64,000 nucleotides of DNA, taken from an uncultured Gammaproteobacteria bacterium (GTDB lineage: Bacteria > Pseudomonadota > Gammaproteobacteria > CAMYKB01). The stretch's first letter is position 1. Each line of letters starts with the position of its first letter. The notes under the pieces were generated by a model. The model made no database searches, was not told the DNA's origin, and saw nothing but the letters and a program-made list of their open reading frames with translations. The position numbers were made by a program, and so were the translations under genes. Positions 1 through 64,000 of this stretch are shown here, piece by piece. The stretch spans positions 46,572-110,571 of the forward strand of contig CAMYKB010000012.1 of the NCBI GenBank assembly GCA_947258875.1, written 5' to 3'.

Positions 1-1
1 C

Positions 2-178
2 AGATCAAATGATGAAGAGGTAAGAAATCGCACGGGCCATGGTCTTGGCCTGCCGCTGGCGAGAGAAATCATCCAATTGCATCATGGCAACCTGCACGTA
101 GATAGCACGCTCGGCGAAGGCAGTGAGTTCATCATCGAACTCAGAAAAGAAGTCATGTTAATAGATAAGGCGAGCTAG
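2..178 (+). CDS. Sensor histidine kinase, C-terminal fragment (partial at window edge)
   Basis: Open frame from base 2 reads ...NRTGHGLGLPLAREIIQLHHGNLHVDSTLGEGSEFIIEL..., the G-box of an HATPase domain; stop at 176-178. Confidence 0.8.
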   Translation, partial: RSNDEEVRNRTGHGLGLPLAREIIQLHHGNLHVDSTLGEGSEFIIELRKEVMLIDKAS

Positions 179-180
179 AC

Positions 181-576
181 ATGAAGCGCATATTGATAGC
201 CGATGATGAACCGCATGTTGTGCGTGTCCTTAGGGTCGCTCTTGAGAAAGCAGGATTTGAGGTCGACTCCGCACCACATGGTGCTGCCGCGTTGGCACGA
301 ATCAACCAACAAACACCCGACGCCCTTATAACCGACATTCAAATGCCACATATGACAGGTGAAGAGTTATGCGCGCAAATTCAGGAAATATATCCCAGGC
401 GCGAATTCCTGATACTTGTTTTGACATCAAGAACAGAAATTGAACATAGGGAATGGTCGCGTAATATAACTAACCTGTTATTTCTCGAAAAGCCCGTGAG
501 CATACGCAAGTTAACAGTGATGCTGGAAAATTACTTCGACACCGTTAAAACAACCGGGGATTACGAGTTTGGCTAA
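181..576 (+). CDS. Response regulator, receiver domain only
   Basis: ILIADDEPHVVRVLRVALEKAGFEV...DALITDIQMPHMTGEEL...EKPVSIRKL. Confidence 0.9.
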   Translation: MKRILIADDEPHVVRVLRVALEKAGFEVDSAPHGAAALARINQQTPDALITDIQMPHMTGEELCAQIQEIYPRREFLILVLTSRTEIEHREWSRNITNLLFLEKPVSIRKLTVMLENYFDTVKTTGDYEFG

Positions 577-2797
577 TAAAGCATTCAATTTGCTTGACTT
601 TGACAAGTATTCACGCCTGCTACGCAGCATATTCCCATCTGGCGCTGATGTCACGATTTGTAACATGGATGGTGACTTATTGTGGACAACCGACTTGTCA
701 GCAAGAAATCACAATATAGATGCTGCAGCATTCCTTAAGAGCACGCTATCAGTAAAATCGTCAGATATTGAAACAGTAAGGCACAGCAAGCTGGGCGATG
801 GTAACTTCTTGTACAGCATGGTAATGACAAACGATTCAGGTGAACAGATTGGTGCACTTGCGCTGGTCGTTGATTGCACAATCAAAAACCATAAACCACA
901 CAGCAATGATATAGCGGAGGAATTTTTGCAGGGCATAGCCGCCTGCATAAAGAGCGAACACCAAATAGTTGCGGAACTGGATGGCATGGCAGGAGAATTG
1001 GCAGAGCGCTACGATGAACTCAACCTGGTTTATGATACGGACGATCATGTCAATGGCTTGCAGGAAGCGCGTTTCGCACTACAGATATTGGTGGATAACT
1101 GTGCAACGTATATGGACGTTGGCATGAGTACATTGCTACTACCAGACAGAAAAATATGTATCAGCCACATAAAAGATGAAAACCTTTCGGCGGAAAAAGC
1201 ATCAATTGTCAGCCGCTTAAGAAAAGGTATATTTAGCACCTCTGCAGCAAGCAAATGCGGCACGGTCGTCAATTCGCAAATGGGGGCTCGAAAAGCTCTC
1301 TCCATCCCTGTGCTGGGCGGCGATGGCAATGTTACCGGCATACTCGCCACTATAAAAAATAGTCAAATGCCGGACTATACCAACAGTGACCGCAATCTAC
1401 TGGAAGTCATGTCCAGGAAGGTTACAAAAATTCTGCAGACTGTCTACGACCCGCTTACAGGACAATTAAATAGGTCTGGTTATGAATATCATGTTCGTCA
1501 GAATTTACTAGCCTCACAAGAGCAAGGCACGACTCACTGCATTCTAGACCTTGATATAGATGACCTGCAAATCATTAATGACACCATCAGTTACCAGGCC
1601 GGTGATGAGATAATAAAGAATGTAGCAAAAGTCATAGATGATTTGATTCGCGATACTGACATTCTGTCCAGAACCGGCGGTGACGAATTCGGAGTCTTAC
1701 TCGATAATTGCACATTAGAAGATGGCGAGAGTGTTGCAGAGAAGATTCGCCTCACAATAACCGCACTCGAATATACATGGCAGGATCAGAGAATTGAGAT
1801 CAGCACGACGATCGGGGTTGCGGCCATAACACCGGATTCAGAAAGTCCTGCGAGCGTTATCAGCACTGCAGAAGTCGCTCGCAACGCAGCCAAGGAATCG
1901 GGAAAGAACAGAGTGCAGGTATACAAAAAAGGCAATAGTGATCTTATACGCCGAAAAGGCGAAATGCAGTGGGTAAGTCGCATCAAGAACGCATTACGCG
2001 AAAACCGTTTTCAGATTTACAGCCAGGTGATAGTACCATTGAGCAATAGGTCAGAAAATTTCCATGTGGAGATACTGCTGCGCCTTAGAGATGAAAACGG
2101 CGACATTCTGACGCCATGGGCGTTTATCCCTGCTGCAGAGCGCTATCATCTCATGCCTGACATCGACAAATGGGTGATAAATAAAACCCTGTCCGAATTC
2201 GTCCGGATCTGGAAAACAGACTGGGCTAAGAGTGCACAAGTATCTATCAACCTATCAGGCCAATCCATGAGTGCTCGCGACTTTCTTGGCTTCGTTATCG
2301 AACAACTGGGTCGCGAGGGCGTAGTAGCCAAAAACATTTGTTTCGAAATTACAGAATCAGCAGCAATTGAGAATATTGATGAGGCCAAAGAATTTATCTC
2401 TTCAATCAGAAAGCGGGGCTGCCGGTTCTCGCTTGATGATTTTGGGACAGGGTTAAGCTCATTCGCCTATCTAAAAAACCTTTCCGTGGATTACCTGAAG
2501 ATCGATGGTAGTTTTGTTAAGGAAATTATTGATGATCCAGTCTCTAATACAATGGTATCAGCCATCAACCAGGTAGGCCATGTCATGGGGCTTGAAACGC
2601 TTGCTGAATTCGTCGAAAACCAGGCCATTATGAACCGTCTTGCCGAATTAGGTATTGATTATGCCCAAGGATATGGCATAGGCAAGCCAATGCCATTAGA
2701 AAAATATCTCGACGAAATCTCGAATATTCAGCGTGCCCCGCCTGGGAAAGGAAAATCTCAGACGAGAGGGCTACGCGCCGTTAGCAATAAAAGCTGA
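569..2797 (+). CDS. GAF-like/GGDEF/EAL dual-domain c-di-GMP protein
   Basis: RDTD-N5-GGDEF (I-site present), ExLxR as VEILLRL, DDFGTGLSSFAYL; TTG start overlaps the upstream RR stop. Confidence 0.9.
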   Translation: MANKAFNLLDFDKYSRLLRSIFPSGADVTICNMDGDLLWTTDLSARNHNIDAAAFLKSTLSVKSSDIETVRHSKLGDGNFLYSMVMTNDSGEQIGALALVVDCTIKNHKPHSNDIAEEFLQGIAACIKSEHQIVAELDGMAGELAERYDELNLVYDTDDHVNGLQEARFALQILVDNCATYMDVGMSTLLLPDRKICISHIKDENLSAEKASIVSRLRKGIFSTSAASKCGTVVNSQMGARKALSIPVLGGDGNVTGILATIKNSQMPDYTNSDRNLLEVMSRKVTKILQTVYDPLTGQLNRSGYEYHVRQNLLASQEQGTTHCILDLDIDDLQIINDTISYQAGDEIIKNVAKVIDDLIRDTDILSRTGGDEFGVLLDNCTLEDGESVAEKIRLTITALEYTWQDQRIEISTTIGVAAITPDSESPASVISTAEVARNAAKESGKNRVQVYKKGNSDLIRRKGEMQWVSRIKNALRENRFQIYSQVIVPLSNRSENFHVEILLRLRDENGDILTPWAFIPAAERYHLMPDIDKWVINKTLSEFVRIWKTDWAKSAQVSINLSGQSMSARDFLGFVIEQLGREGVVAKNICFEITESAAIENIDEAKEFISSIRKRGCRFSLDDFGTGLSSFAYLKNLSVDYLKIDGSFVKEIIDDPVSNTMVSAINQVGHVMGLETLAEFVENQAIMNRLAELGIDYAQGYGIGKPMPLEKYLDEISNIQRAPPGKGKSQTRGLRAVSNKS

Positions 2798-2877
2798 ATT
2801 TCGAGAACAATAGTTAAATTGGAACCGTATGAAGCACTTGGTTTTTTTAATGGATTACAGCAGGACAAGAATACATC

Positions 2878-4938
2878 ATGAGCGCAACTGAGGAACACAT
2901 CAAGGCTGAGATCATGCATACCCAGATCGGTGTCATGACCTATCTTGCGCCCAAAGGTGTGCTATCCAATGAATCCGGGATAGCGGAATTACACGAATCC
3001 GTCAACGAATGCCTGCAGGCATTCGAAACTCAGATTGTAATCGACCTGGCAAAAGTGCAAAGACTGAATAGCGCAGCGCTGGAGTCCCTGCTGGATATAC
3101 AGGAAAAACTGGTAAAGGTCGGCGGCTGGTTGAAGGTTGCTCAGCTCAATTCACTCATTCGCGAGATTTTTTACATCACTGATTTCGCTGAATATGTTTG
3201 CATGGTCGAGCCTGAGGCAGGCAATGACAATGAATATTACCCCAAAACATCTGGCGACAATAAACTACGCCTGGGCGACATCCTTGTTGAGCGCGGCCTC
3301 ATCACCGAGGCAAGAATTTCAGAAGCCATACGCTTGCAGAAAAAACTCGACAAACGCATGGGGCAGATCATCATTGACAAAGGCTGGGTTTCTGAAAATG
3401 ACGTACTTACCGCACTTGCCCAACAGCTCTCCGTACCCTTTGTCAGCCTGCGGACCGGCATCTACGACCCCGATATCGTTGAACAGCTTGATGTTGAAAC
3501 CGCCACCAGACTCAAAGTGCTACCATTATTCAAGGTCCGCGGCGCCTTGTCACTGGCAACAGCCGATCCACAGGCCATACATAGTTTCGACGAGATCGAA
3601 GAACGGCTTAACTGCCGCGTTCGACCCGTGCTGGCACGGCGCGAAGACATACTCAAGACTATCAACGAAGCGTACGCTGGAGATCGTTATACCGCCGAGT
3701 TAATTACAGAGATCGATGAAGACTTTGAAGTCATTGAGAACACCACCCCTGATGACTACTCGACGATTGACGAGATGGCAGCGGAAAGCCCGGTCATCAA
3801 CCTGGTTAATTCAATTATACAGCGTGCGGTACACGACGGCGCCAGTGATATTCATATTGAACCTTCGCGCACCAAGTCAAGGGTTCGTTACCGTATCGAT
3901 GGTGTATTGTATGAAGTCATGACGCCCAAGAGCGAACTACACGCAGCCCTGGTTTCTAGGCTCAAAGTTATGGCCAATCTGGATATTGCAGAACGCCGCA
4001 TTCCACAGGACGGCCGCATCCAGGTTCATACGCAAGGCCGTTCAGTCGATCTACGCTTCAGTTCATTGCCTGGTTTGTTCGGAGAAAAAATCGTACTGCG
4101 CGTGCTGGATAAAAACCAGGCCATACTTGATGTCAACAAACTGGGCATGACTGACGACAATCTTTCATGCTTCAAAGAGCTGCTCGAACGTAGTCACGGT
4201 TTGATTCTCGTTACCGGGCCCACGGGTAGCGGCAAGACTACCAGCCTTTATGCTGCGCTGAATTACTTGAACAGTATTGAAAAAAATATTGTCACCATCG
4301 AAGATCCCGTTGAATACCAGGTTGAGATAGTTAACCAAAATGAGGTCAAAAACAAAATCGGCCTGACTTTTGCGAAAGTATTGAAACATGTGCTGCGACA
4401 GGACCCCGATATCATCATGGTGGGCGAAATCCGGGAACGCGAAACTGCAGAGATCGCTGTACAGGCAGCATTGACAGGCCATCTGGTGCTTTCCACACTA
4501 CACACCAATGACAGCGTAGGCGCCATTACTCGCATGATCGATATGGGGATTGAACCTTATCTTTTGTCATCAGCATTGATAGGCGTTGTTGCGCAACGCC
4601 TGGTAAGAATGATTTGCCCATCCTGCAAAACCAGTTTCCTTGCACCACCCGATGTCATTGCACATTATGGTTGGGACTCACAAGCCAACATCCGTCTGCA
4701 TAAAGGACGGGGATGCCCTGAATGCTATGACTCGGGTTACAAGGGCCGTCTCGGCGTACATGAAATGCTGCAAGCCGATGAGGCACTACAAAAACTCGTC
4801 ATTTCTAACCCCAGTCGCGACGAGCTAACGTCATATCTTATGGAGAATAAAGTTAGGACACTATTCGATGATGCCTTGGATCGCTCACTGGAGGGATCTA
4901 CTACGCTTGAAGAAGTATCCCGCGTTATTAGCAACTAG
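2878..4938 (+). CDS. Type IV pilus/MSHA assembly ATPase (GspE/PilB/MshE family) with N-terminal STAS domain and tandem MshEN motifs
   Basis: STAS-like VIDLAKVQRLNSAALESLL; RLGDILVERGLITEARISEAIRLQ and RMGQIIIDKGWVSENDVLTALAQQ; Walker A GPTGSGKTT; zinc motif CPSC...CPEC. Confidence 0.93.
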   Translation: MSATEEHIKAEIMHTQIGVMTYLAPKGVLSNESGIAELHESVNECLQAFETQIVIDLAKVQRLNSAALESLLDIQEKLVKVGGWLKVAQLNSLIREIFYITDFAEYVCMVEPEAGNDNEYYPKTSGDNKLRLGDILVERGLITEARISEAIRLQKKLDKRMGQIIIDKGWVSENDVLTALAQQLSVPFVSLRTGIYDPDIVEQLDVETATRLKVLPLFKVRGALSLATADPQAIHSFDEIEERLNCRVRPVLARREDILKTINEAYAGDRYTAELITEIDEDFEVIENTTPDDYSTIDEMAAESPVINLVNSIIQRAVHDGASDIHIEPSRTKSRVRYRIDGVLYEVMTPKSELHAALVSRLKVMANLDIAERRIPQDGRIQVHTQGRSVDLRFSSLPGLFGEKIVLRVLDKNQAILDVNKLGMTDDNLSCFKELLERSHGLILVTGPTGSGKTTSLYAALNYLNSIEKNIVTIEDPVEYQVEIVNQNEVKNKIGLTFAKVLKHVLRQDPDIIMVGEIRERETAEIAVQAALTGHLVLSTLHTNDSVGAITRMIDMGIEPYLLSSALIGVVAQRLVRMICPSCKTSFLAPPDVIAHYGWDSQANIRLHKGRGCPECYDSGYKGRLGVHEMLQADEALQKLVISNPSRDELTSYLMENKVRTLFDDALDRSLEGSTTLEEVSRVISN

Positions 4939-4949
4939 ACAGGTTCACT

Positions 4950-6083
4950 ATGCCACTAGAAATGCCCCCACAAGTTGTCAGTGAAAAACCACAAAACCGA
5001 TTTGTCCAAAACATGACAAACTGGCAGGAGCTGTTACACAAGAAGGGCAAGGTGGCGGATAAGGATCGGATGTTTTTTACGGAACAGCTTTCTCTAATGC
5101 TGGAAACAGGTGCCAGCCTGCCGCAGGCATTAACTACCCTCAAGGCACAGTCTGATAATCCGGCCATGGCCTACCTCATCGATGATCTAATGAACAATAT
5201 CACCGAAGGTAATACTTTCTCATATGCATTATCCTTGCACCCGGAGGTATTCAGCACGACATATATTAATCTGGTTGCCGCCAGTGAAAGGGGTGGTTTT
5301 ATGCATCAGGTACTGACACAGCTCCAGGAGATGGAACAAAAACGCGAGGAGTTGCGCAACACACTGGTTTCTTCATTTTCATACCCCGCGTTCCTGGTTT
5401 TTTTCTCTTTTGCTGTAGTCGTTTTTGTGCTGGTTGTCGTATTCCCCAAGTTCGGTGACATGTTTGCGAGCATTGAGGATCAATTACCCGCTACCACCAT
5501 CGGGCTAATGGCAGCCAGTAATATCTTGACACAGTACTGGATATTCATCCTTGGTGGCATCATGGTTTGTATGCTATTCCTGAGATACTGGTTAAAAAGT
5601 CCTGATGGAATACGGTATCTGGATAGCTTTAAGCTGGGTGCGCCTGTGCTGAAAGATGTCTTTATTAAACTGTACCTGGTGCAATCACTACGCGTCATGA
5701 GCCTGTCACTACGCAATGGTGTTAGCGTTATGGATACGCTGGCAGCCTGCAAGGGCGTGGTGCGTAACACCGTGTACCAACAATTCATTAACGACGTCGA
5801 GGCCCAGGTGCAGGAAGGTGCCGGGCTTGCCGTGGGATTCAACAAGACCGATTTCATACCCCCTATCGCCGAACAAATGATTACCACCGGCGAGGAAACA
5901 GGCAACCTGCCCAAGGTGATGGGACGTATCGCGGATTATTATGAACGCCAGTTATCGAAAAATCTGAAGGCGCTTTCAAAACTGGCTGAACCGATCATGT
6001 TACTGGTGATGGGTGTGGTGGTGGGTGTGCTGGTGAGCTCACTCATCCTGCCAATCTTCAAACTTTCCCGCGCCGTCAGCTAA
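4950..6083 (+). CDS. PilC/GspF/MshG-family inner-membrane platform protein
   Basis: DRMFFTEQLSLMLETGASLPQAL...GEETGNLPKVMGRIADYYERQL. Confidence 0.93.
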   Translation: MPLEMPPQVVSEKPQNRFVQNMTNWQELLHKKGKVADKDRMFFTEQLSLMLETGASLPQALTTLKAQSDNPAMAYLIDDLMNNITEGNTFSYALSLHPEVFSTTYINLVAASERGGFMHQVLTQLQEMEQKREELRNTLVSSFSYPAFLVFFSFAVVVFVLVVVFPKFGDMFASIEDQLPATTIGLMAASNILTQYWIFILGGIMVCMLFLRYWLKSPDGIRYLDSFKLGAPVLKDVFIKLYLVQSLRVMSLSLRNGVSVMDTLAACKGVVRNTVYQQFINDVEAQVQEGAGLAVGFNKTDFIPPIAEQMITTGEETGNLPKVMGRIADYYERQLSKNLKALSKLAEPIMLLVMGVVVGVLVSSLILPIFKLSRAVS

Positions 6084-6238
6084 CCGTTCGCCTAAAGAAT
6101 TCCTGAAAACTGCCGACATTATGCCCATAGGGGCAGGTTTGCCGTGCTTGCGCATTAAAACCCCTTAAAACAAGCAGATCCTGACCTGCTTAGCGTGCAC
6201 CCGCGACACACGGTCACCTGGTCGTCACCAGCGGCCAT

Positions 6239-6265
6239 TAAAGTTTACTGCGCGACGGCCGATAA
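6239..6265 (+). promoter_or_regulatory. Putative sigma28/FliA-type promoter of the major pilin gene
   Basis: TAAAGTTT-actgcgcgacg-GCCGATAA, exact match to the sigma28 consensus with N11 spacing, 45 bp upstream of the pilin ATG. Confidence 0.8.
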
Positions 6266-6309
6266 ATAAGCACGAATCATCAATTATTGGAACATATGGA
6301 GTACACATA

Positions 6310-6876
6310 ATGGACAGTCATTCTTATTCAGTACAACGGGGTTTCACTCTGGTCGAGTTGTTAATCGTGGTCATCATCCTGGCCATCTTGGCGGCTATCG
6401 TCGTGCCGCAGTTTGCATCCTCCACCGAGGACGCCAAACTGTCGTCACTGGATTCCAATCTGGCCAATGTGCGCTCAGCGATGGACCTGTATTACCAACA
6501 GCACGGCGGCCGTTATCCTGGTCAATACAGGGAGACCAACGGTACCACTCTATCAGGCAATGACGCAGACAAACTCGCGGCATTAAAAGCACAATTGACA
6601 CTATATACCGATGTCAATGGCAAGACTGCGACCGTCAAGGACGCCACCTTCAAATACGGTCCCTACTTCAAGAAGGAAAACCTGCCAGCCAACCCCATCA
6701 CCGATTCAAATGATGTGGCGTTCCAGGGCACCGCCGCGCTGGGCATGACGGGTGTAGCTGATCCATTTGCTACCACACCGGCAAAAGGCTGGAAGTACGA
6801 TGTCGTCACTGGCCAGTTTATCGCCAATGACGCGCGCACCATTCCTAATACCACGACTACCTACGACAAGCGCTAA
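6310..6876 (+). CDS. Type IV prepilin-like protein (probable major pilin)
   Basis: RG|FTLVELLIVVIILAILAAIVVPQF class III signal. Confidence 0.92.
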   Translation: MDSHSYSVQRGFTLVELLIVVIILAILAAIVVPQFASSTEDAKLSSLDSNLANVRSAMDLYYQQHGGRYPGQYRETNGTTLSGNDADKLAALKAQLTLYTDVNGKTATVKDATFKYGPYFKKENLPANPITDSNDVAFQGTAALGMTGVADPFATTPAKGWKYDVVTGQFIANDARTIPNTTTTYDKR

Positions 6877-6902
6877 TCGCTATAGCGTACAGATGGATAA
6901 GT

Positions 6903-7451
6903 ATGAGGTGTACAGCTGACAAGGGAATGTCGCTACTGGAAATACTGGTAGTCATCAGCATCATGGGGATCGTCACAGTAGTGGCGATCCCCAATTTGTC
7001 ATCAACGGACGAAAAGAAACTTGATGTCGTTGCCAATGAAGTTGCCCAGGCCATACGCTTTACACGCAGCGAGGCGATACGAACCGGTAAACCCCATGGC
7101 ATTAGTGCCACCGTCAACGCTCAGCGGCTGCGCGTTTATGAACTCAAAGAAGTCTTTGGCTTTCCTGCCCCCGACTATTCGGTACGCAACCCCGTCGACA
7201 AGAAACTCTACGACCTGCAATTTGCTAATGAGCCGGGATGGCGAGGGGTCAGCCTTACCAACATCTATTTCAAATTCGTGGGTATCGCCACACCGCAGGA
7301 CGACATCGGCTTCGATCCCACAGGGTTACCCAAGCATGAAAGTGCAGGATCCATTTCCATGCTTGAGCAGGCAACGCTCACGCTCGGATACGCGGGGCAC
7401 CAACGCACAGTGATCGTGGCACCCATAACAGGGCGGGTGACCATCCAATGA
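6903..7451 (+). CDS. GspH/FimT-like minor pseudopilin
   Basis: KG|MSLLEILVVISIMGIVTVVAIPNL; ARFTRSEAIRTG-like motif (AIRFTRSEAIRTGKP). Confidence 0.85.
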   Translation: MRCTADKGMSLLEILVVISIMGIVTVVAIPNLSSTDEKKLDVVANEVAQAIRFTRSEAIRTGKPHGISATVNAQRLRVYELKEVFGFPAPDYSVRNPVDKKLYDLQFANEPGWRGVSLTNIYFKFVGIATPQDDIGFDPTGLPKHESAGSISMLEQATLTLGYAGHQRTVIVAPITGRVTIQ

Positions 7452-7939
7452 AAGCGTTGAAAGCGAGCCAACCTGGAGCACAACGCCAGCGCGGCCTATC
7501 CTATGTCGAAGTGCTGGTCGCGATGGCACTCATCGCCGTTAGCCTGATACCGGCGCTGGATGCATTACAGACCGGCATATTGGGTGCAGGCGTTCATGAG
7601 TCCTACGCCGTGGAACACTACCACGTGACCGCCAAGACGGAAGAAATACTGGCACAACCCTTCGGCAGCCTTTTGTCTGCAGCCGCCGCAGCCGGCAACC
7701 CGAACACACTGAGCAGCTACACCGAAGCCGCAGGTACGCCAAACCGGCGCCTGGTGTACCTCTCCTTTTACGATGCCGATAACTCCGATGGCGACAACGA
7801 TCCATTTACTATTGCCGACGCCAACAGCGATGCTGATAACAACCCATACACGGGCAGTGATGTCGATATCAGCCTGCTATGGGTACGTGTGGTAATCGAA
7901 GCTACGGCACAGTCCATGGAAACACTGACCAGCAGATGA
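7448..7939 (+). CDS. PilV/GspI-like minor pilin with Asp-rich segment
   Basis: RG|LSYVEVLVAMALIAVSLIPALDA; overlaps upstream gene by 4 nt. Confidence 0.82.
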   Translation: MKALKASQPGAQRQRGLSYVEVLVAMALIAVSLIPALDALQTGILGAGVHESYAVEHYHVTAKTEEILAQPFGSLLSAAAAAGNPNTLSSYTEAAGTPNRRLVYLSFYDADNSDGDNDPFTIADANSDADNNPYTGSDVDISLLWVRVVIEATAQSMETLTSR

Positions 7940-8928
7940 AAAACAAACTATTTCAAGCTGGCCTAACGCTGACTGAGTTATTGCTTACAGTTGCGATCGC
8001 CTCGCTGATCATGACAGGCCTGGCCGGCGTTATCTCCCAGACACTGCAAGCGGAAGATGCCACGCGTGAGCACAATAACCTCACGCAACAGGCACGTTTT
8101 GCCATGCAGCGTATGGCCGCAGCCGTGCGGGGTACGCAGCGACTGATATTGCCGCTAGCAAATAATCCAAATACCGACTGGCGTGAAAACGTACGTGAAG
8201 AAACGGTACCTGCATCGCCGCCCGAGGGCAGTAGCACCAAGGCCACTGCGGTTCTTGCAGTCAGCTTGTCGCCGACTCAAGATTATGATGACGATGGATT
8301 CATGGATGCTGATAACGATAAGGATGGGCTGATCGACGAAGATATCGGCTCTGACAACAATGCTGACGGTACGTCAGGGCTAGTCAATATTGATGATGAT
8401 GGTGACGGGCTAGTCGATGAATCCAACAAGGAAGATGATGATGAAGATGAAGACACAGCAGGCACCAAAGACGAAGATCCGCTCAATGGCCTGGATGATG
8501 ATGGCGATGGCAGCGTTGATGAGGACATAGGTTCAGATACTAACGCGGACGGATTTCCCGGCTTGATGGGTACCGATGAAGATGGTGACAGCCAGATCGA
8601 TGAATCAAACAAGGAGGACGACGACGAAGATGAAGACGATCGTGGCACCATAGACGAAGATTGGTTAGATACGGTGGCTTTCCACCTAAATGGCTCGCGT
8701 CTTATAGAGCGTCAACCTGCGCTAACCGATGTCAACACCGATGGCTTAGTTACAGGCGCTGATTTCACTGAGAGCATCATCGCCGACAACGTCACGTATT
8801 TCCGCGTAGAACGCATCCCCCAAGGTGGCAACCGCGCAGTTTTAGTCGACATTACGCTGGAGCTGACCGGTGCCAGTGGCGAAGTCGTCAGCCTCAACAC
8901 CCGTGTACGCGTGGGGGGCACACCATGA
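7936..8928 (+). CDS. PilW/GspJ-like minor pilin with DxDxDG calcium-loop-like repeats
   Basis: AG|LTLTELLLTVAIASLIM; internal ATG at 7936 chosen over 7879; DDDGDGLVDE/DNDKDGLIDED loops. Confidence 0.82.
   Translation: MKNKLFQAGLTLTELLLTVAIASLIMTGLAGVISQTLQAEDATREHNNLTQQARFAMQRMAAAVRGTQRLILPLANNPNTDWRENVREETVPASPPEGSSTKATAVLAVSLSPTQDYDDDGFMDADNDKDGLIDEDIGSDNNADGTSGLVNIDDDGDGLVDESNKEDDDEDEDTAGTKDEDPLNGLDDDGDGSVDEDIGSDTNADGFPGLMGTDEDGDSQIDESNKEDDDEDEDDRGTIDEDWLDTVAFHLNGSRLIERQPALTDVNTDGLVTGADFTESIIADNVTYFRVERIPQGGNRAVLVDITLELTGASGEVVSLNTRVRVGGTP
8335..8670 (+). repeat. Two ~61-aa Asp-rich tandem repeats within the PilW/GspJ-like gene
   Basis: DEDIGSDNNADG...DESNKEDDDEDED and DEDIGSDTNADG...DESNKEDDDEDED. 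Confidence 0.8.
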
Positions 8929-11276
8929 GGCAGCGTGACAGAGAACAGGGTTATGTACTCATCACCGTTGTGATGACGCTGTTCATCGTCGCTGCGATCG
9001 CACTGCTACTAAATCGTGAAAGTGCCATGAGCTCAAATATGACGGGCAGTGAGATACAGGTCGATCAGGCAAGTTATGTAGCCGAGGCGGGTTTCAATCA
9101 TGCCTTATGGCAAACACAAAACAGCAATTGCACGGGTTACCCGAATCCGATTACAGAGAATTTTGCTGCGCACAGTTACACCGCCAGTGTAACGCCCACC
9201 CAGGGTTCCCCCGTATCCATCAGTGCAACCGGAACACTGTCCATAGGTACTAGCCGCAGCATGACCCGCGCTGGCATTGCTGTCTACCAACCGCCTGCAC
9301 CGACCGTCGTGCTGCAAGCAGGCGCCGAAGGGAATGATACTTATATTTCCAATCGCCTTGCCCCAAATGTAAATAGCAACTATGGAAACAACCCTAAACT
9401 ACGTGTGGGTACCGGCGATACCAACGCCCTGTTGAAATTTGATATAACCAGTATCCCGGCAGGCGCCAAGGTGATTTCCGCACAGCTTGCACTGCATTTC
9501 GAATCAGCCGACAGCATCGGTTCACCAGAAATGAGCGTGCATAAAGCAACCCGGCCCTGGCTTGAAACCGAAACCACATGGAACATCTTTGCCACGGGTC
9601 AGAACTGGACAAATCCTGGTGGCGACTATGATGCTAATGTGGAGGCTGTAACCACGATCACCGGTGCGCCCGCTACCTGGTACACATGGGATGTGACAGA
9701 GATGGTGCATGGCTGGGTAACCGGCACCACCAATGACGGCCTGATGGTGAGGGTGTATAGCGGTAATGCAATAAATGCCCGCTTTAGCAGTAGTGACGGT
9801 ACAACCGCTACCAATCACCCCAAGCTGACTATCACCTATGCCTGCGAGTGCGGTGTGGATTGCACCCCGCCTCCACCGCCACCGTCATGTGATGCGGATT
9901 TTATTCCAGACACCAAGATCAGTGAGTACGACACTGACCCTTATGGCTCGAGCGTCATCAAGGACCTAACGTTCATGCCGGAAGGCGTGACGTTCTTCGG
10001 CGCCACGGTACCGGCTGGCGGTGCCTGGCTCAGTGTCGACGCCACCGATCGTACCTTCTACCTCAACGACATCACCGGTACCCTGCTCTCCAATGCGCCG
10101 GGATCGACGGGCATGGGCGGGGTGGCCTACGTGAGTTCCGGTACCTGGGCCGGGCATATCGCTGCATCAGATTTTAACAATGATGATGTGCGCTACTATG
10201 ACAAGGACGGTGCGATGGCCGGGTCATTCAGCCTGTCCGGATTCGGTGTTGGCACCCCCAGCGGCGCAGCCTTTATCCAAACCACAATTACCGGCACCTA
10301 TGACGCGCACCTTGCAATTACTGACCGGAGTAAAAACCTAGTTTACATCACTGATCAGGCCGGCACGCTGAAGACCAGCCTGAATCTGAACGCCTATGCG
10401 TCGGGGTTAACCGATGCCGCACATATTCCGAACAGCGATAAGCTGCTGGTTCTCGATGAAAACAAAAAGGCCTACAGCACATCCGGTACCGTCGGTCTCG
10501 CCATTAATCCACTGACTTGTGATCACGTCATCGGTGACGATCTTGAGGACAAGGTCATCGCACTCAATAAGGCAACTTCCTGTAATGCGGACTACATTCC
10601 TGATACCAAGGTTAATGAGTTCGCCACAGATATCTACGGTTCCAGTGTGCAAAAAGACCTCGACTATATACCAGAAGGCGTGGAGTTCTTTGGCGTGACG
10701 GCACCATCAGGCGGTGCCTGGCTCAGTGTCGACGCCACCGACGATCTGTTTTACCTGAACGATATGAGCGGGGCCTTGCTCGCCACTACGCCCGGGTCAA
10801 TAGATATGGGGGGCGTAGCCTATGTGAGCACCGGCATCTGGGCAGAACACGCGGCAGTGGTCGATTTCGACGCTAAAGACGTGCGTTATTTCGATAAGAA
10901 CGGCGCCATGGTTAGCTCTTTTAGCTTGAACGGTTTCCCAGCAGACACCCCGAGTGGTGCGGCGTTTATTGACGTAACCTCGAGTGGCACCTATGACGGA
11001 CATCTGGCAGTTACTGACCGGAGTAAAAACCTAGTTTACATCACTGATCAGGCCGGCACGCTGAAGACCAGCCTGAATTTGAATGCCTATGCGTCGGGGT
11101 TAACCGATGTCGCACATATTCCGAACAGCGATAAGCTGCTGGTTCTCGATGAAAACAAAAAGGCCTACATCCTGGCGATGGATGGCACCAAGACCGGCGA
11201 ATACGATGTACCGGCGAATACGATGTGTCGTCGTTTGGCACTTCCGGAACAGTGGGGTTTGCGATCAACCCGCTGA
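8925..11276 (+). CDS. Large PilX/GspK/MshP-like tip protein, N-terminal part: prepilin leader, DNRLRE-like domain, two ~210-aa repeats
   Basis: EQG|YVLITVVMTLFIVAAIALLLNRESAMSS (no Glu5); DTYISNRLAPNVNSNYGNNPKLRVG...LLKFDITSIPAGAKV...WDVTEMVHGWVTG; CxADxIPDTK...GLTDxAHIPNSDKLLVLDENKKAY twice. Confidence 0.75.
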   Translation: MRQRDREQGYVLITVVMTLFIVAAIALLLNRESAMSSNMTGSEIQVDQASYVAEAGFNHALWQTQNSNCTGYPNPITENFAAHSYTASVTPTQGSPVSISATGTLSIGTSRSMTRAGIAVYQPPAPTVVLQAGAEGNDTYISNRLAPNVNSNYGNNPKLRVGTGDTNALLKFDITSIPAGAKVISAQLALHFESADSIGSPEMSVHKATRPWLETETTWNIFATGQNWTNPGGDYDANVEAVTTITGAPATWYTWDVTEMVHGWVTGTTNDGLMVRVYSGNAINARFSSSDGTTATNHPKLTITYACECGVDCTPPPPPPSCDADFIPDTKISEYDTDPYGSSVIKDLTFMPEGVTFFGATVPAGGAWLSVDATDRTFYLNDITGTLLSNAPGSTGMGGVAYVSSGTWAGHIAASDFNNDDVRYYDKDGAMAGSFSLSGFGVGTPSGAAFIQTTITGTYDAHLAITDRSKNLVYITDQAGTLKTSLNLNAYASGLTDAAHIPNSDKLLVLDENKKAYSTSGTVGLAINPLTCDHVIGDDLEDKVIALNKATSCNADYIPDTKVNEFATDIYGSSVQKDLDYIPEGVEFFGVTAPSGGAWLSVDATDDLFYLNDMSGALLATTPGSIDMGGVAYVSTGIWAEHAAVVDFDAKDVRYFDKNGAMVSSFSLNGFPADTPSGAAFIDVTSSGTYDGHLAVTDRSKNLVYITDQAGTLKTSLNLNAYASGLTDVAHIPNSDKLLVLDENKKAYILAMDGTKTGEYDVPANTMCRRLALPEQWGLRSTR
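10318..10475 (+). repeat. 158-bp near-identical repeat, copy 1
   Basis: 3 mismatches with 11011-11168 by direct reading. Confidence 0.9.
11011..11168 (+). repeat. 158-bp near-identical repeat, copy 2
   Basis: 3 mismatches with 10318-10475 by direct reading. Confidence 0.9.
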
Positions 11277-12397
11277 CCTGCGATCACGTTATCGGTGATG
11301 ACGGTGTGGACAAGGTGATGTCGCTCAATGTTGCAGGGGGCGGCGGTGGCGGTGGCGGTGGCGGACTATACTTCCTCGACCTATTCAACGCTGTCGCCTA
11401 CAACGGTAACGACGGCACATTGACCTGGAGCGGGGATTGGCAGGAGAGCGGCGAATCCGACGGACCGAACGCCGGCAAGATCAGAGTCGTTGGTAACCGC
11501 TTGCGTGTCTGGGGCAATAGCGATGGCGGCGAATCTTTGCATCGAGAGGCAGACTTGAGCGACGCCACCACGGCAACCCTGACATTCAATTATCAGCGCG
11601 ATGTCGTCGAGCCGGAGGGGTCTGTCACGGTACAGGTTTCTGGTAATGGCGGTGCAAGCTGGACAAGCCTGAAAACGTATAACCTGACCGCCACTGACCC
11701 CACGCCAGTCCCGGAGAGCTTTGACATCACATCCTATATTGCGTCGAACACACAGATCCGCTTCCTTTCTAACGGTGGAGACGACGATCAGTTCATCTAC
11801 TTCGGCGATGTACAGATCAGTATTAATGGCGGCGGTGGCGGGTCTTCTCCGGGCACACCTGCAACGCTCGCAACATCGGCCGATACCTTTATCAAAGGCC
11901 TCAACGGCAGCAATAATGGCAGTGACGATGAACTTAAAGTCGGGCGCGATAACGGTGGCCCCCACCTATATAGCCTGCTGCGGTTTGATGTGTCCTCGGT
12001 CCCGGCAGGCACCGCCATCACGTCCGCCACCCTCAGGTTATATCAATTCGATTCGAACAGATCAGGCAACTTCAATGCCCGGGCCTATCGCATCGATCAG
12101 GACTGGACCGAGTCAGGGGCCGACTGGTCCACCGCTGATGGCGCGACCGCCTGGAGTGGCGGTGGCGGTGGAACCTACAGCGCGCCGCCGGTGGCGACGA
12201 CTTCGATCGAAATCGGCACTGATGGCTGGTATGAATGGGACGTCACATCACTCATGCAGGAATGGGTTGACGGTATTTCACCCAACTACGGCATTCAGAT
12301 CACCTATGACAGCGTAAATGCCGGTAGGAATGTATCGTTCGCCAGCAAGGAACACTCGAATGCCGAGCGACGGCCACAGTTGGTGATCGAGTACTGA
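11225..12397 (+). CDS. Continuation of the tip protein in the -1 frame: Gly-rich linker, jelly-roll-like domain, second DNRLRE-like domain
   Basis: TSGTVGFAINPLTCDHVIGDD matches repeat 1 TSGTVGLAINPLTCDHVIGDD; DTFIKGLNGSNNGSDDELKVGRD...LLRFDVSSVPAGTAI...WDVTSLMQEWVDG. Confidence 0.7.
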   Translation: MSSFGTSGTVGFAINPLTCDHVIGDDGVDKVMSLNVAGGGGGGGGGGLYFLDLFNAVAYNGNDGTLTWSGDWQESGESDGPNAGKIRVVGNRLRVWGNSDGGESLHREADLSDATTATLTFNYQRDVVEPEGSVTVQVSGNGGASWTSLKTYNLTATDPTPVPESFDITSYIASNTQIRFLSNGGDDDQFIYFGDVQISINGGGGGSSPGTPATLATSADTFIKGLNGSNNGSDDELKVGRDNGGPHLYSLLRFDVSSVPAGTAITSATLRLYQFDSNRSGNFNARAYRIDQDWTESGADWSTADGATAWSGGGGGTYSAPPVATTSIEIGTDGWYEWDVTSLMQEWVDGISPNYGIQITYDSVNAGRNVSFASKEHSNAERRPQLVIEY

Positions 12398-12474
12398 TAG
12401 TACCGCCAGGGTTTCTCACGACGTGATTTTGCATCAAACACTGCAAATCATCTGCGCCGGACATCTGTCGACCA

Positions 12475-12501
12475 TTTAGATTTCGGAAAATGTGCCGATA
12501 T
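12475..12501 (+). promoter_or_regulatory. Putative sigma28-type promoter (degenerate -35) upstream of HDOD gene 1
   Basis: TTTAGATT-tcggaaaatgt-GCCGATAT, N11. Confidence 0.5.
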
Positions 12502-12542
12502 TAAGGAGAGTATGTCGTTACTGATGACCTGGAGATTAAAGT

Positions 12543-13379
12543 ATGCCCACCGTTGATGAACTGGTTACAAATTCGACCAAACTGTTTTCATTACCCGATG
12601 TGTACCTAAGACTTAAGGCGGTGCTTGACGATCCTGACTCTTCGATCAATGAAATTGCCACGATTATAAGCCAGGATCCTGCGCTCGTTGGCCGAATATT
12701 ACGTATCGTAAACAGCTCTTTTTTTTGCATAGGCACTCCAATTGAAACTATACCGCATGCAGTAAACATGCTTGGCATGCAGCAGATTCACGATTTGGCC
12801 CTGGTCACTTCAATGTCAGGAACATTCTCCGGCATGTCGAATGAAGTGATGAATATGAATGTGTTTTGGCGAAATAGCATTCATTGTGGTCTGGCCGCGC
12901 ACACACTGGCAAGCGAGTGCAACGTGTTAGACGGCGAGCGCTTGTTCGTCGCGGGCGTGTTACACGATATTGGTCATCTCGTAATGTATCAACACATACC
13001 AGAGTTGGCACAACAGGCACTATCGCAATGGCAGGAACAGGACAGACCGCTGTCCCAAATAGAGCGTGAGCTGATCGGTTTTGATTATGCACAAGTCGGT
13101 GGCAAATTGACAAACGCCTGGGGCTTACCAGACAGCCTGCAGAATTCCACGACATATCATGTCGAACCTGCCGATGCGCAGGAGGAATATACAATGGAAG
13201 CCTCAATTGTGCACATTGCCGTCGGTATCGCCAGCTCAAATGAGACTACCGATTTAACGACGCTGCAGATCGACCCCTTCGCGTGGGAAAGGACCAGCCT
13301 TTCACCGGAAATCCTAGGGCCGATAGCACAGGATACGAGACTACTGCTTGATGAGACGGCACCCCTGCTTTTCCAATAA
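12543..13379 (+). CDS. HDOD domain protein 1
   Basis: KLFSLPDVYLRLKAVLDDPDSSINEIATIISQDPALVGRILRIVNS...LHDIGHLVMYQ. Confidence 0.9.
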   Translation: MPTVDELVTNSTKLFSLPDVYLRLKAVLDDPDSSINEIATIISQDPALVGRILRIVNSSFFCIGTPIETIPHAVNMLGMQQIHDLALVTSMSGTFSGMSNEVMNMNVFWRNSIHCGLAAHTLASECNVLDGERLFVAGVLHDIGHLVMYQHIPELAQQALSQWQEQDRPLSQIERELIGFDYAQVGGKLTNAWGLPDSLQNSTTYHVEPADAQEEYTMEASIVHIAVGIASSNETTDLTTLQIDPFAWERTSLSPEILGPIAQDTRLLLDETAPLLFQ

Positions 13380-13469
13380 CAATTTATGACCTCCTGATAT
13401 CCCCCCTGTTGTTATCACTAGGGCCTGGATTTTTAAGTGAGGCAGGCCTATGCATAACCACTGCTCACC

Positions 13470-13496
13470 TCAAGTTTTTGGATTTATGGCCGATGT
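13470..13496 (+). promoter_or_regulatory. Putative sigma28-type promoter upstream of HDOD gene 2
   Basis: TCAAGTTT-ttggatttatg-GCCGATGT, N11, 40 bp upstream of ATG 13537. Confidence 0.65.
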
Positions 13497-13536
13497 GACT
13501 AAGACAGAGATGACTTTTCAATCCGGAGATCCTGCA

Positions 13537-14388
13537 ATGTCCACCACTGAAGAATTGGTTATCAATTCGGCCAAGTTGTTCTCATTACCAGACGTATACA
13601 TTCGCCTCAAGGCGGTCCTGGAAGATCCGAACTCCTCGATGAACGATATGGCCGAGGTCATCAAACATGACCCGGGCTTGACCGCGCGCCTGCTGCGCAT
13701 GGTGAACAGTGCTTTTTTCGGTCTTGGCTCAAACATCGAGACCGTTTCCCAGGCGACACGTATGTTAGGCACACAACAGATACATGACCTGGCACTGGCG
13801 ACATCAGTGACAGAAGCATTTTCTGATGTGTCAACCGACGTAATGGATATGAATGTTTTTTGGCGAAACAGCGTAGCCTGTGGACTAGCATCACGACTGC
13901 TGGCCAGCCAGTGTAATGTGCTGGACAACGAGCGCTTATTCATTGCGGGCCTGTTACATGCTATCGGCCATCTCGTTATGTATCAGCTGCTACCCATGCA
14001 GATGCAACAGGCCCTGATGCGCAGCAAAGAGCAGGCACGCCCGCTGTTCCAGGTGGAGCGCGATCTCCTCGGTTTTGATTACGCAAAAGTGGGTGGCAAG
14101 TTGATGAATGAATGGGGACTGCCTGACAGCCTGCAGGAATCTACGACGCGTCATCCCGAACCCGCCTACGCACTGACTTACGGACTTGAAACAGCTATCG
14201 TACACATCGCTACCCATGTGGCCACGGCTATAGAGACGGGCACTTTAAAGACACAGTGTATAGACCCGTCGGTATGGCAGATTACCGGCATCACACCGGA
14301 AGCTCTCGATTCGAGCGTGCGCGAAACGGCCCAGGAACTGGATAGCGCAATGTCTTTACTATTTAACAAGATGCGTAAAGCATCTTAA
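13537..14388 (+). CDS. HDOD domain protein 2
   Basis: MSTTEELVINSAKLFSLPDVYIRLKAVLEDPNSSMNDMAEVIKHDPGL; start moved from 13450 by paralog alignment and the promoter element. Confidence 0.9.
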   Translation: MSTTEELVINSAKLFSLPDVYIRLKAVLEDPNSSMNDMAEVIKHDPGLTARLLRMVNSAFFGLGSNIETVSQATRMLGTQQIHDLALATSVTEAFSDVSTDVMDMNVFWRNSVACGLASRLLASQCNVLDNERLFIAGLLHAIGHLVMYQLLPMQMQQALMRSKEQARPLFQVERDLLGFDYAKVGGKLMNEWGLPDSLQESTTRHPEPAYALTYGLETAIVHIATHVATAIETGTLKTQCIDPSVWQITGITPEALDSSVRETAQELDSAMSLLFNKMRKAS

Positions 14389-14424
14389 GCCGACAACCCG
14401 TGTCACCAAACTGTATGTATTACC

Positions 14425-14451
14425 TCAAGTTCAAGCCGCTTCAGCCGACGC
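14425..14451 (+). promoter_or_regulatory. Putative sigma28-type promoter upstream of HDOD gene 3
   Basis: TCAAGTTC-aagccgcttca-GCCGACGC, N11, 41 bp upstream of ATG 14493. Confidence 0.55.
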
Positions 14452-14492
14452 AACTATTACAACGCTATTCGTTAACAGCGGAGGAGCCTGAA

Positions 14493-15326
14493 ATGTCGAC
14501 CGTTTGGGGACTGATCTCCAACACTGTAAAACTGTTTTCTTTGCCCGAAGTGTATTTTCGTCTTAAAGATATTCTGGACGACCCACACTCTTCAATGAAC
14601 GACATGGCCGCGATGATCAGCCACGACCCGGGGCTGACTGCGCGTGTATTACGTGTAGCGAACAGTGCTTTTTTTGGCTTCAGGGCAAGAATTGAGACCA
14701 TCCATCAGGCGACTAATGTGTTAGGCACACAACAGGTACACGACCTGGCATTGGCAACATCCGTTACTGGCGCATTTGCGAGCATGTCCAGCGACATGGT
14801 GAATATGAGCAACTTCTGGCGGAATAGCGTATCTTGCGGCCTGGCCTCACGCTTGCTTGCTGAACATTGTAATGCGTTACACGGTGAGCGTTTATTCATC
14901 GCGGGTTTGCTACACGATATCGGTCACCTGGTGATGTATCAATTGATGCCCGCGCAGATGCAACAAATCCTGCTCAACCATGAACAGCAGAACGATTCTT
15001 TATTCCTTGTCGAGCGTGAGCTTCTCGGTTTTGATTATGCTCAAGTAGGGAGTGCACTGATGCAGGCATGGGGATTACCAAACAGCCTCCAGGAAGCAAC
15101 CGCATATCATCCCGAACCCGGCAATGCCAAGGATTGTATTCTGGAAACTGCGATTGTACACATTGCGACCCATATCACCTCCTCCGACGAAAATAGTAAA
15201 TTATCCGCCCGCGACATTGATCCGTTTGCATGGCACATGACCGCTCTTACACCAGAAATTTTTGAGATGATTGCACAGCAAACACGGCAGCAACTCGATG
15301 AGACGATGTCGTTGTTCTTCAATTAG
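14493..15326 (+). CDS. HDOD domain protein 3
   Basis: KLFSLPEVYFRLKDILDDPHSSMNDMAAMISHDPGLTARVLRVANS...LHDIGHLVMYQ; RBS gaggag. Confidence 0.9.
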   Translation: MSTVWGLISNTVKLFSLPEVYFRLKDILDDPHSSMNDMAAMISHDPGLTARVLRVANSAFFGFRARIETIHQATNVLGTQQVHDLALATSVTGAFASMSSDMVNMSNFWRNSVSCGLASRLLAEHCNALHGERLFIAGLLHDIGHLVMYQLMPAQMQQILLNHEQQNDSLFLVERELLGFDYAQVGSALMQAWGLPNSLQEATAYHPEPGNAKDCILETAIVHIATHITSSDENSKLSARDIDPFAWHMTALTPEIFEMIAQQTRQQLDETMSLFFN

Positions 15327-15417
15327 CAGGCCAGGTTTACCGATACTGCTACTTATTTTACACGCCGTTCAAGAGTTCAATTAAGGCACCTGACTCCAGC
15401 TGACCAGCTTATTCACC

Positions 15418-15444
15418 TCAAGTTTCAACAACCTCTGCCGACAC
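15418..15444 (+). promoter_or_regulatory. Putative sigma28-type promoter upstream of the pilM-like gene
   Basis: TCAAGTTT-caacaacctct-GCCGACAC, N11. Confidence 0.6.
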
Positions 15445-15530
15445 TTTATAGGAGAGATTTGTCACTGTAATAGTGGCTTGGATGTATAGCCGCCTCGCCT
15501 GGACGCGAGGGGCGTAATAGTGAGGAAGCT

Positions 15531-16664
15531 ATGATTGCCCTAAGGCAGATGATCGAGAGGTTCGATGTAAGGCCACAGAATAGCAAACTGGGGGCTATCG
15601 GCGTTGACTTTGCAATCGAAAAAATGCATCTCGTACAGATGGAAAAAATAGTTTCTGGCGATGTCATATTTCGCGCGCGTACTTCAATTAGGTACCCGGA
15701 AACACGCGAAGAGCTCCTGAATTCACCACGCGAATTGAAACAACTGCTACACAGAGCATTGCATTCAGGACCATTTAATGGACGTAAAATCGTAACAACC
15801 ATGCCCGCACATGATGTACGCATCATGCCACTCGCCTACCAGGTCAGCAGAGGGCAAAATGATGCCGAAGCAATCCTCAAGCTGATAGCGAAACGAGTAC
15901 CGCGGAATATTGAAGATTATGTAATCGATTATCTGCCGGTACGCAGCAGCGAGCAGGACGAAGAACGTCTGGCGATCGTCGCTGTTGCCAACCGCGACCG
16001 CGTTATCGCCTATCTCGAAAGCCTTCGTAAAGCCGGATTCATCGTCGACACCCTGGATATCGGACCGTCAGCCATTAAGCGTTTAATCAGCGCAATATCA
16101 GGGGACGATTCTAACGAAAGCCGTCTGGTCGTTAACTTTGGTAGCTCAAAGAGTTTTATGACCTTGATTTCCGGGCGCAGATTGCTATTTGACCAGGAAT
16201 TTGAATTCGGTGAGCAAGCATTACTTGAGCGCATATCAGTTTCACTGGATGTATCCCTGGAGACCGCAAGAGACCTGGTGTACAAACATGGCCTCGTTTC
16301 TAGCCAGGAAACCGACAAACAAGACTCATTGGTTACCGATACTGATATTTCAAGCACACTTGCTGAGATCGTAAAACCTAAATTTGCAAAACTCATTGAC
16401 GAAATAAACCGCGCTCTTATCTATGCCGCCTCTGAAACACGCGGCGGATCAGTCAAGCAGGTCTATTTACTCGGCAGCATAGCCCGCTGGAAGGGAATTG
16501 ACAAACTGTTGCATACCCTTGTCAATCTACCCGTTACGATTCCTAGCTATTCATCTATCTCAGGCGAAGCAGGCGGTTCTGATGATTATGTTGGTGACCA
16601 GGAAATACTCGATACAGCGGTTGCCATCGGCCTGGCATTGCGGGGGTTGACAGCCCATGAATGA
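15531..16664 (+). CDS. PilM/MshI-like pilus biogenesis protein
   Basis: SKLGAIGVDFAIEKMHLVQMEK...TMPAHDVRIMPL...LLGSIARWKGIDKLL. Confidence 0.8.
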   Translation: MIALRQMIERFDVRPQNSKLGAIGVDFAIEKMHLVQMEKIVSGDVIFRARTSIRYPETREELLNSPRELKQLLHRALHSGPFNGRKIVTTMPAHDVRIMPLAYQVSRGQNDAEAILKLIAKRVPRNIEDYVIDYLPVRSSEQDEERLAIVAVANRDRVIAYLESLRKAGFIVDTLDIGPSAIKRLISAISGDDSNESRLVVNFGSSKSFMTLISGRRLLFDQEFEFGEQALLERISVSLDVSLETARDLVYKHGLVSSQETDKQDSLVTDTDISSTLAEIVKPKFAKLIDEINRALIYAASETRGGSVKQVYLLGSIARWKGIDKLLHTLVNLPVTIPSYSSISGEAGGSDDYVGDQEILDTAVAIGLALRGLTAHE

Positions 16665-17316
16665 AATCGACCTGATACCAACCGACTACCGCAACCAGAT
16701 TGCACGGCGCATATGGACGAAACGTTTAACCATGTTTATGGGTATTCTTCTCTTATTCAACACCAGTGCTTTTGCGGCATTCCAATACAAAACATGGCAA
16801 GTTGAATCGGATATCAATGAATTACAAAAGCAGCAAGCTATTACCACACAACAACACAATGAGCTCGCACAACTGCAAGAAGAGAATACAGGCTTGATGA
16901 AAAAGTGGCAGCTGCTTAAGGGCTTACGCACCGGCGTCGCCGCCGAGTCCATGTTCGAAACCATTGACCGGGCACTTCCCGGCAATGATCTATGGTTTTC
17001 GCGCTGGGAATTCCAGCGCGCGGGCATCGTTACCGGCAAGACGCCAAAAACTGTCAATACCGGCTATTTTATCGTTGTGCCAAGTGATGAAGCAACTACC
17101 AGTGATGAGGCAATGCGAGTCCAGACGCACATGAAAATAGTGGGCCAGGCACGCGACCACTCCGCACTCTCGCAATTTGTTAAGCGTCTTTTCCAACAAC
17201 CACAGATAGAGGATGTCCGTGTTGTAAAAACATCCCTGCGGCGCTATACGACCATGAATGTTGTGGATTTCGACTTGGCAATCGTCATCAACACCAATGT
17301 AGGTGAAGATCGATGA
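16657..17316 (+). CDS. PilN-like pilus assembly protein
   Basis: NEIDLIPTDYRN start, one TM, coiled coil; overlaps pilM-like gene. Confidence 0.78.
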   Translation: MNEIDLIPTDYRNQIARRIWTKRLTMFMGILLLFNTSAFAAFQYKTWQVESDINELQKQQAITTQQHNELAQLQEENTGLMKKWQLLKGLRTGVAAESMFETIDRALPGNDLWFSRWEFQRAGIVTGKTPKTVNTGYFIVVPSDEATTSDEAMRVQTHMKIVGQARDHSALSQFVKRLFQQPQIEDVRVVKTSLRRYTTMNVVDFDLAIVINTNVGEDR

Positions 17317-17873
17317 CCGCTTACTTGGCACGACTTGAACCCGCGAAACTGCTGATCATAGCAGGCGTCACCATCTTTTTTGCCGCGTCCTCGTTAACCG
17401 CCACCTTGCTTTGGCCCCAGGTGCGCGCATATCTCAGCGCAGCCAATTCACGCGAGGCAATACAAGAGGCGATAAATAGTGGTGGCGACCTTCCTAGCCA
17501 GCTAGCCAGAAGCAGGGAACAACTTAGCGCATTAAACAAGCGACTTTACGGTGAGATGGCGAATCGCCCGGAGAATGAAATCGAGGCCTACATCATCGGC
17601 CAATTACAGGTCATTTCCTGGCGACACCAAATAGAACTGGCAGGCGTCAAACCATCAAAAGGCGTACCGATAGACATGTTCCACGAAATTCTATTCGATG
17701 TGGATGTAACGGGCGATTATTTTGATCTCTATGCCTGGCTAAGGGAACTCAATAATGAACTCGGTTTCGTGGTGATCAAGAAGTATGAAATGCGACCCCT
17801 GGATCAGCACAAGGAGGACTCCCAGCTAACGGCAAAACTTACCATTGCGTCTTATCGGAGTGAACAGCAATGA
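17313..17873 (+). CDS. PilO-like pilus assembly protein
   Basis: Position, N-terminal TM, FDVDVTGDYFDLYAWLRELNN. Confidence 0.72.
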   Translation: MTAYLARLEPAKLLIIAGVTIFFAASSLTATLLWPQVRAYLSAANSREAIQEAINSGGDLPSQLARSREQLSALNKRLYGEMANRPENEIEAYIIGQLQVISWRHQIELAGVKPSKGVPIDMFHEILFDVDVTGDYFDLYAWLRELNNELGFVVIKKYEMRPLDQHKEDSQLTAKLTIASYRSEQQ

Positions 17874-18232
17874 ACGGCATGTATTTCACTATCCGTATGA
17901 CGCTTGTCATCTTGTTGCTGACCACAGTTACGAGTCACGCAGCGAACGTAGAATCTGGGGTGACATACAATCCGTTCAAACGACCAAAGCTTGTTCATAC
18001 TACAAGCAACATCAAGCCTGCTCACAATAGTGAACGAGCACCCGTACACATCGATCTTCGCTCAACACTATCTGCCGGTAACGAATCTCTGGTTAACGTG
18101 GGCGGAGAAATTATCGGCATGGGAGACGAAATAGGAGGCTACCGGCTTTTATCGGTAAGTGAAGGTGCAGCCGTTTTCTTCAGGGGCGAAACACAAGTAA
18201 CCGTAACAGTTGACAGCTATCAGGATGATTAA
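17870..18232 (+). CDS. PilP/MshK-like periplasmic protein
   Basis: Signal peptide, YNPFKRP, INVGGEIIGMGDEIGGYRLLSVSEGAAVF-type sequence; position before the secretin. Confidence 0.65.
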   Translation: MNGMYFTIRMTLVILLLTTVTSHAANVESGVTYNPFKRPKLVHTTSNIKPAHNSERAPVHIDLRSTLSAGNESLVNVGGEIIGMGDEIGGYRLLSVSEGAAVFFRGETQVTVTVDSYQDD

Positions 18233-18233
18233 C

Positions 18234-19700
18234 ATGGACAGCATACAATTTCTAATCAAACCTCTGGGAAAATTCTGCTTATGTTTTTTCCTGCTGATTA
18301 TCGCAGCAACCGAATTTGACGCGCTAGCCCTGGATGAAACTGTCGCTGACAATACAAACGGCCAGACACTTTCGGCACAGGACGAACAACCAAAAAATGT
18401 TGGTTTTGTAAGGAAAAGAAAATCTAACAGATTTTCACTTTCGCTACGCGATACCGATATTGTCGAGGCCATGGAAATGTTATCGCGCAAGCAACGCGTT
18501 AACATTTTGTTATCCAAAAATGTTACCGGCAATGTGTCGGTCAATCTCTATGATGTCTCTATAGATCATGCCATCAATGCGATAGCGAGTACGGCTGGTT
18601 ATGCTGTTGAACGCCGTCAAGGTAGTTATTTCATTATTGACAGGAACGAGGCAGGCAAATACGAACAGGGCGGCATCACGCAATTACGTACATTCAAGGT
18701 ACAGTACTCTGACACGCAAGCAGTGGAAACCATTCTTAAGAATCATCTCTCTACTTATGGAAAAATTACGCCACTTCCTGAACGTAATCTGCTGGTTGTC
18801 GAGGATTCCCCCGAGTTTCTTGACCGCATAGAAAACCTGCTTTCTGCGATCGATAGGCAACCTAAGCAGATACTTATCGAGGCCAAGATACTTGAAATTG
18901 TTCTTGATGATAGCGAGACATTTGGCCTGGATTGGAAAAAGCTCTTTAACAGTGACGGTGGTCAGGGTAGTTTCGGTACAGGCGGACTGGCCAGCCCTGG
19001 TTCATCAGGTTTCTTTTTCAACCTCGTAACACCAAATATCGAGCTGGCACTGAACGCCCTGAACACCGAAGGCAGGGTACGCACCCTGTCTACACCCAAG
19101 CTGCTTGCACTGGAAAATCAGGAGGCTTCAGTTGTCATCGGAGATCGTATCGGTTACAGACTCACAACCACCATCAACCAGATCACCAGCGAAAGTATCG
19201 AATTCCTGGAATCAGGCGTCATCCTGAAGGTCGAACCGTCTGTTGATAACCAGGATCGTGTAATGTTGAAAATTCATCCTGAGGTCAGCACCGGCACCGT
19301 AACAGATGGGATACCAAGCCAAACGACAACCGAAGTAACCACGCAACTACTGGTACGCGACGCGCAGACTATCTTTATCGGCGGCCTGATGAAACGCAGC
19401 GTCAGCGAGAGCCGCGAAAGCGTGCCATTAGTCGGCGATGTACCGCTACTTGGGAAACTGTTTTCCAATAATGAAACATTAAGCGTCAATACAGAAACTG
19501 TAGTCATGATTACTCCTTATATCATTGATAATTACGATTCCAAATGGGTTGATCGCCATATATCCAAGATCGGTGCAGCTGAACAACAACTGACAGCGAA
19601 CGTACAACGCATCGAGGAAAAGGTTAAGCATGACTTTAAAAACAAAAACAGTAACTGGATCAGCGATAACGACGAGTTCCTGGATAGCAGTGACTGGTAA
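18234..19700 (+). CDS. MshL/PilQ-family secretin
   Basis: FSLSLRDTDIVEAMEMLSRKQRVNILLSKNVTG; LIEAKILEIVLDDSETFGLDWK; VPLVGDVPLLGKLF; start chosen at ATG 18234. Confidence 0.88.
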   Translation: MDSIQFLIKPLGKFCLCFFLLIIAATEFDALALDETVADNTNGQTLSAQDEQPKNVGFVRKRKSNRFSLSLRDTDIVEAMEMLSRKQRVNILLSKNVTGNVSVNLYDVSIDHAINAIASTAGYAVERRQGSYFIIDRNEAGKYEQGGITQLRTFKVQYSDTQAVETILKNHLSTYGKITPLPERNLLVVEDSPEFLDRIENLLSAIDRQPKQILIEAKILEIVLDDSETFGLDWKKLFNSDGGQGSFGTGGLASPGSSGFFFNLVTPNIELALNALNTEGRVRTLSTPKLLALENQEASVVIGDRIGYRLTTTINQITSESIEFLESGVILKVEPSVDNQDRVMLKIHPEVSTGTVTDGIPSQTTTEVTTQLLVRDAQTIFIGGLMKRSVSESRESVPLVGDVPLLGKLFSNNETLSVNTETVVMITPYIIDNYDSKWVDRHISKIGAAEQQLTANVQRIEEKVKHDFKNKNSNWISDNDEFLDSSDW

Positions 19701-19881
19701 TTGCGATACAACAGGAGCGCCACTGGCACTTAATATACTACCTTCAACAACATCCATCACCTCAAGCACTTCCAGGCTCATGAACAGGGCTTGAGATCCG
19801 GTGGATCCTGGTTATGATCGAAGTGCTTGCATAAGCGTTCAAAATAGCGGCGCTTTTGTATGATCGACGCTACAGGTATCA

Positions 19882-20412
19882 TTGAGCAAGCCGTCATCCG
19901 TCGATGCGGCAACACTACTACTAACCCTGGTGCGTGATGTGCTGTATGCTCTGATTCTTATCATTATCGCCAACGGCGCGCCCATAATTGCGCATCGCTT
20001 TCTTCGGGACAGATTCGCTTACCCCCTCGACGCAGGCATAAATTTCATCGACAGGCAGCCGCTACTGGGCCCGTCAAAAACCTGGCGCGGCCTGATCGCG
20101 TCTATCGTGATAACCACTTTCGCAGCCATCACGTTGGGGCTCGCCCCGAGCACCGGCATACTCGTGGCCTTGTCTTCCATGGCAGGCGACCTGCTCTCAA
20201 GTTTTATCAAGCGGCGCATGCATATCCCTTCCAGCGATATGGCCCTGGGCCTTGACCAGATACCGGAAGTGCTATTTCCGTTATTAGTGCTGCGTTCGCT
20301 ATTTTCTCTGACCTGGACCGAGATCCTAATACTGACCACAGTCTTTTTTATTGTGGAGCTCTTGCTATCCCGTCTGCTTTATAAACTGCATATCAGAAGG
20401 CGGCCGTATTGA
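19882..20412 (+). CDS. CDP-archaeol synthase (CarS/DUF46)-like membrane protein
   Basis: GPSKTWRGLIAS...GDLLSSFIKRRMHIPSSDMALGLDQIPE, hydrophobic. Confidence 0.72.
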   Translation: MSKPSSVDAATLLLTLVRDVLYALILIIIANGAPIIAHRFLRDRFAYPLDAGINFIDRQPLLGPSKTWRGLIASIVITTFAAITLGLAPSTGILVALSSMAGDLLSSFIKRRMHIPSSDMALGLDQIPEVLFPLLVLRSLFSLTWTEILILTTVFFIVELLLSRLLYKLHIRRRPY

Positions 20413-20429
20413 GAGCACACGGCTTTATA

Positions 20430-21383
20430 CTAGCCACTATGTAGATGATGGAGTGTGATTTCAGGCGGACAATTGAGACGCACATCCACCACACATGCAC
20501 CTGAACCCCTGGAGGTATAACCTTGCAGCTGATGATACTTCCAGCTGTCATAACAATATTCGCGCGGACAACGCGCATTGCACATCAATGGGATACCACC
20601 GGGAAGGCATATCTGACCACCATGCGTGTGACCGCAAAGCATGACATCAAAGCCAGCGTGTGCAGCATGTTTATAGATTTCAGGCGAGTGAGATAACAAT
20701 ATCGATGGCTCATCAAGCGCTATTCCTGCGGTCGCCTTTTCAAGGTTATCTGCACGGTAATAATGGGGGTCATCAATGCCGGCCACATGCAATACGGCCC
20801 CGTTACGCTGGATCACAATAGACTCATTGATCAACATCTGGATACCCATGGCCTCAAGACCAGGCAGCATGTGTATGCTATCGTGATTTCCAAGCACACC
20901 GTATACTTCCGTACCAAGCTGCGCCCTCACATGCTGCATGGCTTCGAGCGTGGCTTCGTATGGACCAAAGGTCTCAGCCCTGAAATCACCCGTCAATACA
21001 CACAGATCATATTCCACCTGTTGTACACGCTCAATGAGGGCAGCAGGCATTTGTGGATTCATATCCAGATGCGGGTCACTAATGTGCAGTATCGTATAGC
21101 CCTCAAATTCGCGGTGAAGTTTATTGATCGCAAAATTATTGTGATTGACTTGTATATCTAGCGCGTTTCTTTTGCCGCGCTCATGCAGAAACAGCAGCCT
21201 CAGCGAATTTCTGATAACAGAGCGAATGGAATACCAGTTTTCGATATGGAAAAAATTGTACCCCTGCCCGAAGATGTCTTTTTCATGATCGGATTCAATA
21301 CCTAATCGTTGCCGCAGATGCAGGCGCCCCACCCGTTCCTCGAGTAGTTGAAACAGTGGATCGTCATCAGGCATCTTGCTCAT
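20430..21383 (-). CDS. Metallophosphoesterase
   Basis: ILHISDPHLD...LTGDF...GVLGNHDS...LLSHSPE...LCGHTHGGQICLPGG. Confidence 0.9.
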   Translation of the reverse strand: MSKMPDDDPLFQLLEERVGRLHLRQRLGIESDHEKDIFGQGYNFFHIENWYSIRSVIRNSLRLLFLHERGKRNALDIQVNHNNFAINKLHREFEGYTILHISDPHLDMNPQMPAALIERVQQVEYDLCVLTGDFRAETFGPYEATLEAMQHVRAQLGTEVYGVLGNHDSIHMLPGLEAMGIQMLINESIVIQRNGAVLHVAGIDDPHYYRADNLEKATAGIALDEPSILLSHSPEIYKHAAHAGFDVMLCGHTHGGQICLPGGIPLMCNARCPREYCYDSWKYHQLQGYTSRGSGACVVDVRLNCPPEITLHHLHSG

Positions 21384-21520
21384 AGCTATATCACTTTATA
21401 GGCCAGTTGACTGTAAACACAAGCTAAAGGATTACAGCATTTCAGTGCCACTGCCCGCCGACTGCCTGTCGCCGATCCGCGACCCTGGCGCATCACAGAC
21501 CTTTCATCAGACCCATTTAC

Positions 21521-21534
21521 TTGATTTGCATCAA
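21521..21534. promoter_or_regulatory. Putative FNR/ANR site
   Basis: TTGATttgcATCAA, perfect FNR half-sites; -10-like TATAGC at 21555-21560 gives about -41.5 geometry. Confidence 0.6.
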
Positions 21535-21624
21535 ATTGCCACCCCGGCCTGCCATATAGCTTATTAAGCAGTAGTATCCCTAGTGCCCTGTTATAGACTC
21601 GTTACACCTTAAAGGAGCGCGACC

Positions 21625-21918
21625 ATGAATATCACATTACTCTCATTATCACTAGCGTCCTGCCTACTGCTTGCTGCCAATGCACAGGCAGCCGACTACC
21701 CGCTTGAATTCGAGGAACTGGATAGGGATGCCAGTGGCTACATTACTCCGGACGAGGCAAACGTACGCGAAGACCTGAACAAGAACTTCGCAGCAATAGA
21801 CACAGACGGCAATGGCAAACTTAATATTGCCGAGTATCAGGCCTATGAAGGTAAGGGACGTTTCGAGCCGCCGGAAGACAGTGAAACCCCTGAGCTTGGC
21901 GCCGCACCGACCAGATAA
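21625..21918 (+). CDS. Secreted EF-hand protein
   Basis: Signal peptide; FEELDRDASGYITPDEA and FAAIDTDGNGKLNIAEY. Confidence 0.85.
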   Translation: MNITLLSLSLASCLLLAANAQAADYPLEFEELDRDASGYITPDEANVREDLNKNFAAIDTDGNGKLNIAEYQAYEGKGRFEPPEDSETPELGAAPTR

Positions 21919-21950
21919 CTACGGTAATCAACAGAATCAGTAATAAAACT

Positions 21951-21982
21951 ATAGCGGGCAGTTGATGATAACTGCCCGCTAT
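21951..21982. terminator. Bidirectional hairpin between convergent genes
   Basis: atagcgggcagtt-gatgat-aactgcccgctat, 13-bp perfect stem. Confidence 0.75.
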
Positions 21983-22001
21983 GCTTATGGTGTTAAAAAA
22001 T

Positions 22002-24215
22002 CTAGAATTCAGCCCTGAAACCGGCCGTCACCGTACGCGGCTTTCCTGGTCTGGCACCCGCGGGACGCCGCGCAGCCATGTAGACCTCATCCGTGAGGTT
22101 TTCAACGGCAAGGAACAGTCTGCCAGTTCCTTTCAATCTATACTCGCCCGCTAAATCCACAACCCAGTGATCCGCAATCAATTCACTATCCGGAATACTG
22201 CCTTGCCCGGCAACTGCACGCATTTCATCGGTATATTTGGCATGGAGGTTCAAACTCCAGTCATTAGCCAACACCCCAATGCCCGCTGATAGCTGTTGCT
22301 GAGGAATATAGGGCAACTCATCGCTTGCAAGCACATCGCCCCATTCACCGAAGCTACTGTCAAAGCTGTTTTGGAATTCTGCTTTTGTATAGGTATAGGC
22401 AAGCCGCAGCGGAATCCCGTATTTGAAATCACGAGCCGCACCAATATCGTAACCAAGGACCGCCTCAAGACCAACTACATCAACTTCGCCGCCGTCGAAT
22501 TGATCTCCTGCGGTACAACTCCCACCACTGGACGCGGTACATGTTCCGAGCAGGTTATCGTATTGATTATAAAACCCTATCGCTTCCGCATTAAATCCAT
22601 CCTGTCTGTAACGCAGCCCAAGTTCAGTATTGATGCTCTCCTCCGCATCAGCTTGGGTGCCCGGCCCAGGCGCAGTGAAGCCCTTGTGTATTCCCGCTAA
22701 CACCGTGACTGCATCGTTGACCTGATAACTAATACCAATCCCAGGCGTCACCGCAGAAACATCATTGTCGACAGTGGTTGGTGTAGTGGTTCGCCCGGGA
22801 TCACTGGAGCCATAGTCCTCTCGCGTCAATTCGATGTCTTCGTAGCGAACACCCGGTGTCATAATAAAGTTACCAAAACGAATCTCATCTTGCACAAACA
22901 GAGCCAATGCCTCAGCAGAGGCGACACGGTTATTCTTGTTTCCAGTGCCAGGCGTTCCGGCTGTAGTCAGCACCATGGTGCCGTTAATCATTTGATAGTC
23001 ATCCACCCACTGATGGCGATCTTCTTCATCTTCGTGATACCGAATGCCGACTTCGATATCATGGTCTAGTGCAGCAGTTTGCAGCTGGACACCAACAATT
23101 GATTCGATCCCCTGCGAATAATATTCACGATTGTTGGCCTTGACTTCCAGCGCATCAGCCACGCTATTTCCGCCCACGATAACCGCGTACTCGTTTGCAA
23201 AACTAACCGGATCCGCAAGGATGCTACTGATGCCTGCGCCATCAACCTTGTTAAGCTTGTACCAGTTACGCTTGAAATCATTACGATACAATGTACTTGT
23301 GATATCCACTTTATCGCTCGCCTGTATATGGTGACGCAGCTGGTATTGTTGATGTTCAGCATCCATCACATCCTTCTGTGAAGCGGCATAACGTCGAAAA
23401 GGGGTCGCATCAAAATCAGCTTCAGTCAGCCCGAGATAACTCAGGTTCGATAACTCGTCTGTAGCACCTAGCTTCAGCTCGAGCTCCTGGTAATGTTCAC
23501 TGTCGGCGTCGCTGTTGATCCGAAATTTCATCATGTAATCCGCGACATCGATGCCGGTAGCAGCGCCGTTATCCAGTTGCTTAAAGCCATCATTTGAAAT
23601 TTGGAAGGTTTCTGCCAACCAGCCGAAGTTGTTTTTTGAGTCACCGATGAAGGCATGTGTTTCCCGCAACCGGTCATCGCCCGCCTTAAACGACACACTG
23701 CCACGCAATTGATCAGGTACGGACCGGCTGATCAGGTTGAGCGCGCCACCGTTTGTATTCGGCCCGTGTTTGATTGCAGCCGGACCTTTCATAACCTCGA
23801 CTGTCTGCATACGCCCTGTCATCGGGAAGTAATAGGCTGACGGCGCCGCGTACGGTGCCGGAGCAATCAGTACGCCATCCTCCATGACAGTGATCTTGCT
23901 GCTGCGATCGACACCAGTGCCACGCATCCCTATATTTGGTCGCAAACCGTAACCGTCTTCTTCCTGCAGGTTAATACCCGGTAGCGTACTCAACACGCGG
24001 TTGATATCGCTATAGTCATGCTTGTCCAACTCTTGCTCGTCAATAACCTGGGCCGAACCGCTGATTTCGTCTACTTGTGACGGGTCGCCAACGACCATGA
24101 CACGATCCAGTACCAGAGCTGAAACCTGGCTAACCTCTTCAGCCAGAAGCGCGCCAGTTCCTGACAGAAATACCAGTGAAACAAGCCCTAAATTGTTGAT
24201 ATACCGATACCCCAT
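22002..24215 (-). CDS. TonB-dependent receptor (FecA-like)
   Basis: Plug domain GLRPNIGMRGTGVDRSSKITVMEDGVLIAPAPYAAPSAYYFP...VMKGPAAIKHGPNTNGGALNLISR; C-terminal aromatic F. Confidence 0.9.
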   Translation of the reverse strand: MGYRYINNLGLVSLVFLSGTGALLAEEVSQVSALVLDRVMVVGDPSQVDEISGSAQVIDEQELDKHDYSDINRVLSTLPGINLQEEDGYGLRPNIGMRGTGVDRSSKITVMEDGVLIAPAPYAAPSAYYFPMTGRMQTVEVMKGPAAIKHGPNTNGGALNLISRSVPDQLRGSVSFKAGDDRLRETHAFIGDSKNNFGWLAETFQISNDGFKQLDNGAATGIDVADYMMKFRINSDADSEHYQELELKLGATDELSNLSYLGLTEADFDATPFRRYAASQKDVMDAEHQQYQLRHHIQASDKVDITSTLYRNDFKRNWYKLNKVDGAGISSILADPVSFANEYAVIVGGNSVADALEVKANNREYYSQGIESIVGVQLQTAALDHDIEVGIRYHEDEEDRHQWVDDYQMINGTMVLTTAGTPGTGNKNNRVASAEALALFVQDEIRFGNFIMTPGVRYEDIELTREDYGSSDPGRTTTPTTVDNDVSAVTPGIGISYQVNDAVTVLAGIHKGFTAPGPGTQADAEESINTELGLRYRQDGFNAEAIGFYNQYDNLLGTCTASSGGSCTAGDQFDGGEVDVVGLEAVLGYDIGAARDFKYGIPLRLAYTYTKAEFQNSFDSSFGEWGDVLASDELPYIPQQQLSAGIGVLANDWSLNLHAKYTDEMRAVAGQGSIPDSELIADHWVVDLAGEYRLKGTGRLFLAVENLTDEVYMAARRPAGARPGKPRTVTAGFRAEF

Positions 24216-24274
24216 GACCTAATTTCTCCAAATTTGCTATGTGAATAAGAGATCGATAATATTAGAAATATAAC

Positions 24275-24293
24275 GCTAATGCAAATCATTATC
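24275..24293. promoter_or_regulatory. Putative Fur box upstream of the TonB receptor
   Basis: GCTAATGCAAATCATTATC, 16/19 match to GATAATGATAATCATTATC. Confidence 0.65.
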
Positions 24294-24596
24294 GTTTAGA
24301 TTTACAGGTTAGCCCTGAATAACTGGCGAAATCGTTGCAAACTAGGACAGACACCATCGAATGGCCATGCGGGCCCGTGCGGCTACGAGCCGGTCTACAC
24401 GTTGAAACTGCGCTGAATCATTACGGCAACCTTACAAACCGCATACAGGAGTGCATTTGAACATCCTGATACGATGACTACCTCTGTAGCCATATCAGTA
24501 GAGATTATGGGACCCGCTTTATGTCTCTGGGGCTTCTCAACTCGCAACTCTTCAACCTAGCAGATAAACATCTGATCACTGCAAATGGATCCAACA

Positions 24597-26882
24597 TCAG
24601 TCGTTGAGTTTCGAATCAAGCATCATGATCAACGGAGGCAGGAAAAAAAAGTCCGCGAGTAATGCATAGGACAGCGTAAGTGAAAGCAGCAGACCACTCA
24701 CCCAGGTCGGAGAAAAAGGTGAAGCCGTCAACACCAGAAACCCGGCAACCAGGACAACCGTCGTAATAGTCAGTGCCATGCCGACCGTCTGGAAAGCGTA
24801 GCGCATACTCTCCACAGCATTACCGGATAAATTGATACGTGCGTGGCGGTATTTACTTAAAAAGTGCACAGTATCATCAACTACAATACCGAGGCTCATG
24901 CAAATGACGACTGAGGCCGACATATCCACCTTACCTACAAGCAACGCCCATGTACCATAAGCGAGCCCAGCTGGCGCAAGGTTAGGTATTAGGCTTATCA
25001 AGCCGAGACGAATGGAACGTAATGCGAAGATCAGTACGAAGGAAATCAATATGAGCGCCAGCACCGTACCTTTCAGCAGACTGCGGATATTGCGATGGTT
25101 GATATGGGCAAAGATCATGTCAAGTCCGGTGCCTTCACTGTGGCCGATATCAGCGGCGTTCAGCTTCAGCCATTGCTGTGCACCTCGATCGAAATCAAGC
25201 AATCTTTCGGAATCTGTTTTATGCAATACCACTGTTACCACCGATGTGGAACGGTTGTAATTGACGATATCGTCAAGATTTAATTCTCTCGGCAAGCCAA
25301 TTTCATAAAGAAGAAAAAGTTGTGCTGCCAGTTGCCTGCTATCCGGCAGCTTATACCAGTTAGTGTCATCACCATGCATGCTGCGATTAAGCCGCTTGTA
25401 TATATCCGTAAGGCTACCAACATAAGAAACACCATCCTGCAGCCTACACCAGTTGACAAAGCCTTCTACGGCACGCAAATATTCTGGCTCATGTATCCCA
25501 TGATCCTCACGGCTTTCCAGAACATAACGTATATAGTGAATACCGGTAAGTTCATTATTGATGGCCTCTACCGATTGACGTAACGGAAATGATTCATCAA
25601 AGTATTCATTCCAGCGTTCAGTCAACTGGTTCCTGGGAATAAAGCTGACAAGCACAACCACCAGAATCGTCATTGCAACAAGAAAATATTTATGGTGTGA
25701 GATAACATAAATGCCGAACCTGTCCATCCAGATATTGGCGCCCTTACCGACATGATTTTTCCCAATATCCATCCAGAACAAAAGCGCCGGCAGAAAAGTC
25801 ATGGTTAGCAGGTATGCAAACAAGACGCCTAAGGCGACCATATTTCCCAAGTCTCGGTAGGGTGGTGAATCGCTAAAGTTAAGGCACAACACCCCAATTA
25901 TGGTTGTCACACTGGTGATAAATACCGGATTGGCATTAATTTTCAAAGATTCAAGAATTGAGTCTTTGCGGGCTTTACCTGTACGCAGTCCGTGAAAATA
26001 GGTAATCAATATATGCACCGCATCCGCCACAGCGATAGTCATGACGATGCTGGGAACCCAGCCCGCGACAGGCGTCAGTGTCTTGCCCGCCCATCCATAG
26101 ATACCCATCGTAGCCAGCGTGGAAAATGTAACCAATATCACTGTCACCAGCATCCCTTTCACGCTGCGTAACAGCACGAGTAGCAGAATGATAATCACGA
26201 TGTAGCTAACGGATACCAGTCTTGAGAGGTCATGCTGAACTGCCTCGCCCAGGGTAGTGCCAGCGACGCTGCTTCCTGCCAGCAATATTTCAATATCGGG
26301 ATACCGGGAAGAAAACTCCTCAAGCAACTCACGCCCGGCAAATACACTCACGTCATTTGCTTTGACATCATCTCCGGGAAGATCGAGCCGTACTCGCACC
26401 CCCGTTACTTTGCCATTTATCGGTACGAGATTATTGAGCAACGACGGCTCACTCAGAACGATCTCTTTTATTCTCTGCAAATCACGCCCGTCAAGCGTCT
26501 CAGGATCAACGACAAGATAATCAATAACAAGATCATCTCCGTCAGCCTCGGTGTGTTGATAATTAGTTAAAGAATTAACACGATCCGCATAAGGAAGAGA
26601 CCATGCCTTCTCTGTTAACGACCAGATAAGAGCAATGACATCCTTTTGAAAAACATCGCCTGTTTTAGGCCGGATAAAATAATAAAGGCTATCCTGCTTA
26701 CCAAAGGTTTCTTCCAAATTATCAAATGCGGCCAACTGCGGGTTATCTTCACTAAAGTAGACCCGAAAGTCGTTGGTAATAGTAAGTCGATGTACACCCG
26801 AGCCTAGCAGAAGCACAATGGTGGCAGCCAAAACTACGATGAGTTTAGGATAGTTCTGAATGATGTGGAAATAGCGTTGCAT
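24597..26882 (-). CDS. RND/MMPL-superfamily exporter
   Basis: Two sets of TM segments, SMSLGIVVDDTVHFLSKYRHAR, IAVADAVHILITYFHGLR. Confidence 0.88.
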   Translation of the reverse strand: MQRYFHIIQNYPKLIVVLAATIVLLLGSGVHRLTITNDFRVYFSEDNPQLAAFDNLEETFGKQDSLYYFIRPKTGDVFQKDVIALIWSLTEKAWSLPYADRVNSLTNYQHTEADGDDLVIDYLVVDPETLDGRDLQRIKEIVLSEPSLLNNLVPINGKVTGVRVRLDLPGDDVKANDVSVFAGRELLEEFSSRYPDIEILLAGSSVAGTTLGEAVQHDLSRLVSVSYIVIIILLLVLLRSVKGMLVTVILVTFSTLATMGIYGWAGKTLTPVAGWVPSIVMTIAVADAVHILITYFHGLRTGKARKDSILESLKINANPVFITSVTTIIGVLCLNFSDSPPYRDLGNMVALGVLFAYLLTMTFLPALLFWMDIGKNHVGKGANIWMDRFGIYVISHHKYFLVAMTILVVVLVSFIPRNQLTERWNEYFDESFPLRQSVEAINNELTGIHYIRYVLESREDHGIHEPEYLRAVEGFVNWCRLQDGVSYVGSLTDIYKRLNRSMHGDDTNWYKLPDSRQLAAQLFLLYEIGLPRELNLDDIVNYNRSTSVVTVVLHKTDSERLLDFDRGAQQWLKLNAADIGHSEGTGLDMIFAHINHRNIRSLLKGTVLALILISFVLIFALRSIRLGLISLIPNLAPAGLAYGTWALLVGKVDMSASVVICMSLGIVVDDTVHFLSKYRHARINLSGNAVESMRYAFQTVGMALTITTVVLVAGFLVLTASPFSPTWVSGLLLSLTLSYALLADFFFLPPLIMMLDSKLND

Positions 26883-26944
26883 CGTTAAGTTTAATTATTG
26901 ATTGCTATTGATGAACAATGTATCGCAGCTAATTATCAAGGCAA

Positions 26945-27808
26945 CTACAGGTAGCTTGCAAAGAAATTTAATATCCGTTTTTCATATTCTGCAGGACTGT
27001 GGAGATGGAGATTCTCGTGCGCCGCATCATCGATGACCCATAATTGTTTAGGTTGCGGTAATTTTTCATATAACCGCTCGGATTCAGCTAGCGTGGTGTG
27101 TTGATCTTTTGCACCCGCTACAAGCAATACGGGCACTTTCACATCCCCCGCCTTGTCGATGGGAGCCAGAGCAGCTGGATCAAAACCCAGGCGCGGCTTG
27201 ATTTGCCAGATCAACAAAGGCGAAAGATGGCGGCCCAACGGCCCAAGGCGAATAGCGATACGATTAGCAATAGCCTCTTTTAAGCTGGGATAAACTGCCT
27301 CAAGCACCAACGCGTCGGCAGATTGCACCACCGAGCTCAACATGACCGCGACACCCCCCAGGGAAGCTCCGATCACGCCGATCGGTTCCCCAGGTATGCG
27401 TTGATGAAAATAACTTAATGCGTCATCAGCATCCTGAGCCTCAAGGTAGCCATAGGTAATATACTCACCCGCACTCTCACCATGCGCCTGGAAGTCAAAC
27501 AGCAGCAATGAGTAACCCGCGCGATACAGAAAATTAGCGCGGTCCAGCATTTCGCGCCTGTTAGACTTAACACTATGCATTAGCAGTATTCCGCCCTTAC
27601 CTGCATTGCCTTTTACATACCAACCCGACAGCAGATTTCCGGACTTGCCCGCAAACGTAACCGCTTCTATAGGAAGGGTGGCTGGTATGGAATCGATCGT
27701 TGCGGGGCGCGCAGCAAATAGCGCATTACCCAACCATAGCGATGCGACAAGTACACTACAGGCACTTATGGCTGCGGTGATAACGATATGTTTTAACCTG
27801 ATACTCAT
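26945..27808 (-). CDS. Alpha/beta hydrolase
   Basis: GVIGASLGGVAVMLSS nucleophile elbow; ATG overlaps mutM stop as TAATG. Confidence 0.85.
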   Translation of the reverse strand: MSIRLKHIVITAAISACSVLVASLWLGNALFAARPATIDSIPATLPIEAVTFAGKSGNLLSGWYVKGNAGKGGILLMHSVKSNRREMLDRANFLYRAGYSLLLFDFQAHGESAGEYITYGYLEAQDADDALSYFHQRIPGEPIGVIGASLGGVAVMLSSVVQSADALVLEAVYPSLKEAIANRIAIRLGPLGRHLSPLLIWQIKPRLGFDPAALAPIDKAGDVKVPVLLVAGAKDQHTTLAESERLYEKLPQPKQLWVIDDAAHENLHLHSPAEYEKRILNFFASYL

Positions 27809-28626
27809 TACCCCGCCTGACACAGAGCGCAATAATAAGTCGCACGCTGCCCCTGCACACGCAGCTTGATAGCTGTACCGCACTGCGGGCAGGGCTCTGC
27901 CTGCCTGCCATAAACATTCAGCTCGTTGGCGAAATAACCGGGCTTGCCATCTTCATGCGTGAAATCACGCAATGTGGTACCGCCAAATTTGATGGCTTTT
28001 GTAAGCACATGTTTGATAGCGCCGACCAGTTTTACATACCGCGCTCTACTGACTCGCCCGGCCTGACGCACAGGATTGATACCGGCTAAAAACAGGGCCT
28101 CGCTGGCATAGATATTACCGACACCGGCGACGATATGGCTATTCATAATAAATTGCTTCACCGAGACCCGACGACCGCGCGATTTTCGGTAAAGGTATTC
28201 AGCATCGAATACATCATCCAATGGCTCAGGTCCAATACCCTTCAATAATGCATGCTGCATGGGGTCTCCCTTAACCCATAACAGCGCTCCGAAACGGCGC
28301 GGGTCACGTAGCCGTAGCGCCTTTGCGGAACTCAGCACTATATCGACATGGTCATGCAGTTCCGGCATGGATTTTTTGTTAACTACCCTCAAGCTGCCGG
28401 ACATCCCGAGATGAACAATGGCAGTACCTGCTTTGGTTGTGAGCAACAAATATTTTGCGCGTCGTTCGACGCTACTGACGACCTGACCAACAAGTAGACG
28501 TTTTAAATTTTTGGGTATCGGCCAACGCAATTGACGTTGACGGACGATGACATCGGTGACACGCTTACCCTTAACGTGCGGTTCTATACCCCTGCGCGTG
28601 GTTTCAACCTCGGGTAATTCAGGCAT
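27808..28626 (-). CDS. mutM: Formamidopyrimidine-DNA glycosylase
   Basis: [18 protein letters not shown]-terminal zinc finger CPQCGTAI...YYCALCQ. Confidence 0.95.
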
Positions 28627-29668
28627 CAGCGATATACACGCCTTCTATCTCCAACAATAGCTCCTGCCGACAAACATCACCCTGCAGCAATAACACATTA
28701 TCGAGCGATCCAAATGCCTTTGACAAATGCCGGCTCACTTCTTCATTGTCATCAGCATTACGCAAATACACCTTTAAAAGAGAAAAATCGGCAGGCGAAT
28801 GGATAGCCATACCGTAATTTTCTCTGGCAATCTCAACTAATGCACCCAGGTTATTGAGGGTTTCATCCAGTTGTCCGGGCACATCATTCGCATGACGCGA
28901 TTCATGCCCAACAATACTTGCCGTGCCGGATATGTATAAATGCACCTGTTGTCCCCAGCGTTTCACCAGGGCACGCGCGAACGACGGGCTTTGCGGTCCG
29001 TACTGTAAGGGGTAATTAAAAGCGCTGACCTGTCGCGGATTTTCGATGCCGATTCCGGGTTCTTTTGCCGCGATAAAATAGATGGCCATGCCACCCGTTT
29101 GTGTACCGATGACCGTGGCCGCAGGCAACTCCTGCAGGTAATGCGGTTTTTCTGCGAGCGCACGATGACGCCCCTGACAGAACGCCTGGTAACGGTTCAA
29201 ACCATCAGCTTGATGCATATTGATGTCTGCAAAGTAATTCCAGATGCGCTGCAAATGCGGATAGCCTTGGCGTGTAATGAAATCAAGAATCTGTCGATAC
29301 GCCTGGTAGCTGGCAACGTCCATGTCTACACAATCACCCGTATCGAGGTACAACCAGCCGAACAGCAGGTCATTATTACAACGATATTTCAGGGGACCGT
29401 ATTCACCCTGCAGCAACGGTAAGTGACTACGCCAGACTTCAGCCATTGGTTTGGCGCCCAGACTGGGTAATTGTAAATAAATATCCGCGCTGGACGCTGG
29501 CTCGCCGGCAAACGCAATCACCGCAAGCGCGTCGCTGGTGTCAGCCTCGGATTGTAGGGCTACCGCAATCGATGTGCCTGCCTCTTCGAGGGTTGGGTGC
29601 GTATGTGATTTGTATTGCATGATATTTAGTGAGTGGGGCCAGCCATTAAAACGGCTATCTATGGTCAT
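28619..29668 (-). CDS. Chorismatase, FkbO/Hyg5/XanB2-like
   Basis: [10 protein letters not shown]...[13 protein letters not shown]...[20 protein letters not shown]...[25 protein letters not shown]. Confidence 0.8.
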
Positions 29669-29752
29669 TTTATGACGTCAGCCGCGCCAAGGCACGCCGT
29701 ATTTACCTATTGATCGATAAAATGGCTAAATACCCAATCCGCGCAAACGGAA

Positions 29753-30619
29753 TTATTCAGTTGCCGTAGGCTGCATGCGCGTTGTTACAGGTTGCGGCTC
29801 GACTAGCTGGGAGACACGCTGCATGGGCAAATGGTACTCCACCTTGATCTCCCGGTTTGCCAGCACCAATTCCGGTTCGCGCGCCAGGATATCGAGGGTG
29901 ACTTGCCTGCTACTGCGCAGACGGATCACGACCTGGCCGCTGCCGGTGGCTTCATCTGCAAGATCCCGGACCCATAGCGCACTGGCCGTCTGCCAGTTCT
30001 GCAACAAGACCTGGATGGCATCGGCCGGCAGTGCGGCCTCTGGCTGTTGCTGCCAGTTCTGTTCGTTTCGCTGGAGCTGCAGACCCGGCAGACTGATAGC
30101 ATCGATCACAGCATCCCGCGGTAACAGGCGGGCGGATATAAACGACGCAGTATCAGCAGAACTCAAATCAACCAGGTTATCATCGATCATATGCACGTGT
30201 TCACCCGACTTTACGTAGCGGTAATTATTGACCGGATTGCGGTTACCGAACACCAGTTCGAGATCATTGAGCACTACGCGATAGTTTCCATCCACTAGCC
30301 CGTAACGCGCAAGCTCAAGTTCCTGCTGCGCATAATTAGCTCGGCTGGGCTGTTGCGCCAGACCCAGCAAGGCATTGATGCGTGGCCTGTTGGCTGGCGC
30401 CTCGACTGGCGACCTCAGCCACCAGCTGCCTGCCTGCTTCTGCATAACGATCGTCGGCTTGTCAGCACGTGTCACGGTAATCGTGGTTATATTTGCAACG
30501 GATAATGCGGTCAGCGGATCCGCCTGCTGCACCTGCTTTCCCTGCTGCAAATAAATGAACAGCCCCAGGCCTAGTAACAGCACCAGCATGAACAGATTCA
30601 AGGCGGCGCGTGATGTCAT
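29753..30619 (-). CDS. DUF4340-type protein associated with Gld-like ABC cluster
   Basis: N-terminal TM and position next to GldG-like gene. Confidence 0.7.
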   Translation of the reverse strand: MTSRAALNLFMLVLLLGLGLFIYLQQGKQVQQADPLTALSVANITTITVTRADKPTIVMQKQAGSWWLRSPVEAPANRPRINALLGLAQQPSRANYAQQELELARYGLVDGNYRVVLNDLELVFGNRNPVNNYRYVKSGEHVHMIDDNLVDLSSADTASFISARLLPRDAVIDAISLPGLQLQRNEQNWQQQPEAALPADAIQVLLQNWQTASALWVRDLADEATGSGQVVIRLRSSRQVTLDILAREPELVLANREIKVEYHLPMQRVSQLVEPQPVTTRMQPTATE

Positions 30620-31998
30620 TATTGATTACGCCGCTTGAACCACAGTGTAAAACCCACGATCAGTAAGCCAAGAGGCAATACCAGCAAAAAACCGGCAACG
30701 ATTGCGATCATCCTGGGCTTGCTGAGTTGCAGCTGCGTATCGGGCGCCGCCCTGGGACTGATCGACAACAGGCCCTCATCCTGACTTAACCAGTTAAAGA
30801 GATTCAAACCCAGCTCCAGATTACTACCTTGACCGATATAGGCATTGGCGACGAAATCGCTGTCCCCCACAACGATCACACGCTGCTGCCTGTCTTCACG
30901 CTGGCGCGTAAGGCTCAAACCCAGCATCAATGGTCCGGCGGTATCCCCCGCATCTGTGCTAAAGCTAATATCCTCGCCCATAAATCCGCCGGTTTCGGAC
31001 CAGGCGCGCGGCAGCGTTAGCAGTATAGGTTGCGGACGCCATAACGATTCCTCGTTCACTAACACATCGATGCCACCGGCAAAGGGGAAAAGCGTGTGGA
31101 ACTTCAGCCCCCGGGTAACAGGGTGCTCCTCATAATCAACCACCGGTACCACCGCTGGATGCTTAATCCCCAACACCTGACGTATTTCCGGATTGGCATC
31201 CACCAAGGTGCCACTGATAAAGCGCAGCGCAAGATCATCCGACAGGGGATCAAGATCAGAACGCGCAAGCGAATCCTCGACAGCGGGATCATGCAACCAT
31301 AATAACGCCCCACCTTGCGCCACGAAGTCCTGGATCTTCTGCAGCTCACCTGGGGTCAGGCTCCCCTGCACACCGGCGATAACCAACACCGAGGTATTAT
31401 CGGGAATAACCGGGGTACGAATCAGATTGAGTTTTTGTACCTTGAAGCCGCTGCGAACCAGGCTATCCTGCAAACGGCTCAAGCCTGGATTACTGTTGTC
31501 ATCAGGGTCACGTTCGCCATGACCTTCAAGAAACACCAACCAACGCTCACTCTTACGAGAAAGACGCTGCAGGGAATTCGTAATGGTTTGTTCAGTGATG
31601 TCGTCGACGGTCTCGCTACGCTCGCCGATACTGATGGATAACTGCCCATTGCGCGTCACCCCTGCTCTTTCGGCGCGCCCGGGCTCCAGGTTGGGATCGA
31701 CAAACTCCAGACTGATATCCTGTTTATAACGACTGTAGCGTTCAATATTCTCAGAGATACGCTGACGCAGCTCCGGCTCATTCGGCACATAGGCCGTTAT
31801 AGTGACCGCCTCATCCAGCCCCTGTAGAAACAAGCGGGTATCTGCAGCGAGTGTATTACGCTTACCTGCAGTCCAATCAGCTTGATAATAATATTGCGTG
31901 CTTAGCCATGCCAATGCACTGATAACGCAGGTCAGCAACACAAAGAAAATAATGTTTTGCAGCCTGATTTGCCAGCGCGATCTGGATGTCACTTGCAT
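30619..31998 (-). CDS. GldG-like ABC auxiliary protein
   Basis: N- and C-terminal TMs; VFLEGHGERDPDDNSNPGLSRLQDSL...VLVIAGVQGSLTPGELQKIQDFVAQGGALLWL. Confidence 0.85.
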   Translation of the reverse strand: MQVTSRSRWQIRLQNIIFFVLLTCVISALAWLSTQYYYQADWTAGKRNTLAADTRLFLQGLDEAVTITAYVPNEPELRQRISENIERYSRYKQDISLEFVDPNLEPGRAERAGVTRNGQLSISIGERSETVDDITEQTITNSLQRLSRKSERWLVFLEGHGERDPDDNSNPGLSRLQDSLVRSGFKVQKLNLIRTPVIPDNTSVLVIAGVQGSLTPGELQKIQDFVAQGGALLWLHDPAVEDSLARSDLDPLSDDLALRFISGTLVDANPEIRQVLGIKHPAVVPVVDYEEHPVTRGLKFHTLFPFAGGIDVLVNEESLWRPQPILLTLPRAWSETGGFMGEDISFSTDAGDTAGPLMLGLSLTRQREDRQQRVIVVGDSDFVANAYIGQGSNLELGLNLFNWLSQDEGLLSISPRAAPDTQLQLSKPRMIAIVAGFLLVLPLGLLIVGFTLWFKRRNQ

Positions 31999-32011
31999 GA
32001 GGTGTCTCTTC

Positions 32012-32767
32012 CTAGTGTTGCAACCGCAGATTATCGAGACGGCGTATCGTCAGCACCAGAAACACTGCGATAAACAACAGATAGTAAATCAGGTCGCTGC
32101 TATCAAACAGCCCCTTCGCAAAGGACAGGAAATGGCCAAAGTGTGAAACATAGATAAACAACTCGCTGCCCGTACTCTGCGACTTTCCGGAAATATAGAT
32201 CACCACCAGGAATAACAATAAACCAAAACTACTGACGGCACTAACCGCTGGCGTGGAAGTGAGGCTCGATATATAAAGACCGGCCGCGGCAAACGATGCC
32301 AGCAACAAAAACAGTCCCAGGAGACCTGCTGCGATCTTGCCCCAGTCCAGGTTGGTGGCGCCGACTAACGACACGGGCATAAGCACAATCAGGCCAATCA
32401 TAACCAGCACGAAAAGTAGCAGACCCAGGTATTTACCCAACACGATCTCGGTCATTGATACCGGCGCACTGGTGAGCAGGGTCAACACGCCATTCTGTCG
32501 TTCTTCGCTAAGCGAGCGCATGGTTAGCAACGGCGATACTGCAAGCATTATGATACCGGCCCATAGAATCAGCGGTGAAACAACCGCGTCCGTCACACCG
32601 GGGGCGGACTCGACACCCGCAAACTGTACCTGCAGGGTTGCAAAGAAATTATCGACAAACACCAGGAACAGCAAACCGAGAATAAACAGCAGGACCGCGA
32701 GTATCGACCATGCCATCGGCGACAGAAACATGCGCCGCAGCTCGTTGCGCGCAATCGTGACGATCAT
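32012..32767 (-). CDS. ABC transporter permease (GldF/ABC-2 type)
   Basis: Six hydrophobic segments; LTMRSLSEERQNGVLTLLTSAPVSMTEIVLGKYLG. Confidence 0.88.
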   Translation of the reverse strand: MIVTIARNELRRMFLSPMAWSILAVLLFILGLLFLVFVDNFFATLQVQFAGVESAPGVTDAVVSPLILWAGIIMLAVSPLLTMRSLSEERQNGVLTLLTSAPVSMTEIVLGKYLGLLLFVLVMIGLIVLMPVSLVGATNLDWGKIAAGLLGLFLLLASFAAAGLYISSLTSTPAVSAVSSFGLLLFLVVIYISGKSQSTGSELFIYVSHFGHFLSFAKGLFDSSDLIYYLLFIAVFLVLTIRRLDNLRLQH

Positions 32768-33741
32768 GCTGGCCCGGCCTTCTCGTGAGTAGCGTTGTTA
32801 ACGAGATCGGCATGCTCATCGCGATACACCAGCTCAACGAAAATTTGTTCCAGTGTGGTATTTTCAGGCATCAGTTCCTGCAGGCCCCAGCCATTACTGA
32901 CGGCTGCCTGCACAATCACCTGTGGCGCCTGCTCTGCGTTGCTATAGGCAAGCCGATAGCGCCTGTCTCCAATTATTTCAACGCTATCAATGTGATCCAG
33001 CGCCTCCAGCATACCTAACGAAGCTTCGCGCTTGAATTCGACAATATAGCTTGCTGAACCATGCCGACGTTCAAAACCGTCAAGACTGTCGTCGAACACG
33101 ATACGACCTTTGTTCATGATCAACACGCGATCACAAACCGCCTGCACTTCCGGCAGTATATGGGTCGAAAGAATGACACTGTGCTCTTCACCCAACTGGC
33201 GAATCAATACACGGATCTCCTGGATCTGGATCGGATCAAGACCTACCGTCGGTTCATCGAGGATCACGACCCTGGGGGAATGGATAATGGCCTGCGCAAT
33301 GCCAACACGTTGCTTATAGCCCTTGGACAGGTTACCTATCAAGCGGCGGCCCACATCGCCAAGACCGCAGCGCATACTGGCTTGTTCGACGGCCTGTTTG
33401 ATGGCTGGTTGCGGGATACGGTGCAACTGCGCGCTGTAACGCAGGAATTCATTTACCGTCAGATCAAGATACAACGGCGGTTGTTCCGGCAGGTAGCCAA
33501 CGTGTTGCTTGGCATGCCGCGGCTCATCCAGTAAATCGATACCATTGATCATGATGCGTCCGGCACTGGGCGCCAGGTTGCCGCTCAGCATCTGCAAGGT
33601 GGATGACTTACCGGCGCCATTCGGGCCCAGCAGGCCGAGCACCTCGCCCTTGCGCAGTTGCAACCCAACATCATGGACAGCACAATGATGCCCATAATAA
33701 CGGTAAAGTTGTTGTGCGCTGACGAGATTTTCAGACGCCAT
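32764..33741 (-). CDS. ABC transporter ATPase (GldA-like)
   Basis: GLLGPNGAGKSST, NLSKGYKQRVGIAQA, VILDEPTVGLDP. Confidence 0.93.
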   Translation of the reverse strand: MASENLVSAQQLYRYYGHHCAVHDVGLQLRKGEVLGLLGPNGAGKSSTLQMLSGNLAPSAGRIMINGIDLLDEPRHAKQHVGYLPEQPPLYLDLTVNEFLRYSAQLHRIPQPAIKQAVEQASMRCGLGDVGRRLIGNLSKGYKQRVGIAQAIIHSPRVVILDEPTVGLDPIQIQEIRVLIRQLGEEHSVILSTHILPEVQAVCDRVLIMNKGRIVFDDSLDGFERRHGSASYIVEFKREASLGMLEALDHIDSVEIIGDRRYRLAYSNAEQAPQVIVQAAVSNGWGLQELMPENTTLEQIFVELVYRDEHADLVNNATHEKAGPA

Positions 33742-33896
33742 GGTAATGTAAGTTTTCCCGTATCATCAATTCGCCATAGTAACAGCGCCGCAACTATTGG
33801 GTAATACCTCTCGCATGCTGGCCGTCAAAAAACGATAATCCATTTTGTGCATACTATGCATAAAACATTCTATCGATTGGTAACGGAAATGAAAGT

Positions 33897-35858
33897 GTGA
33901 GCTTGCTCGGTGTCGATACCGGCGGAACCTTTACTGACCTGATTTACTTTGACGGCCGCGCATTACGCGTCCACAAGGTCTTGTCAACGCCACATGCGCC
34001 GGAAGTTGCGATCCTGCGTGGTATAGACGAACTGGGTCTTGAACTGCAGGGTCTGGAAGTGGTGCATGGTTCCACTGTTGCCACCAATGCTCTGCTCGAG
34101 GGCAAGGGTGTACGCACGGCCTACATCGCCAACCACGGGCTGGGCGATGTCCTGAGCATTGGCCGTCAGGCACGCCGCGAATTATATAACCTGCAACCCA
34201 CGCCAACTCCGCCGCCAGTGCCCGCGGAACTGTGCCTGGAAACCGGTGGCCGACTGTCTGCCGAAGGAGCGGTCATCGAAGCACTCGGGGCCAGCGATCT
34301 TGCCGAGCTGACCGCCCAACTTGAACAGTTGCGCCCCCAGGCCGTAGCCATCAACCTGTTGTTTTCTTTCCTGGATGACCGTTTCGAGCGACAGATCGAA
34401 GCCGCAGTCCCCGATGGTATTTTTGTGTCGCGATCCTCTGCGGTACTGCCGGAATACCGCGAATATGAACGCGGTATCGCAACCTGGCTGAACAGTTATA
34501 TCGGGCCTATCATGCATGGCTATCTACAGCGCCTGCATAACGCGATACCCGGCACCAGTGTCAAGGTCATGCAAAGCCACGGCGATACCATCAGCGCACA
34601 ACAGGCCGGTGAGCATGCGGTCAACCTATTGCTCTCCGGCCCGGCTGGCGGCCTGATGGGTGCGCGCTATGTCGCTGCAGCATCCGACATCAGCAGTTTA
34701 CTCACCCTTGATATGGGCGGCACTTCCACCGACGTCGCGCTCATCGATGGCCCGCTAGATGAAAGCCTCCGCCTCAGCTCGGAAAGCGTGATCGCCGGTT
34801 ATCCAGTGGCCGTGCCCATGGTAGACATGCACACTATCGGTGCCGGCGGCGGTTCGATTGCACACGTCGATGAAGGCGGACTGTTACGGGTCGGCCCGGA
34901 ATCCGCTGGCGCTGCACCCGGCCCGGCCTGCTATGCTCAGGGGGGACAATTACCCACCGTTACGGACGCCAATCTGATACTGGGCCGCCTGCCAGCCAAC
35001 ACTCGTCTTGGCGGTGGTATGCCGCTTGATATGGCCGCCGCCCGTGGAGTGTTGGCCGGTTTGGCCGACCAGCTTAAGCTTGACATCGATACCACCGCCG
35101 AAGGCATCATCCGCATCGCCAACCAACACATGGCGCAGGCCCTGCGTGTCATCTCCGTACAGCGCGGGCTCAACCCGGCAGCTTACACCCTGGTCAGCTT
35201 CGGTGGTGCGGGCGGCCTGCATGTCTGTGATCTGGCCGAAGAGCTGGGTATGCGGCAGGCACTGGTACCCATACACGCCGGGGTACTGTCTGCACTGGGT
35301 ATGCTGGTGGCGCCACAGGGCCGTCAATTCTCTCAGACCCTGGGCGGCGTGCTCAACCAATATAACGATGAAGACATCACAGCACAGTTGCAGCGGCTCG
35401 CCGAACGTGGTCGTAATGAACTTGCGCGGGAAGCTGTTGATTCAATACAGGCACAATACACACTGGACTTGCGTTATCTCGGCCAGTCATCAACCCTGAA
35501 CGTTGCGTGGCAAGGCGTGACGCAAAGCGCCAGCGCCTTCCATGAGCAGCACCACAGAGAATTCGGCCATGCCCATGAGATGCCGGTTGAGTTGGTAAAT
35601 ATCCGAGTTGGTCTGCATGCTGATACCACGCCACCGCAACTGCCTCAGCTCGATCTGACGCAGCCCGCGGAACCTGTCAGCGAAACAGCTGTCCATGGTA
35701 TCGATACCGCAGTTCCTGTCTTCGAACGCTCGCAACTCATGCCACAACAACGGCTGCAGGGCCCCGTTCTAATCACCGAAAATGTCGCCACCACACTGGT
35801 CAAACCGCATTGGGACTGCAAGGTTGATGCCACAGGCAACCTGCTACTACGACGTTAA
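33897..35858 (+). CDS. Hydantoinase A/oxoprolinase family protein
   Basis: LLGVDTGGTFTDLIYFDG...LLLSGPAGGLMGA...DMGGTSTDVALIDG. Confidence 0.9.
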   Translation: MSLLGVDTGGTFTDLIYFDGRALRVHKVLSTPHAPEVAILRGIDELGLELQGLEVVHGSTVATNALLEGKGVRTAYIANHGLGDVLSIGRQARRELYNLQPTPTPPPVPAELCLETGGRLSAEGAVIEALGASDLAELTAQLEQLRPQAVAINLLFSFLDDRFERQIEAAVPDGIFVSRSSAVLPEYREYERGIATWLNSYIGPIMHGYLQRLHNAIPGTSVKVMQSHGDTISAQQAGEHAVNLLLSGPAGGLMGARYVAAASDISSLLTLDMGGTSTDVALIDGPLDESLRLSSESVIAGYPVAVPMVDMHTIGAGGGSIAHVDEGGLLRVGPESAGAAPGPACYAQGGQLPTVTDANLILGRLPANTRLGGGMPLDMAAARGVLAGLADQLKLDIDTTAEGIIRIANQHMAQALRVISVQRGLNPAAYTLVSFGGAGGLHVCDLAEELGMRQALVPIHAGVLSALGMLVAPQGRQFSQTLGGVLNQYNDEDITAQLQRLAERGRNELAREAVDSIQAQYTLDLRYLGQSSTLNVAWQGVTQSASAFHEQHHREFGHAHEMPVELVNIRVGLHADTTPPQLPQLDLTQPAEPVSETAVHGIDTAVPVFERSQLMPQQRLQGPVLITENVATTLVKPHWDCKVDATGNLLLRR

Positions 35859-36013
35859 ATTGTCACAAATGATCAAGCGGTATATCGCCCTGATGAACGA
35901 GGCTTGCCATACCCCTTGTCAGAAGGTGTAATAACCCCCATATCGTTATCAGCGCATCTGGACAATCCGGACACGCCGAGAACCATACATACATTAATCA
36001 TCCGAGGCTCTTT

Positions 36014-37195
36014 ATGTTAGACGGATTACTGTCACTCCCCTGGTGGGGCTATGTCCTAACGGCCCTGTTACTTACCCATATCACTATTGCATCTGTCACC
36101 ATCTTTTTGCATCGCGCGCAGGCGCATCGCGCGTTGGATCTACATCCAGTCGTCAGTCACTTTTTCCGTTTCTGGTTATGGCTGACAACCGGCATGGTCA
36201 CAAAAGAATGGGTATCTATTCATCGCAAACACCACGCCAAATGCGAAACCGAACTCGATCCACATAGCCCGTATTTCAAAGGCATCAATACCGTGTTGTG
36301 GCAGGGCGCTGAACTTTATAAGGATGAAGCAAAAAACAGTGACACTATGCGTGACTACGGTCACGGCACACCTGACGACTGGCTGGAACAAAACATTTAT
36401 AGTAAACACAGCATACTCGGTGTCAGCCTGATGGCGATAATCGATCTGTTGCTGTTTGGTGTGTATGGCATCACCATTTTCGCCGTGCAGATGCTATGGA
36501 TACCATTCTTCGCAGCTGGTGTAATCAACGGCATCGGACACTACTGGGGTTATCGCAGCTTCGAATCTCCAGATGGCTCTACTAACATTTCCAACATCGG
36601 CATCATCATCGGTGGCGAGGAAATGCACAACAACCATCATGCCTTCCCCAGTTCAGCCAAGTTCTCCAGCAAGTGGTGGGAGTTCGATATCGGCTGGCTA
36701 TACATCAAAACCATGTCAGCACTGGGTCTGGCCAGGATAAAAAAGGTTGCGCCAAAGCCCGTGGTTGTCGCCGGCAAGGACATCATCGACATGGATACGC
36801 TGCGCGCTATCATCAGCAGCCGACTGCATGTCATGTCGCAATACGCCCGAAACGTTACCTTGCCGGTATTTCGCATGGAGCTGAGTCGCGCCGATGCCAC
36901 TTATCGCCTGGCGCTCAAGCGTATCCGCAAGACACTGGTGCGTGAGGAAAGCCGTGTCGACGACCAGTCCATGAACCGCCTTAAGTCCACGCTGGAGGAC
37001 AATGAGGCCCTGCACACCGTATACGAATACCGCCGCAAATTGCAGCAGTTGTGGAGCCGCACCTACAGCAGTCATGAAAAACTACTGGAAGCCTTACAGG
37101 AATGGTGCAAACAGGCCGAAGCAACCGGCGTCCAGGTACTGGAGGAATTTGCACAGCGGCTGAGGGGATATTCCTTACAGCCTGTAGCTGCTTAA
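36014..37195 (+). CDS. Delta-9-type fatty acid desaturase
   Basis: His boxes HRAQAHR, HRKHHAKCETELDPHSP, HNNHHAFPSSAKFS. Confidence 0.9.
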   Translation: MLDGLLSLPWWGYVLTALLLTHITIASVTIFLHRAQAHRALDLHPVVSHFFRFWLWLTTGMVTKEWVSIHRKHHAKCETELDPHSPYFKGINTVLWQGAELYKDEAKNSDTMRDYGHGTPDDWLEQNIYSKHSILGVSLMAIIDLLLFGVYGITIFAVQMLWIPFFAAGVINGIGHYWGYRSFESPDGSTNISNIGIIIGGEEMHNNHHAFPSSAKFSSKWWEFDIGWLYIKTMSALGLARIKKVAPKPVVVAGKDIIDMDTLRAIISSRLHVMSQYARNVTLPVFRMELSRADATYRLALKRIRKTLVREESRVDDQSMNRLKSTLEDNEALHTVYEYRRKLQQLWSRTYSSHEKLLEALQEWCKQAEATGVQVLEEFAQRLRGYSLQPVAA

Positions 37196-37213
37196 CTCCA
37201 GTATCTGCCGAGC

Positions 37214-37245
37214 AAAAAAAACCCGCCTGATGGCGGGTTTTTTTT
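37214..37245. terminator. Rho-independent terminator
   Basis: aaaaaaa-acccgcctgatggcgggt-tttttttt. Confidence 0.85.
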
Positions 37246-37298
37246 GCTGTTGATATCTACCGCCTGGAAAACCAGGCGAAGAAATGGTTCAGACAAGG

Positions 37299-37742
37299 TC
37301 ACAACTCCCTCAATGACTGTTTGGCGCGGGCTCTCACATCAGAAGCACCATCGTTAAGCGCCTCCCGGAGTGGCATACTGGCACGGCGATCGCCCAGTGC
37401 TCCCAATGCCCGCGCCGCAACGTAGCGCATACTGGCGCTTTTTTCTTCACGAAGCATTCGTACCAGAGGCTCAAGCGCACGTGGATCATGCAACAGACCT
37501 AATGCGTCGGCAGCACGCGCCCTAACCAGGCTATGGCCATCAGCAAGTGTATCAATAAGCGGGGTCACCGCACGCGGATCACCGAGCTCTCCAAGTGATT
37601 CCGCGGCCACCCATCTTACGTCCGGGTGGGTATCTTTTAGCGCATTAATTAACGGCACAACTGAACGCTCATCCTGAAAAAAACGCAATGCGCGCACTGC
37701 ACTGTAACGAACTTCAGGATGGCTATCAGACAATGCCTGCAT
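37299..37742 (-). CDS. HEAT-repeat protein (possibly 5'-truncated)
   Basis: Repeated SHPEVRYSAVRAL / THPDVRWVAAESLGELGDPRAVTPLI units. Confidence 0.8.
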   Translation of the reverse strand: MQALSDSHPEVRYSAVRALRFFQDERSVVPLINALKDTHPDVRWVAAESLGELGDPRAVTPLIDTLADGHSLVRARAADALGLLHDPRALEPLVRMLREEKSASMRYVAARALGALGDRRASMPLREALNDGASDVRARAKQSLREL

Positions 37743-37758
37743 CCTTTCAGTATCTACC

Positions 37759-38241
37759 GTGGTGGGCTTTGGAGTCGCCGGGCTACTGATAGCGGTACTG
37801 ACTCACGAATTGGGGAACATAAAACTGTGGCAGGCCTTTGGCTTTTTTGTGTTGAGCGCCACCCTGTTGGGCTGGGTGTTTGTTGCCATGGCACACCTCA
37901 TTAGCGTCGTAGTAAGTGAAAAATCCCGCGCCGCAGGTCTCGCGCTGCTGGTATGGTTTTTGTTTGTGCTGGTATTTGATCTGGCGCTACTCGGGTTATT
38001 AGTCGGTAGCGGGGGTAGCGTAGCCGCAGATGTATTCCCTTATTTACTATTACTCAACCCTACCGATGTATTTCGCCTTGCTAACCTGAGCGGATTTGAG
38101 GCGGCACAGGCCTATTCCGGTTTGACGTCAGTGGCCTCTGCAGGCCTATTTCATCCCGCCATGCTAATGAGCGTACTACTCACCTGGGTGTTGTTCCCTT
38201 TCGGTGTTGCGCTGTGGTTGTTCAACCGCAGGCTAACCTAA
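37759..38241 (+). pseudogene. nosY: NosY C-terminal remnant (ABC permease of N2O reductase maturation)
   Basis: FGVAGLLIAVL...SEKSRAAGLALLVWFLFVLVFDLALLGLLV...LLNPTDVFRLANL; N-terminal half absent; directly precedes nosL. Confidence 0.75.
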
Positions 38242-38251
38242 GGAAGCTTCG

Positions 38252-38794
38252 GTGCCTATCCGTCTGTACACATCGCCATACCGCGTGACGTTGCGCAGCA
38301 CCGGGCTGCTATTCGCATTCATGTTTATCATCAGCGCCTGTAGCGAGCGAGAGTCGACCCAACATACACAGTTACCCGTCGCCATTACAGACGCTGACGA
38401 GTGTCATGTGTGCGGCATGATCATCAATAATTTTCCGGGCCCCAAGGGCGAGGCTTATGTGCGCGGCCGTCTAACACCTTTGAAGTTTTGCTCTACTCGC
38501 GAACTGTTTGCCTACTTGTTACAACCGGAGTCCAGGACTGTCACTGGCTCCGTTTACGTGCATGACATGGCGACAACATCATGGACACATCCGGTCGACA
38601 ATAATTTTATCGACGCGCGAAACGCGTGGTATGTCGTCGATCACCCGCAACGCGGCGCCATGGGCGCGACCCTGGCAGCCTTCAAATCACAGCAGGATGC
38701 CAAGACATTCACCCTTCAGCATGGTGGTCGCGTCCTGGGTTTCGATGACATCAATCTGGAACTGATTGCACAACTGGGAAGCGACTCGTTGTAG
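38252..38794 (+). CDS. nosL: NosL copper-chaperone lipoprotein
   Basis: Lipobox IISACSE; ADECHVCGMIINNFPGPKGEAYVRG; YVHDMATTSWTHP. Confidence 0.88.
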   Translation: MPIRLYTSPYRVTLRSTGLLFAFMFIISACSERESTQHTQLPVAITDADECHVCGMIINNFPGPKGEAYVRGRLTPLKFCSTRELFAYLLQPESRTVTGSVYVHDMATTSWTHPVDNNFIDARNAWYVVDHPQRGAMGATLAAFKSQQDAKTFTLQHGGRVLGFDDINLELIAQLGSDSL

Positions 38795-38807
38795 ACAAAC
38801 TGGCGAC

Positions 38808-38837
38808 AAAAAAGCCCGGCATTGCCGGGCTTTTTTT
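38808..38837. terminator. Bidirectional terminator between nosL and rpmG
   Basis: aaaaaa-gcccggcattgccgggc-ttttttt. Confidence 0.85.
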
Positions 38838-38857
38838 AAATTAAACACAAGGAACCC

Positions 38858-39025
38858 TTACTTGATCTTGGCTTCCTTATAAATCACGTGCTTTCTCACC
38901 ACTGGGTCATATTTCTTAAATTCAAACTTGTCGGGAGTATTCCGCTTATTCTTGGTGGTGGTGTAATAGTGCCCGGTGCCGGCGCTTGACACGAGTTTGA
39001 TCTTGTCACGAACTGCCTTAGCCAT
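38858..39025 (-). CDS. rpmG: 50S ribosomal protein L33
   Basis: Hand-translated [55 protein letters not shown]; absent from the supplied ORF track because of length. Confidence 0.95.
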
Positions 39026-39034
39026 AGTGCCTCC

Positions 39035-39271
39035 TTAGACCTTCTCGCCACGGGCACGGATGTCCGACAACACGGTGTCGATGCCCTTCTTATCGATAAT
39101 GCGCATACCCTTACTGGAAACGCGCAGCTTCACCCAGCGGTTTTCGTTCTCGACCCAGAAACGATGGGTGTGTAGATTCGGCAGAAAACGCCGGCGGGTC
39201 CTGTTTTTGGCGTGGGAAACGTTATTGCCGCTCATCGGCCGTTTGCCCGTTACCTGGCATACTCGAGACAT
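39035..39271 (-). CDS. rpmB: 50S ribosomal protein L28
   Basis: [33 protein letters not shown]; internal start in ORF 39035..39373. Confidence 0.95.
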
Positions 39272-39466
39272 GATTTTGCTCCAATCTAGGTCAATATGAC
39301 GGCACTGAATGGCATCCTGCCTTCCAACCGCCTCAGGGCCGCGCACGATAGCAGAATCGCCCGTTCGACTCAAGCCAATAAGGCTTCCCGGGCGGTATTT
39401 GGCAGCTTATAGCCGCTGCAAGTATAGTTGAGGTCCTGGGCCGCATTTAGGCTGGACTGGAGAGTT

Positions 39467-39823
39467 ATGGACATCATCTACCTGCGAGACCTGCGCATTG
39501 GCGCCACCATCGGCATCTACGAGTGGGAAAAACGCATTAAACAGATCGTCAGTATCGACCTGGAGATGGCTACCGACATCAAAAAGGCGGCTGCCAGCGA
39601 CTCGATCGAGGATACCCTCAACTACAAGGCGGTGGCCAAGCGTGTCATTGCCTTCGTCGAGGAAAGCCAGTTTGAGCTGGTGGAGACCCTCATCGAACGC
39701 ATCGCCGAGTTGTTGCTGAAGGAATTCGAGATCCCCTGGGTGCGAGTCACGCTGAGTAAGCCGGGTGCGGTCAGTGGGTCCAGAGATGTCGGCATCATCA
39801 TCGAACGTGGCAAAAAGGATTAA
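39467..39823 (+). CDS. folB: Dihydroneopterin aldolase
   Basis: MDIIYLRDLRIGATIGIYEWEKRIKQIVSIDLEM. Confidence 0.93.
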   Translation: MDIIYLRDLRIGATIGIYEWEKRIKQIVSIDLEMATDIKKAAASDSIEDTLNYKAVAKRVIAFVEESQFELVETLIERIAELLLKEFEIPWVRVTLSKPGAVSGSRDVGIIIERGKKD

Positions 39824-39825
39824 TC

Positions 39826-40323
39826 ATGCCTCGCGTCTACGTCAGTGTCGGCAGTAATGTCGACAAGGAAAAACACATCCCTGAATCGCTCCAGGAATTC
39901 CATGACAGCTTCGGCGACCTGGTTCTGTCATCGACTTATCTCAGCAAGGCGGTGGGTTTCGAGGGCCATGACTTTCATAACCTGGTGGTGGGTTTCGATA
40001 CCGACATGCGACCCATTGAGATTGCCAATTACCTGCGCCAGGTGGAAAGCCGTCACGGCCGCGTGCGCGGCAAGAACAAGTTCAATGACCGCACCCTGGA
40101 CCTCGACATCCTGCTCTACGATGACCTGGTTATCGATGACAACGAACTCGAAATTCCACGCGACGAAATCACACGTTATGCATTTGTACTCGAGCCGCTC
40201 GCCGAGATTGCGGGCGATCTGAAACACCCTAGTCTGGGTGTAAAAATTCAGGGTTTATGGGATGATGCTGAGATGGGCGAACAAAAACTGGAAAAATTGA
40301 AACTCGACTACAATCTTTCTTGA
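39826..40323 (+). CDS. folK: HPPK, 2-amino-4-hydroxy-6-hydroxymethyldihydropteridine diphosphokinase
   Basis: VYVSVGSNVDKEKH...GRVRGKNKFNDRTLDLDILLYDD. Confidence 0.92.
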   Translation: MPRVYVSVGSNVDKEKHIPESLQEFHDSFGDLVLSSTYLSKAVGFEGHDFHNLVVGFDTDMRPIEIANYLRQVESRHGRVRGKNKFNDRTLDLDILLYDDLVIDDNELEIPRDEITRYAFVLEPLAEIAGDLKHPSLGVKIQGLWDDAEMGEQKLEKLKLDYNLS

Positions 40324-40389
40324 GCCCAAGAAGAATATTAAATGACTCGACCTCATTGAAGCCATCGAGCGTAACGATTGCAACCTTCA

Positions 40390-41151
40390 TCAATTACTTA
40401 AAGTTCGCCCACCATCCACTGAAATAATCTGCCCGGTAATATAGCCCGCATCACGAATCAAAAATAATGCGGTGGTGGCGATATCCTGGGGGCTGCCCTC
40501 ACGCTTGAGTGCGACCCGTTCCAGAATTGCTTCATGTGTCGCACTGTTTTCCTCCGCCTCCGGCCACATAATGACACCGGGTGCAATACCGTTGACACGA
40601 ATCTCCGGCCCCAGGTCTTTGGCCATGGCCTTGGTGAGCATGGCCAGACCTGCCTTGGCAATACAATAGGTTGAATAATTGCGCATCGGCCTGTCGGCAT
40701 GGATATCAATAATATTAATCATGCAGCCGTGATGTTTTTTTAATTCGGCTACCGCGGCCTGCGCTAGGAATAACGGCGCCTTGAGATTGACATCCACCAG
40801 GTCAAACCAGTGCTGCTCGGTGAGCTCGCCAACCTTGGTCGGGTAAAAAGTGGACGCATTATTGATCAGCACATCCAGCCTTCCCCAGACAGCAGTCGCC
40901 TCTTCAATGACGCGCGGCAAGCTATCGAAATCTTTCAGATCGGCCTGCAGTAACACAACAGAATTGGCCCGTGATTTTTGCATTTCATTTGCCAATGCTT
41001 CGGCCTCGCTACGTGAACCGCGGTAATGAATTACTATGTTCATACCTGCGGCATGTAACACCCTGGCCATGTGCGCACCGACACGCCGTGCCGCACCGGT
41101 GATAAGTACGGTTTTTCCCTCGATAGACTGTGAAGTGGTATGCTGCATCAT
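40390..41151 (-). CDS. SDR family pteridine reductase
   Basis: VLITGAARRVGAHMARVLHAAGMNIVIHYRGS...YCIAKAGL; next to folB/folK. Confidence 0.85.
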   Translation of the reverse strand: MMQHTTSQSIEGKTVLITGAARRVGAHMARVLHAAGMNIVIHYRGSRSEAEALANEMQKSRANSVVLLQADLKDFDSLPRVIEEATAVWGRLDVLINNASTFYPTKVGELTEQHWFDLVDVNLKAPLFLAQAAVAELKKHHGCMINIIDIHADRPMRNYSTYCIAKAGLAMLTKAMAKDLGPEIRVNGIAPGVIMWPEAEENSATHEAILERVALKREGSPQDIATTALFLIRDAGYITGQIISVDGGRTLSN

Positions 41152-41205
41152 CCGTTGACCTATATTGATTACAACTCACACTTTATCACAGACCTGTAAC
41201 CTGCA

Positions 41206-42393
41206 ATGACCACCACGCATATGGATATCAGCAGCCTGCCCCAACCGGAGAGCACGGCCAAGACACACAGCGCAACTGTACTGGATCTCATCAGAAAAGA
41301 AATCGCTACGGCCGGCGGCAGCATCGGCTTCGATCGCTACATGGAACTGGCCCTGTATACGCCCGCGCTAGGCTACTATTCAGCCGGGCTGCATAAATTC
41401 GGCCGCGGGGGTGATTTTGTGACCGCACCGGAACTCTCACCGTTGTTTTCGCGCTGCCTTGCCAGGCAATGTGCGCAACTACTCGAACACATCAGCAACG
41501 GCGAAGTTCTAGAGTTTGGCGCGGGCACGGGTGTAATGGCTGCCGACATACTTACTGAATTACAACACCTGGACTGCCTACCTGAACGCTATTGTATTCT
41601 GGAACTCAGCGCAGAGTTGCGTGCACGCCAGCGCGAGACGTTAGAGGCCCGCGCACCACAACTGCTGTCGCGTATCGAGTGGCTGGATGGCTTACCACAA
41701 CACTTCAAAGGCATAGTGCTCGGCAATGAGATACTCGATGCCATGCCCGCGCAGTGCTTTGCGGTGCGCGGCAGTACTGTGGTGGAACGCCAGGTTGGAG
41801 TCGACGAAAACAACCAGCCCGGATGGCAGGAACGGCCAGCAGACGAACTCCTGCTGGCGCATGTTGCCAACATTAGCAAGGATCTACCAGCCGCTCTGGA
41901 GGATGGCTATTGTTCCGAATTCAATGCACGCCTGGATCCCTGGATGCAATCACTGGCTGAATGCCTTGATCAGGCCGTGGTGCTGCTCATCGATTACGGT
42001 TATCCGCGCCGCGAGTATTATCATCCCGAGCGCCGTGACGGTACCTTGATTTGCCACTACCAGCACCGCGCGCATAATGATCCGTTCTTTTATCCTGGCC
42101 TGCAGGACATCAGCGCCAATGTGGATTTCACCGCGGTCGCGGAAGCCGCTGAGGCCAGCGGACTTTCCCTGGCAGGCTACACCAGCCAGGCTAATTTCCT
42201 GATTGCAAACGGACTCGAGGAATTTTATGCCGAAGCCGTTGATGAACAGGCGCGCTTACGCATGTCGCAACAAATCAAGCTGCTGACCCTACCCTCGGAA
42301 ATGGGTGAACGTTTCCAGGTCATGGCGCTAAGCAAAGGAGTTACAGAGTCCTTGCAAGGATTTTCGTTACGCGACTATTGTTCACGCCTGTAA
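41206..42393 (+). CDS. NDUFAF7/MidA-like (DUF185) SAM methyltransferase
   Basis: FDRYMELALYTPALGYYSAG...GRGGDFVTAPELSPLF...EFGAGTGVMA...GNEILDAMP. Confidence 0.9.
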   Translation: MTTTHMDISSLPQPESTAKTHSATVLDLIRKEIATAGGSIGFDRYMELALYTPALGYYSAGLHKFGRGGDFVTAPELSPLFSRCLARQCAQLLEHISNGEVLEFGAGTGVMAADILTELQHLDCLPERYCILELSAELRARQRETLEARAPQLLSRIEWLDGLPQHFKGIVLGNEILDAMPAQCFAVRGSTVVERQVGVDENNQPGWQERPADELLLAHVANISKDLPAALEDGYCSEFNARLDPWMQSLAECLDQAVVLLIDYGYPRREYYHPERRDGTLICHYQHRAHNDPFFYPGLQDISANVDFTAVAEAAEASGLSLAGYTSQANFLIANGLEEFYAEAVDEQARLRMSQQIKLLTLPSEMGERFQVMALSKGVTESLQGFSLRDYCSRL

Positions 42394-42415
42394 CAACATC
42401 AAGAGATAACTATTT

Positions 42416-43228
42416 ATGGGTGTGATACAAATCATGGTGCTCGCGCTGCTGCAGGGACTGACTGAATTTCTACCCATTTCAAGTTCCGCACATCTCATCC
42501 TGGTGCCGGTGTTGACCAGATGGCAGGACCAGGGCCTGGCATTTGATGTCTCGGTACACGTCGGCACCTTGCTGGCGGTGATGTTTTATTTCCGGCACGA
42601 ACTAAGGCGCATGACCGTGGACTGGTTTGGCAGTCTGACTACGCGGCAGCTGACACCGGATGCGCGACTCGCCTGGGCCGTATTGTTCGGCACCATACCA
42701 GTGGGACTGGCGGGCTTGCTTTTTAACGACTCCATCGAAGCCTTACTGCGCTCACCTTTGGTGATCGCCTGTACCACTATCATCTTCGGCCTGTTGTTGT
42801 GGTGGGCCGATGCCCAGGGTCGCCGCGTTCGCGATGAGCACACAGTTACATGGAAAGATGTTGTCCTCATCGGTTGCGCACAGGCATTGGCGCTGATCCC
42901 GGGCACCTCTCGCTCGGGCATCACCATTACCGCCGGACTGGCGATGGGCATGACGCGTGAAGCGGCCGCGCGTTTTTCATTTTTATTGTCGATTCCGGTC
43001 ATCATCCTGGCCGGCGGTCTGCAAACACTGAAACTGGCGCAACAACCTGCTGCCGCCGACTGGCAAGTATTGATTATCGGCGCCCTGATTTCAGGTGTGA
43101 GCGCCTACTTGTGTATCGAGGTGTTTCTGAGGTTACTGGCGCGCATAAGCATGCTACCGTTTGTGATTTACCGGTTAATACTCGGTGTCGGCCTGTTCGC
43201 CCTGATCTATCTCGGCATTATTACGTGA
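42416..43228 (+). CDS. uppP: Undecaprenyl-diphosphate phosphatase
   Basis: [19 protein letters not shown]...[14 protein letters not shown]. Confidence 0.95.
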
Positions 43229-44434
43229 AGCCTTGACCGCGTTGAGGCGCAAACGGTACAGGGCGTCTGCAATACCCTGCCCCTGCATGCCTTGTTCTAC
43301 CAATGGCCCAGGATCAACACTGGCTGCTGCTTGATACGCCTTGCGAAACACAGCGGCCTGGGGATAGGGCCTTTCTTCAAAACCCGTACGTCCGCGATGA
43401 TCCGCTTCACAGGCGAGCAGAAACTGCTCAAGCACATCAGCACGGCGAAAGACATCCAATTCCTGCAGTGTTTTTAACAGCGTAGAGGACCGTAATTCTT
43501 CCGCCTTGTGAACGCGGCCATGAAAACGCGCAACTTTCCTGGCGAGATCACGATAGGCGTTCGGCGCTTTGTAACGATCACACAGCTGCTCAACCAGCTC
43601 GACGCTGCGTTTTTCATGACCATGATGGCTGGGCCATATATCCCTGGGCGTGCTACCTTTTCCAAGATCGTGCGTGAGCGCGGCAAAACGCACCATAAGA
43701 TCATCCGAGATCCTGGCCGCCTGATCGACCACCATCATCACGTGCACCCCGGTGTCGATTTCCGGATGCCATTTTTCCGGTTGCGGCACGCCATAAAGGC
43801 ACTCGATTTCAGGGAACAGAACCGCCAGCGCACCACAGGCACGCAGCACCTCAAAAAATTCTGAAGGCGTATCTTCACTCAAGGCCTTGACCAGTTCCTG
43901 CCAGACACGTTCCGGCACCAGCGCATCAACCTCGCTATTGGCAACCATGTGTTTCATCAACGCCAGGGTTTCATCGGCCACCTTGAAGCCTAGGTGTTTA
44001 TAGCGCGCCGCAAAACGCGCCACGCGCAAGACACGGACCGGATCTTCGGCGAAGGCCGGGGAAACATGCCGCAGTACACGTTTCTCGAGGTCGTTGCATC
44101 CGCCATAAGGATCGACGGCCTCGCCCTCCGACGTCTCGGCTATGGCATTAATAGTCAGGTCACGGCGTTGCAGGTCCTGCTGCAACGTAACATCTACATC
44201 AGCATGCACTACAAAACCCTTGTAACCCGGCGCGGTCTTGCGCTCGGTGCGCGCCAGTGCATATTCCTCATGGGTTTCAGGATGCAGGAATACAGGAAAA
44301 TCCTTACCAACAGGCTTATATCCCAGCGCCACCATTTCTTCCGGCGTAGCACCCACCACCACCCAGTCCCGTTCCTTGACAGGACGGCCGAGTAATTTGT
44401 CGCGCACTGCGCCACCTACGAGATAAATTTCCAT
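43175..44434 (-). CDS. cca: Multifunctional CCA tRNA nucleotidyltransferase
   Basis: [40 protein letters not shown] domain. Confidence 0.95.
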
Positions 44435-44679
44435 GATGCGAGTTTATCAGGTCATCTCTCTAAAACGAGTCATGTATCAATCCGCCACCTTATGCCAACC
44501 CAGACACATACGCCCGCTGCCAGGCCAACTGGTACCGTCATCAATGCCTTCTGGCGACTATTCCACAAAAAGAACGGCTCTCTATACTTTCGCAACACCC
44601 AGTTTCCTTTTAATCAGACGGCCAGATTCGATACAATCATTATGACATGCCGTCCACAATAAAATGATTTTCTACTGAC

Positions 44680-45768
44680 ATGATTAAACGCTACGCGCTC
44701 ATCGCGATAATTGCACTGACAGCGCTAGTCATGATGCCGGCCTGCAGCAGCCTGTCCTACCTGAATCACACCCTGCAGGGGCACTGGTCAGTGATGTCGA
44801 AACGTGAGCCACTCGATAACATACTGAGCGAAGCAACCAACACGCGCACAGCCCAACAAGACGAACTAGTCCAACAACTCACTGCCGCCAGACAGATCAG
44901 GGATTACGCCAGCCGTGAACTTGGGTTACCTGACAATGGCAGTTACCGCAGCTACGCGGATATCGGGCGACCTTTTGTTACCTGGGCGGTATTCGCAGCA
45001 CCGGAATTTTCATTGACCCCGCATCACTGGTGCTTTCCGATTGCGGGCTGCGTACCCTACCGCGGTTATTTCTCTGAAGAACAGGCCAACAGCTTTGCCG
45101 ATAAATACCGCGACAAAGACATGGATGTCTACGTCGGCGGCGTACAGGCCTATTCCACGTTAGGCTGGTTCGATGACCCATTGCTCAACACCATGATGAC
45201 GCGCGGTGAAACCGGTCTCGCCGGGCTGATTTTTCACGAACTCTCACATCAACAGGTTTACGTCAAAGACGACAGCGCGTTCAACGAGGCCTTTGCAACC
45301 GCCGTACAGGAAAGTGGTGTACGTCGCTGGCTAAGACACAAGAATGATGATGGTGCACTGGCAAACTACGAATTGATCACGCATTACAAAGATGATTTCA
45401 GCGCATTGATCAAGCGTACACGCCAACACCTGAAAGTGACTTACGAAAGTGATCAGAATAGCGAAGCCAAACGCATTGCCAAGCAACAACTTATCGAACA
45501 TATGCGGCGCGAATATAATGATTTAAAAGCCAGCTGGGGCGGTTACAGTGGTTATGACCACTGGTTCAACGACACAATCAACAATGCCAAGCTGGCATCT
45601 ATTTCGGTATACCGCGACAAGGTGCCGCAGTTTATCCGCCTATTGGAAGCTTGTAGCAACGACTATCCGCGCTTTTATAAGCGCGTCGAGGAAATTGGAA
45701 GACTGGACCCTGAGCAACGCAAGCAGGTGATGGAAAACACGCCTCAGTGTCAAGCACGTTTTGATTAA
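44680..45768 (+). CDS. Predicted aminopeptidase lipoprotein
   Basis: Lipobox MPACSS; YLNHTLQGHW; zinc motif IFHELSHQ...FNEAFATAVQE. Confidence 0.85.
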   Translation: MIKRYALIAIIALTALVMMPACSSLSYLNHTLQGHWSVMSKREPLDNILSEATNTRTAQQDELVQQLTAARQIRDYASRELGLPDNGSYRSYADIGRPFVTWAVFAAPEFSLTPHHWCFPIAGCVPYRGYFSEEQANSFADKYRDKDMDVYVGGVQAYSTLGWFDDPLLNTMMTRGETGLAGLIFHELSHQQVYVKDDSAFNEAFATAVQESGVRRWLRHKNDDGALANYELITHYKDDFSALIKRTRQHLKVTYESDQNSEAKRIAKQQLIEHMRREYNDLKASWGGYSGYDHWFNDTINNAKLASISVYRDKVPQFIRLLEACSNDYPRFYKRVEEIGRLDPEQRKQVMENTPQCQARFD

Positions 45769-45780
45769 GTCTGAGGTTCC

Positions 45781-46743
45781 TTAACCTACTTTATCGTTTT
45801 TTGCCCAATACTCAGTACGAAAGTGTTGCATACGAGACTCGCGATCAGCATTACCCAAATACAGGGGCGCGATTGATTCCAGCGATGTCGTACATGTAAT
45901 GCCCTGCTCGCAGACACTATCGCGCGACAAGGAATTGTAGTTATCCAGCGAAAACGGTTTGCCCGGAACAAACTCAAACACGCTTGCCTGCAGCTTCGAC
46001 AACCATCCGGGCAGGCCGATAACAGTGCGTTCCAGGCCCTGCATCTTGGCAGTAAATTCAACCAGCTGCCTGAGTGTATATTCATGCGGCCCGCAAAGAT
46101 CATAACGCTGCCCATAAGTTGACTTATCTTCGAGCGCGTTCACTATAAAATCCGCCACGTCGCCGACATAAACAGGTGCGAAGCGCGCATCGGCACAGGC
46201 TAGCGGGAAGATGCCCGGTGTTAATTTGAGTAATGCTGCAAACCGGTTGAGAAAGCTGTCGCCTTCCCCGAAGATCACCGAAGGCCGGAAGCTGGTCACC
46301 TGGATACGATTACCCGCCAGGGTGTGAATCTGGTTTTCGGCTTCGCCCTTGGTACGAAGATAATGGCTGGGACCGTCCGGATCGGCATTGAGGGCACTCA
46401 TGTGCAACACACGGGTAACACGATGCTGTTCACAGGCGCGCAGGAAATTGAGCGGCAGATCAACGTGCGTCTTGCGAAAACCCTTACCGCTATGCCCACG
46501 CTCATTAAGTATGCCGACAAGATTGATACCGGCATCACATCCAACGAGGCGCTTGGTCAGCTCATTCTGATCATATACATCGGTCTCGAGTATCGACACT
46601 CCTGGAAGCACCAACAGTTCCCTGTGACGTTCACGCCTGCGGGTCAGCAGCTTAACGCTATGCCCCTGGGCAGCCAGCCGGCTCACAACCTGCTTACCGA
46701 CAAATCCGGTACCACCCAACACACAAATTGAACGCTCACGCAT
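45781..46743 (-). CDS. Complex I NDUFA9-like NAD(P)-binding protein
   Basis: ICVLGGTGFVGKQVVSRLAAQGHSVKLLTRR; VTSFRPSVIFGEGDSFLNRFA. Confidence 0.87.
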   Translation of the reverse strand: MRERSICVLGGTGFVGKQVVSRLAAQGHSVKLLTRRRERHRELLVLPGVSILETDVYDQNELTKRLVGCDAGINLVGILNERGHSGKGFRKTHVDLPLNFLRACEQHRVTRVLHMSALNADPDGPSHYLRTKGEAENQIHTLAGNRIQVTSFRPSVIFGEGDSFLNRFAALLKLTPGIFPLACADARFAPVYVGDVADFIVNALEDKSTYGQRYDLCGPHEYTLRQLVEFTAKMQGLERTVIGLPGWLSKLQASVFEFVPGKPFSLDNYNSLSRDSVCEQGITCTTSLESIAPLYLGNADRESRMQHFRTEYWAKNDKVG

Positions 46744-47032
46744 GATGCAGTATTTCCTTAAACCAAGATCTGTAGCTTACCGCTACTTAAATAACACAAG
46801 AAACAAAATGTTGTTATACAGCCATTACCTGAAAATATCACGACATCAGCACCGCACACTATAGATTTTCGGTAAACAACTAACCCAAATCAAACCATCG
46901 GCAAAATTCTACCGCCCGACTGGAGTACAGAAGGGTTTAGCGCATTGCCATGCTACCGTGCAAAGCATATTGAATCCGTCAACATCCTCGTTATTTGTTT
47001 ATTTTCCTAGTTATTGTTCTGGAGGAGCACAT

Positions 47033-47347
47033 ATGGTTATCAGCAATATGGAAATCATGCCCGGCCGGCGCATCAAAGAGCACCTGGGCCTGGTACAGGG
47101 CAGTACAGTGCGCGCCAAGCACGCTGGCCGCGATATCATGGCCGGGTTGAAGAACATATTCGGTGGCGAGCTCAAGGGGTACACCGAACTGTTGAGTGAC
47201 TCCCGCGAGGAAGCCATCGAGCGCATGCGCGAACAAGCCGCCACTATAGGCGCAAATGCCGTACTCAACGTACGTTTCTCCACCTCAAGTGTGGCCCAAG
47301 GCGCAGCCGAGATTTATGTCTACGGCACCGCCGTAGTACTGGAGTGA
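47033..47347 (+). CDS. YbjQ-family heavy-metal-binding-domain protein
   Basis: PGRRIKEHLGLVQGSTVRAKHAGRDIMAGLKNIFGGELKGYTELL. Confidence 0.88.
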   Translation: MVISNMEIMPGRRIKEHLGLVQGSTVRAKHAGRDIMAGLKNIFGGELKGYTELLSDSREEAIERMREQAATIGANAVLNVRFSTSSVAQGAAEIYVYGTAVVLE

Positions 47348-47353
47348 TAGCGC

Positions 47354-47842
47354 ATGCTTGAACTGATACTCCAGTATCTCAACCTGATCCTGTTCCTGCT
47401 GCTACTGCTGGTGGGCTATGGTTTCGGTCGCCTGGCGGAAAAGCGCCATTACCGCTCTATTATTGAGCGTGAAAAGGCCATGCTCAGCCTGCCAGCGATC
47501 TCCAGCCGTCTCCCACCGGTTCGCAAACCTTTCCACGTACAAACATTGGTCAGCGGTAACGTGGTCATTTCAGTCGATTATTTCAAACGTTTCCTTGCCG
47601 GCCTGCGCAACTTCTTCGGCGGCCGCGTGACCTCCTACGAAACCCTACTCGATCGCGCCCGCCGCGAAGCCTTGCTACGCATGAAGGCACAGGCGCAACA
47701 ACTCAACGCGGAGATGGTTTTCAATATTAAATACGAAACCGCTTCGATCTCAAAAGGCCGCAAAAATGCTATTGGTTCCATCGAAGTGCTGGCCTATGGT
47801 ACCGCCCTGATTCAAGCAGACCGCCTCGCCCCGGCAGCCTGA
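47354..47842 (+). CDS. Membrane-anchored YbjQ-like protein
   Basis: N-terminal TM; FLAGLRNFFGGRVTSYETLLDRARREALLRMKAQA. Confidence 0.8.
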   Translation: MLELILQYLNLILFLLLLLVGYGFGRLAEKRHYRSIIEREKAMLSLPAISSRLPPVRKPFHVQTLVSGNVVISVDYFKRFLAGLRNFFGGRVTSYETLLDRARREALLRMKAQAQQLNAEMVFNIKYETASISKGRKNAIGSIEVLAYGTALIQADRLAPAA

Positions 47843-47860
47843 CCGCCAGGACGAGTAACC

Positions 47861-48727
47861 GTGAAGTACTCCAATTCACAGCCTCCGGAAGGCATCAATA
47901 CCACCAATGAACATCCGCTCAAGGAATTTCTCACTTTATTGCTAGGTCTGATCGCACTGATCGTAATCATCGTGACTGTGCTATCACTGGCAGCCGGCTA
48001 CGTCGCCAGGCGTGTTCCCTTTGAAACCGAACTCTCACTGACGGCACGCTATAGCGAACAGGATGACCCCTCGCAAATCGGTGACTACCTGCAACATCTC
48101 ACTGACCAATTAGTTACACACGCAGAGATACCGCAAGGCATGCGCATTGTTACCCATTATTCGCCAGCCGACACCATCAATGCCTACGCAACATTAGGAG
48201 GTAACTTGATGTTTTATCGCGGCCTGCTGGAGAAAATGCCGCATGAAAATGCCCTGGCTACTGTCATGGCACATGAGATAGCACACATCAAACATCGTGA
48301 CCCCATTGCCTCGATTGGCCGCGTCATATTGGTACAACTGGCCCTCAACGCCCTCATGGGGGGAACCGATGCTGACATGGTCTTGGGGAGTACAGGCCTG
48401 CTCACGTTGCTCAAATTCAATCGTAATATGGAGCAGGCTGCGGACCAAGAGGCATTACGAATTATCCAGAAATATTATGGGCACATCGGTGGTGCCACCG
48501 ATCTGTTCGATATCCTGCACCAGGAAATCCATGCAGACAGCAACGAGCCACCCCAATTCTTGCTCAGTCATCCACAAGATAAAAACAGAATCGAGAACCT
48601 GCGCCAGTTGGCTGCCCGCCAGGGTTGGCAGACCAGCGAGCAGCGTGCCGCGCTGCCGGATGATTTGTCGATGTGGCTATCAGCAGAAAACCATGGCGAC
48701 ACCAGCCCGCAAATAGAGTCGCCATAA
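47861..48727 (+). CDS. M48 family metallopeptidase
   Basis: TVMAHEIAHIKHRDP (HExxH); MEQAADQEALRI. Confidence 0.9.
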   Translation: MKYSNSQPPEGINTTNEHPLKEFLTLLLGLIALIVIIVTVLSLAAGYVARRVPFETELSLTARYSEQDDPSQIGDYLQHLTDQLVTHAEIPQGMRIVTHYSPADTINAYATLGGNLMFYRGLLEKMPHENALATVMAHEIAHIKHRDPIASIGRVILVQLALNALMGGTDADMVLGSTGLLTLLKFNRNMEQAADQEALRIIQKYYGHIGGATDLFDILHQEIHADSNEPPQFLLSHPQDKNRIENLRQLAARQGWQTSEQRAALPDDLSMWLSAENHGDTSPQIESP

Positions 48728-48925
48728 AACGCCTGCACTGTTGTCACAACTTCAATAAAATCCAGCTATTGACAATTGCCGGATTAAGCGCAGAATCAAT
48801 GACATGAATTCTTGTTTCAAGCAAGCGGTAAAACTGCCCGCCATTATACTGTGGCGAGTAGTATTTGCGCCTGCCTGCCGAGGAATTTCATAACACAGCA
48901 ACTTCAGTAAAGTACTTGAATTTCC

Positions 48926-48961
48926 AAAGGCCGCAGACTTTATCACTCTGCGGCCTTTTTT
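48926..48961 (+). terminator. Strong Rho-independent terminator
   Basis: aaaggccgcag-actttatcact-ctgcggccttttt. Confidence 0.85.
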
Positions 48962-48987
48962 GTTTTGCCAACACCCGAGGAGCTTAC

Positions 48988-49923
48988 ATGTCAGTCCCCT
49001 CCGCCTACATTGGCGTGATATTGATCTGGTCGACCACCCCTCTGGCGATCAAATGGAGCGCACAGGATACCGGCGCCTTGTTCGCCGTCTCATCACGCAT
49101 GGTGTTGGGCTTGGTGGTGTGCCTGATGTTAATGGCCCTGCTGCGCGTACGCCTGCCCTGGGACCGACAGGCCCGGCTGACCTATCTTGTTTCCTGTGTG
49201 GGTGTGTTCGGTGCCATGTCGATGGTGTACTGGAGTGCACAGTACATTCCCTCAGGGATGATCGCGGTACTGTTTGGTTTAGCTCCCATCATCACCAGCC
49301 TGTTGGCGAGGGTATTGCTCACGGAACGTATCACGGGCACCAAATTTGCCGGCATGTTGATAGGCCTGCTGGGACTGGCGGTCATCTTTCAATCTGAACT
49401 GGGCGCTTCGGGCAATACAATCAAAGGCATACTCGGTATCCTGCTGGCAACCTGCCTGCATTCACTCAGTATCGTGCTCGTCAAGCGTGTGGCCGCCAGC
49501 ATCCCGGCCCTGGCCATTACCACCGGCACCCTGATGCTGGCTGTACCTCTGTTCTTGCTGGTCTGGCTATTGAGCGACAGCGGTATGCCTGATGAATTGC
49601 CGCTACGTGGCAGTCTGGCGATTCTTTACCTGGGCGTTTTCGGTTCAGTGTTGGGGTTTGTGCTGTTCTTTTATGCGCTGAAACACCTGACAACGGCGAG
49701 CATGGCACTGATCACTCTGATGACACCAGTGCTGGCATTGTTGCTGGGCTTCTGGTTCAACCAGGAATCGTTACAGGCTTACGTGCTATTGGGTACCGCT
49801 TTGATCCTGTCTGGGCTGGCGTTGCACCAATGGGGTGACGCATTGCCTGGTTGGCTCGCCAGTATGGGCGGGCAGGATAAAAGTATTGCTCAGACTGAAT
49901 CACCGCCAACGGATGGCGATTAG
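48988..49923 (+). CDS. EamA/DMT-family transporter
   Basis: Ten hydrophobic segments; start chosen at ATG 48988 after aggagc. Confidence 0.88.
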   Translation: MSVPSAYIGVILIWSTTPLAIKWSAQDTGALFAVSSRMVLGLVVCLMLMALLRVRLPWDRQARLTYLVSCVGVFGAMSMVYWSAQYIPSGMIAVLFGLAPIITSLLARVLLTERITGTKFAGMLIGLLGLAVIFQSELGASGNTIKGILGILLATCLHSLSIVLVKRVAASIPALAITTGTLMLAVPLFLLVWLLSDSGMPDELPLRGSLAILYLGVFGSVLGFVLFFYALKHLTTASMALITLMTPVLALLLGFWFNQESLQAYVLLGTALILSGLALHQWGDALPGWLASMGGQDKSIAQTESPPTDGD

Positions 49924-49957
49924 GGCCTGTTAACAGTCTTTAAATTAGGACTAGAGT

Positions 49958-51280
49958 TCACGCGGTTTTTTTTATCTCACCACCGGGTTTACGGCGGCGA
50001 CGCTTGTTACCAGCACCACCGCTGCGCCCACGCGGTGCACCACTGTTGCCACGTCGTTTGTCACCCGGAAGCGGTTCGCGGCGGTGGCGCTTGGCCGGAG
50101 GCTTGGGTGTGACCAATAAGTCCGGGTCCACAGCCGCGGTTTCCAGCTTGAGCCCGATGTATTCCTCGATCTCAGGCAGATAGAACGCTGAATCCTCACA
50201 GGCAAAGCTGATGGCATCACCCTCGGCACCGGCACGGGCGGTACGCCCAATGCGGTGCACATAATCTTCACCGGATTGCGGCAAGTCATAATTGAAAACA
50301 TGGCTTACATCCGGGATATGCAGGCCCCTGGCGGCGACATCGGTTGCGATCAATATCGGGAACTCACCGTTTTCAAAATCAGTTAACAAGCGTTGGCGTT
50401 TATTCTGTGGCACATCGCCCGACAGCAGCCCGGTCTTTATGTCATTGCCCCGTAGGTAGGCATCGAGACGCTCGGCGGTACGCTTGGTATTGACGAACGC
50501 AATGCTGCGTTCAGTCTTGTGATCTTGCAATAATCCCAACAACAAGGGGACCTTTTCCTCGTTGGAAGGATAGTACACCAGCTGGCGCACACGGTCCGCG
50601 GTCTTGGAGTCGGACTCGATCTTGATGAGCTCCGGGTTGTTCATGTGTTCATAGGCCAGCTCCATCACGCGGTGTGAAAGCGTGGCCGAGAACAGCATAC
50701 TCAGTCGCTTCTCTGGAGCCGGCATACGGCGCAACAGGAAACGGATGTCCTTAATGAAGCCCAAGTCAAACATGCGATCCGCCTCATCCAGCACCATCAC
50801 CTCGATGGCGCGCAGATCAAACACATGCTGTTTGAAGTAATCAATGATACGCCCGGGGGTTCCGATCAAAATATCGACCCCCTCTTCCATGTGCGCACGC
50901 TGTTTCTGGTAATCAGTCCCGCCATAGACCAGTCCCAGGCGCAAACCTGTATGTCCGCCCAGCAGCACTGCATCCTTATGGATTTGTATCGCCAGCTCAC
51001 GGGTCGGCGCCAATACAATCGCGCGTGGCTGATTGAGCCGCCGCGTGGCGGGCGCCTGCTTCTTCAGTAGATGCGCAAACAGCGCCACCAGGAAGGCCGC
51101 TGTCTTGCCCGTACCGGTCTGTGCCTGACCCGCAACGTCCAGGCCACTGAGGGCCAATGGCAACGCCTGTGCCTGAATCAGTGTGCAATGGGTAAAACCC
51201 GCATCCTCAAGGCCACGGCTGATGCCGGGCGGAAGATCAAATTGGCTATAGGTGGTCTCGGAGAGTAATTCTTGCGTCAT
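49958..51280 (-). CDS. rhlB: DEAD-box RNA helicase, RhlB-like
   Basis: [36 protein letters not shown]; basic C-terminus. Confidence 0.85.
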
Positions 51281-51499
51281 AACCCCTTAGCATACCCTAA
51301 TTTAGTGGACTCCGTTGGTCGGGCTCGGCCCCAGCTCAATAGACTTCCAGTTAACGATGGGCTAAGCTGAGTTCAGTGAACAGGTTCATCAGGATCCGAG
51401 CCACATGCCTACTGAACACCCCCTTAAGCCTAATACTTAAAACAACCCGCTGATAATCCCACTCGTAATTATATTTAGCGATCTTTCGGAGATTTTATT

Positions 51500-51826
51500 G
51501 TGAGCGAAAACATCACTTATTTGAGCGATGACTCTTTTGAAAATGAAGTACTGAAATCCGAGCAGCCCGTGCTGGTCGACTACTGGGCCGAATGGTGTGG
51601 TCCTTGCAAAATGATCGCCCCCATCCTGGATGAAATCGCCGAGGAATACGCCGGGCGCCTCAGGGTGGCCAAACTCAATATCGACGACAATCCGTCGACA
51701 CCACCCAAATATGGTATTCGCGGTATCCCGACCCTGATGCTATTCAAGAACGGTGACGTTGAGGCCACCAAGGTTGGCGCGGTCTCCAAGTCGCAATTGA
51801 CCGCATTTATTGACCAGAGCATCTAG
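51500..51826 (+). CDS. trxA: Thioredoxin
   Basis: [22 protein letters not shown]. Confidence 0.96.
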
Positions 51827-51833
51827 TTTTTTT

Positions 51834-51861
51834 GCCGTCTAGCCCTTTAGGGCTAGACGGC
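51834..51861. promoter_or_regulatory. Perfect hairpin in the trxA-rho intergenic region
   Basis: gccgtctagccc-ttta-gggctagacggc; T-tract lies 5' of the stem on + strand. Confidence 0.6.
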
Positions 51862-52187
51862 CCATGAATTTAGTGCTAGCTTAATGGGTATAACCAGTAA
51901 GTATTCCTGCCGTCCAGGCATTTTCCCGTTTAATACAACTTACATATAACGCGAACTGATCCCGGCATCCGGGTGCTTTCTGGATTTAAGACCCTTAATA
52001 ACAAACGAACTATTGCCCAGAATATAATCATGCACCGCAGACTTGGTTCTGCGTGTTACCAGTGGCTAATCACGCGGACACCGCACACCTGGATCACTTA
52101 ACTCTGAATCTCCTGGCACCATTAATACAATCCTTTTAATTATTCGGCTTATGTAAACCACCCACCCCATCAAGACAGAATACATCT

Positions 52188-53444
52188 ATGAATCTGACAG
52201 AACTCAAAACCAAACCCGCCGCAGAACTCGTCACACTTGCGCAATCCGCCGGCATCGACAACATGGCGCGCTCACGCAAGCAGGACATCATCTTCGCCAT
52301 CCTCAAGGCACACGCCAAAAATGGTGAAGACATCTTTGGCGACGGCGTACTGGAAATACTACAGGACGGTTTCGGTTTTCTACGTTCCGCTGACAGTTCC
52401 TATCTTGCAGGACCGGACGATATCTATGTGTCACCCAGTCAGATTCGCCGCTTTGGTTTGCGCACTGGCGACACCATCTCCGGCAAGATCCGTCCACCCA
52501 AGGATGGCGAACGTTATTTCGCCATGCTCAAGGTCGACAAAATTAATTTCGAGGCCCCGGAAAACGCCAAAAGCAAGGTCTTGTTTGAAAATCTGACGCC
52601 CCTGCATCCCGATGAACGTCTCAAGCTCGAACGTGGCAACGGCAGCACAGAAGACATCACAGCACGCATCATCGACATCGCAGCACCCCTCGGTAAGGGT
52701 CAACGCGGCCTTATTGTTTCTCCACCGAAGGCGGGTAAGACGCTGATGCTGCAAAACATCGCACAAAGCATCACCACTAATCACCCCGAGTGTTATCTCA
52801 TTGTACTGCTCATCGATGAACGCCCCGAGGAAGTCACCGAGATGGCGCGCATGGTACAGGGCGAAGTCATCTCCAGTACCTTCGATGAACCGGCCAGTCG
52901 CCATGTGCAGGTCGCCGAAATGGTCATTGAAAAAGCCAAACGCCTGGTTGAACACAAGATCGATGTCGTCATCCTGCTGGACTCCATCACTCGCCTGGCG
53001 CGCGCCTACAACACCGTGGTGCCGTCTTCCGGCAAGGTCTTAACGGGTGGTGTCGACGCCAATGCATTACACCGGCCCAAGCGCTTCTTTGGTGCAGCAC
53101 GCAATATCGAGGAAGGCGGCAGCCTTACCATCATGGCAACCGCCCTGATCGATACCGGCTCCAAGATGGATGAAGTCATTTACGAAGAATTCAAAGGCAC
53201 AGGCAACAGCGAAATCCACCTTGATCGGCGCATCGCGGAAAAACGCACCTTCCCAGCCATTAACATCAACCGCTCCGGCACCCGCCGCGAAGAATTATTA
53301 ACCGACACAGAAGAACTGCAAAAGATGTGGATCCTACGCAAATTCCTACATCCGATGGATGAAATCGAAGCCATGGACTTTATGCTGGGCCGCCTGCAAG
53401 CCACCAAGACTAATAACGAATTCTTCGATGCGATGAAGCGCTAA
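52188..53444 (+). CDS. rho: Transcription termination factor Rho
   Basis: [23 protein letters not shown]...[17 protein letters not shown]...[20 protein letters not shown]-type C-terminus. Confidence 0.97.
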
Positions 53445-53517
53445 GTAGTTGCTCAACACATCATTCAAAACGGGTGTCGTGTACAAGCCGGTGTGAGAGA
53501 CGAGCCCCAACACACCG

Positions 53518-53883
53518 TTATTTGCCAATAGCGAAAAACGGTTTGGTGAAGATATAGATTAAGCCTGCTGTTATTGCTAAATAAAAAATAACCTGTAACG
53601 GGTTTTCTTTTATTTCATCCATCAATGTTCTTTTTTTCCCTTCTCTTCTTAGGCGCTCATGCTCACCCCTCACCCTTGCAAACCTCTCCTGCTGGTATGC
53701 CTCAATCAGTGACCGCGCCTCCTGCAACTGACTTTCGTCTTTAAGCCATATAGCCGCCATGGAGATACCCCAGTTACCGCCGGGGGTTTCATAATAATCA
53801 ATACTGTTTTGCGTCAACAAATCGCGAATCTCTGCGGCTTCGTCGTCCGGCACACTCCGGAGCCTAAACAATAGAACGGACAT
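53518..53883 (-). CDS. Small DUF6164-like protein
   Basis: MSVLLFRLRSVPDDEAAEIRDLLTQNSIDYYETPGGNWGISMAAIW, C-terminal TM. Confidence 0.7.
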   Translation of the reverse strand: MSVLLFRLRSVPDDEAAEIRDLLTQNSIDYYETPGGNWGISMAAIWLKDESQLQEARSLIEAYQQERFARVRGEHERLRREGKKRTLMDEIKENPLQVIFYLAITAGLIYIFTKPFFAIGK

Positions 53884-54013
53884 TGCACATAGCACTCCAG
53901 GTTAGCGATAACAATCTAAGCGCTGGCGGTGAGTGAAGCGAACCCCAACATACCCATCGGGCCAAGTGGACCAACTAAATACATTTCACAAACTCAAGAA
54001 CAAAATGTTCGCC

Positions 54014-54550
54014 TTATTGCCATTTCCCCTTGGGTGCTGTCACTTGCTGTAATATCGAGGATGCGTTGCTTATGAGTTGATCTTGAGAAACTGTAATCGG
54101 ACCACTGATCGTCGAAATTTTTCTTAATAATTCAACTGCTGACGAGGCCTGTTCCCCCGAAAAATTCTCCAAACTGGGGGCGAGAACATTATTAAGCCCA
54201 TTCCTTACTTCTTCCCCTGTCCCCAAAAGATGACTGCTGGAGGTCAACAATGCGGCAGCGCCTTCTCTTGATAAGTGAAATTCATTTTCAAACATCGAAA
54301 GGATTGCATCCCTTTCTTCAGCGCTCATGTCACCGTCGGCCTTTGCAGTGGCCGTTATAAGGAGCGCCGTTACCTCCATAGGACTCGTGATTTTAAACAC
54401 CGGGTTTGCGTCATGATGCTTCACCCATTTTTTCCGTCTTTGCCAAAGAAACGGATTCAGGCCACCCAGATCAATCCCCATCTCAGCCAGCCGATACAGC
54501 AACCACAGAATGGTGACCACAGTTGCCAGAAAACCTAATATCACATGCAT
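54014..54550 (-). CDS. TerB-like domain membrane-anchored protein
   Basis: TM then TALLITATAKADGDMSAEERDAILSMFENEF. Confidence 0.65.
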   Translation of the reverse strand: MHVILGFLATVVTILWLLYRLAEMGIDLGGLNPFLWQRRKKWVKHHDANPVFKITSPMEVTALLITATAKADGDMSAEERDAILSMFENEFHLSREGAAALLTSSSHLLGTGEEVRNGLNNVLAPSLENFSGEQASSAVELLRKISTISGPITVSQDQLISNASSILQQVTAPKGKWQ

Positions 54551-54675
54551 AACCTACCCCTGTATTGCACTTATTCTTATCGTCCTACCCGAACAATACT
54601 ACCCCAAGAGCCTGCCTCGTGAACAGCCGTGGACTGGGGTGAGACACGAACCCCGGCACGCCCATCCCGGCATAC

Positions 54676-55035
54676 TCAAAGCAGATTTTTACCGTCAAAT
54701 GCTTCTTCTTGCAGCGTACACACATCGACGCCCTCAACACAACCAAGGTTTACCCGGTAGTGGCCTGCTTTACGGGCAGTTTCGTGAAAGGGGTATATCC
54801 CACAGCGTTTGCAAAAATAATGTTTGGCTGTTTTTATGCCAAATTGGTAAAGCCCCAAAAGATCATCATCCACTTCAATCTTAAGTTGTTGTTGCGGAAT
54901 GAACTCTGTCGACATCATTGCCCCTTTGCGAGAGCACATGGAGCATGTGCAACGTAGACCATTGGCAATCTTCTCGCCCTCATATGAAAAGCGTATTGCG
55001 CCGCAATGACAACTGCCTTGATAATGCATAGTCAT
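54676..55035 (-). CDS. GFA/CENP-V domain protein
   Basis: YQGSCHCGAIRFSYEGE...CTCSMCSRKGA...FCKRCGIYPFHE. Confidence 0.9.
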   Translation of the reverse strand: MTMHYQGSCHCGAIRFSYEGEKIANGLRCTCSMCSRKGAMMSTEFIPQQQLKIEVDDDLLGLYQFGIKTAKHYFCKRCGIYPFHETARKAGHYRVNLGCVEGVDVCTLQEEAFDGKNLL

Positions 55036-55170
55036 AAACCTCCCCTAATTTGCGATCTGTAGCTTGGGATGACAAACAAACCCCAACAAGCAATCGAACA
55101 TGTCATTTCTGCGAACGCCAACGTGAACGACGCTCAAGGCTGTATAAGTGTCGCGAGAGGGCACGACTGC

Positions 55171-55217
55171 ATGGATGTAGGAGGTAGTGCAACGCAGACA
55201 GCGTTTGCCGAGGCGGA
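55171..55217 (-). repeat. 47-bp dispersed repeat B, copy 1
   Basis: tccgcctcggcaaacgctgtctgcgttgcactacctcctacatccat on - strand. Confidence 0.75.
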
Positions 55218-55235
55218 AGCCGTGAATTCGCTGCG

Positions 55236-56516
55236 CTACCCCAACCTACCAATTGCACGATGGCCGATATCAGTACGGTAATAGGCGTCTTTCCATTTTA
55301 TCTTATCAACTTGTTGATATGCCTTGGTCTGCGCAGCGGCGACAGTATCACCTAACGCAACGACACAGAGCACACGCCCGCCCTTGGTCGTAATCTGGCC
55401 GTCTTTTTCGACAGTACCGGCATGAAAGACTTTGCTATCCGCGGCATCTTCAGGCAACCCGCTAATGACATCGCCCTGGTTGTAACTGCCTGGATAACCA
55501 CCCGCCGCCATGACAACCCCTAACGAAGGGCGCGGATCCCATTCGATGCTCTGCGATGCCAGGCCGTCTGTGACAGCAGCCATGCAAAGCGCGGCCAGAT
55601 CGGATTTCATGCGCATCATGATAGGCTGGGTTTCCGGATCACCAAATCGCACGTTGTATTCAATGACCTTGGGTGCGCCGTCCTCGGCAATCATCAAACC
55701 GGCGTATAAAAACCCAACGAAGGGGTTACCTTCCAGAGCCATACCCTTGACGGTAGGTTCGATGACTTCACTCATAATGCGGTCATGAACTTCCGCCGTG
55801 ACCACGGGCGCCGGGGAATACGCACCCATGCCGCCAGTATTGGGGCCCTTGTCACCATTATCACGCGCCTTGTGATCCTGTGATGTCGCCATAGGCAAGA
55901 TGTTCGCGCCGTCGACCATACAAATGAAGCTGGCTTCCTCGCCAGTGAGAAATTCTTCGATCACCACGCGATGACCCGCCTCGCCAAACACATTGCCGGC
56001 AAGCATGTCGCGCACCGCGGCATTGGCCTGTTCCACGGTCATTGCCACCACCACACCCTTACCCGCCGCCAAACCATCGGCCTTGATGACGATCGGCGCA
56101 CCCCGGTCGTGAATAAAAGTCAGCGCGTCGTTGAGGTCGGTAAACACGCCGTAGTGTCCGGTCGGGATGCTGTGGCGCTGCAGAAAATCCTTAGTGAACG
56201 CCTTGGAGCCTTCCAGCTGTGCGGCGTCTCGCGTCGGGCCGAAGATCCTGAGCCCGCCGTCGCGGAAGCTGTCGACGATCCCGGCCACCAGCGGTACCTC
56301 GGGGCCCACAATGGTCAGATCGATGGCCTGGTCCTCGGCAAAGCGGAACAGCTCGGCGATATCCTCGGCAGCTATCGCGACATTCTCCAGCTTGGGCTCC
56401 TGCGCGGTGCCGGCATTTCCCGGTGCCACATAGACCTTCTCGACATCGGATGACTGCGCCGCTTTCCACGCCAGCGCGTGCTCACGCCCGCCACCGCCCA
56501 CTACCAAAACCTTCAT
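55236..56516 (-). CDS. purD: Phosphoribosylamine-glycine ligase
   Basis: MKVLVVGGGGREHALAWK; MGAYSPAPVVT; YYRTDIGHRAI. Confidence 0.96.
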   Translation of the reverse strand: MKVLVVGGGGREHALAWKAAQSSDVEKVYVAPGNAGTAQEPKLENVAIAAEDIAELFRFAEDQAIDLTIVGPEVPLVAGIVDSFRDGGLRIFGPTRDAAQLEGSKAFTKDFLQRHSIPTGHYGVFTDLNDALTFIHDRGAPIVIKADGLAAGKGVVVAMTVEQANAAVRDMLAGNVFGEAGHRVVIEEFLTGEEASFICMVDGANILPMATSQDHKARDNGDKGPNTGGMGAYSPAPVVTAEVHDRIMSEVIEPTVKGMALEGNPFVGFLYAGLMIAEDGAPKVIEYNVRFGDPETQPIMMRMKSDLAALCMAAVTDGLASQSIEWDPRPSLGVVMAAGGYPGSYNQGDVISGLPEDAADSKVFHAGTVEKDGQITTKGGRVLCVVALGDTVAAAQTKAYQQVDKIKWKDAYYRTDIGHRAIGRLG

Positions 56517-56650
56517 ACACCACGCTCCAGGCCAAAATCGGAAAGGCGTCTATAGTAAGCAAATTGTTGCTTGATGTCTTGATGTTGCATCAAGGCAAAC
56601 ACATTACCGTCTCACTTGTCAGTCATTTCCGTGCAGGCCTACGCCAGGCA

Positions 56651-56680
56651 TGTTCGGGCTCGTTTCATGCGCCCTAACCT
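56651..56680 (-). repeat. Dispersed repeat A remnant
   Basis: tgttcgggctcgtttcatgcgccctaacct, reverse orientation of 53928/54636 motif. Confidence 0.45.
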
Positions 56681-56687
56681 ACGCTTG

Positions 56688-56759
56688 TCATACCCGCGAA
56701 AGCGCGTATCCAGTAAGCAATTGATATCAAGGCTATTCATTTTCACTGGATTCCATCCT
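56688..56759 (+). repeat. REP-like element related to the insert in MITE R
   Basis: gtcatacccgcgaaagcgcgtatccagtaagcaattgat...gctattcattttcactggattc; cf. 62151-62240. Confidence 0.7.
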
Positions 56760-56794
56760 TAGGTCCGTTAACGCCACTTCCCTGTGGCACTGCT

Positions 56795-56841
56795 TCCGCC
56801 TCGGCAAGCGCCCCATGCATTGCCCTACTGCTTACATCCAT
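56795..56841 (+). repeat. 47-bp dispersed repeat B, copy 2
   Basis: tccgcctcggcaagcgccccatgcattgccctactgcttacatccat. Confidence 0.75.
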
Positions 56842-56907
56842 ATACCGAATACCCCAGAAAACGTAGTATCCTGTTTATCCATACACTCGCATTACTGCAA
56901 TAGACTC

Positions 56908-57990
56908 ATGACCAGCCCAGACCCACAGCTCTTGAAACAGGTATCCAACGCACGGGTACGTGACATGCTCACAGTGGTCAGCCCCGGTGAGCTATTAGAA
57001 AAGATGCCCGCCAGTGACGCCGCATACACTACCGTCATCAATGCCCGCAAAACCATTCATGACATCCTACAGCGTCGCGACACGCGGCCCATGGTTATTG
57101 TAGGCCCGTGTTCCATACACGACCCTGACGCAGCCCTGGAATATGCAAGGCGCCTGAAGACTTTAGCCGATGAACTCAGCGACCGGTTGTATATCGTGAT
57201 GCGCGTATATTTTGAAAAACCGCGCACAACCGTAGGCTGGAAAGGATTAATCAGCGACCCCGATCTCAATGGCTCGCTCAATATGGGAAAAGGTCTGTCT
57301 ATCGCCCGCCGCTTGCTAATTGATATCAACGATCTCGGAATGCCTGCGGCAACAGAGATTCTGGAACCCTTGTCACCACACTACATCGGCGATCTTATTG
57401 CCTGGGTGGCGATAGGTGCGCGCACCATCGAGAGCCAGACACATCGCCAAATCGCATCCGGACTTTCAGCGCCCGTCGGCTTCAAGAATTCGACAGACGG
57501 CAACCGCCAGGTGGCGATCGACGCGATGTTATCGGCAGCCGCGCCACACACCTTCCTGGGCATCAACGACGACGGGCAAACATCCATTATTGCCACTGCT
57601 GGCAACACGGATACTCACTTGATTCTACGCGGCGGCAGCAAAGGCAGTAATTATGAAGAGGCAGACGTCTCCGCTGCGGCCGAGCTTTTATCCGCCTCCG
57701 GGCTGCCATCACAGCTAATGATTGATTGCTCACATGCCAACAGCGGCAAGAAACATGGGCGTCAGGCGATCGTCTGGCGCAACCTCATTGAACAGATTGC
57801 CGCCAGCAACGCCACCGGATCACCCACATCGATAGTCGGCATGATGCTGGAAAGCAACTTGAACGAAGGCCGCCAGAATATTCCAGATGATCTGAGCCAA
57901 TTGCAATATGGAGTCTCCGTTACCGATGAGTGTATCAACTGGCAAACCACCGAAGTCCTGTTGAGAGAGGGCTACGATCGCCTTGGATAG
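56908..57990 (+). CDS. 3-deoxy-7-phosphoheptulonate synthase (class I)
   Basis: VIVGPCSIHDPDAALEYARRL; RVYFEKPRTTVGWKGLISDPDLNGS; start at ATG 56908. Confidence 0.95.
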   Translation: MTSPDPQLLKQVSNARVRDMLTVVSPGELLEKMPASDAAYTTVINARKTIHDILQRRDTRPMVIVGPCSIHDPDAALEYARRLKTLADELSDRLYIVMRVYFEKPRTTVGWKGLISDPDLNGSLNMGKGLSIARRLLIDINDLGMPAATEILEPLSPHYIGDLIAWVAIGARTIESQTHRQIASGLSAPVGFKNSTDGNRQVAIDAMLSAAAPHTFLGINDDGQTSIIATAGNTDTHLILRGGSKGSNYEEADVSAAAELLSASGLPSQLMIDCSHANSGKKHGRQAIVWRNLIEQIAASNATGSPTSIVGMMLESNLNEGRQNIPDDLSQLQYGVSVTDECINWQTTEVLLREGYDRLG

Positions 57991-58014
57991 CGTAGCTATA
58001 AGCCAGCATAGATA

Positions 58015-58992
58015 ATGCAACCGTTTTTCAAACTCCTGGGCATCGAATCACGCCCCGCAAGTCATGTGGAACGACTGGTTTCGTCACTCGGCGGATTTAT
58101 CGGGATTCTGATTGTTTATCTCACCAGCCATTATTTCCTCACCGGTAGCGGCGCATATCTTATGGTGGCCTCGATGGGTGCTTCAGCGGTATTGTTGTTT
58201 GCCGTACCACACGGCGCATTGTCGCAGCCCTGGCCGTTAGTGGGCGGACATTTGGTTTCCGCGCTGGTCGGCGTCAGCTGCGCGCAACTCGTTCCTGACA
58301 CCGCACTCGCCGCCGCACTGGCCGTGGGGCTGGCGGTGGGCGTGATGCATTACCTGCGTTGCATCCATCCTCCAGGCGGTGCCACGGCACTCACCGCCGT
58401 CATAGGTGGAACCCCGGTTCTGGATCTAGGCTACGCCTTCGTGATCACACCCGTGTTCTTCAACGCCCTCGCCATCCTCATCACCGCCGTGGCGTTCAAT
58501 GCCCTGTTCGCCTGGCGCCGCTATCCGCATTACCTCAACCACGTTTTCAAAAAAATCGCGGCGCCAGATACGGTCGATGCACAGCAAGCCGCTATCCTTG
58601 AAGCGTCAAATCAGGACACCACAGGTCATGAAGCCATAAGCCATGAAGATTTCGTCTATGCCTTGAGTGAAATCGACTCTTATATCGATGTCACCGAAAA
58701 AGATCTGTTGCAGATTTATGAGCTCGCGACCAAACACCGTGAAAGCCAACACATCGACCCACGCAGCCTGAAGCTGGGCAATTTCTATAGCAACGGCAAA
58801 TACGGCGATGACTGGGCGGTGCGGCAAATTGTAGACTGGGCCGAAGAAAATACTCCCATCAACCGCAGCCTAATCTATAAAGGCGTCGCAGGTGCCGGTC
58901 GACGCAAGACCGGGATCATGACAGTTAACGACTTCTCAAAATGGGCCAGACATGAAGTCTTCAGGGATGAAGAAAACTGGCGCCGCGTATAG
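58015..58992 (+). CDS. HPP-family membrane protein with extra C-terminal soluble domain
   Basis: SMGASAVLLFAVPHGALSQPWPLVGGHLVSALVGV...IHPPGGATALTAVIGG. Confidence 0.85.
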   Translation: MQPFFKLLGIESRPASHVERLVSSLGGFIGILIVYLTSHYFLTGSGAYLMVASMGASAVLLFAVPHGALSQPWPLVGGHLVSALVGVSCAQLVPDTALAAALAVGLAVGVMHYLRCIHPPGGATALTAVIGGTPVLDLGYAFVITPVFFNALAILITAVAFNALFAWRRYPHYLNHVFKKIAAPDTVDAQQAAILEASNQDTTGHEAISHEDFVYALSEIDSYIDVTEKDLLQIYELATKHRESQHIDPRSLKLGNFYSNGKYGDDWAVRQIVDWAEENTPINRSLIYKGVAGAGRRKTGIMTVNDFSKWARHEVFRDEENWRRV

Positions 58993-59062
58993 AATTAAAT
59001 ATAGCGGCCAGCATCTCGGCTATGCACCAGGAATAAAAACCTTTTAACCATCCACACTCATC

Positions 59063-59701
59063 ATGGTTAATAAAAATGTCTTTGATGAACATGCGCAAAC
59101 CTATGATGCCTGGTTTGAATCGCACCCGGCTCATTATCAGGCCGAACTGGAGGCTTTAAGGCAGCTTGTGCCAAGCAGCGGCAGAGGCATTGAAATCGGC
59201 GTGGGCACAGGCCGGTTTGCAAAACCCCTGGGCATCAGCACCGGCATCGAACCCTCCGCGGCGATGGCTGCAATAGCCCAGGCGAACGGCATGAACATCA
59301 TCGCTGGTGTTGCCGAAAACCTGCCATTAACAGCACTGACGTTCGACTATGTACTTTTCGTCACGACAATCTGTTTTCTTGACTCCCTGGAAATCTCCTT
59401 CAAGGAATCATTTAGAATTCTCAAGCCCGGAGGATTCTTAATAATTGGTTTTATCGAGAAACAAAGCGAGTTGGGCCAACAATACCAACGGCATAAGAAA
59501 GCAAGCCGATTTTATAAGCACGCCCACTTTCATACCGCGGCCGAAATTATCCAAATACTGAGATCGACAGGCTTTATAGATTTCGATTTCACACAAACCT
59601 TATTTCCGGGGAATAACGAAACACAAAGCCATGCGGTTAAAAAAGGTTTTGACGAAGGCGCGTTCGTAGTTGTTCGCGCAATGAAACCGATCGATTCCTA
59701 A
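59063..59701 (+). CDS. Class I SAM-dependent methyltransferase
   Basis: GRGIEIGVGTGRFAKPLGI...FRILKPGGFLIIGFIEK. Confidence 0.88.
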   Translation: MVNKNVFDEHAQTYDAWFESHPAHYQAELEALRQLVPSSGRGIEIGVGTGRFAKPLGISTGIEPSAAMAAIAQANGMNIIAGVAENLPLTALTFDYVLFVTTICFLDSLEISFKESFRILKPGGFLIIGFIEKQSELGQQYQRHKKASRFYKHAHFHTAAEIIQILRSTGFIDFDFTQTLFPGNNETQSHAVKKGFDEGAFVVVRAMKPIDS

Positions 59702-59922
59702 TGATTCATTGATACAGATACTACACATCACTTATATATTTTTTGTCAGTTAACACAAGGCGCAATAGCGTAACGTATTGCGCCGAATGACCGCCAACAC
59801 ATCCATCACCCCAATAAGATTTCTTTCTCTTAAACCAACATCTCAAAAAAACTGACAATCGCATTATTATTCGCTATACCTAAAGCAGGACATTTATCGG
59901 TACGATTAGATACAATGCGCTC

Positions 59923-60121
59923 CATTGCTGCTCCACTAATAATGATGTTATACCGTTTCAAGCTACTATTTTAAGGCATAAGCATTCCATGGTGGCTATC
60001 GACATGAAATCTGAAAAACAAACTGTCGACATACCTGCGCACACCTGCATGGAGGTAGGTGGTAGGGCAATGCAGGATGCCAAAGCCGAGGCGGAAATGA
60101 CACGTTAGTGGGGCAGCAATG
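59923..60121. mobile_element. MITE-like element L
   Basis: TIRs cattgctgctccactaa / ttagtggggcagcaatg; left ~100 bp about 91% identical to element R. Confidence 0.7.
60049..60095 (-). repeat. 47-bp dispersed repeat B, copy 3 (inside MITE L)
   Basis: + strand atggaggtaggtggtagggcaatgcaggatgccaaagccgaggcgga. Confidence 0.75.
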
Positions 60122-60161
60122 AGTCTTACCTCGGTTTTTTTAGATAATACGTTTATTCGCG

Positions 60162-60530
60162 ATGGAGATTAATGACATGAAGATGAGCGAAAAGGCACTA
60201 GTAGATTTAGAGGAAGTTATTGATGCCTCAACAGAACCCGAAATTACTCCTGAAGCAAAACAATTAATAAAGAAAAAAATACTAAAAGAGAAAGAAAAGC
60301 AACGGCAAAAATCGCCTCTAGCAACTGATAAATGGATATATCGCTTCGTTGTCTGCTTCCTCGGCCTGGCAATTCTCTCATGCCTATACTTCACCTTCGA
60401 TCTAGTTAGTGGGGCCAGTGATCAAACTACCGTCAAGATACCTGAAATATTCCTGGCAATAGGTTCAGCGGCAGTGGGCGCACTTGCCGGACTACTCGCA
60501 CCTAGTCCTGGCAGTGGTAGTGACGAATAA
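60162..60530 (+). CDS. Hypothetical membrane protein, charged N-terminus
   Basis: Open 122-aa frame with two hydrophobic segments. Confidence 0.5.
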   Translation: MEINDMKMSEKALVDLEEVIDASTEPEITPEAKQLIKKKILKEKEKQRQKSPLATDKWIYRFVVCFLGLAILSCLYFTFDLVSGASDQTTVKIPEIFLAIGSAAVGALAGLLAPSPGSGSDE

Positions 60531-60735
60531 CCTCATCCTATATACTTGTTCACTTTAGGCTGGACGGATAAATGAAGTCAGTAAGCTCAGCTCGCGTAGC
60601 GCGATGAGATGCCCCTCCTCTTAGCCGACGGTGTTTTTACGCGCCTACCATGGTGTATCGCGACGCCATTTTTAGGGAGAGACCATTTCATCACCCTACG
60701 AGAACCAGGGGTTATTTAGAAGTTAAGTATAAAAT

Positions 60736-61464
60736 ATGAAAGAATCTGCGGACAAGTATCACCTGATCTTTATAATCTTAATCTCTCTTACGTGGGCATT
60801 GCCATTCCTGGGAGTGGATTTTTATGCATTAGGTGTTTTGTTTTTTGTAATTCCATACTTAGGCTGGAAAATATATAAAACAAGAAACAAAGGAAAGCCA
60901 GGCCATCCATTTATAAACATTTTCCGATATCTAAATATTCTCCTCATGATTATCGTCTGGCTAGCAGCTGGACTATTTTCGTATTTTTTACCAATAAGTT
61001 CCTGGCCCATGTCATCTTATCAACACTATGCAGTGAAAAAAGATCTACTGAAAAGAGGGTTTATACCAGCGAACGCAAAAAATATTTTTGTCAAAGACAA
61101 TCATGGGGGATTTCATGGCGATGGCAATCAATTTGTCACATTCGTTTACGAAGGCGATGCCAAGGATATCCCTGGTGTTAAATCGATTAATTCCAGTATA
61201 CGTCTTTACAGAAAAGACCCCGTCGCACATTGGACACCCCAAATGAATTGGGAAAAGCCTGCACTTAATGAATCCTGCGAATTGACCATTAAATATGTTA
61301 CCAATGACCTTGGTGTACCGGAAAAATATATCCCGAACAGCGAATCAAATACCCTACACTATTATTGTACTGATGATCTAAAACATAGGGGTTCTTATTG
61401 CAAAAACCTGCACATTTATGACACAACTGTAAGCCGGTACTGGTATTTTAATATTACAACGTAA
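60736..61464 (+). CDS. Hypothetical AT-rich membrane protein
   Basis: Open 242-aa frame; several N-terminal TMs and soluble C-terminus. Confidence 0.6.
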   Translation: MKESADKYHLIFIILISLTWALPFLGVDFYALGVLFFVIPYLGWKIYKTRNKGKPGHPFINIFRYLNILLMIIVWLAAGLFSYFLPISSWPMSSYQHYAVKKDLLKRGFIPANAKNIFVKDNHGGFHGDGNQFVTFVYEGDAKDIPGVKSINSSIRLYRKDPVAHWTPQMNWEKPALNESCELTIKYVTNDLGVPEKYIPNSESNTLHYYCTDDLKHRGSYCKNLHIYDTTVSRYWYFNITT

Positions 61465-61508
61465 CGCCACATATCGGCCAACAAAAGCATAAATACGGAT
61501 TTATACTT

Positions 61509-61973
61509 ATGGATCGAAAACTACTAACAAAAATTATTACATTTTCCTTCATCTTACCTGTTACTGCTGTGTCTGTTCCTCTTCTTATTATAGGAATACT
61601 TATGTGGCCAATTATTATTTTTGAGATGAGTTTCTCTGACATATACAAAACCGTGTCAAATCCAGGAAACTGGTCTATTGGCGAACTCGCCCCAATAGCT
61701 GTGCCATTGGGTATTTGGGGACTATTTACACTTTGGAAACTGGCACTTCACTACATGAGGAAGGATTGTTTACCTCAAAATTTGATATTAATTTATGCTG
61801 GCTTGTTAGCCGGGTTTATATCTACCATACAACTTATGATCAATATACTCTCTCAGCCTCGTGGGGGTAACTGGATAGCGTATTTATTAATATTAGCTTT
61901 ATTCAGCGGATTATATTTTTTCTTTTTACTAATCACATCTCACAAAGAGATTCATCCGGCCGCCAAGGTGTAG
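61509..61973 (+). CDS. Hypothetical AT-rich membrane protein
   Basis: Open 154-aa frame, four hydrophobic segments. Confidence 0.55.
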   Translation: MDRKLLTKIITFSFILPVTAVSVPLLIIGILMWPIIIFEMSFSDIYKTVSNPGNWSIGELAPIAVPLGIWGLFTLWKLALHYMRKDCLPQNLILIYAGLLAGFISTIQLMINILSQPRGGNWIAYLLILALFSGLYFFFLLITSHKEIHPAAKV

Positions 61974-62047
61974 ACTGGGCAATATGTTAGCCATGCAAAA
62001 CGAATAAACCGCTGAAACATACATTTATTATTAAAAGGATGCTGATC

Positions 62048-62257
62048 CATTGCTGTCCCGCTAATAATGATGTTATCTCGTTTCAAGCTATTATTTTAGG
62101 GTATAAGCATTCCATGGTGGCTATCGACATGAAATCTGAAAACAAACTGGCGTCATACCCGCACAGGCGGGTATCCAGTAGACGATTGATTTATAGCCTA
62201 TTCATGTTCACTGGATTTCCGCCTACGCGGAAATGACGCGTTAGTGGGACAGCAGTG
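62048..62257. mobile_element. MITE-like element R with perfect 9-bp target duplication
   Basis: TIRs cattgctgtcccgctaa / ttagtgggacagcagtg; flanked by ATGCTGATC at 62039-62047 and 62258-62266. Confidence 0.85.
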
Positions 62258-62286
62258 ATGCTGATCGTATTCGTCGGTTGTTCAGC

Positions 62287-62330
62287 ATGTAGGTGGTAGG
62301 GCGACGCGGGATGCCAAAGCCGAGGCGGGA
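62287..62330 (-). repeat. Dispersed repeat B, copy 4
   Basis: + strand atgtaggtggtagggcgacgcgggatgccaaagccgaggcggga. Confidence 0.7.
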
Positions 62331-62380
62331 GAAGCAGACCCAGGGTCAGGTATTGCATTGCCACATCAATTTTTACAACA

Positions 62381-62785
62381 TTAAACCTGAATCCACCGCA
62401 CCCCTTCCAGCAGCACTCGAACAACCCCACTTATCAGTAGTGCCACACCCACAGACAGGGCGATGGAGAAAAACGCATCTCTTTTCCCAATGGTTTTGAG
62501 CATGACTTCGAAGCTGCCGAGTGCCTGGTAGATCATTAACAGGGAAAGCTCTTTGCGTAACTCGCCGAACAATATGGGTACGCCCAATACCACCGGCAGG
62601 CCCAACCACCAATGGGTGATGGGTGTAAATACCGTGTTAATAATGTTGTCGGCGCCGACATGACTGAGTAGCGCCAGCACGATGCTGCCGCCAACCAGTA
62701 AGGGTGTAACGATGGTCAGGATATCGCGGGTGCGCATCCAGGTTTTGCTAATGAGCGCATTCGAATAATTGTTCTCTAACCCCAA
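62381..62785 (-). pseudogene. FeoB-like C-terminal (Gate domain) remnant
   Basis: MRTRDILTIVTPLLVGGSIVLALL...WWLGLPVVLGVPILFGELRKELSLLMIYQALG; N-terminal GTPase and first Gate absent. Confidence 0.55.
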
Positions 62786-62980
62786 TTATTCGGAACGCTG
62801 CGACTGGTATCTGGAACCGTCCAAACCGGTATTGAACAACCCCGAGAGTCCGGAGGCCGCCAAACGCGGCACGCGTTACACCCTGGTGCACCCATAGATA
62901 ACGGCCGCGAGACCATCATGCTGCAGGTGTATCCGGATTCCGACCCGGCCCGCGAAACAGGACACAACACAGCAATGACC

Positions 62981-64000
62981 TCATTGATCCACATAACAGC
63001 GTCGGATGGTATCAATAGCCGATGCCTTCACATCGGTCGCGCAGGTGAGGCGTACGAGCTGCGATGCGATATCACCTTCGTACAGGTGGGGCTGCCAGGT
63101 GAACGCGTCTGCGCCGCAGCGCACGGCCACTTGTCCATCTGGCCCGAGCACACCTTCGAGCTGGCAGACCGAGACTTCGGTCGATTTTTCCAGCGCCGGC
63201 GGTGGAACGAGCAGCCCTGACACGGCGAAGCCATCGTCGAGGCGAAACACACGCCAGGCGCTTTTGCCCATCAGGAGCACATGACGACGTTCCGGGTTGA
63301 GTTGCACACCCTGAATCTCGCCAAGGCCGACGGCGGTCATGCGCCAAACTTCCTGTCCGGTTGCGGCATCGAGCCGCGCCAGTACGCCATCGTTGCGAAC
63401 GGCCAGATACTGGCGACCGCCAAGCGAGGCTAAAGCATGCAGGGGTGGCTCGCCCTCTTCCTGCGCAAGCACGCCGAAACGCGGCGATGCACGTTCGTCG
63501 TCCGTGCGCGTCCAGGCGGTCCCGTCAGCATCGCCGACGAAACTCACCAGGCGCCCGTTGTGGGCTAGGGTCAGGCCCGGGCGGTCGAACTCGAAGTCGT
63601 AGTGCTGACCTCTGCTGCGGGGAGTGGCGCGGCTTGCCGTCAGTGGCTGCAGTGTTTCGATATCGTAGACGGTACCGCCGAAGGGCCAGAAGAGGTAACG
63701 GCCATCCGCCGAGCGCAGAAACGGCAACTCGAATTGATCCTCACCCAATGCCGATACGCTGAGGCAAACGTCTCTGCCCTGCTTGGGTCGGCACAGGATG
63801 AGCTGGTGACCTGAGTTGAACACGCGATGCTCGAAGTAGATTGACGCATCAGGTGATGGTGTCGCGGCCGCCGAGTCCGCCTGGCGCGACCAGCGCGGCA
63901 CGGGCGGCGGTCCGACCTGATCGAACATACCTCGAGGAAGATCGTCGCGCACAAACGTCTGGTCTGTTTGCCCACCGATAACAGGGCAAGGCTGCGCCTC
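62981..64000 (-). CDS. Partial beta-propeller/WD-like protein, open to the window edge
   Basis: Frame open from 64000 (EAQPCPVIGGQTDQTFVRDDLPRGMF...); repeated blades SADGRYLFWPFGG, LGGRQYLAVRNDGVLARLDAATGQEVW, LNPERRHVLLMGKSAWRVF. Confidence 0.6.
   Translation of the reverse strand, partial: EAQPCPVIGGQTDQTFVRDDLPRGMFDQVGPPPVPRWSRQADSAAATPSPDASIYFEHRVFNSGHQLILCRPKQGRDVCLSVSALGEDQFELPFLRSADGRYLFWPFGGTVYDIETLQPLTASRATPRSRGQHYDFEFDRPGLTLAHNGRLVSFVGDADGTAWTRTDDERASPRFGVLAQEEGEPPLHALASLGGRQYLAVRNDGVLARLDAATGQEVWRMTAVGLGEIQGVQLNPERRHVLLMGKSAWRVFRLDDGFAVSGLLVPPPALEKSTEVSVCQLEGVLGPDGQVAVRCGADAFTWQPHLYEGDIASQLVRLTCATDVKASAIDTIRRCYVDQ

Follow-up and report, generated by a model that had tools for sequence, protein, structure and literature searches.

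The window analysed here, a stretch of 64,000 nucleotides, contains most of a pilus gene cluster that spans roughly 21 kb and whose first gene, encoding a histidine kinase, starts 1.7 kb before the window. The genes follow each other in the order histidine kinase, response regulator, GGDEF/EAL protein, STAS-MshEN ATPase, PilC, pilin, minor pilins, three HDOD proteins, PilM, PilN, PilO, a small gene and secretin:

1-178, forward strand: 3' end of a PAS/HisKA/HATPase kinase gene, starting before the window at contig position C12:44893
181-576, forward strand: response regulator with a receiver domain only (domain match)
569-2797, forward strand: GGDEF/EAL protein (domain match)
2878-4938, forward strand: assembly ATPase with an N-terminal STAS domain and an MshEN-type c-di-GMP-binding motif (profile matches)
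4950-6083, forward strand: PilC/GspF-like inner-membrane protein (profile matches)
6310-6876, forward strand: type IV prepilin of 188 aa, with GFTLVELLIVV, first gene of the pilin operon (profile match)
6903-12397, forward strand: minor pilin genes, namely GspH-like, two further prepilin-type, and PilX-like with CBM96 domains (profile matches)
12543-15326, forward strand: three tandem HDOD genes, 12543-13379, 13537-14388 and 14493-15326 (profile matches)
15531-19700, forward strand: pilM, pilN, pilO, a small gene in the pilP position and secretin (profile matches)

All the parts of the type IV filament superfamily are thus present, i.e., prepilin N-terminus, GspE-type ATPase, GspF-type membrane protein, PilM/N/O and secretin, and the profiles PF07963, PF00437, PF00482, PF11104, PF05137, PF04350 and PF00263 are all over cut-off. 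The ATPase and the secretin match PilB, GspE, PilQ and MshL models, all below their curated cut-offs, and the cluster is therefore filed as a type IV filament system only. A type IVa pilus identity was rejected, both PilB (TIGR02538, 589.7 versus 675.65) and PilQ (TIGR02515, 194.7 versus 284.35) falling short. An MSHA identity was likewise rejected, as the secretin is below the MshL cut-off (TIGR02519, 148.7 bits versus 250.2), although the MshEN domain of the ATPase is over cut-off (PF05157, 55.8 bits; NF053729, 65 bits). Judged from its sequence, the cluster is functionally nearest to MSHA. In the ATPase, a STAS domain (PF01740; window 2878-3270) precedes MshEN; by N-terminal similarity, this arrangement is also found in about 14 other sampled genomes of the class, and our literature search found no paper describing such a fusion. 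Among the minor pilin genes, two open reading frames (8925-11276 and 11225-12397) overlap in different frames and carry CBM96 domains and repeated segments, the repeat being interrupted near 11225-11276 in a frameshift-like manner.

The pilC gene stops at 6083, and the interval separating it from the pilin gene (6084-6309) measures 226 bp, the length given in the first-pass annotation. This interval contains the element on which our analysis is centred:

6239-6265, forward strand: predicted sigma28 (FliA) promoter of the pilin operon, perfect consensus TAAAGTTT-N11-GCCGATAA, kept in relatives

Read directly, TAAAGTTT occupies 6239-6246 and GCCGATAA occupies 6258-6265, with an 11-nt spacer between them. 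As had been claimed, the consensus is matched throughout (16/16 positions of the 16-base sigma28 consensus, 0 mismatches). The element had also been correctly placed upstream of the pilin ATG (6310), on the same strand, but the distance counted is 44 nt and not 45 bp. Given the base composition, the expected number of perfect matches is 2.5e-5 for the window and 0.0012 for the 3.01-Mb assembly. The element is the sole site without mismatch in this assembly, and the sole site with one mismatch lies before flgM. Neither a sigma70-type promoter nor a terminator was found in 5900-7000, a weak test as regards the promoter, and 5900-6500 gave no Rfam match at E<=1. An RNA leader before the pilin gene was considered and rejected, there being no Rfam match and a fold no better than those of shuffled sequences.

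Scoring with a matrix, hand-set from the published consensus after the window had been seen and before any relative was scored, reveals seven sigma28-like sites in the cluster, all oriented with the genes. Six are in the window (starting at 6093, 6239, 12475, 13470, 14425 and 15418) and one precedes the kinase gene. The following accompany the element at 6239-6265:

Contig position C12:44821, forward strand: sigma28-like site TAAAGATCACGCACAGGATGCCGATAA, 45 nt before the kinase ATG, score 21.7
6093-6119, forward strand: second sigma28-like site before the pilin gene, TAAAGAATTCCTGAAAACTGCCGACAT, just past the pilC stop, score 18.8
12475-12501, forward strand: weak sigma28-like site TTTAGATT-N11-GCCGATAT, 41 nt before HDOD gene 1, score 13.7
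13470-13496, forward strand: sigma28-like site TCAAGTTT-N11-GCCGATGT, 40 nt before HDOD gene 2, score 18.5
14425-14451, forward strand: weak sigma28-like site TCAAGTTC-N11-GCCGACGC, 41 nt before HDOD gene 3, score 13.8
15418-15444, forward strand: sigma28-like site TCAAGTTT-N11-GCCGACAC before pilM, score 20.1

The site at 6093-6119 is slightly weaker than that at 6239-6265. Elsewhere in the window, only four sites score at least 13 and none scores above 14.6. The HDOD genes are tandem copies, and an AG-T core and GCCGA are kept 40-41 nt before each ATG while the upstream DNA has moderately diverged. The first-pass annotation had described one FliA site before one pilin: this site is real, but six of the seven sites of the cluster had been missed and the target appears to be a pilus regulon. 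At the scale of the genome, the degenerate pattern TMAAG-N14-GCCGAYA has 14 matches (0 for the reversed control), and matches of this type lie before flgM, fliC, flgK, the receiver gene upstream of cheA and the pilus kinase gene. Two other sites of this genome are worth recording: one, scoring 23.0, precedes a gene encoding a protein that carries haem-type CxxCH motifs (L011, G000:C18:30756), and one, scoring 20.0, precedes a short gene whose product is PilZ-like by eye (L110, G000:C11:5478).

A 16-base motif can arise randomly, and matches with three mismatches are, genome-wide, mostly background (44 versus 36 for the reversed pattern). A chance match without function is nonetheless highly improbable for an element with so low an expected number of perfect matches per genome, and the conservation data already refute this explanation. 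For each of 11 orthologous loci, which come from 10 other genomes, 3,000 dinucleotide shuffles served as background for the best-scoring site before the pilin gene; the combined p is 4e-15, or 4e-11 when the doubled genome is left out. The site is independently kept at a fixed spacing, 42-46 nt from the start in G359, G263a, G197, G166, G144, G036 and G010, while spacer and flanks have diverged. In G036 and G010, the nearest operon relatives, loss of the element was considered and rejected, as the matrix scan finds degenerate sites at 42-43 nt.

To extend the sample, GTDB genomes were searched with an alignment of PilC. This gave 80 named loci, 70 of them with a recognised pilin; the two data sets overlap, since some of the 80 loci come from genomes already represented by G-numbered loci. 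A search of genome contigs with the single ATPase protein gave no matches. A pilin site scores at least 12 in 34 of the 70 loci and at least 15 in 28, with 0 for the reversed control. The -10 elements mostly end 44-46 nt before the pilin start (range 36-73 nt). Among the 27 sites that score at least 15, have an 11-nt spacer and lie no more than 120 bp from the start, CCGA is invariant, as is the A two positions on, and T-A/C-A-A-G is nearly so, TTT and the spacer being variable. The lineages with a pilin site are Woeseiaceae, Ectothiorhodospiraceae, Sedimenticolaceae (Thiodiazotropha) and unclassified ones, and on the PilC tree the site behaves as a clustered trait, needing 9 changes versus 24 when labels are shuffled. 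With a stricter whole-genome pattern applied to five relatives, the pilin is found in three and a diguanylate cyclase in one, beside motA- and flgE-type genes. The first-pass annotation had held that loss of the element in close relatives would speak against it; it is instead found before orthologous pilins in many lineages and is kept, in degenerate form, in the two nearest operon relatives.

Two further observations were made in these loci. Sites scoring 17-20 within pilC, about 225-255 bp before the pilin gene (L152, L153, L155, L161, L164, L166, L170 and L176), were left uncounted, as they appear to follow conserved KVMSRLADY codons. They consist of TAAAGTTATGAGCCGCCTGGCCGATTA and variants (at 10869 in L153 and L155, 10863 in L161 and 10920 in L166; also in L152, L164, L170 and L176); the relatives concerned have no strong intergenic site, and the embedded site could be a coding coincidence or a displaced promoter. 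In L219 (G369:C4:867-893), a strong sigma28 site is also found 76 nt upstream of the GTG start of another prepilin gene, distinct from the first (GFTLVEIAIVLVIIGLLIGGVLKGREMI).

The distribution of sites along the cluster was assessed by counting, for each gene, sites scoring at least 13 within 200 bp, the reversed control giving 0-1 per gene. Such sites precede the genes for the kinase (24/56), the pilin (33/70) and the linked diguanylate cyclase (15/28), and are found before PilM in 6/34, HDOD in 3/14, response regulator in 5/64 and GGDEF/EAL in 1/53. Genes inside operons almost always lack them, which also argues against chance: ATPase 0/70, PilC 0/22, GspH-like 0/50, the next minor pilin 0/44, the one after that 2/41, PilN 0/22 and PilO 0/11.

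About half of the relatives, flagellated ones included, have no pilin site, and the ATPase and PilC genes, having no site of their own, would use the upstream kinase promoter or others. Both points are consistent with the possibility that the site is FliA-dependent but minor, the pilus being made mainly from other promoters with a FliA boost in swimming cells. This weaker form of our preferred explanation, which does not exclude it, is possible but clearly the less probable form, as no sigma70-type promoter was seen around the pilin start, within the limits of that weak test, and as the kinase gene heading the cluster has a sigma28-like site too.

The element could alternatively be bound by another regulator whose site resembles a sigma28 promoter, for example by the response regulator that the cluster encodes along with a kinase; sites do occur throughout the cluster. 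We consider this very unlikely: the response regulator has no DNA-binding domain, the sites have the sigma28 architecture, with an 11-nt spacer and 36-73 nt to the start, and the element is also found before flgM, fliC, flgK, motA and flgE. This shared pattern and the conservation at a fixed distance before orthologous pilins support the FliA promoter reading of the first-pass annotation.

We then considered the flagellar genes of the same genome. Contig C25 carries flgA-L, flgM, flgN, fliC, flaG, fliD, fliS and a cheA-type chemotaxis cluster, names given by reading the translations and not by profile matches. Sigma28-like sites lie there before flgM (TAAAGTTT..GCCGTTAA), fliC (TAAAGTCA..GCCGATAA) and flgK (TAAAGAAT..GCCGATAA), and also before the receiver gene upstream of cheA. 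Of the two regulatory genes that the first-pass annotation proposed to look for, flgM is present on this contig, but fliA was not found in the assembly: no match of the FliA profile reaches the cut-off, and those below it resemble, in length and score, the housekeeping, stationary-phase and heat-shock sigma factors. Taken literally, the assembly thus shows the absence of fliA that the first-pass annotation had named as a refutation. The flhA and flhB genes are also absent from this assembly, which is 98.5% complete. The start of contig C25 falls within a fleQ-like gene, at the place where one would look for the fli/flh/fliA block; flhF, flhG, fliA, cheY and cheZ are adjacent in two relatives, and flhA lies about 3 kb from fliA in two others. 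As flhA and flhB are missing too, as the contig breaks at this place and as flhA and fliA are neighbours in relatives, a single assembly gap explains the missing fliA better than loss, and a contig gap rather than gene loss is most likely.

The same absences could be taken to mean that the element is a genuine sigma28 promoter by descent, left as a relic after the loss of fliA and flagella. One relative, L203, may be such a case: it has strong sites before its pilin and diguanylate cyclase (10001-11122, 17074), and neither fliA nor flhA was detected, so that its sites are either a relic or accompanied by an assembly gap. In our genome, this explanation is unlikely, as the flagellar and chemotaxis genes of C25 are intact with good sigma28 sites, as the break of C25 and the gene neighbourhoods of relatives point to a gap, and as the element is perfect and not decayed. 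Across the tested genomes, fliA is present in 27/28 with the site (one as a fragment) versus 16/22 without (p=0.034), but significance is lost when the comparison is restricted to strict orthologues (p=0.15). We take this association as supportive only, since an assembly gap can also hide fliA, as is probable in our own genome. The use of G153, which has neither fliA nor site, as a natural knock-out was withdrawn, as flhA lies at a contig edge (G411:C83:1439-3409) and fliA may be unassembled.

All our results lead us to propose, with high confidence, that 6239-6265 is a sigma28 (FliA) promoter driving the pilin operon of a c-di-GMP-gated type IV-type pilus, and one of several that would place units of the cluster in the late flagellar class. 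On our best reading, the FliA-class units would be those of the kinase, the pilin, the HDOD genes and pilM, and in relatives also the linked diguanylate cyclase. The sequence, its conservation, the set of genes it precedes, the matching promoters of flagellar genes and the presence of fliA in nearly all relatives with the site are direct observations, whereas we infer recognition by FliA in this organism, gating by FlgM, deployment by c-di-GMP and a role in attachment. Completion of the hook-basal body would lead to the export of FlgM and free FliA, which would then transcribe the kinase-led and pilin-led units, the HDOD genes and pilM, so that pilin and regulators would be produced at the same time as flagellin and chemotaxis proteins. 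The pilus would remain in readiness until a rise of c-di-GMP, for example upon surface contact, activates the MshEN/STAS ATPase. Swimming cells would thus probably be armed for attachment once the flagellum is built. FlgM gating of FliA and c-di-GMP activation of MshE are both established (PMC5493296, PMC4624765).

The distribution in relatives is best read as that of an ancestral FliA regulon for a c-di-GMP-gated pilus in Gammaproteobacteria. It is also rather more probable than otherwise that the STAS-MshEN pili (Woeseiaceae, Ectothiorhodospiraceae, Sedimenticolaceae and others) are a distinct lineage, ancestrally of the late flagellar class, in which FliA drives the kinase, pilin, HDOD/diguanylate cyclase and pilM units. 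The pilus would then be made only in cells with a completed flagellum, and the FliA-made diguanylate cyclase would feed c-di-GMP to the ATPase. In the usual view, swimming and attachment to surfaces are opposing programmes between which c-di-GMP switches. Conserved FliA promoters over the whole pilus cluster would instead put the attachment machinery within the swimming programme, before surface contact, c-di-GMP triggering its deployment. Such a regulatory link can be tested directly, and it concerns lineages of sediments and symbionts (Woeseiaceae, Thiodiazotropha) for which most of the surface biology is deduced from sequence.

Among known systems, the MSHA pilus of Vibrio cholerae, which acts in near-surface motility and attachment, likewise has an MshEN-type c-di-GMP-binding ATPase, MshE (PMC4624765, PMC4624772), but our ATPase has an N-terminal STAS domain and our secretin does not reach the MshL cut-off. 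The literature searched revealed no FliA promoter of the V. cholerae MSHA pilin; in this species, the flagellar stator affects MSHA levels, c-di-GMP and MshE being the proposed link (PMC7098655). In an rpoF mutant of Acidithiobacillus caldus, type IV pilus genes rise, which is the opposite direction (PMC6543871). For Gammaproteobacteria, our search of the open-access literature found no description of a type IV pilin driven by FliA.

Control of type IV or Tad pilins by flagellar-family sigma factors is already known in Bdellovibrio, Rubrobacter and Actinoplanes. In Bdellovibrio, FliA activates the promoter of the Tad/Flp (type IVb) pilin operon, as seen with lacZ fusions in an E. coli delta-fliA strain (PMC5430801); a FliA-driven pilin operon would thus be common to both systems, but the Bdellovibrio one concerns a Tad pilus in obligate predators with an essential FliA, i.e., another pilus class and another bacterial group. 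In Actinoplanes zoospores, as far as the account cited in PMC8325347 goes, type IV pili and flagella are under WhiG-like flagellar sigma factors and occur together in the swimming cell, although in a filamentous actinomycete and with another pilus locus. In Rubrobacter, RsiG-WhiG controls type IV pili, and the anti-sigma factor RsiG binds c-di-GMP (PMC8325347). The likeness lies here in a flagellar-clade sigma factor with the same consensus (TAAA / GCCGATAA) and in several promoters inside the type IV pilus cluster and before c-di-GMP enzymes. Rubrobacter however belongs to Actinobacteria and relies on RsiG, whereas in our genome FlgM and FliA are expected and c-di-GMP would act on the ATPase.
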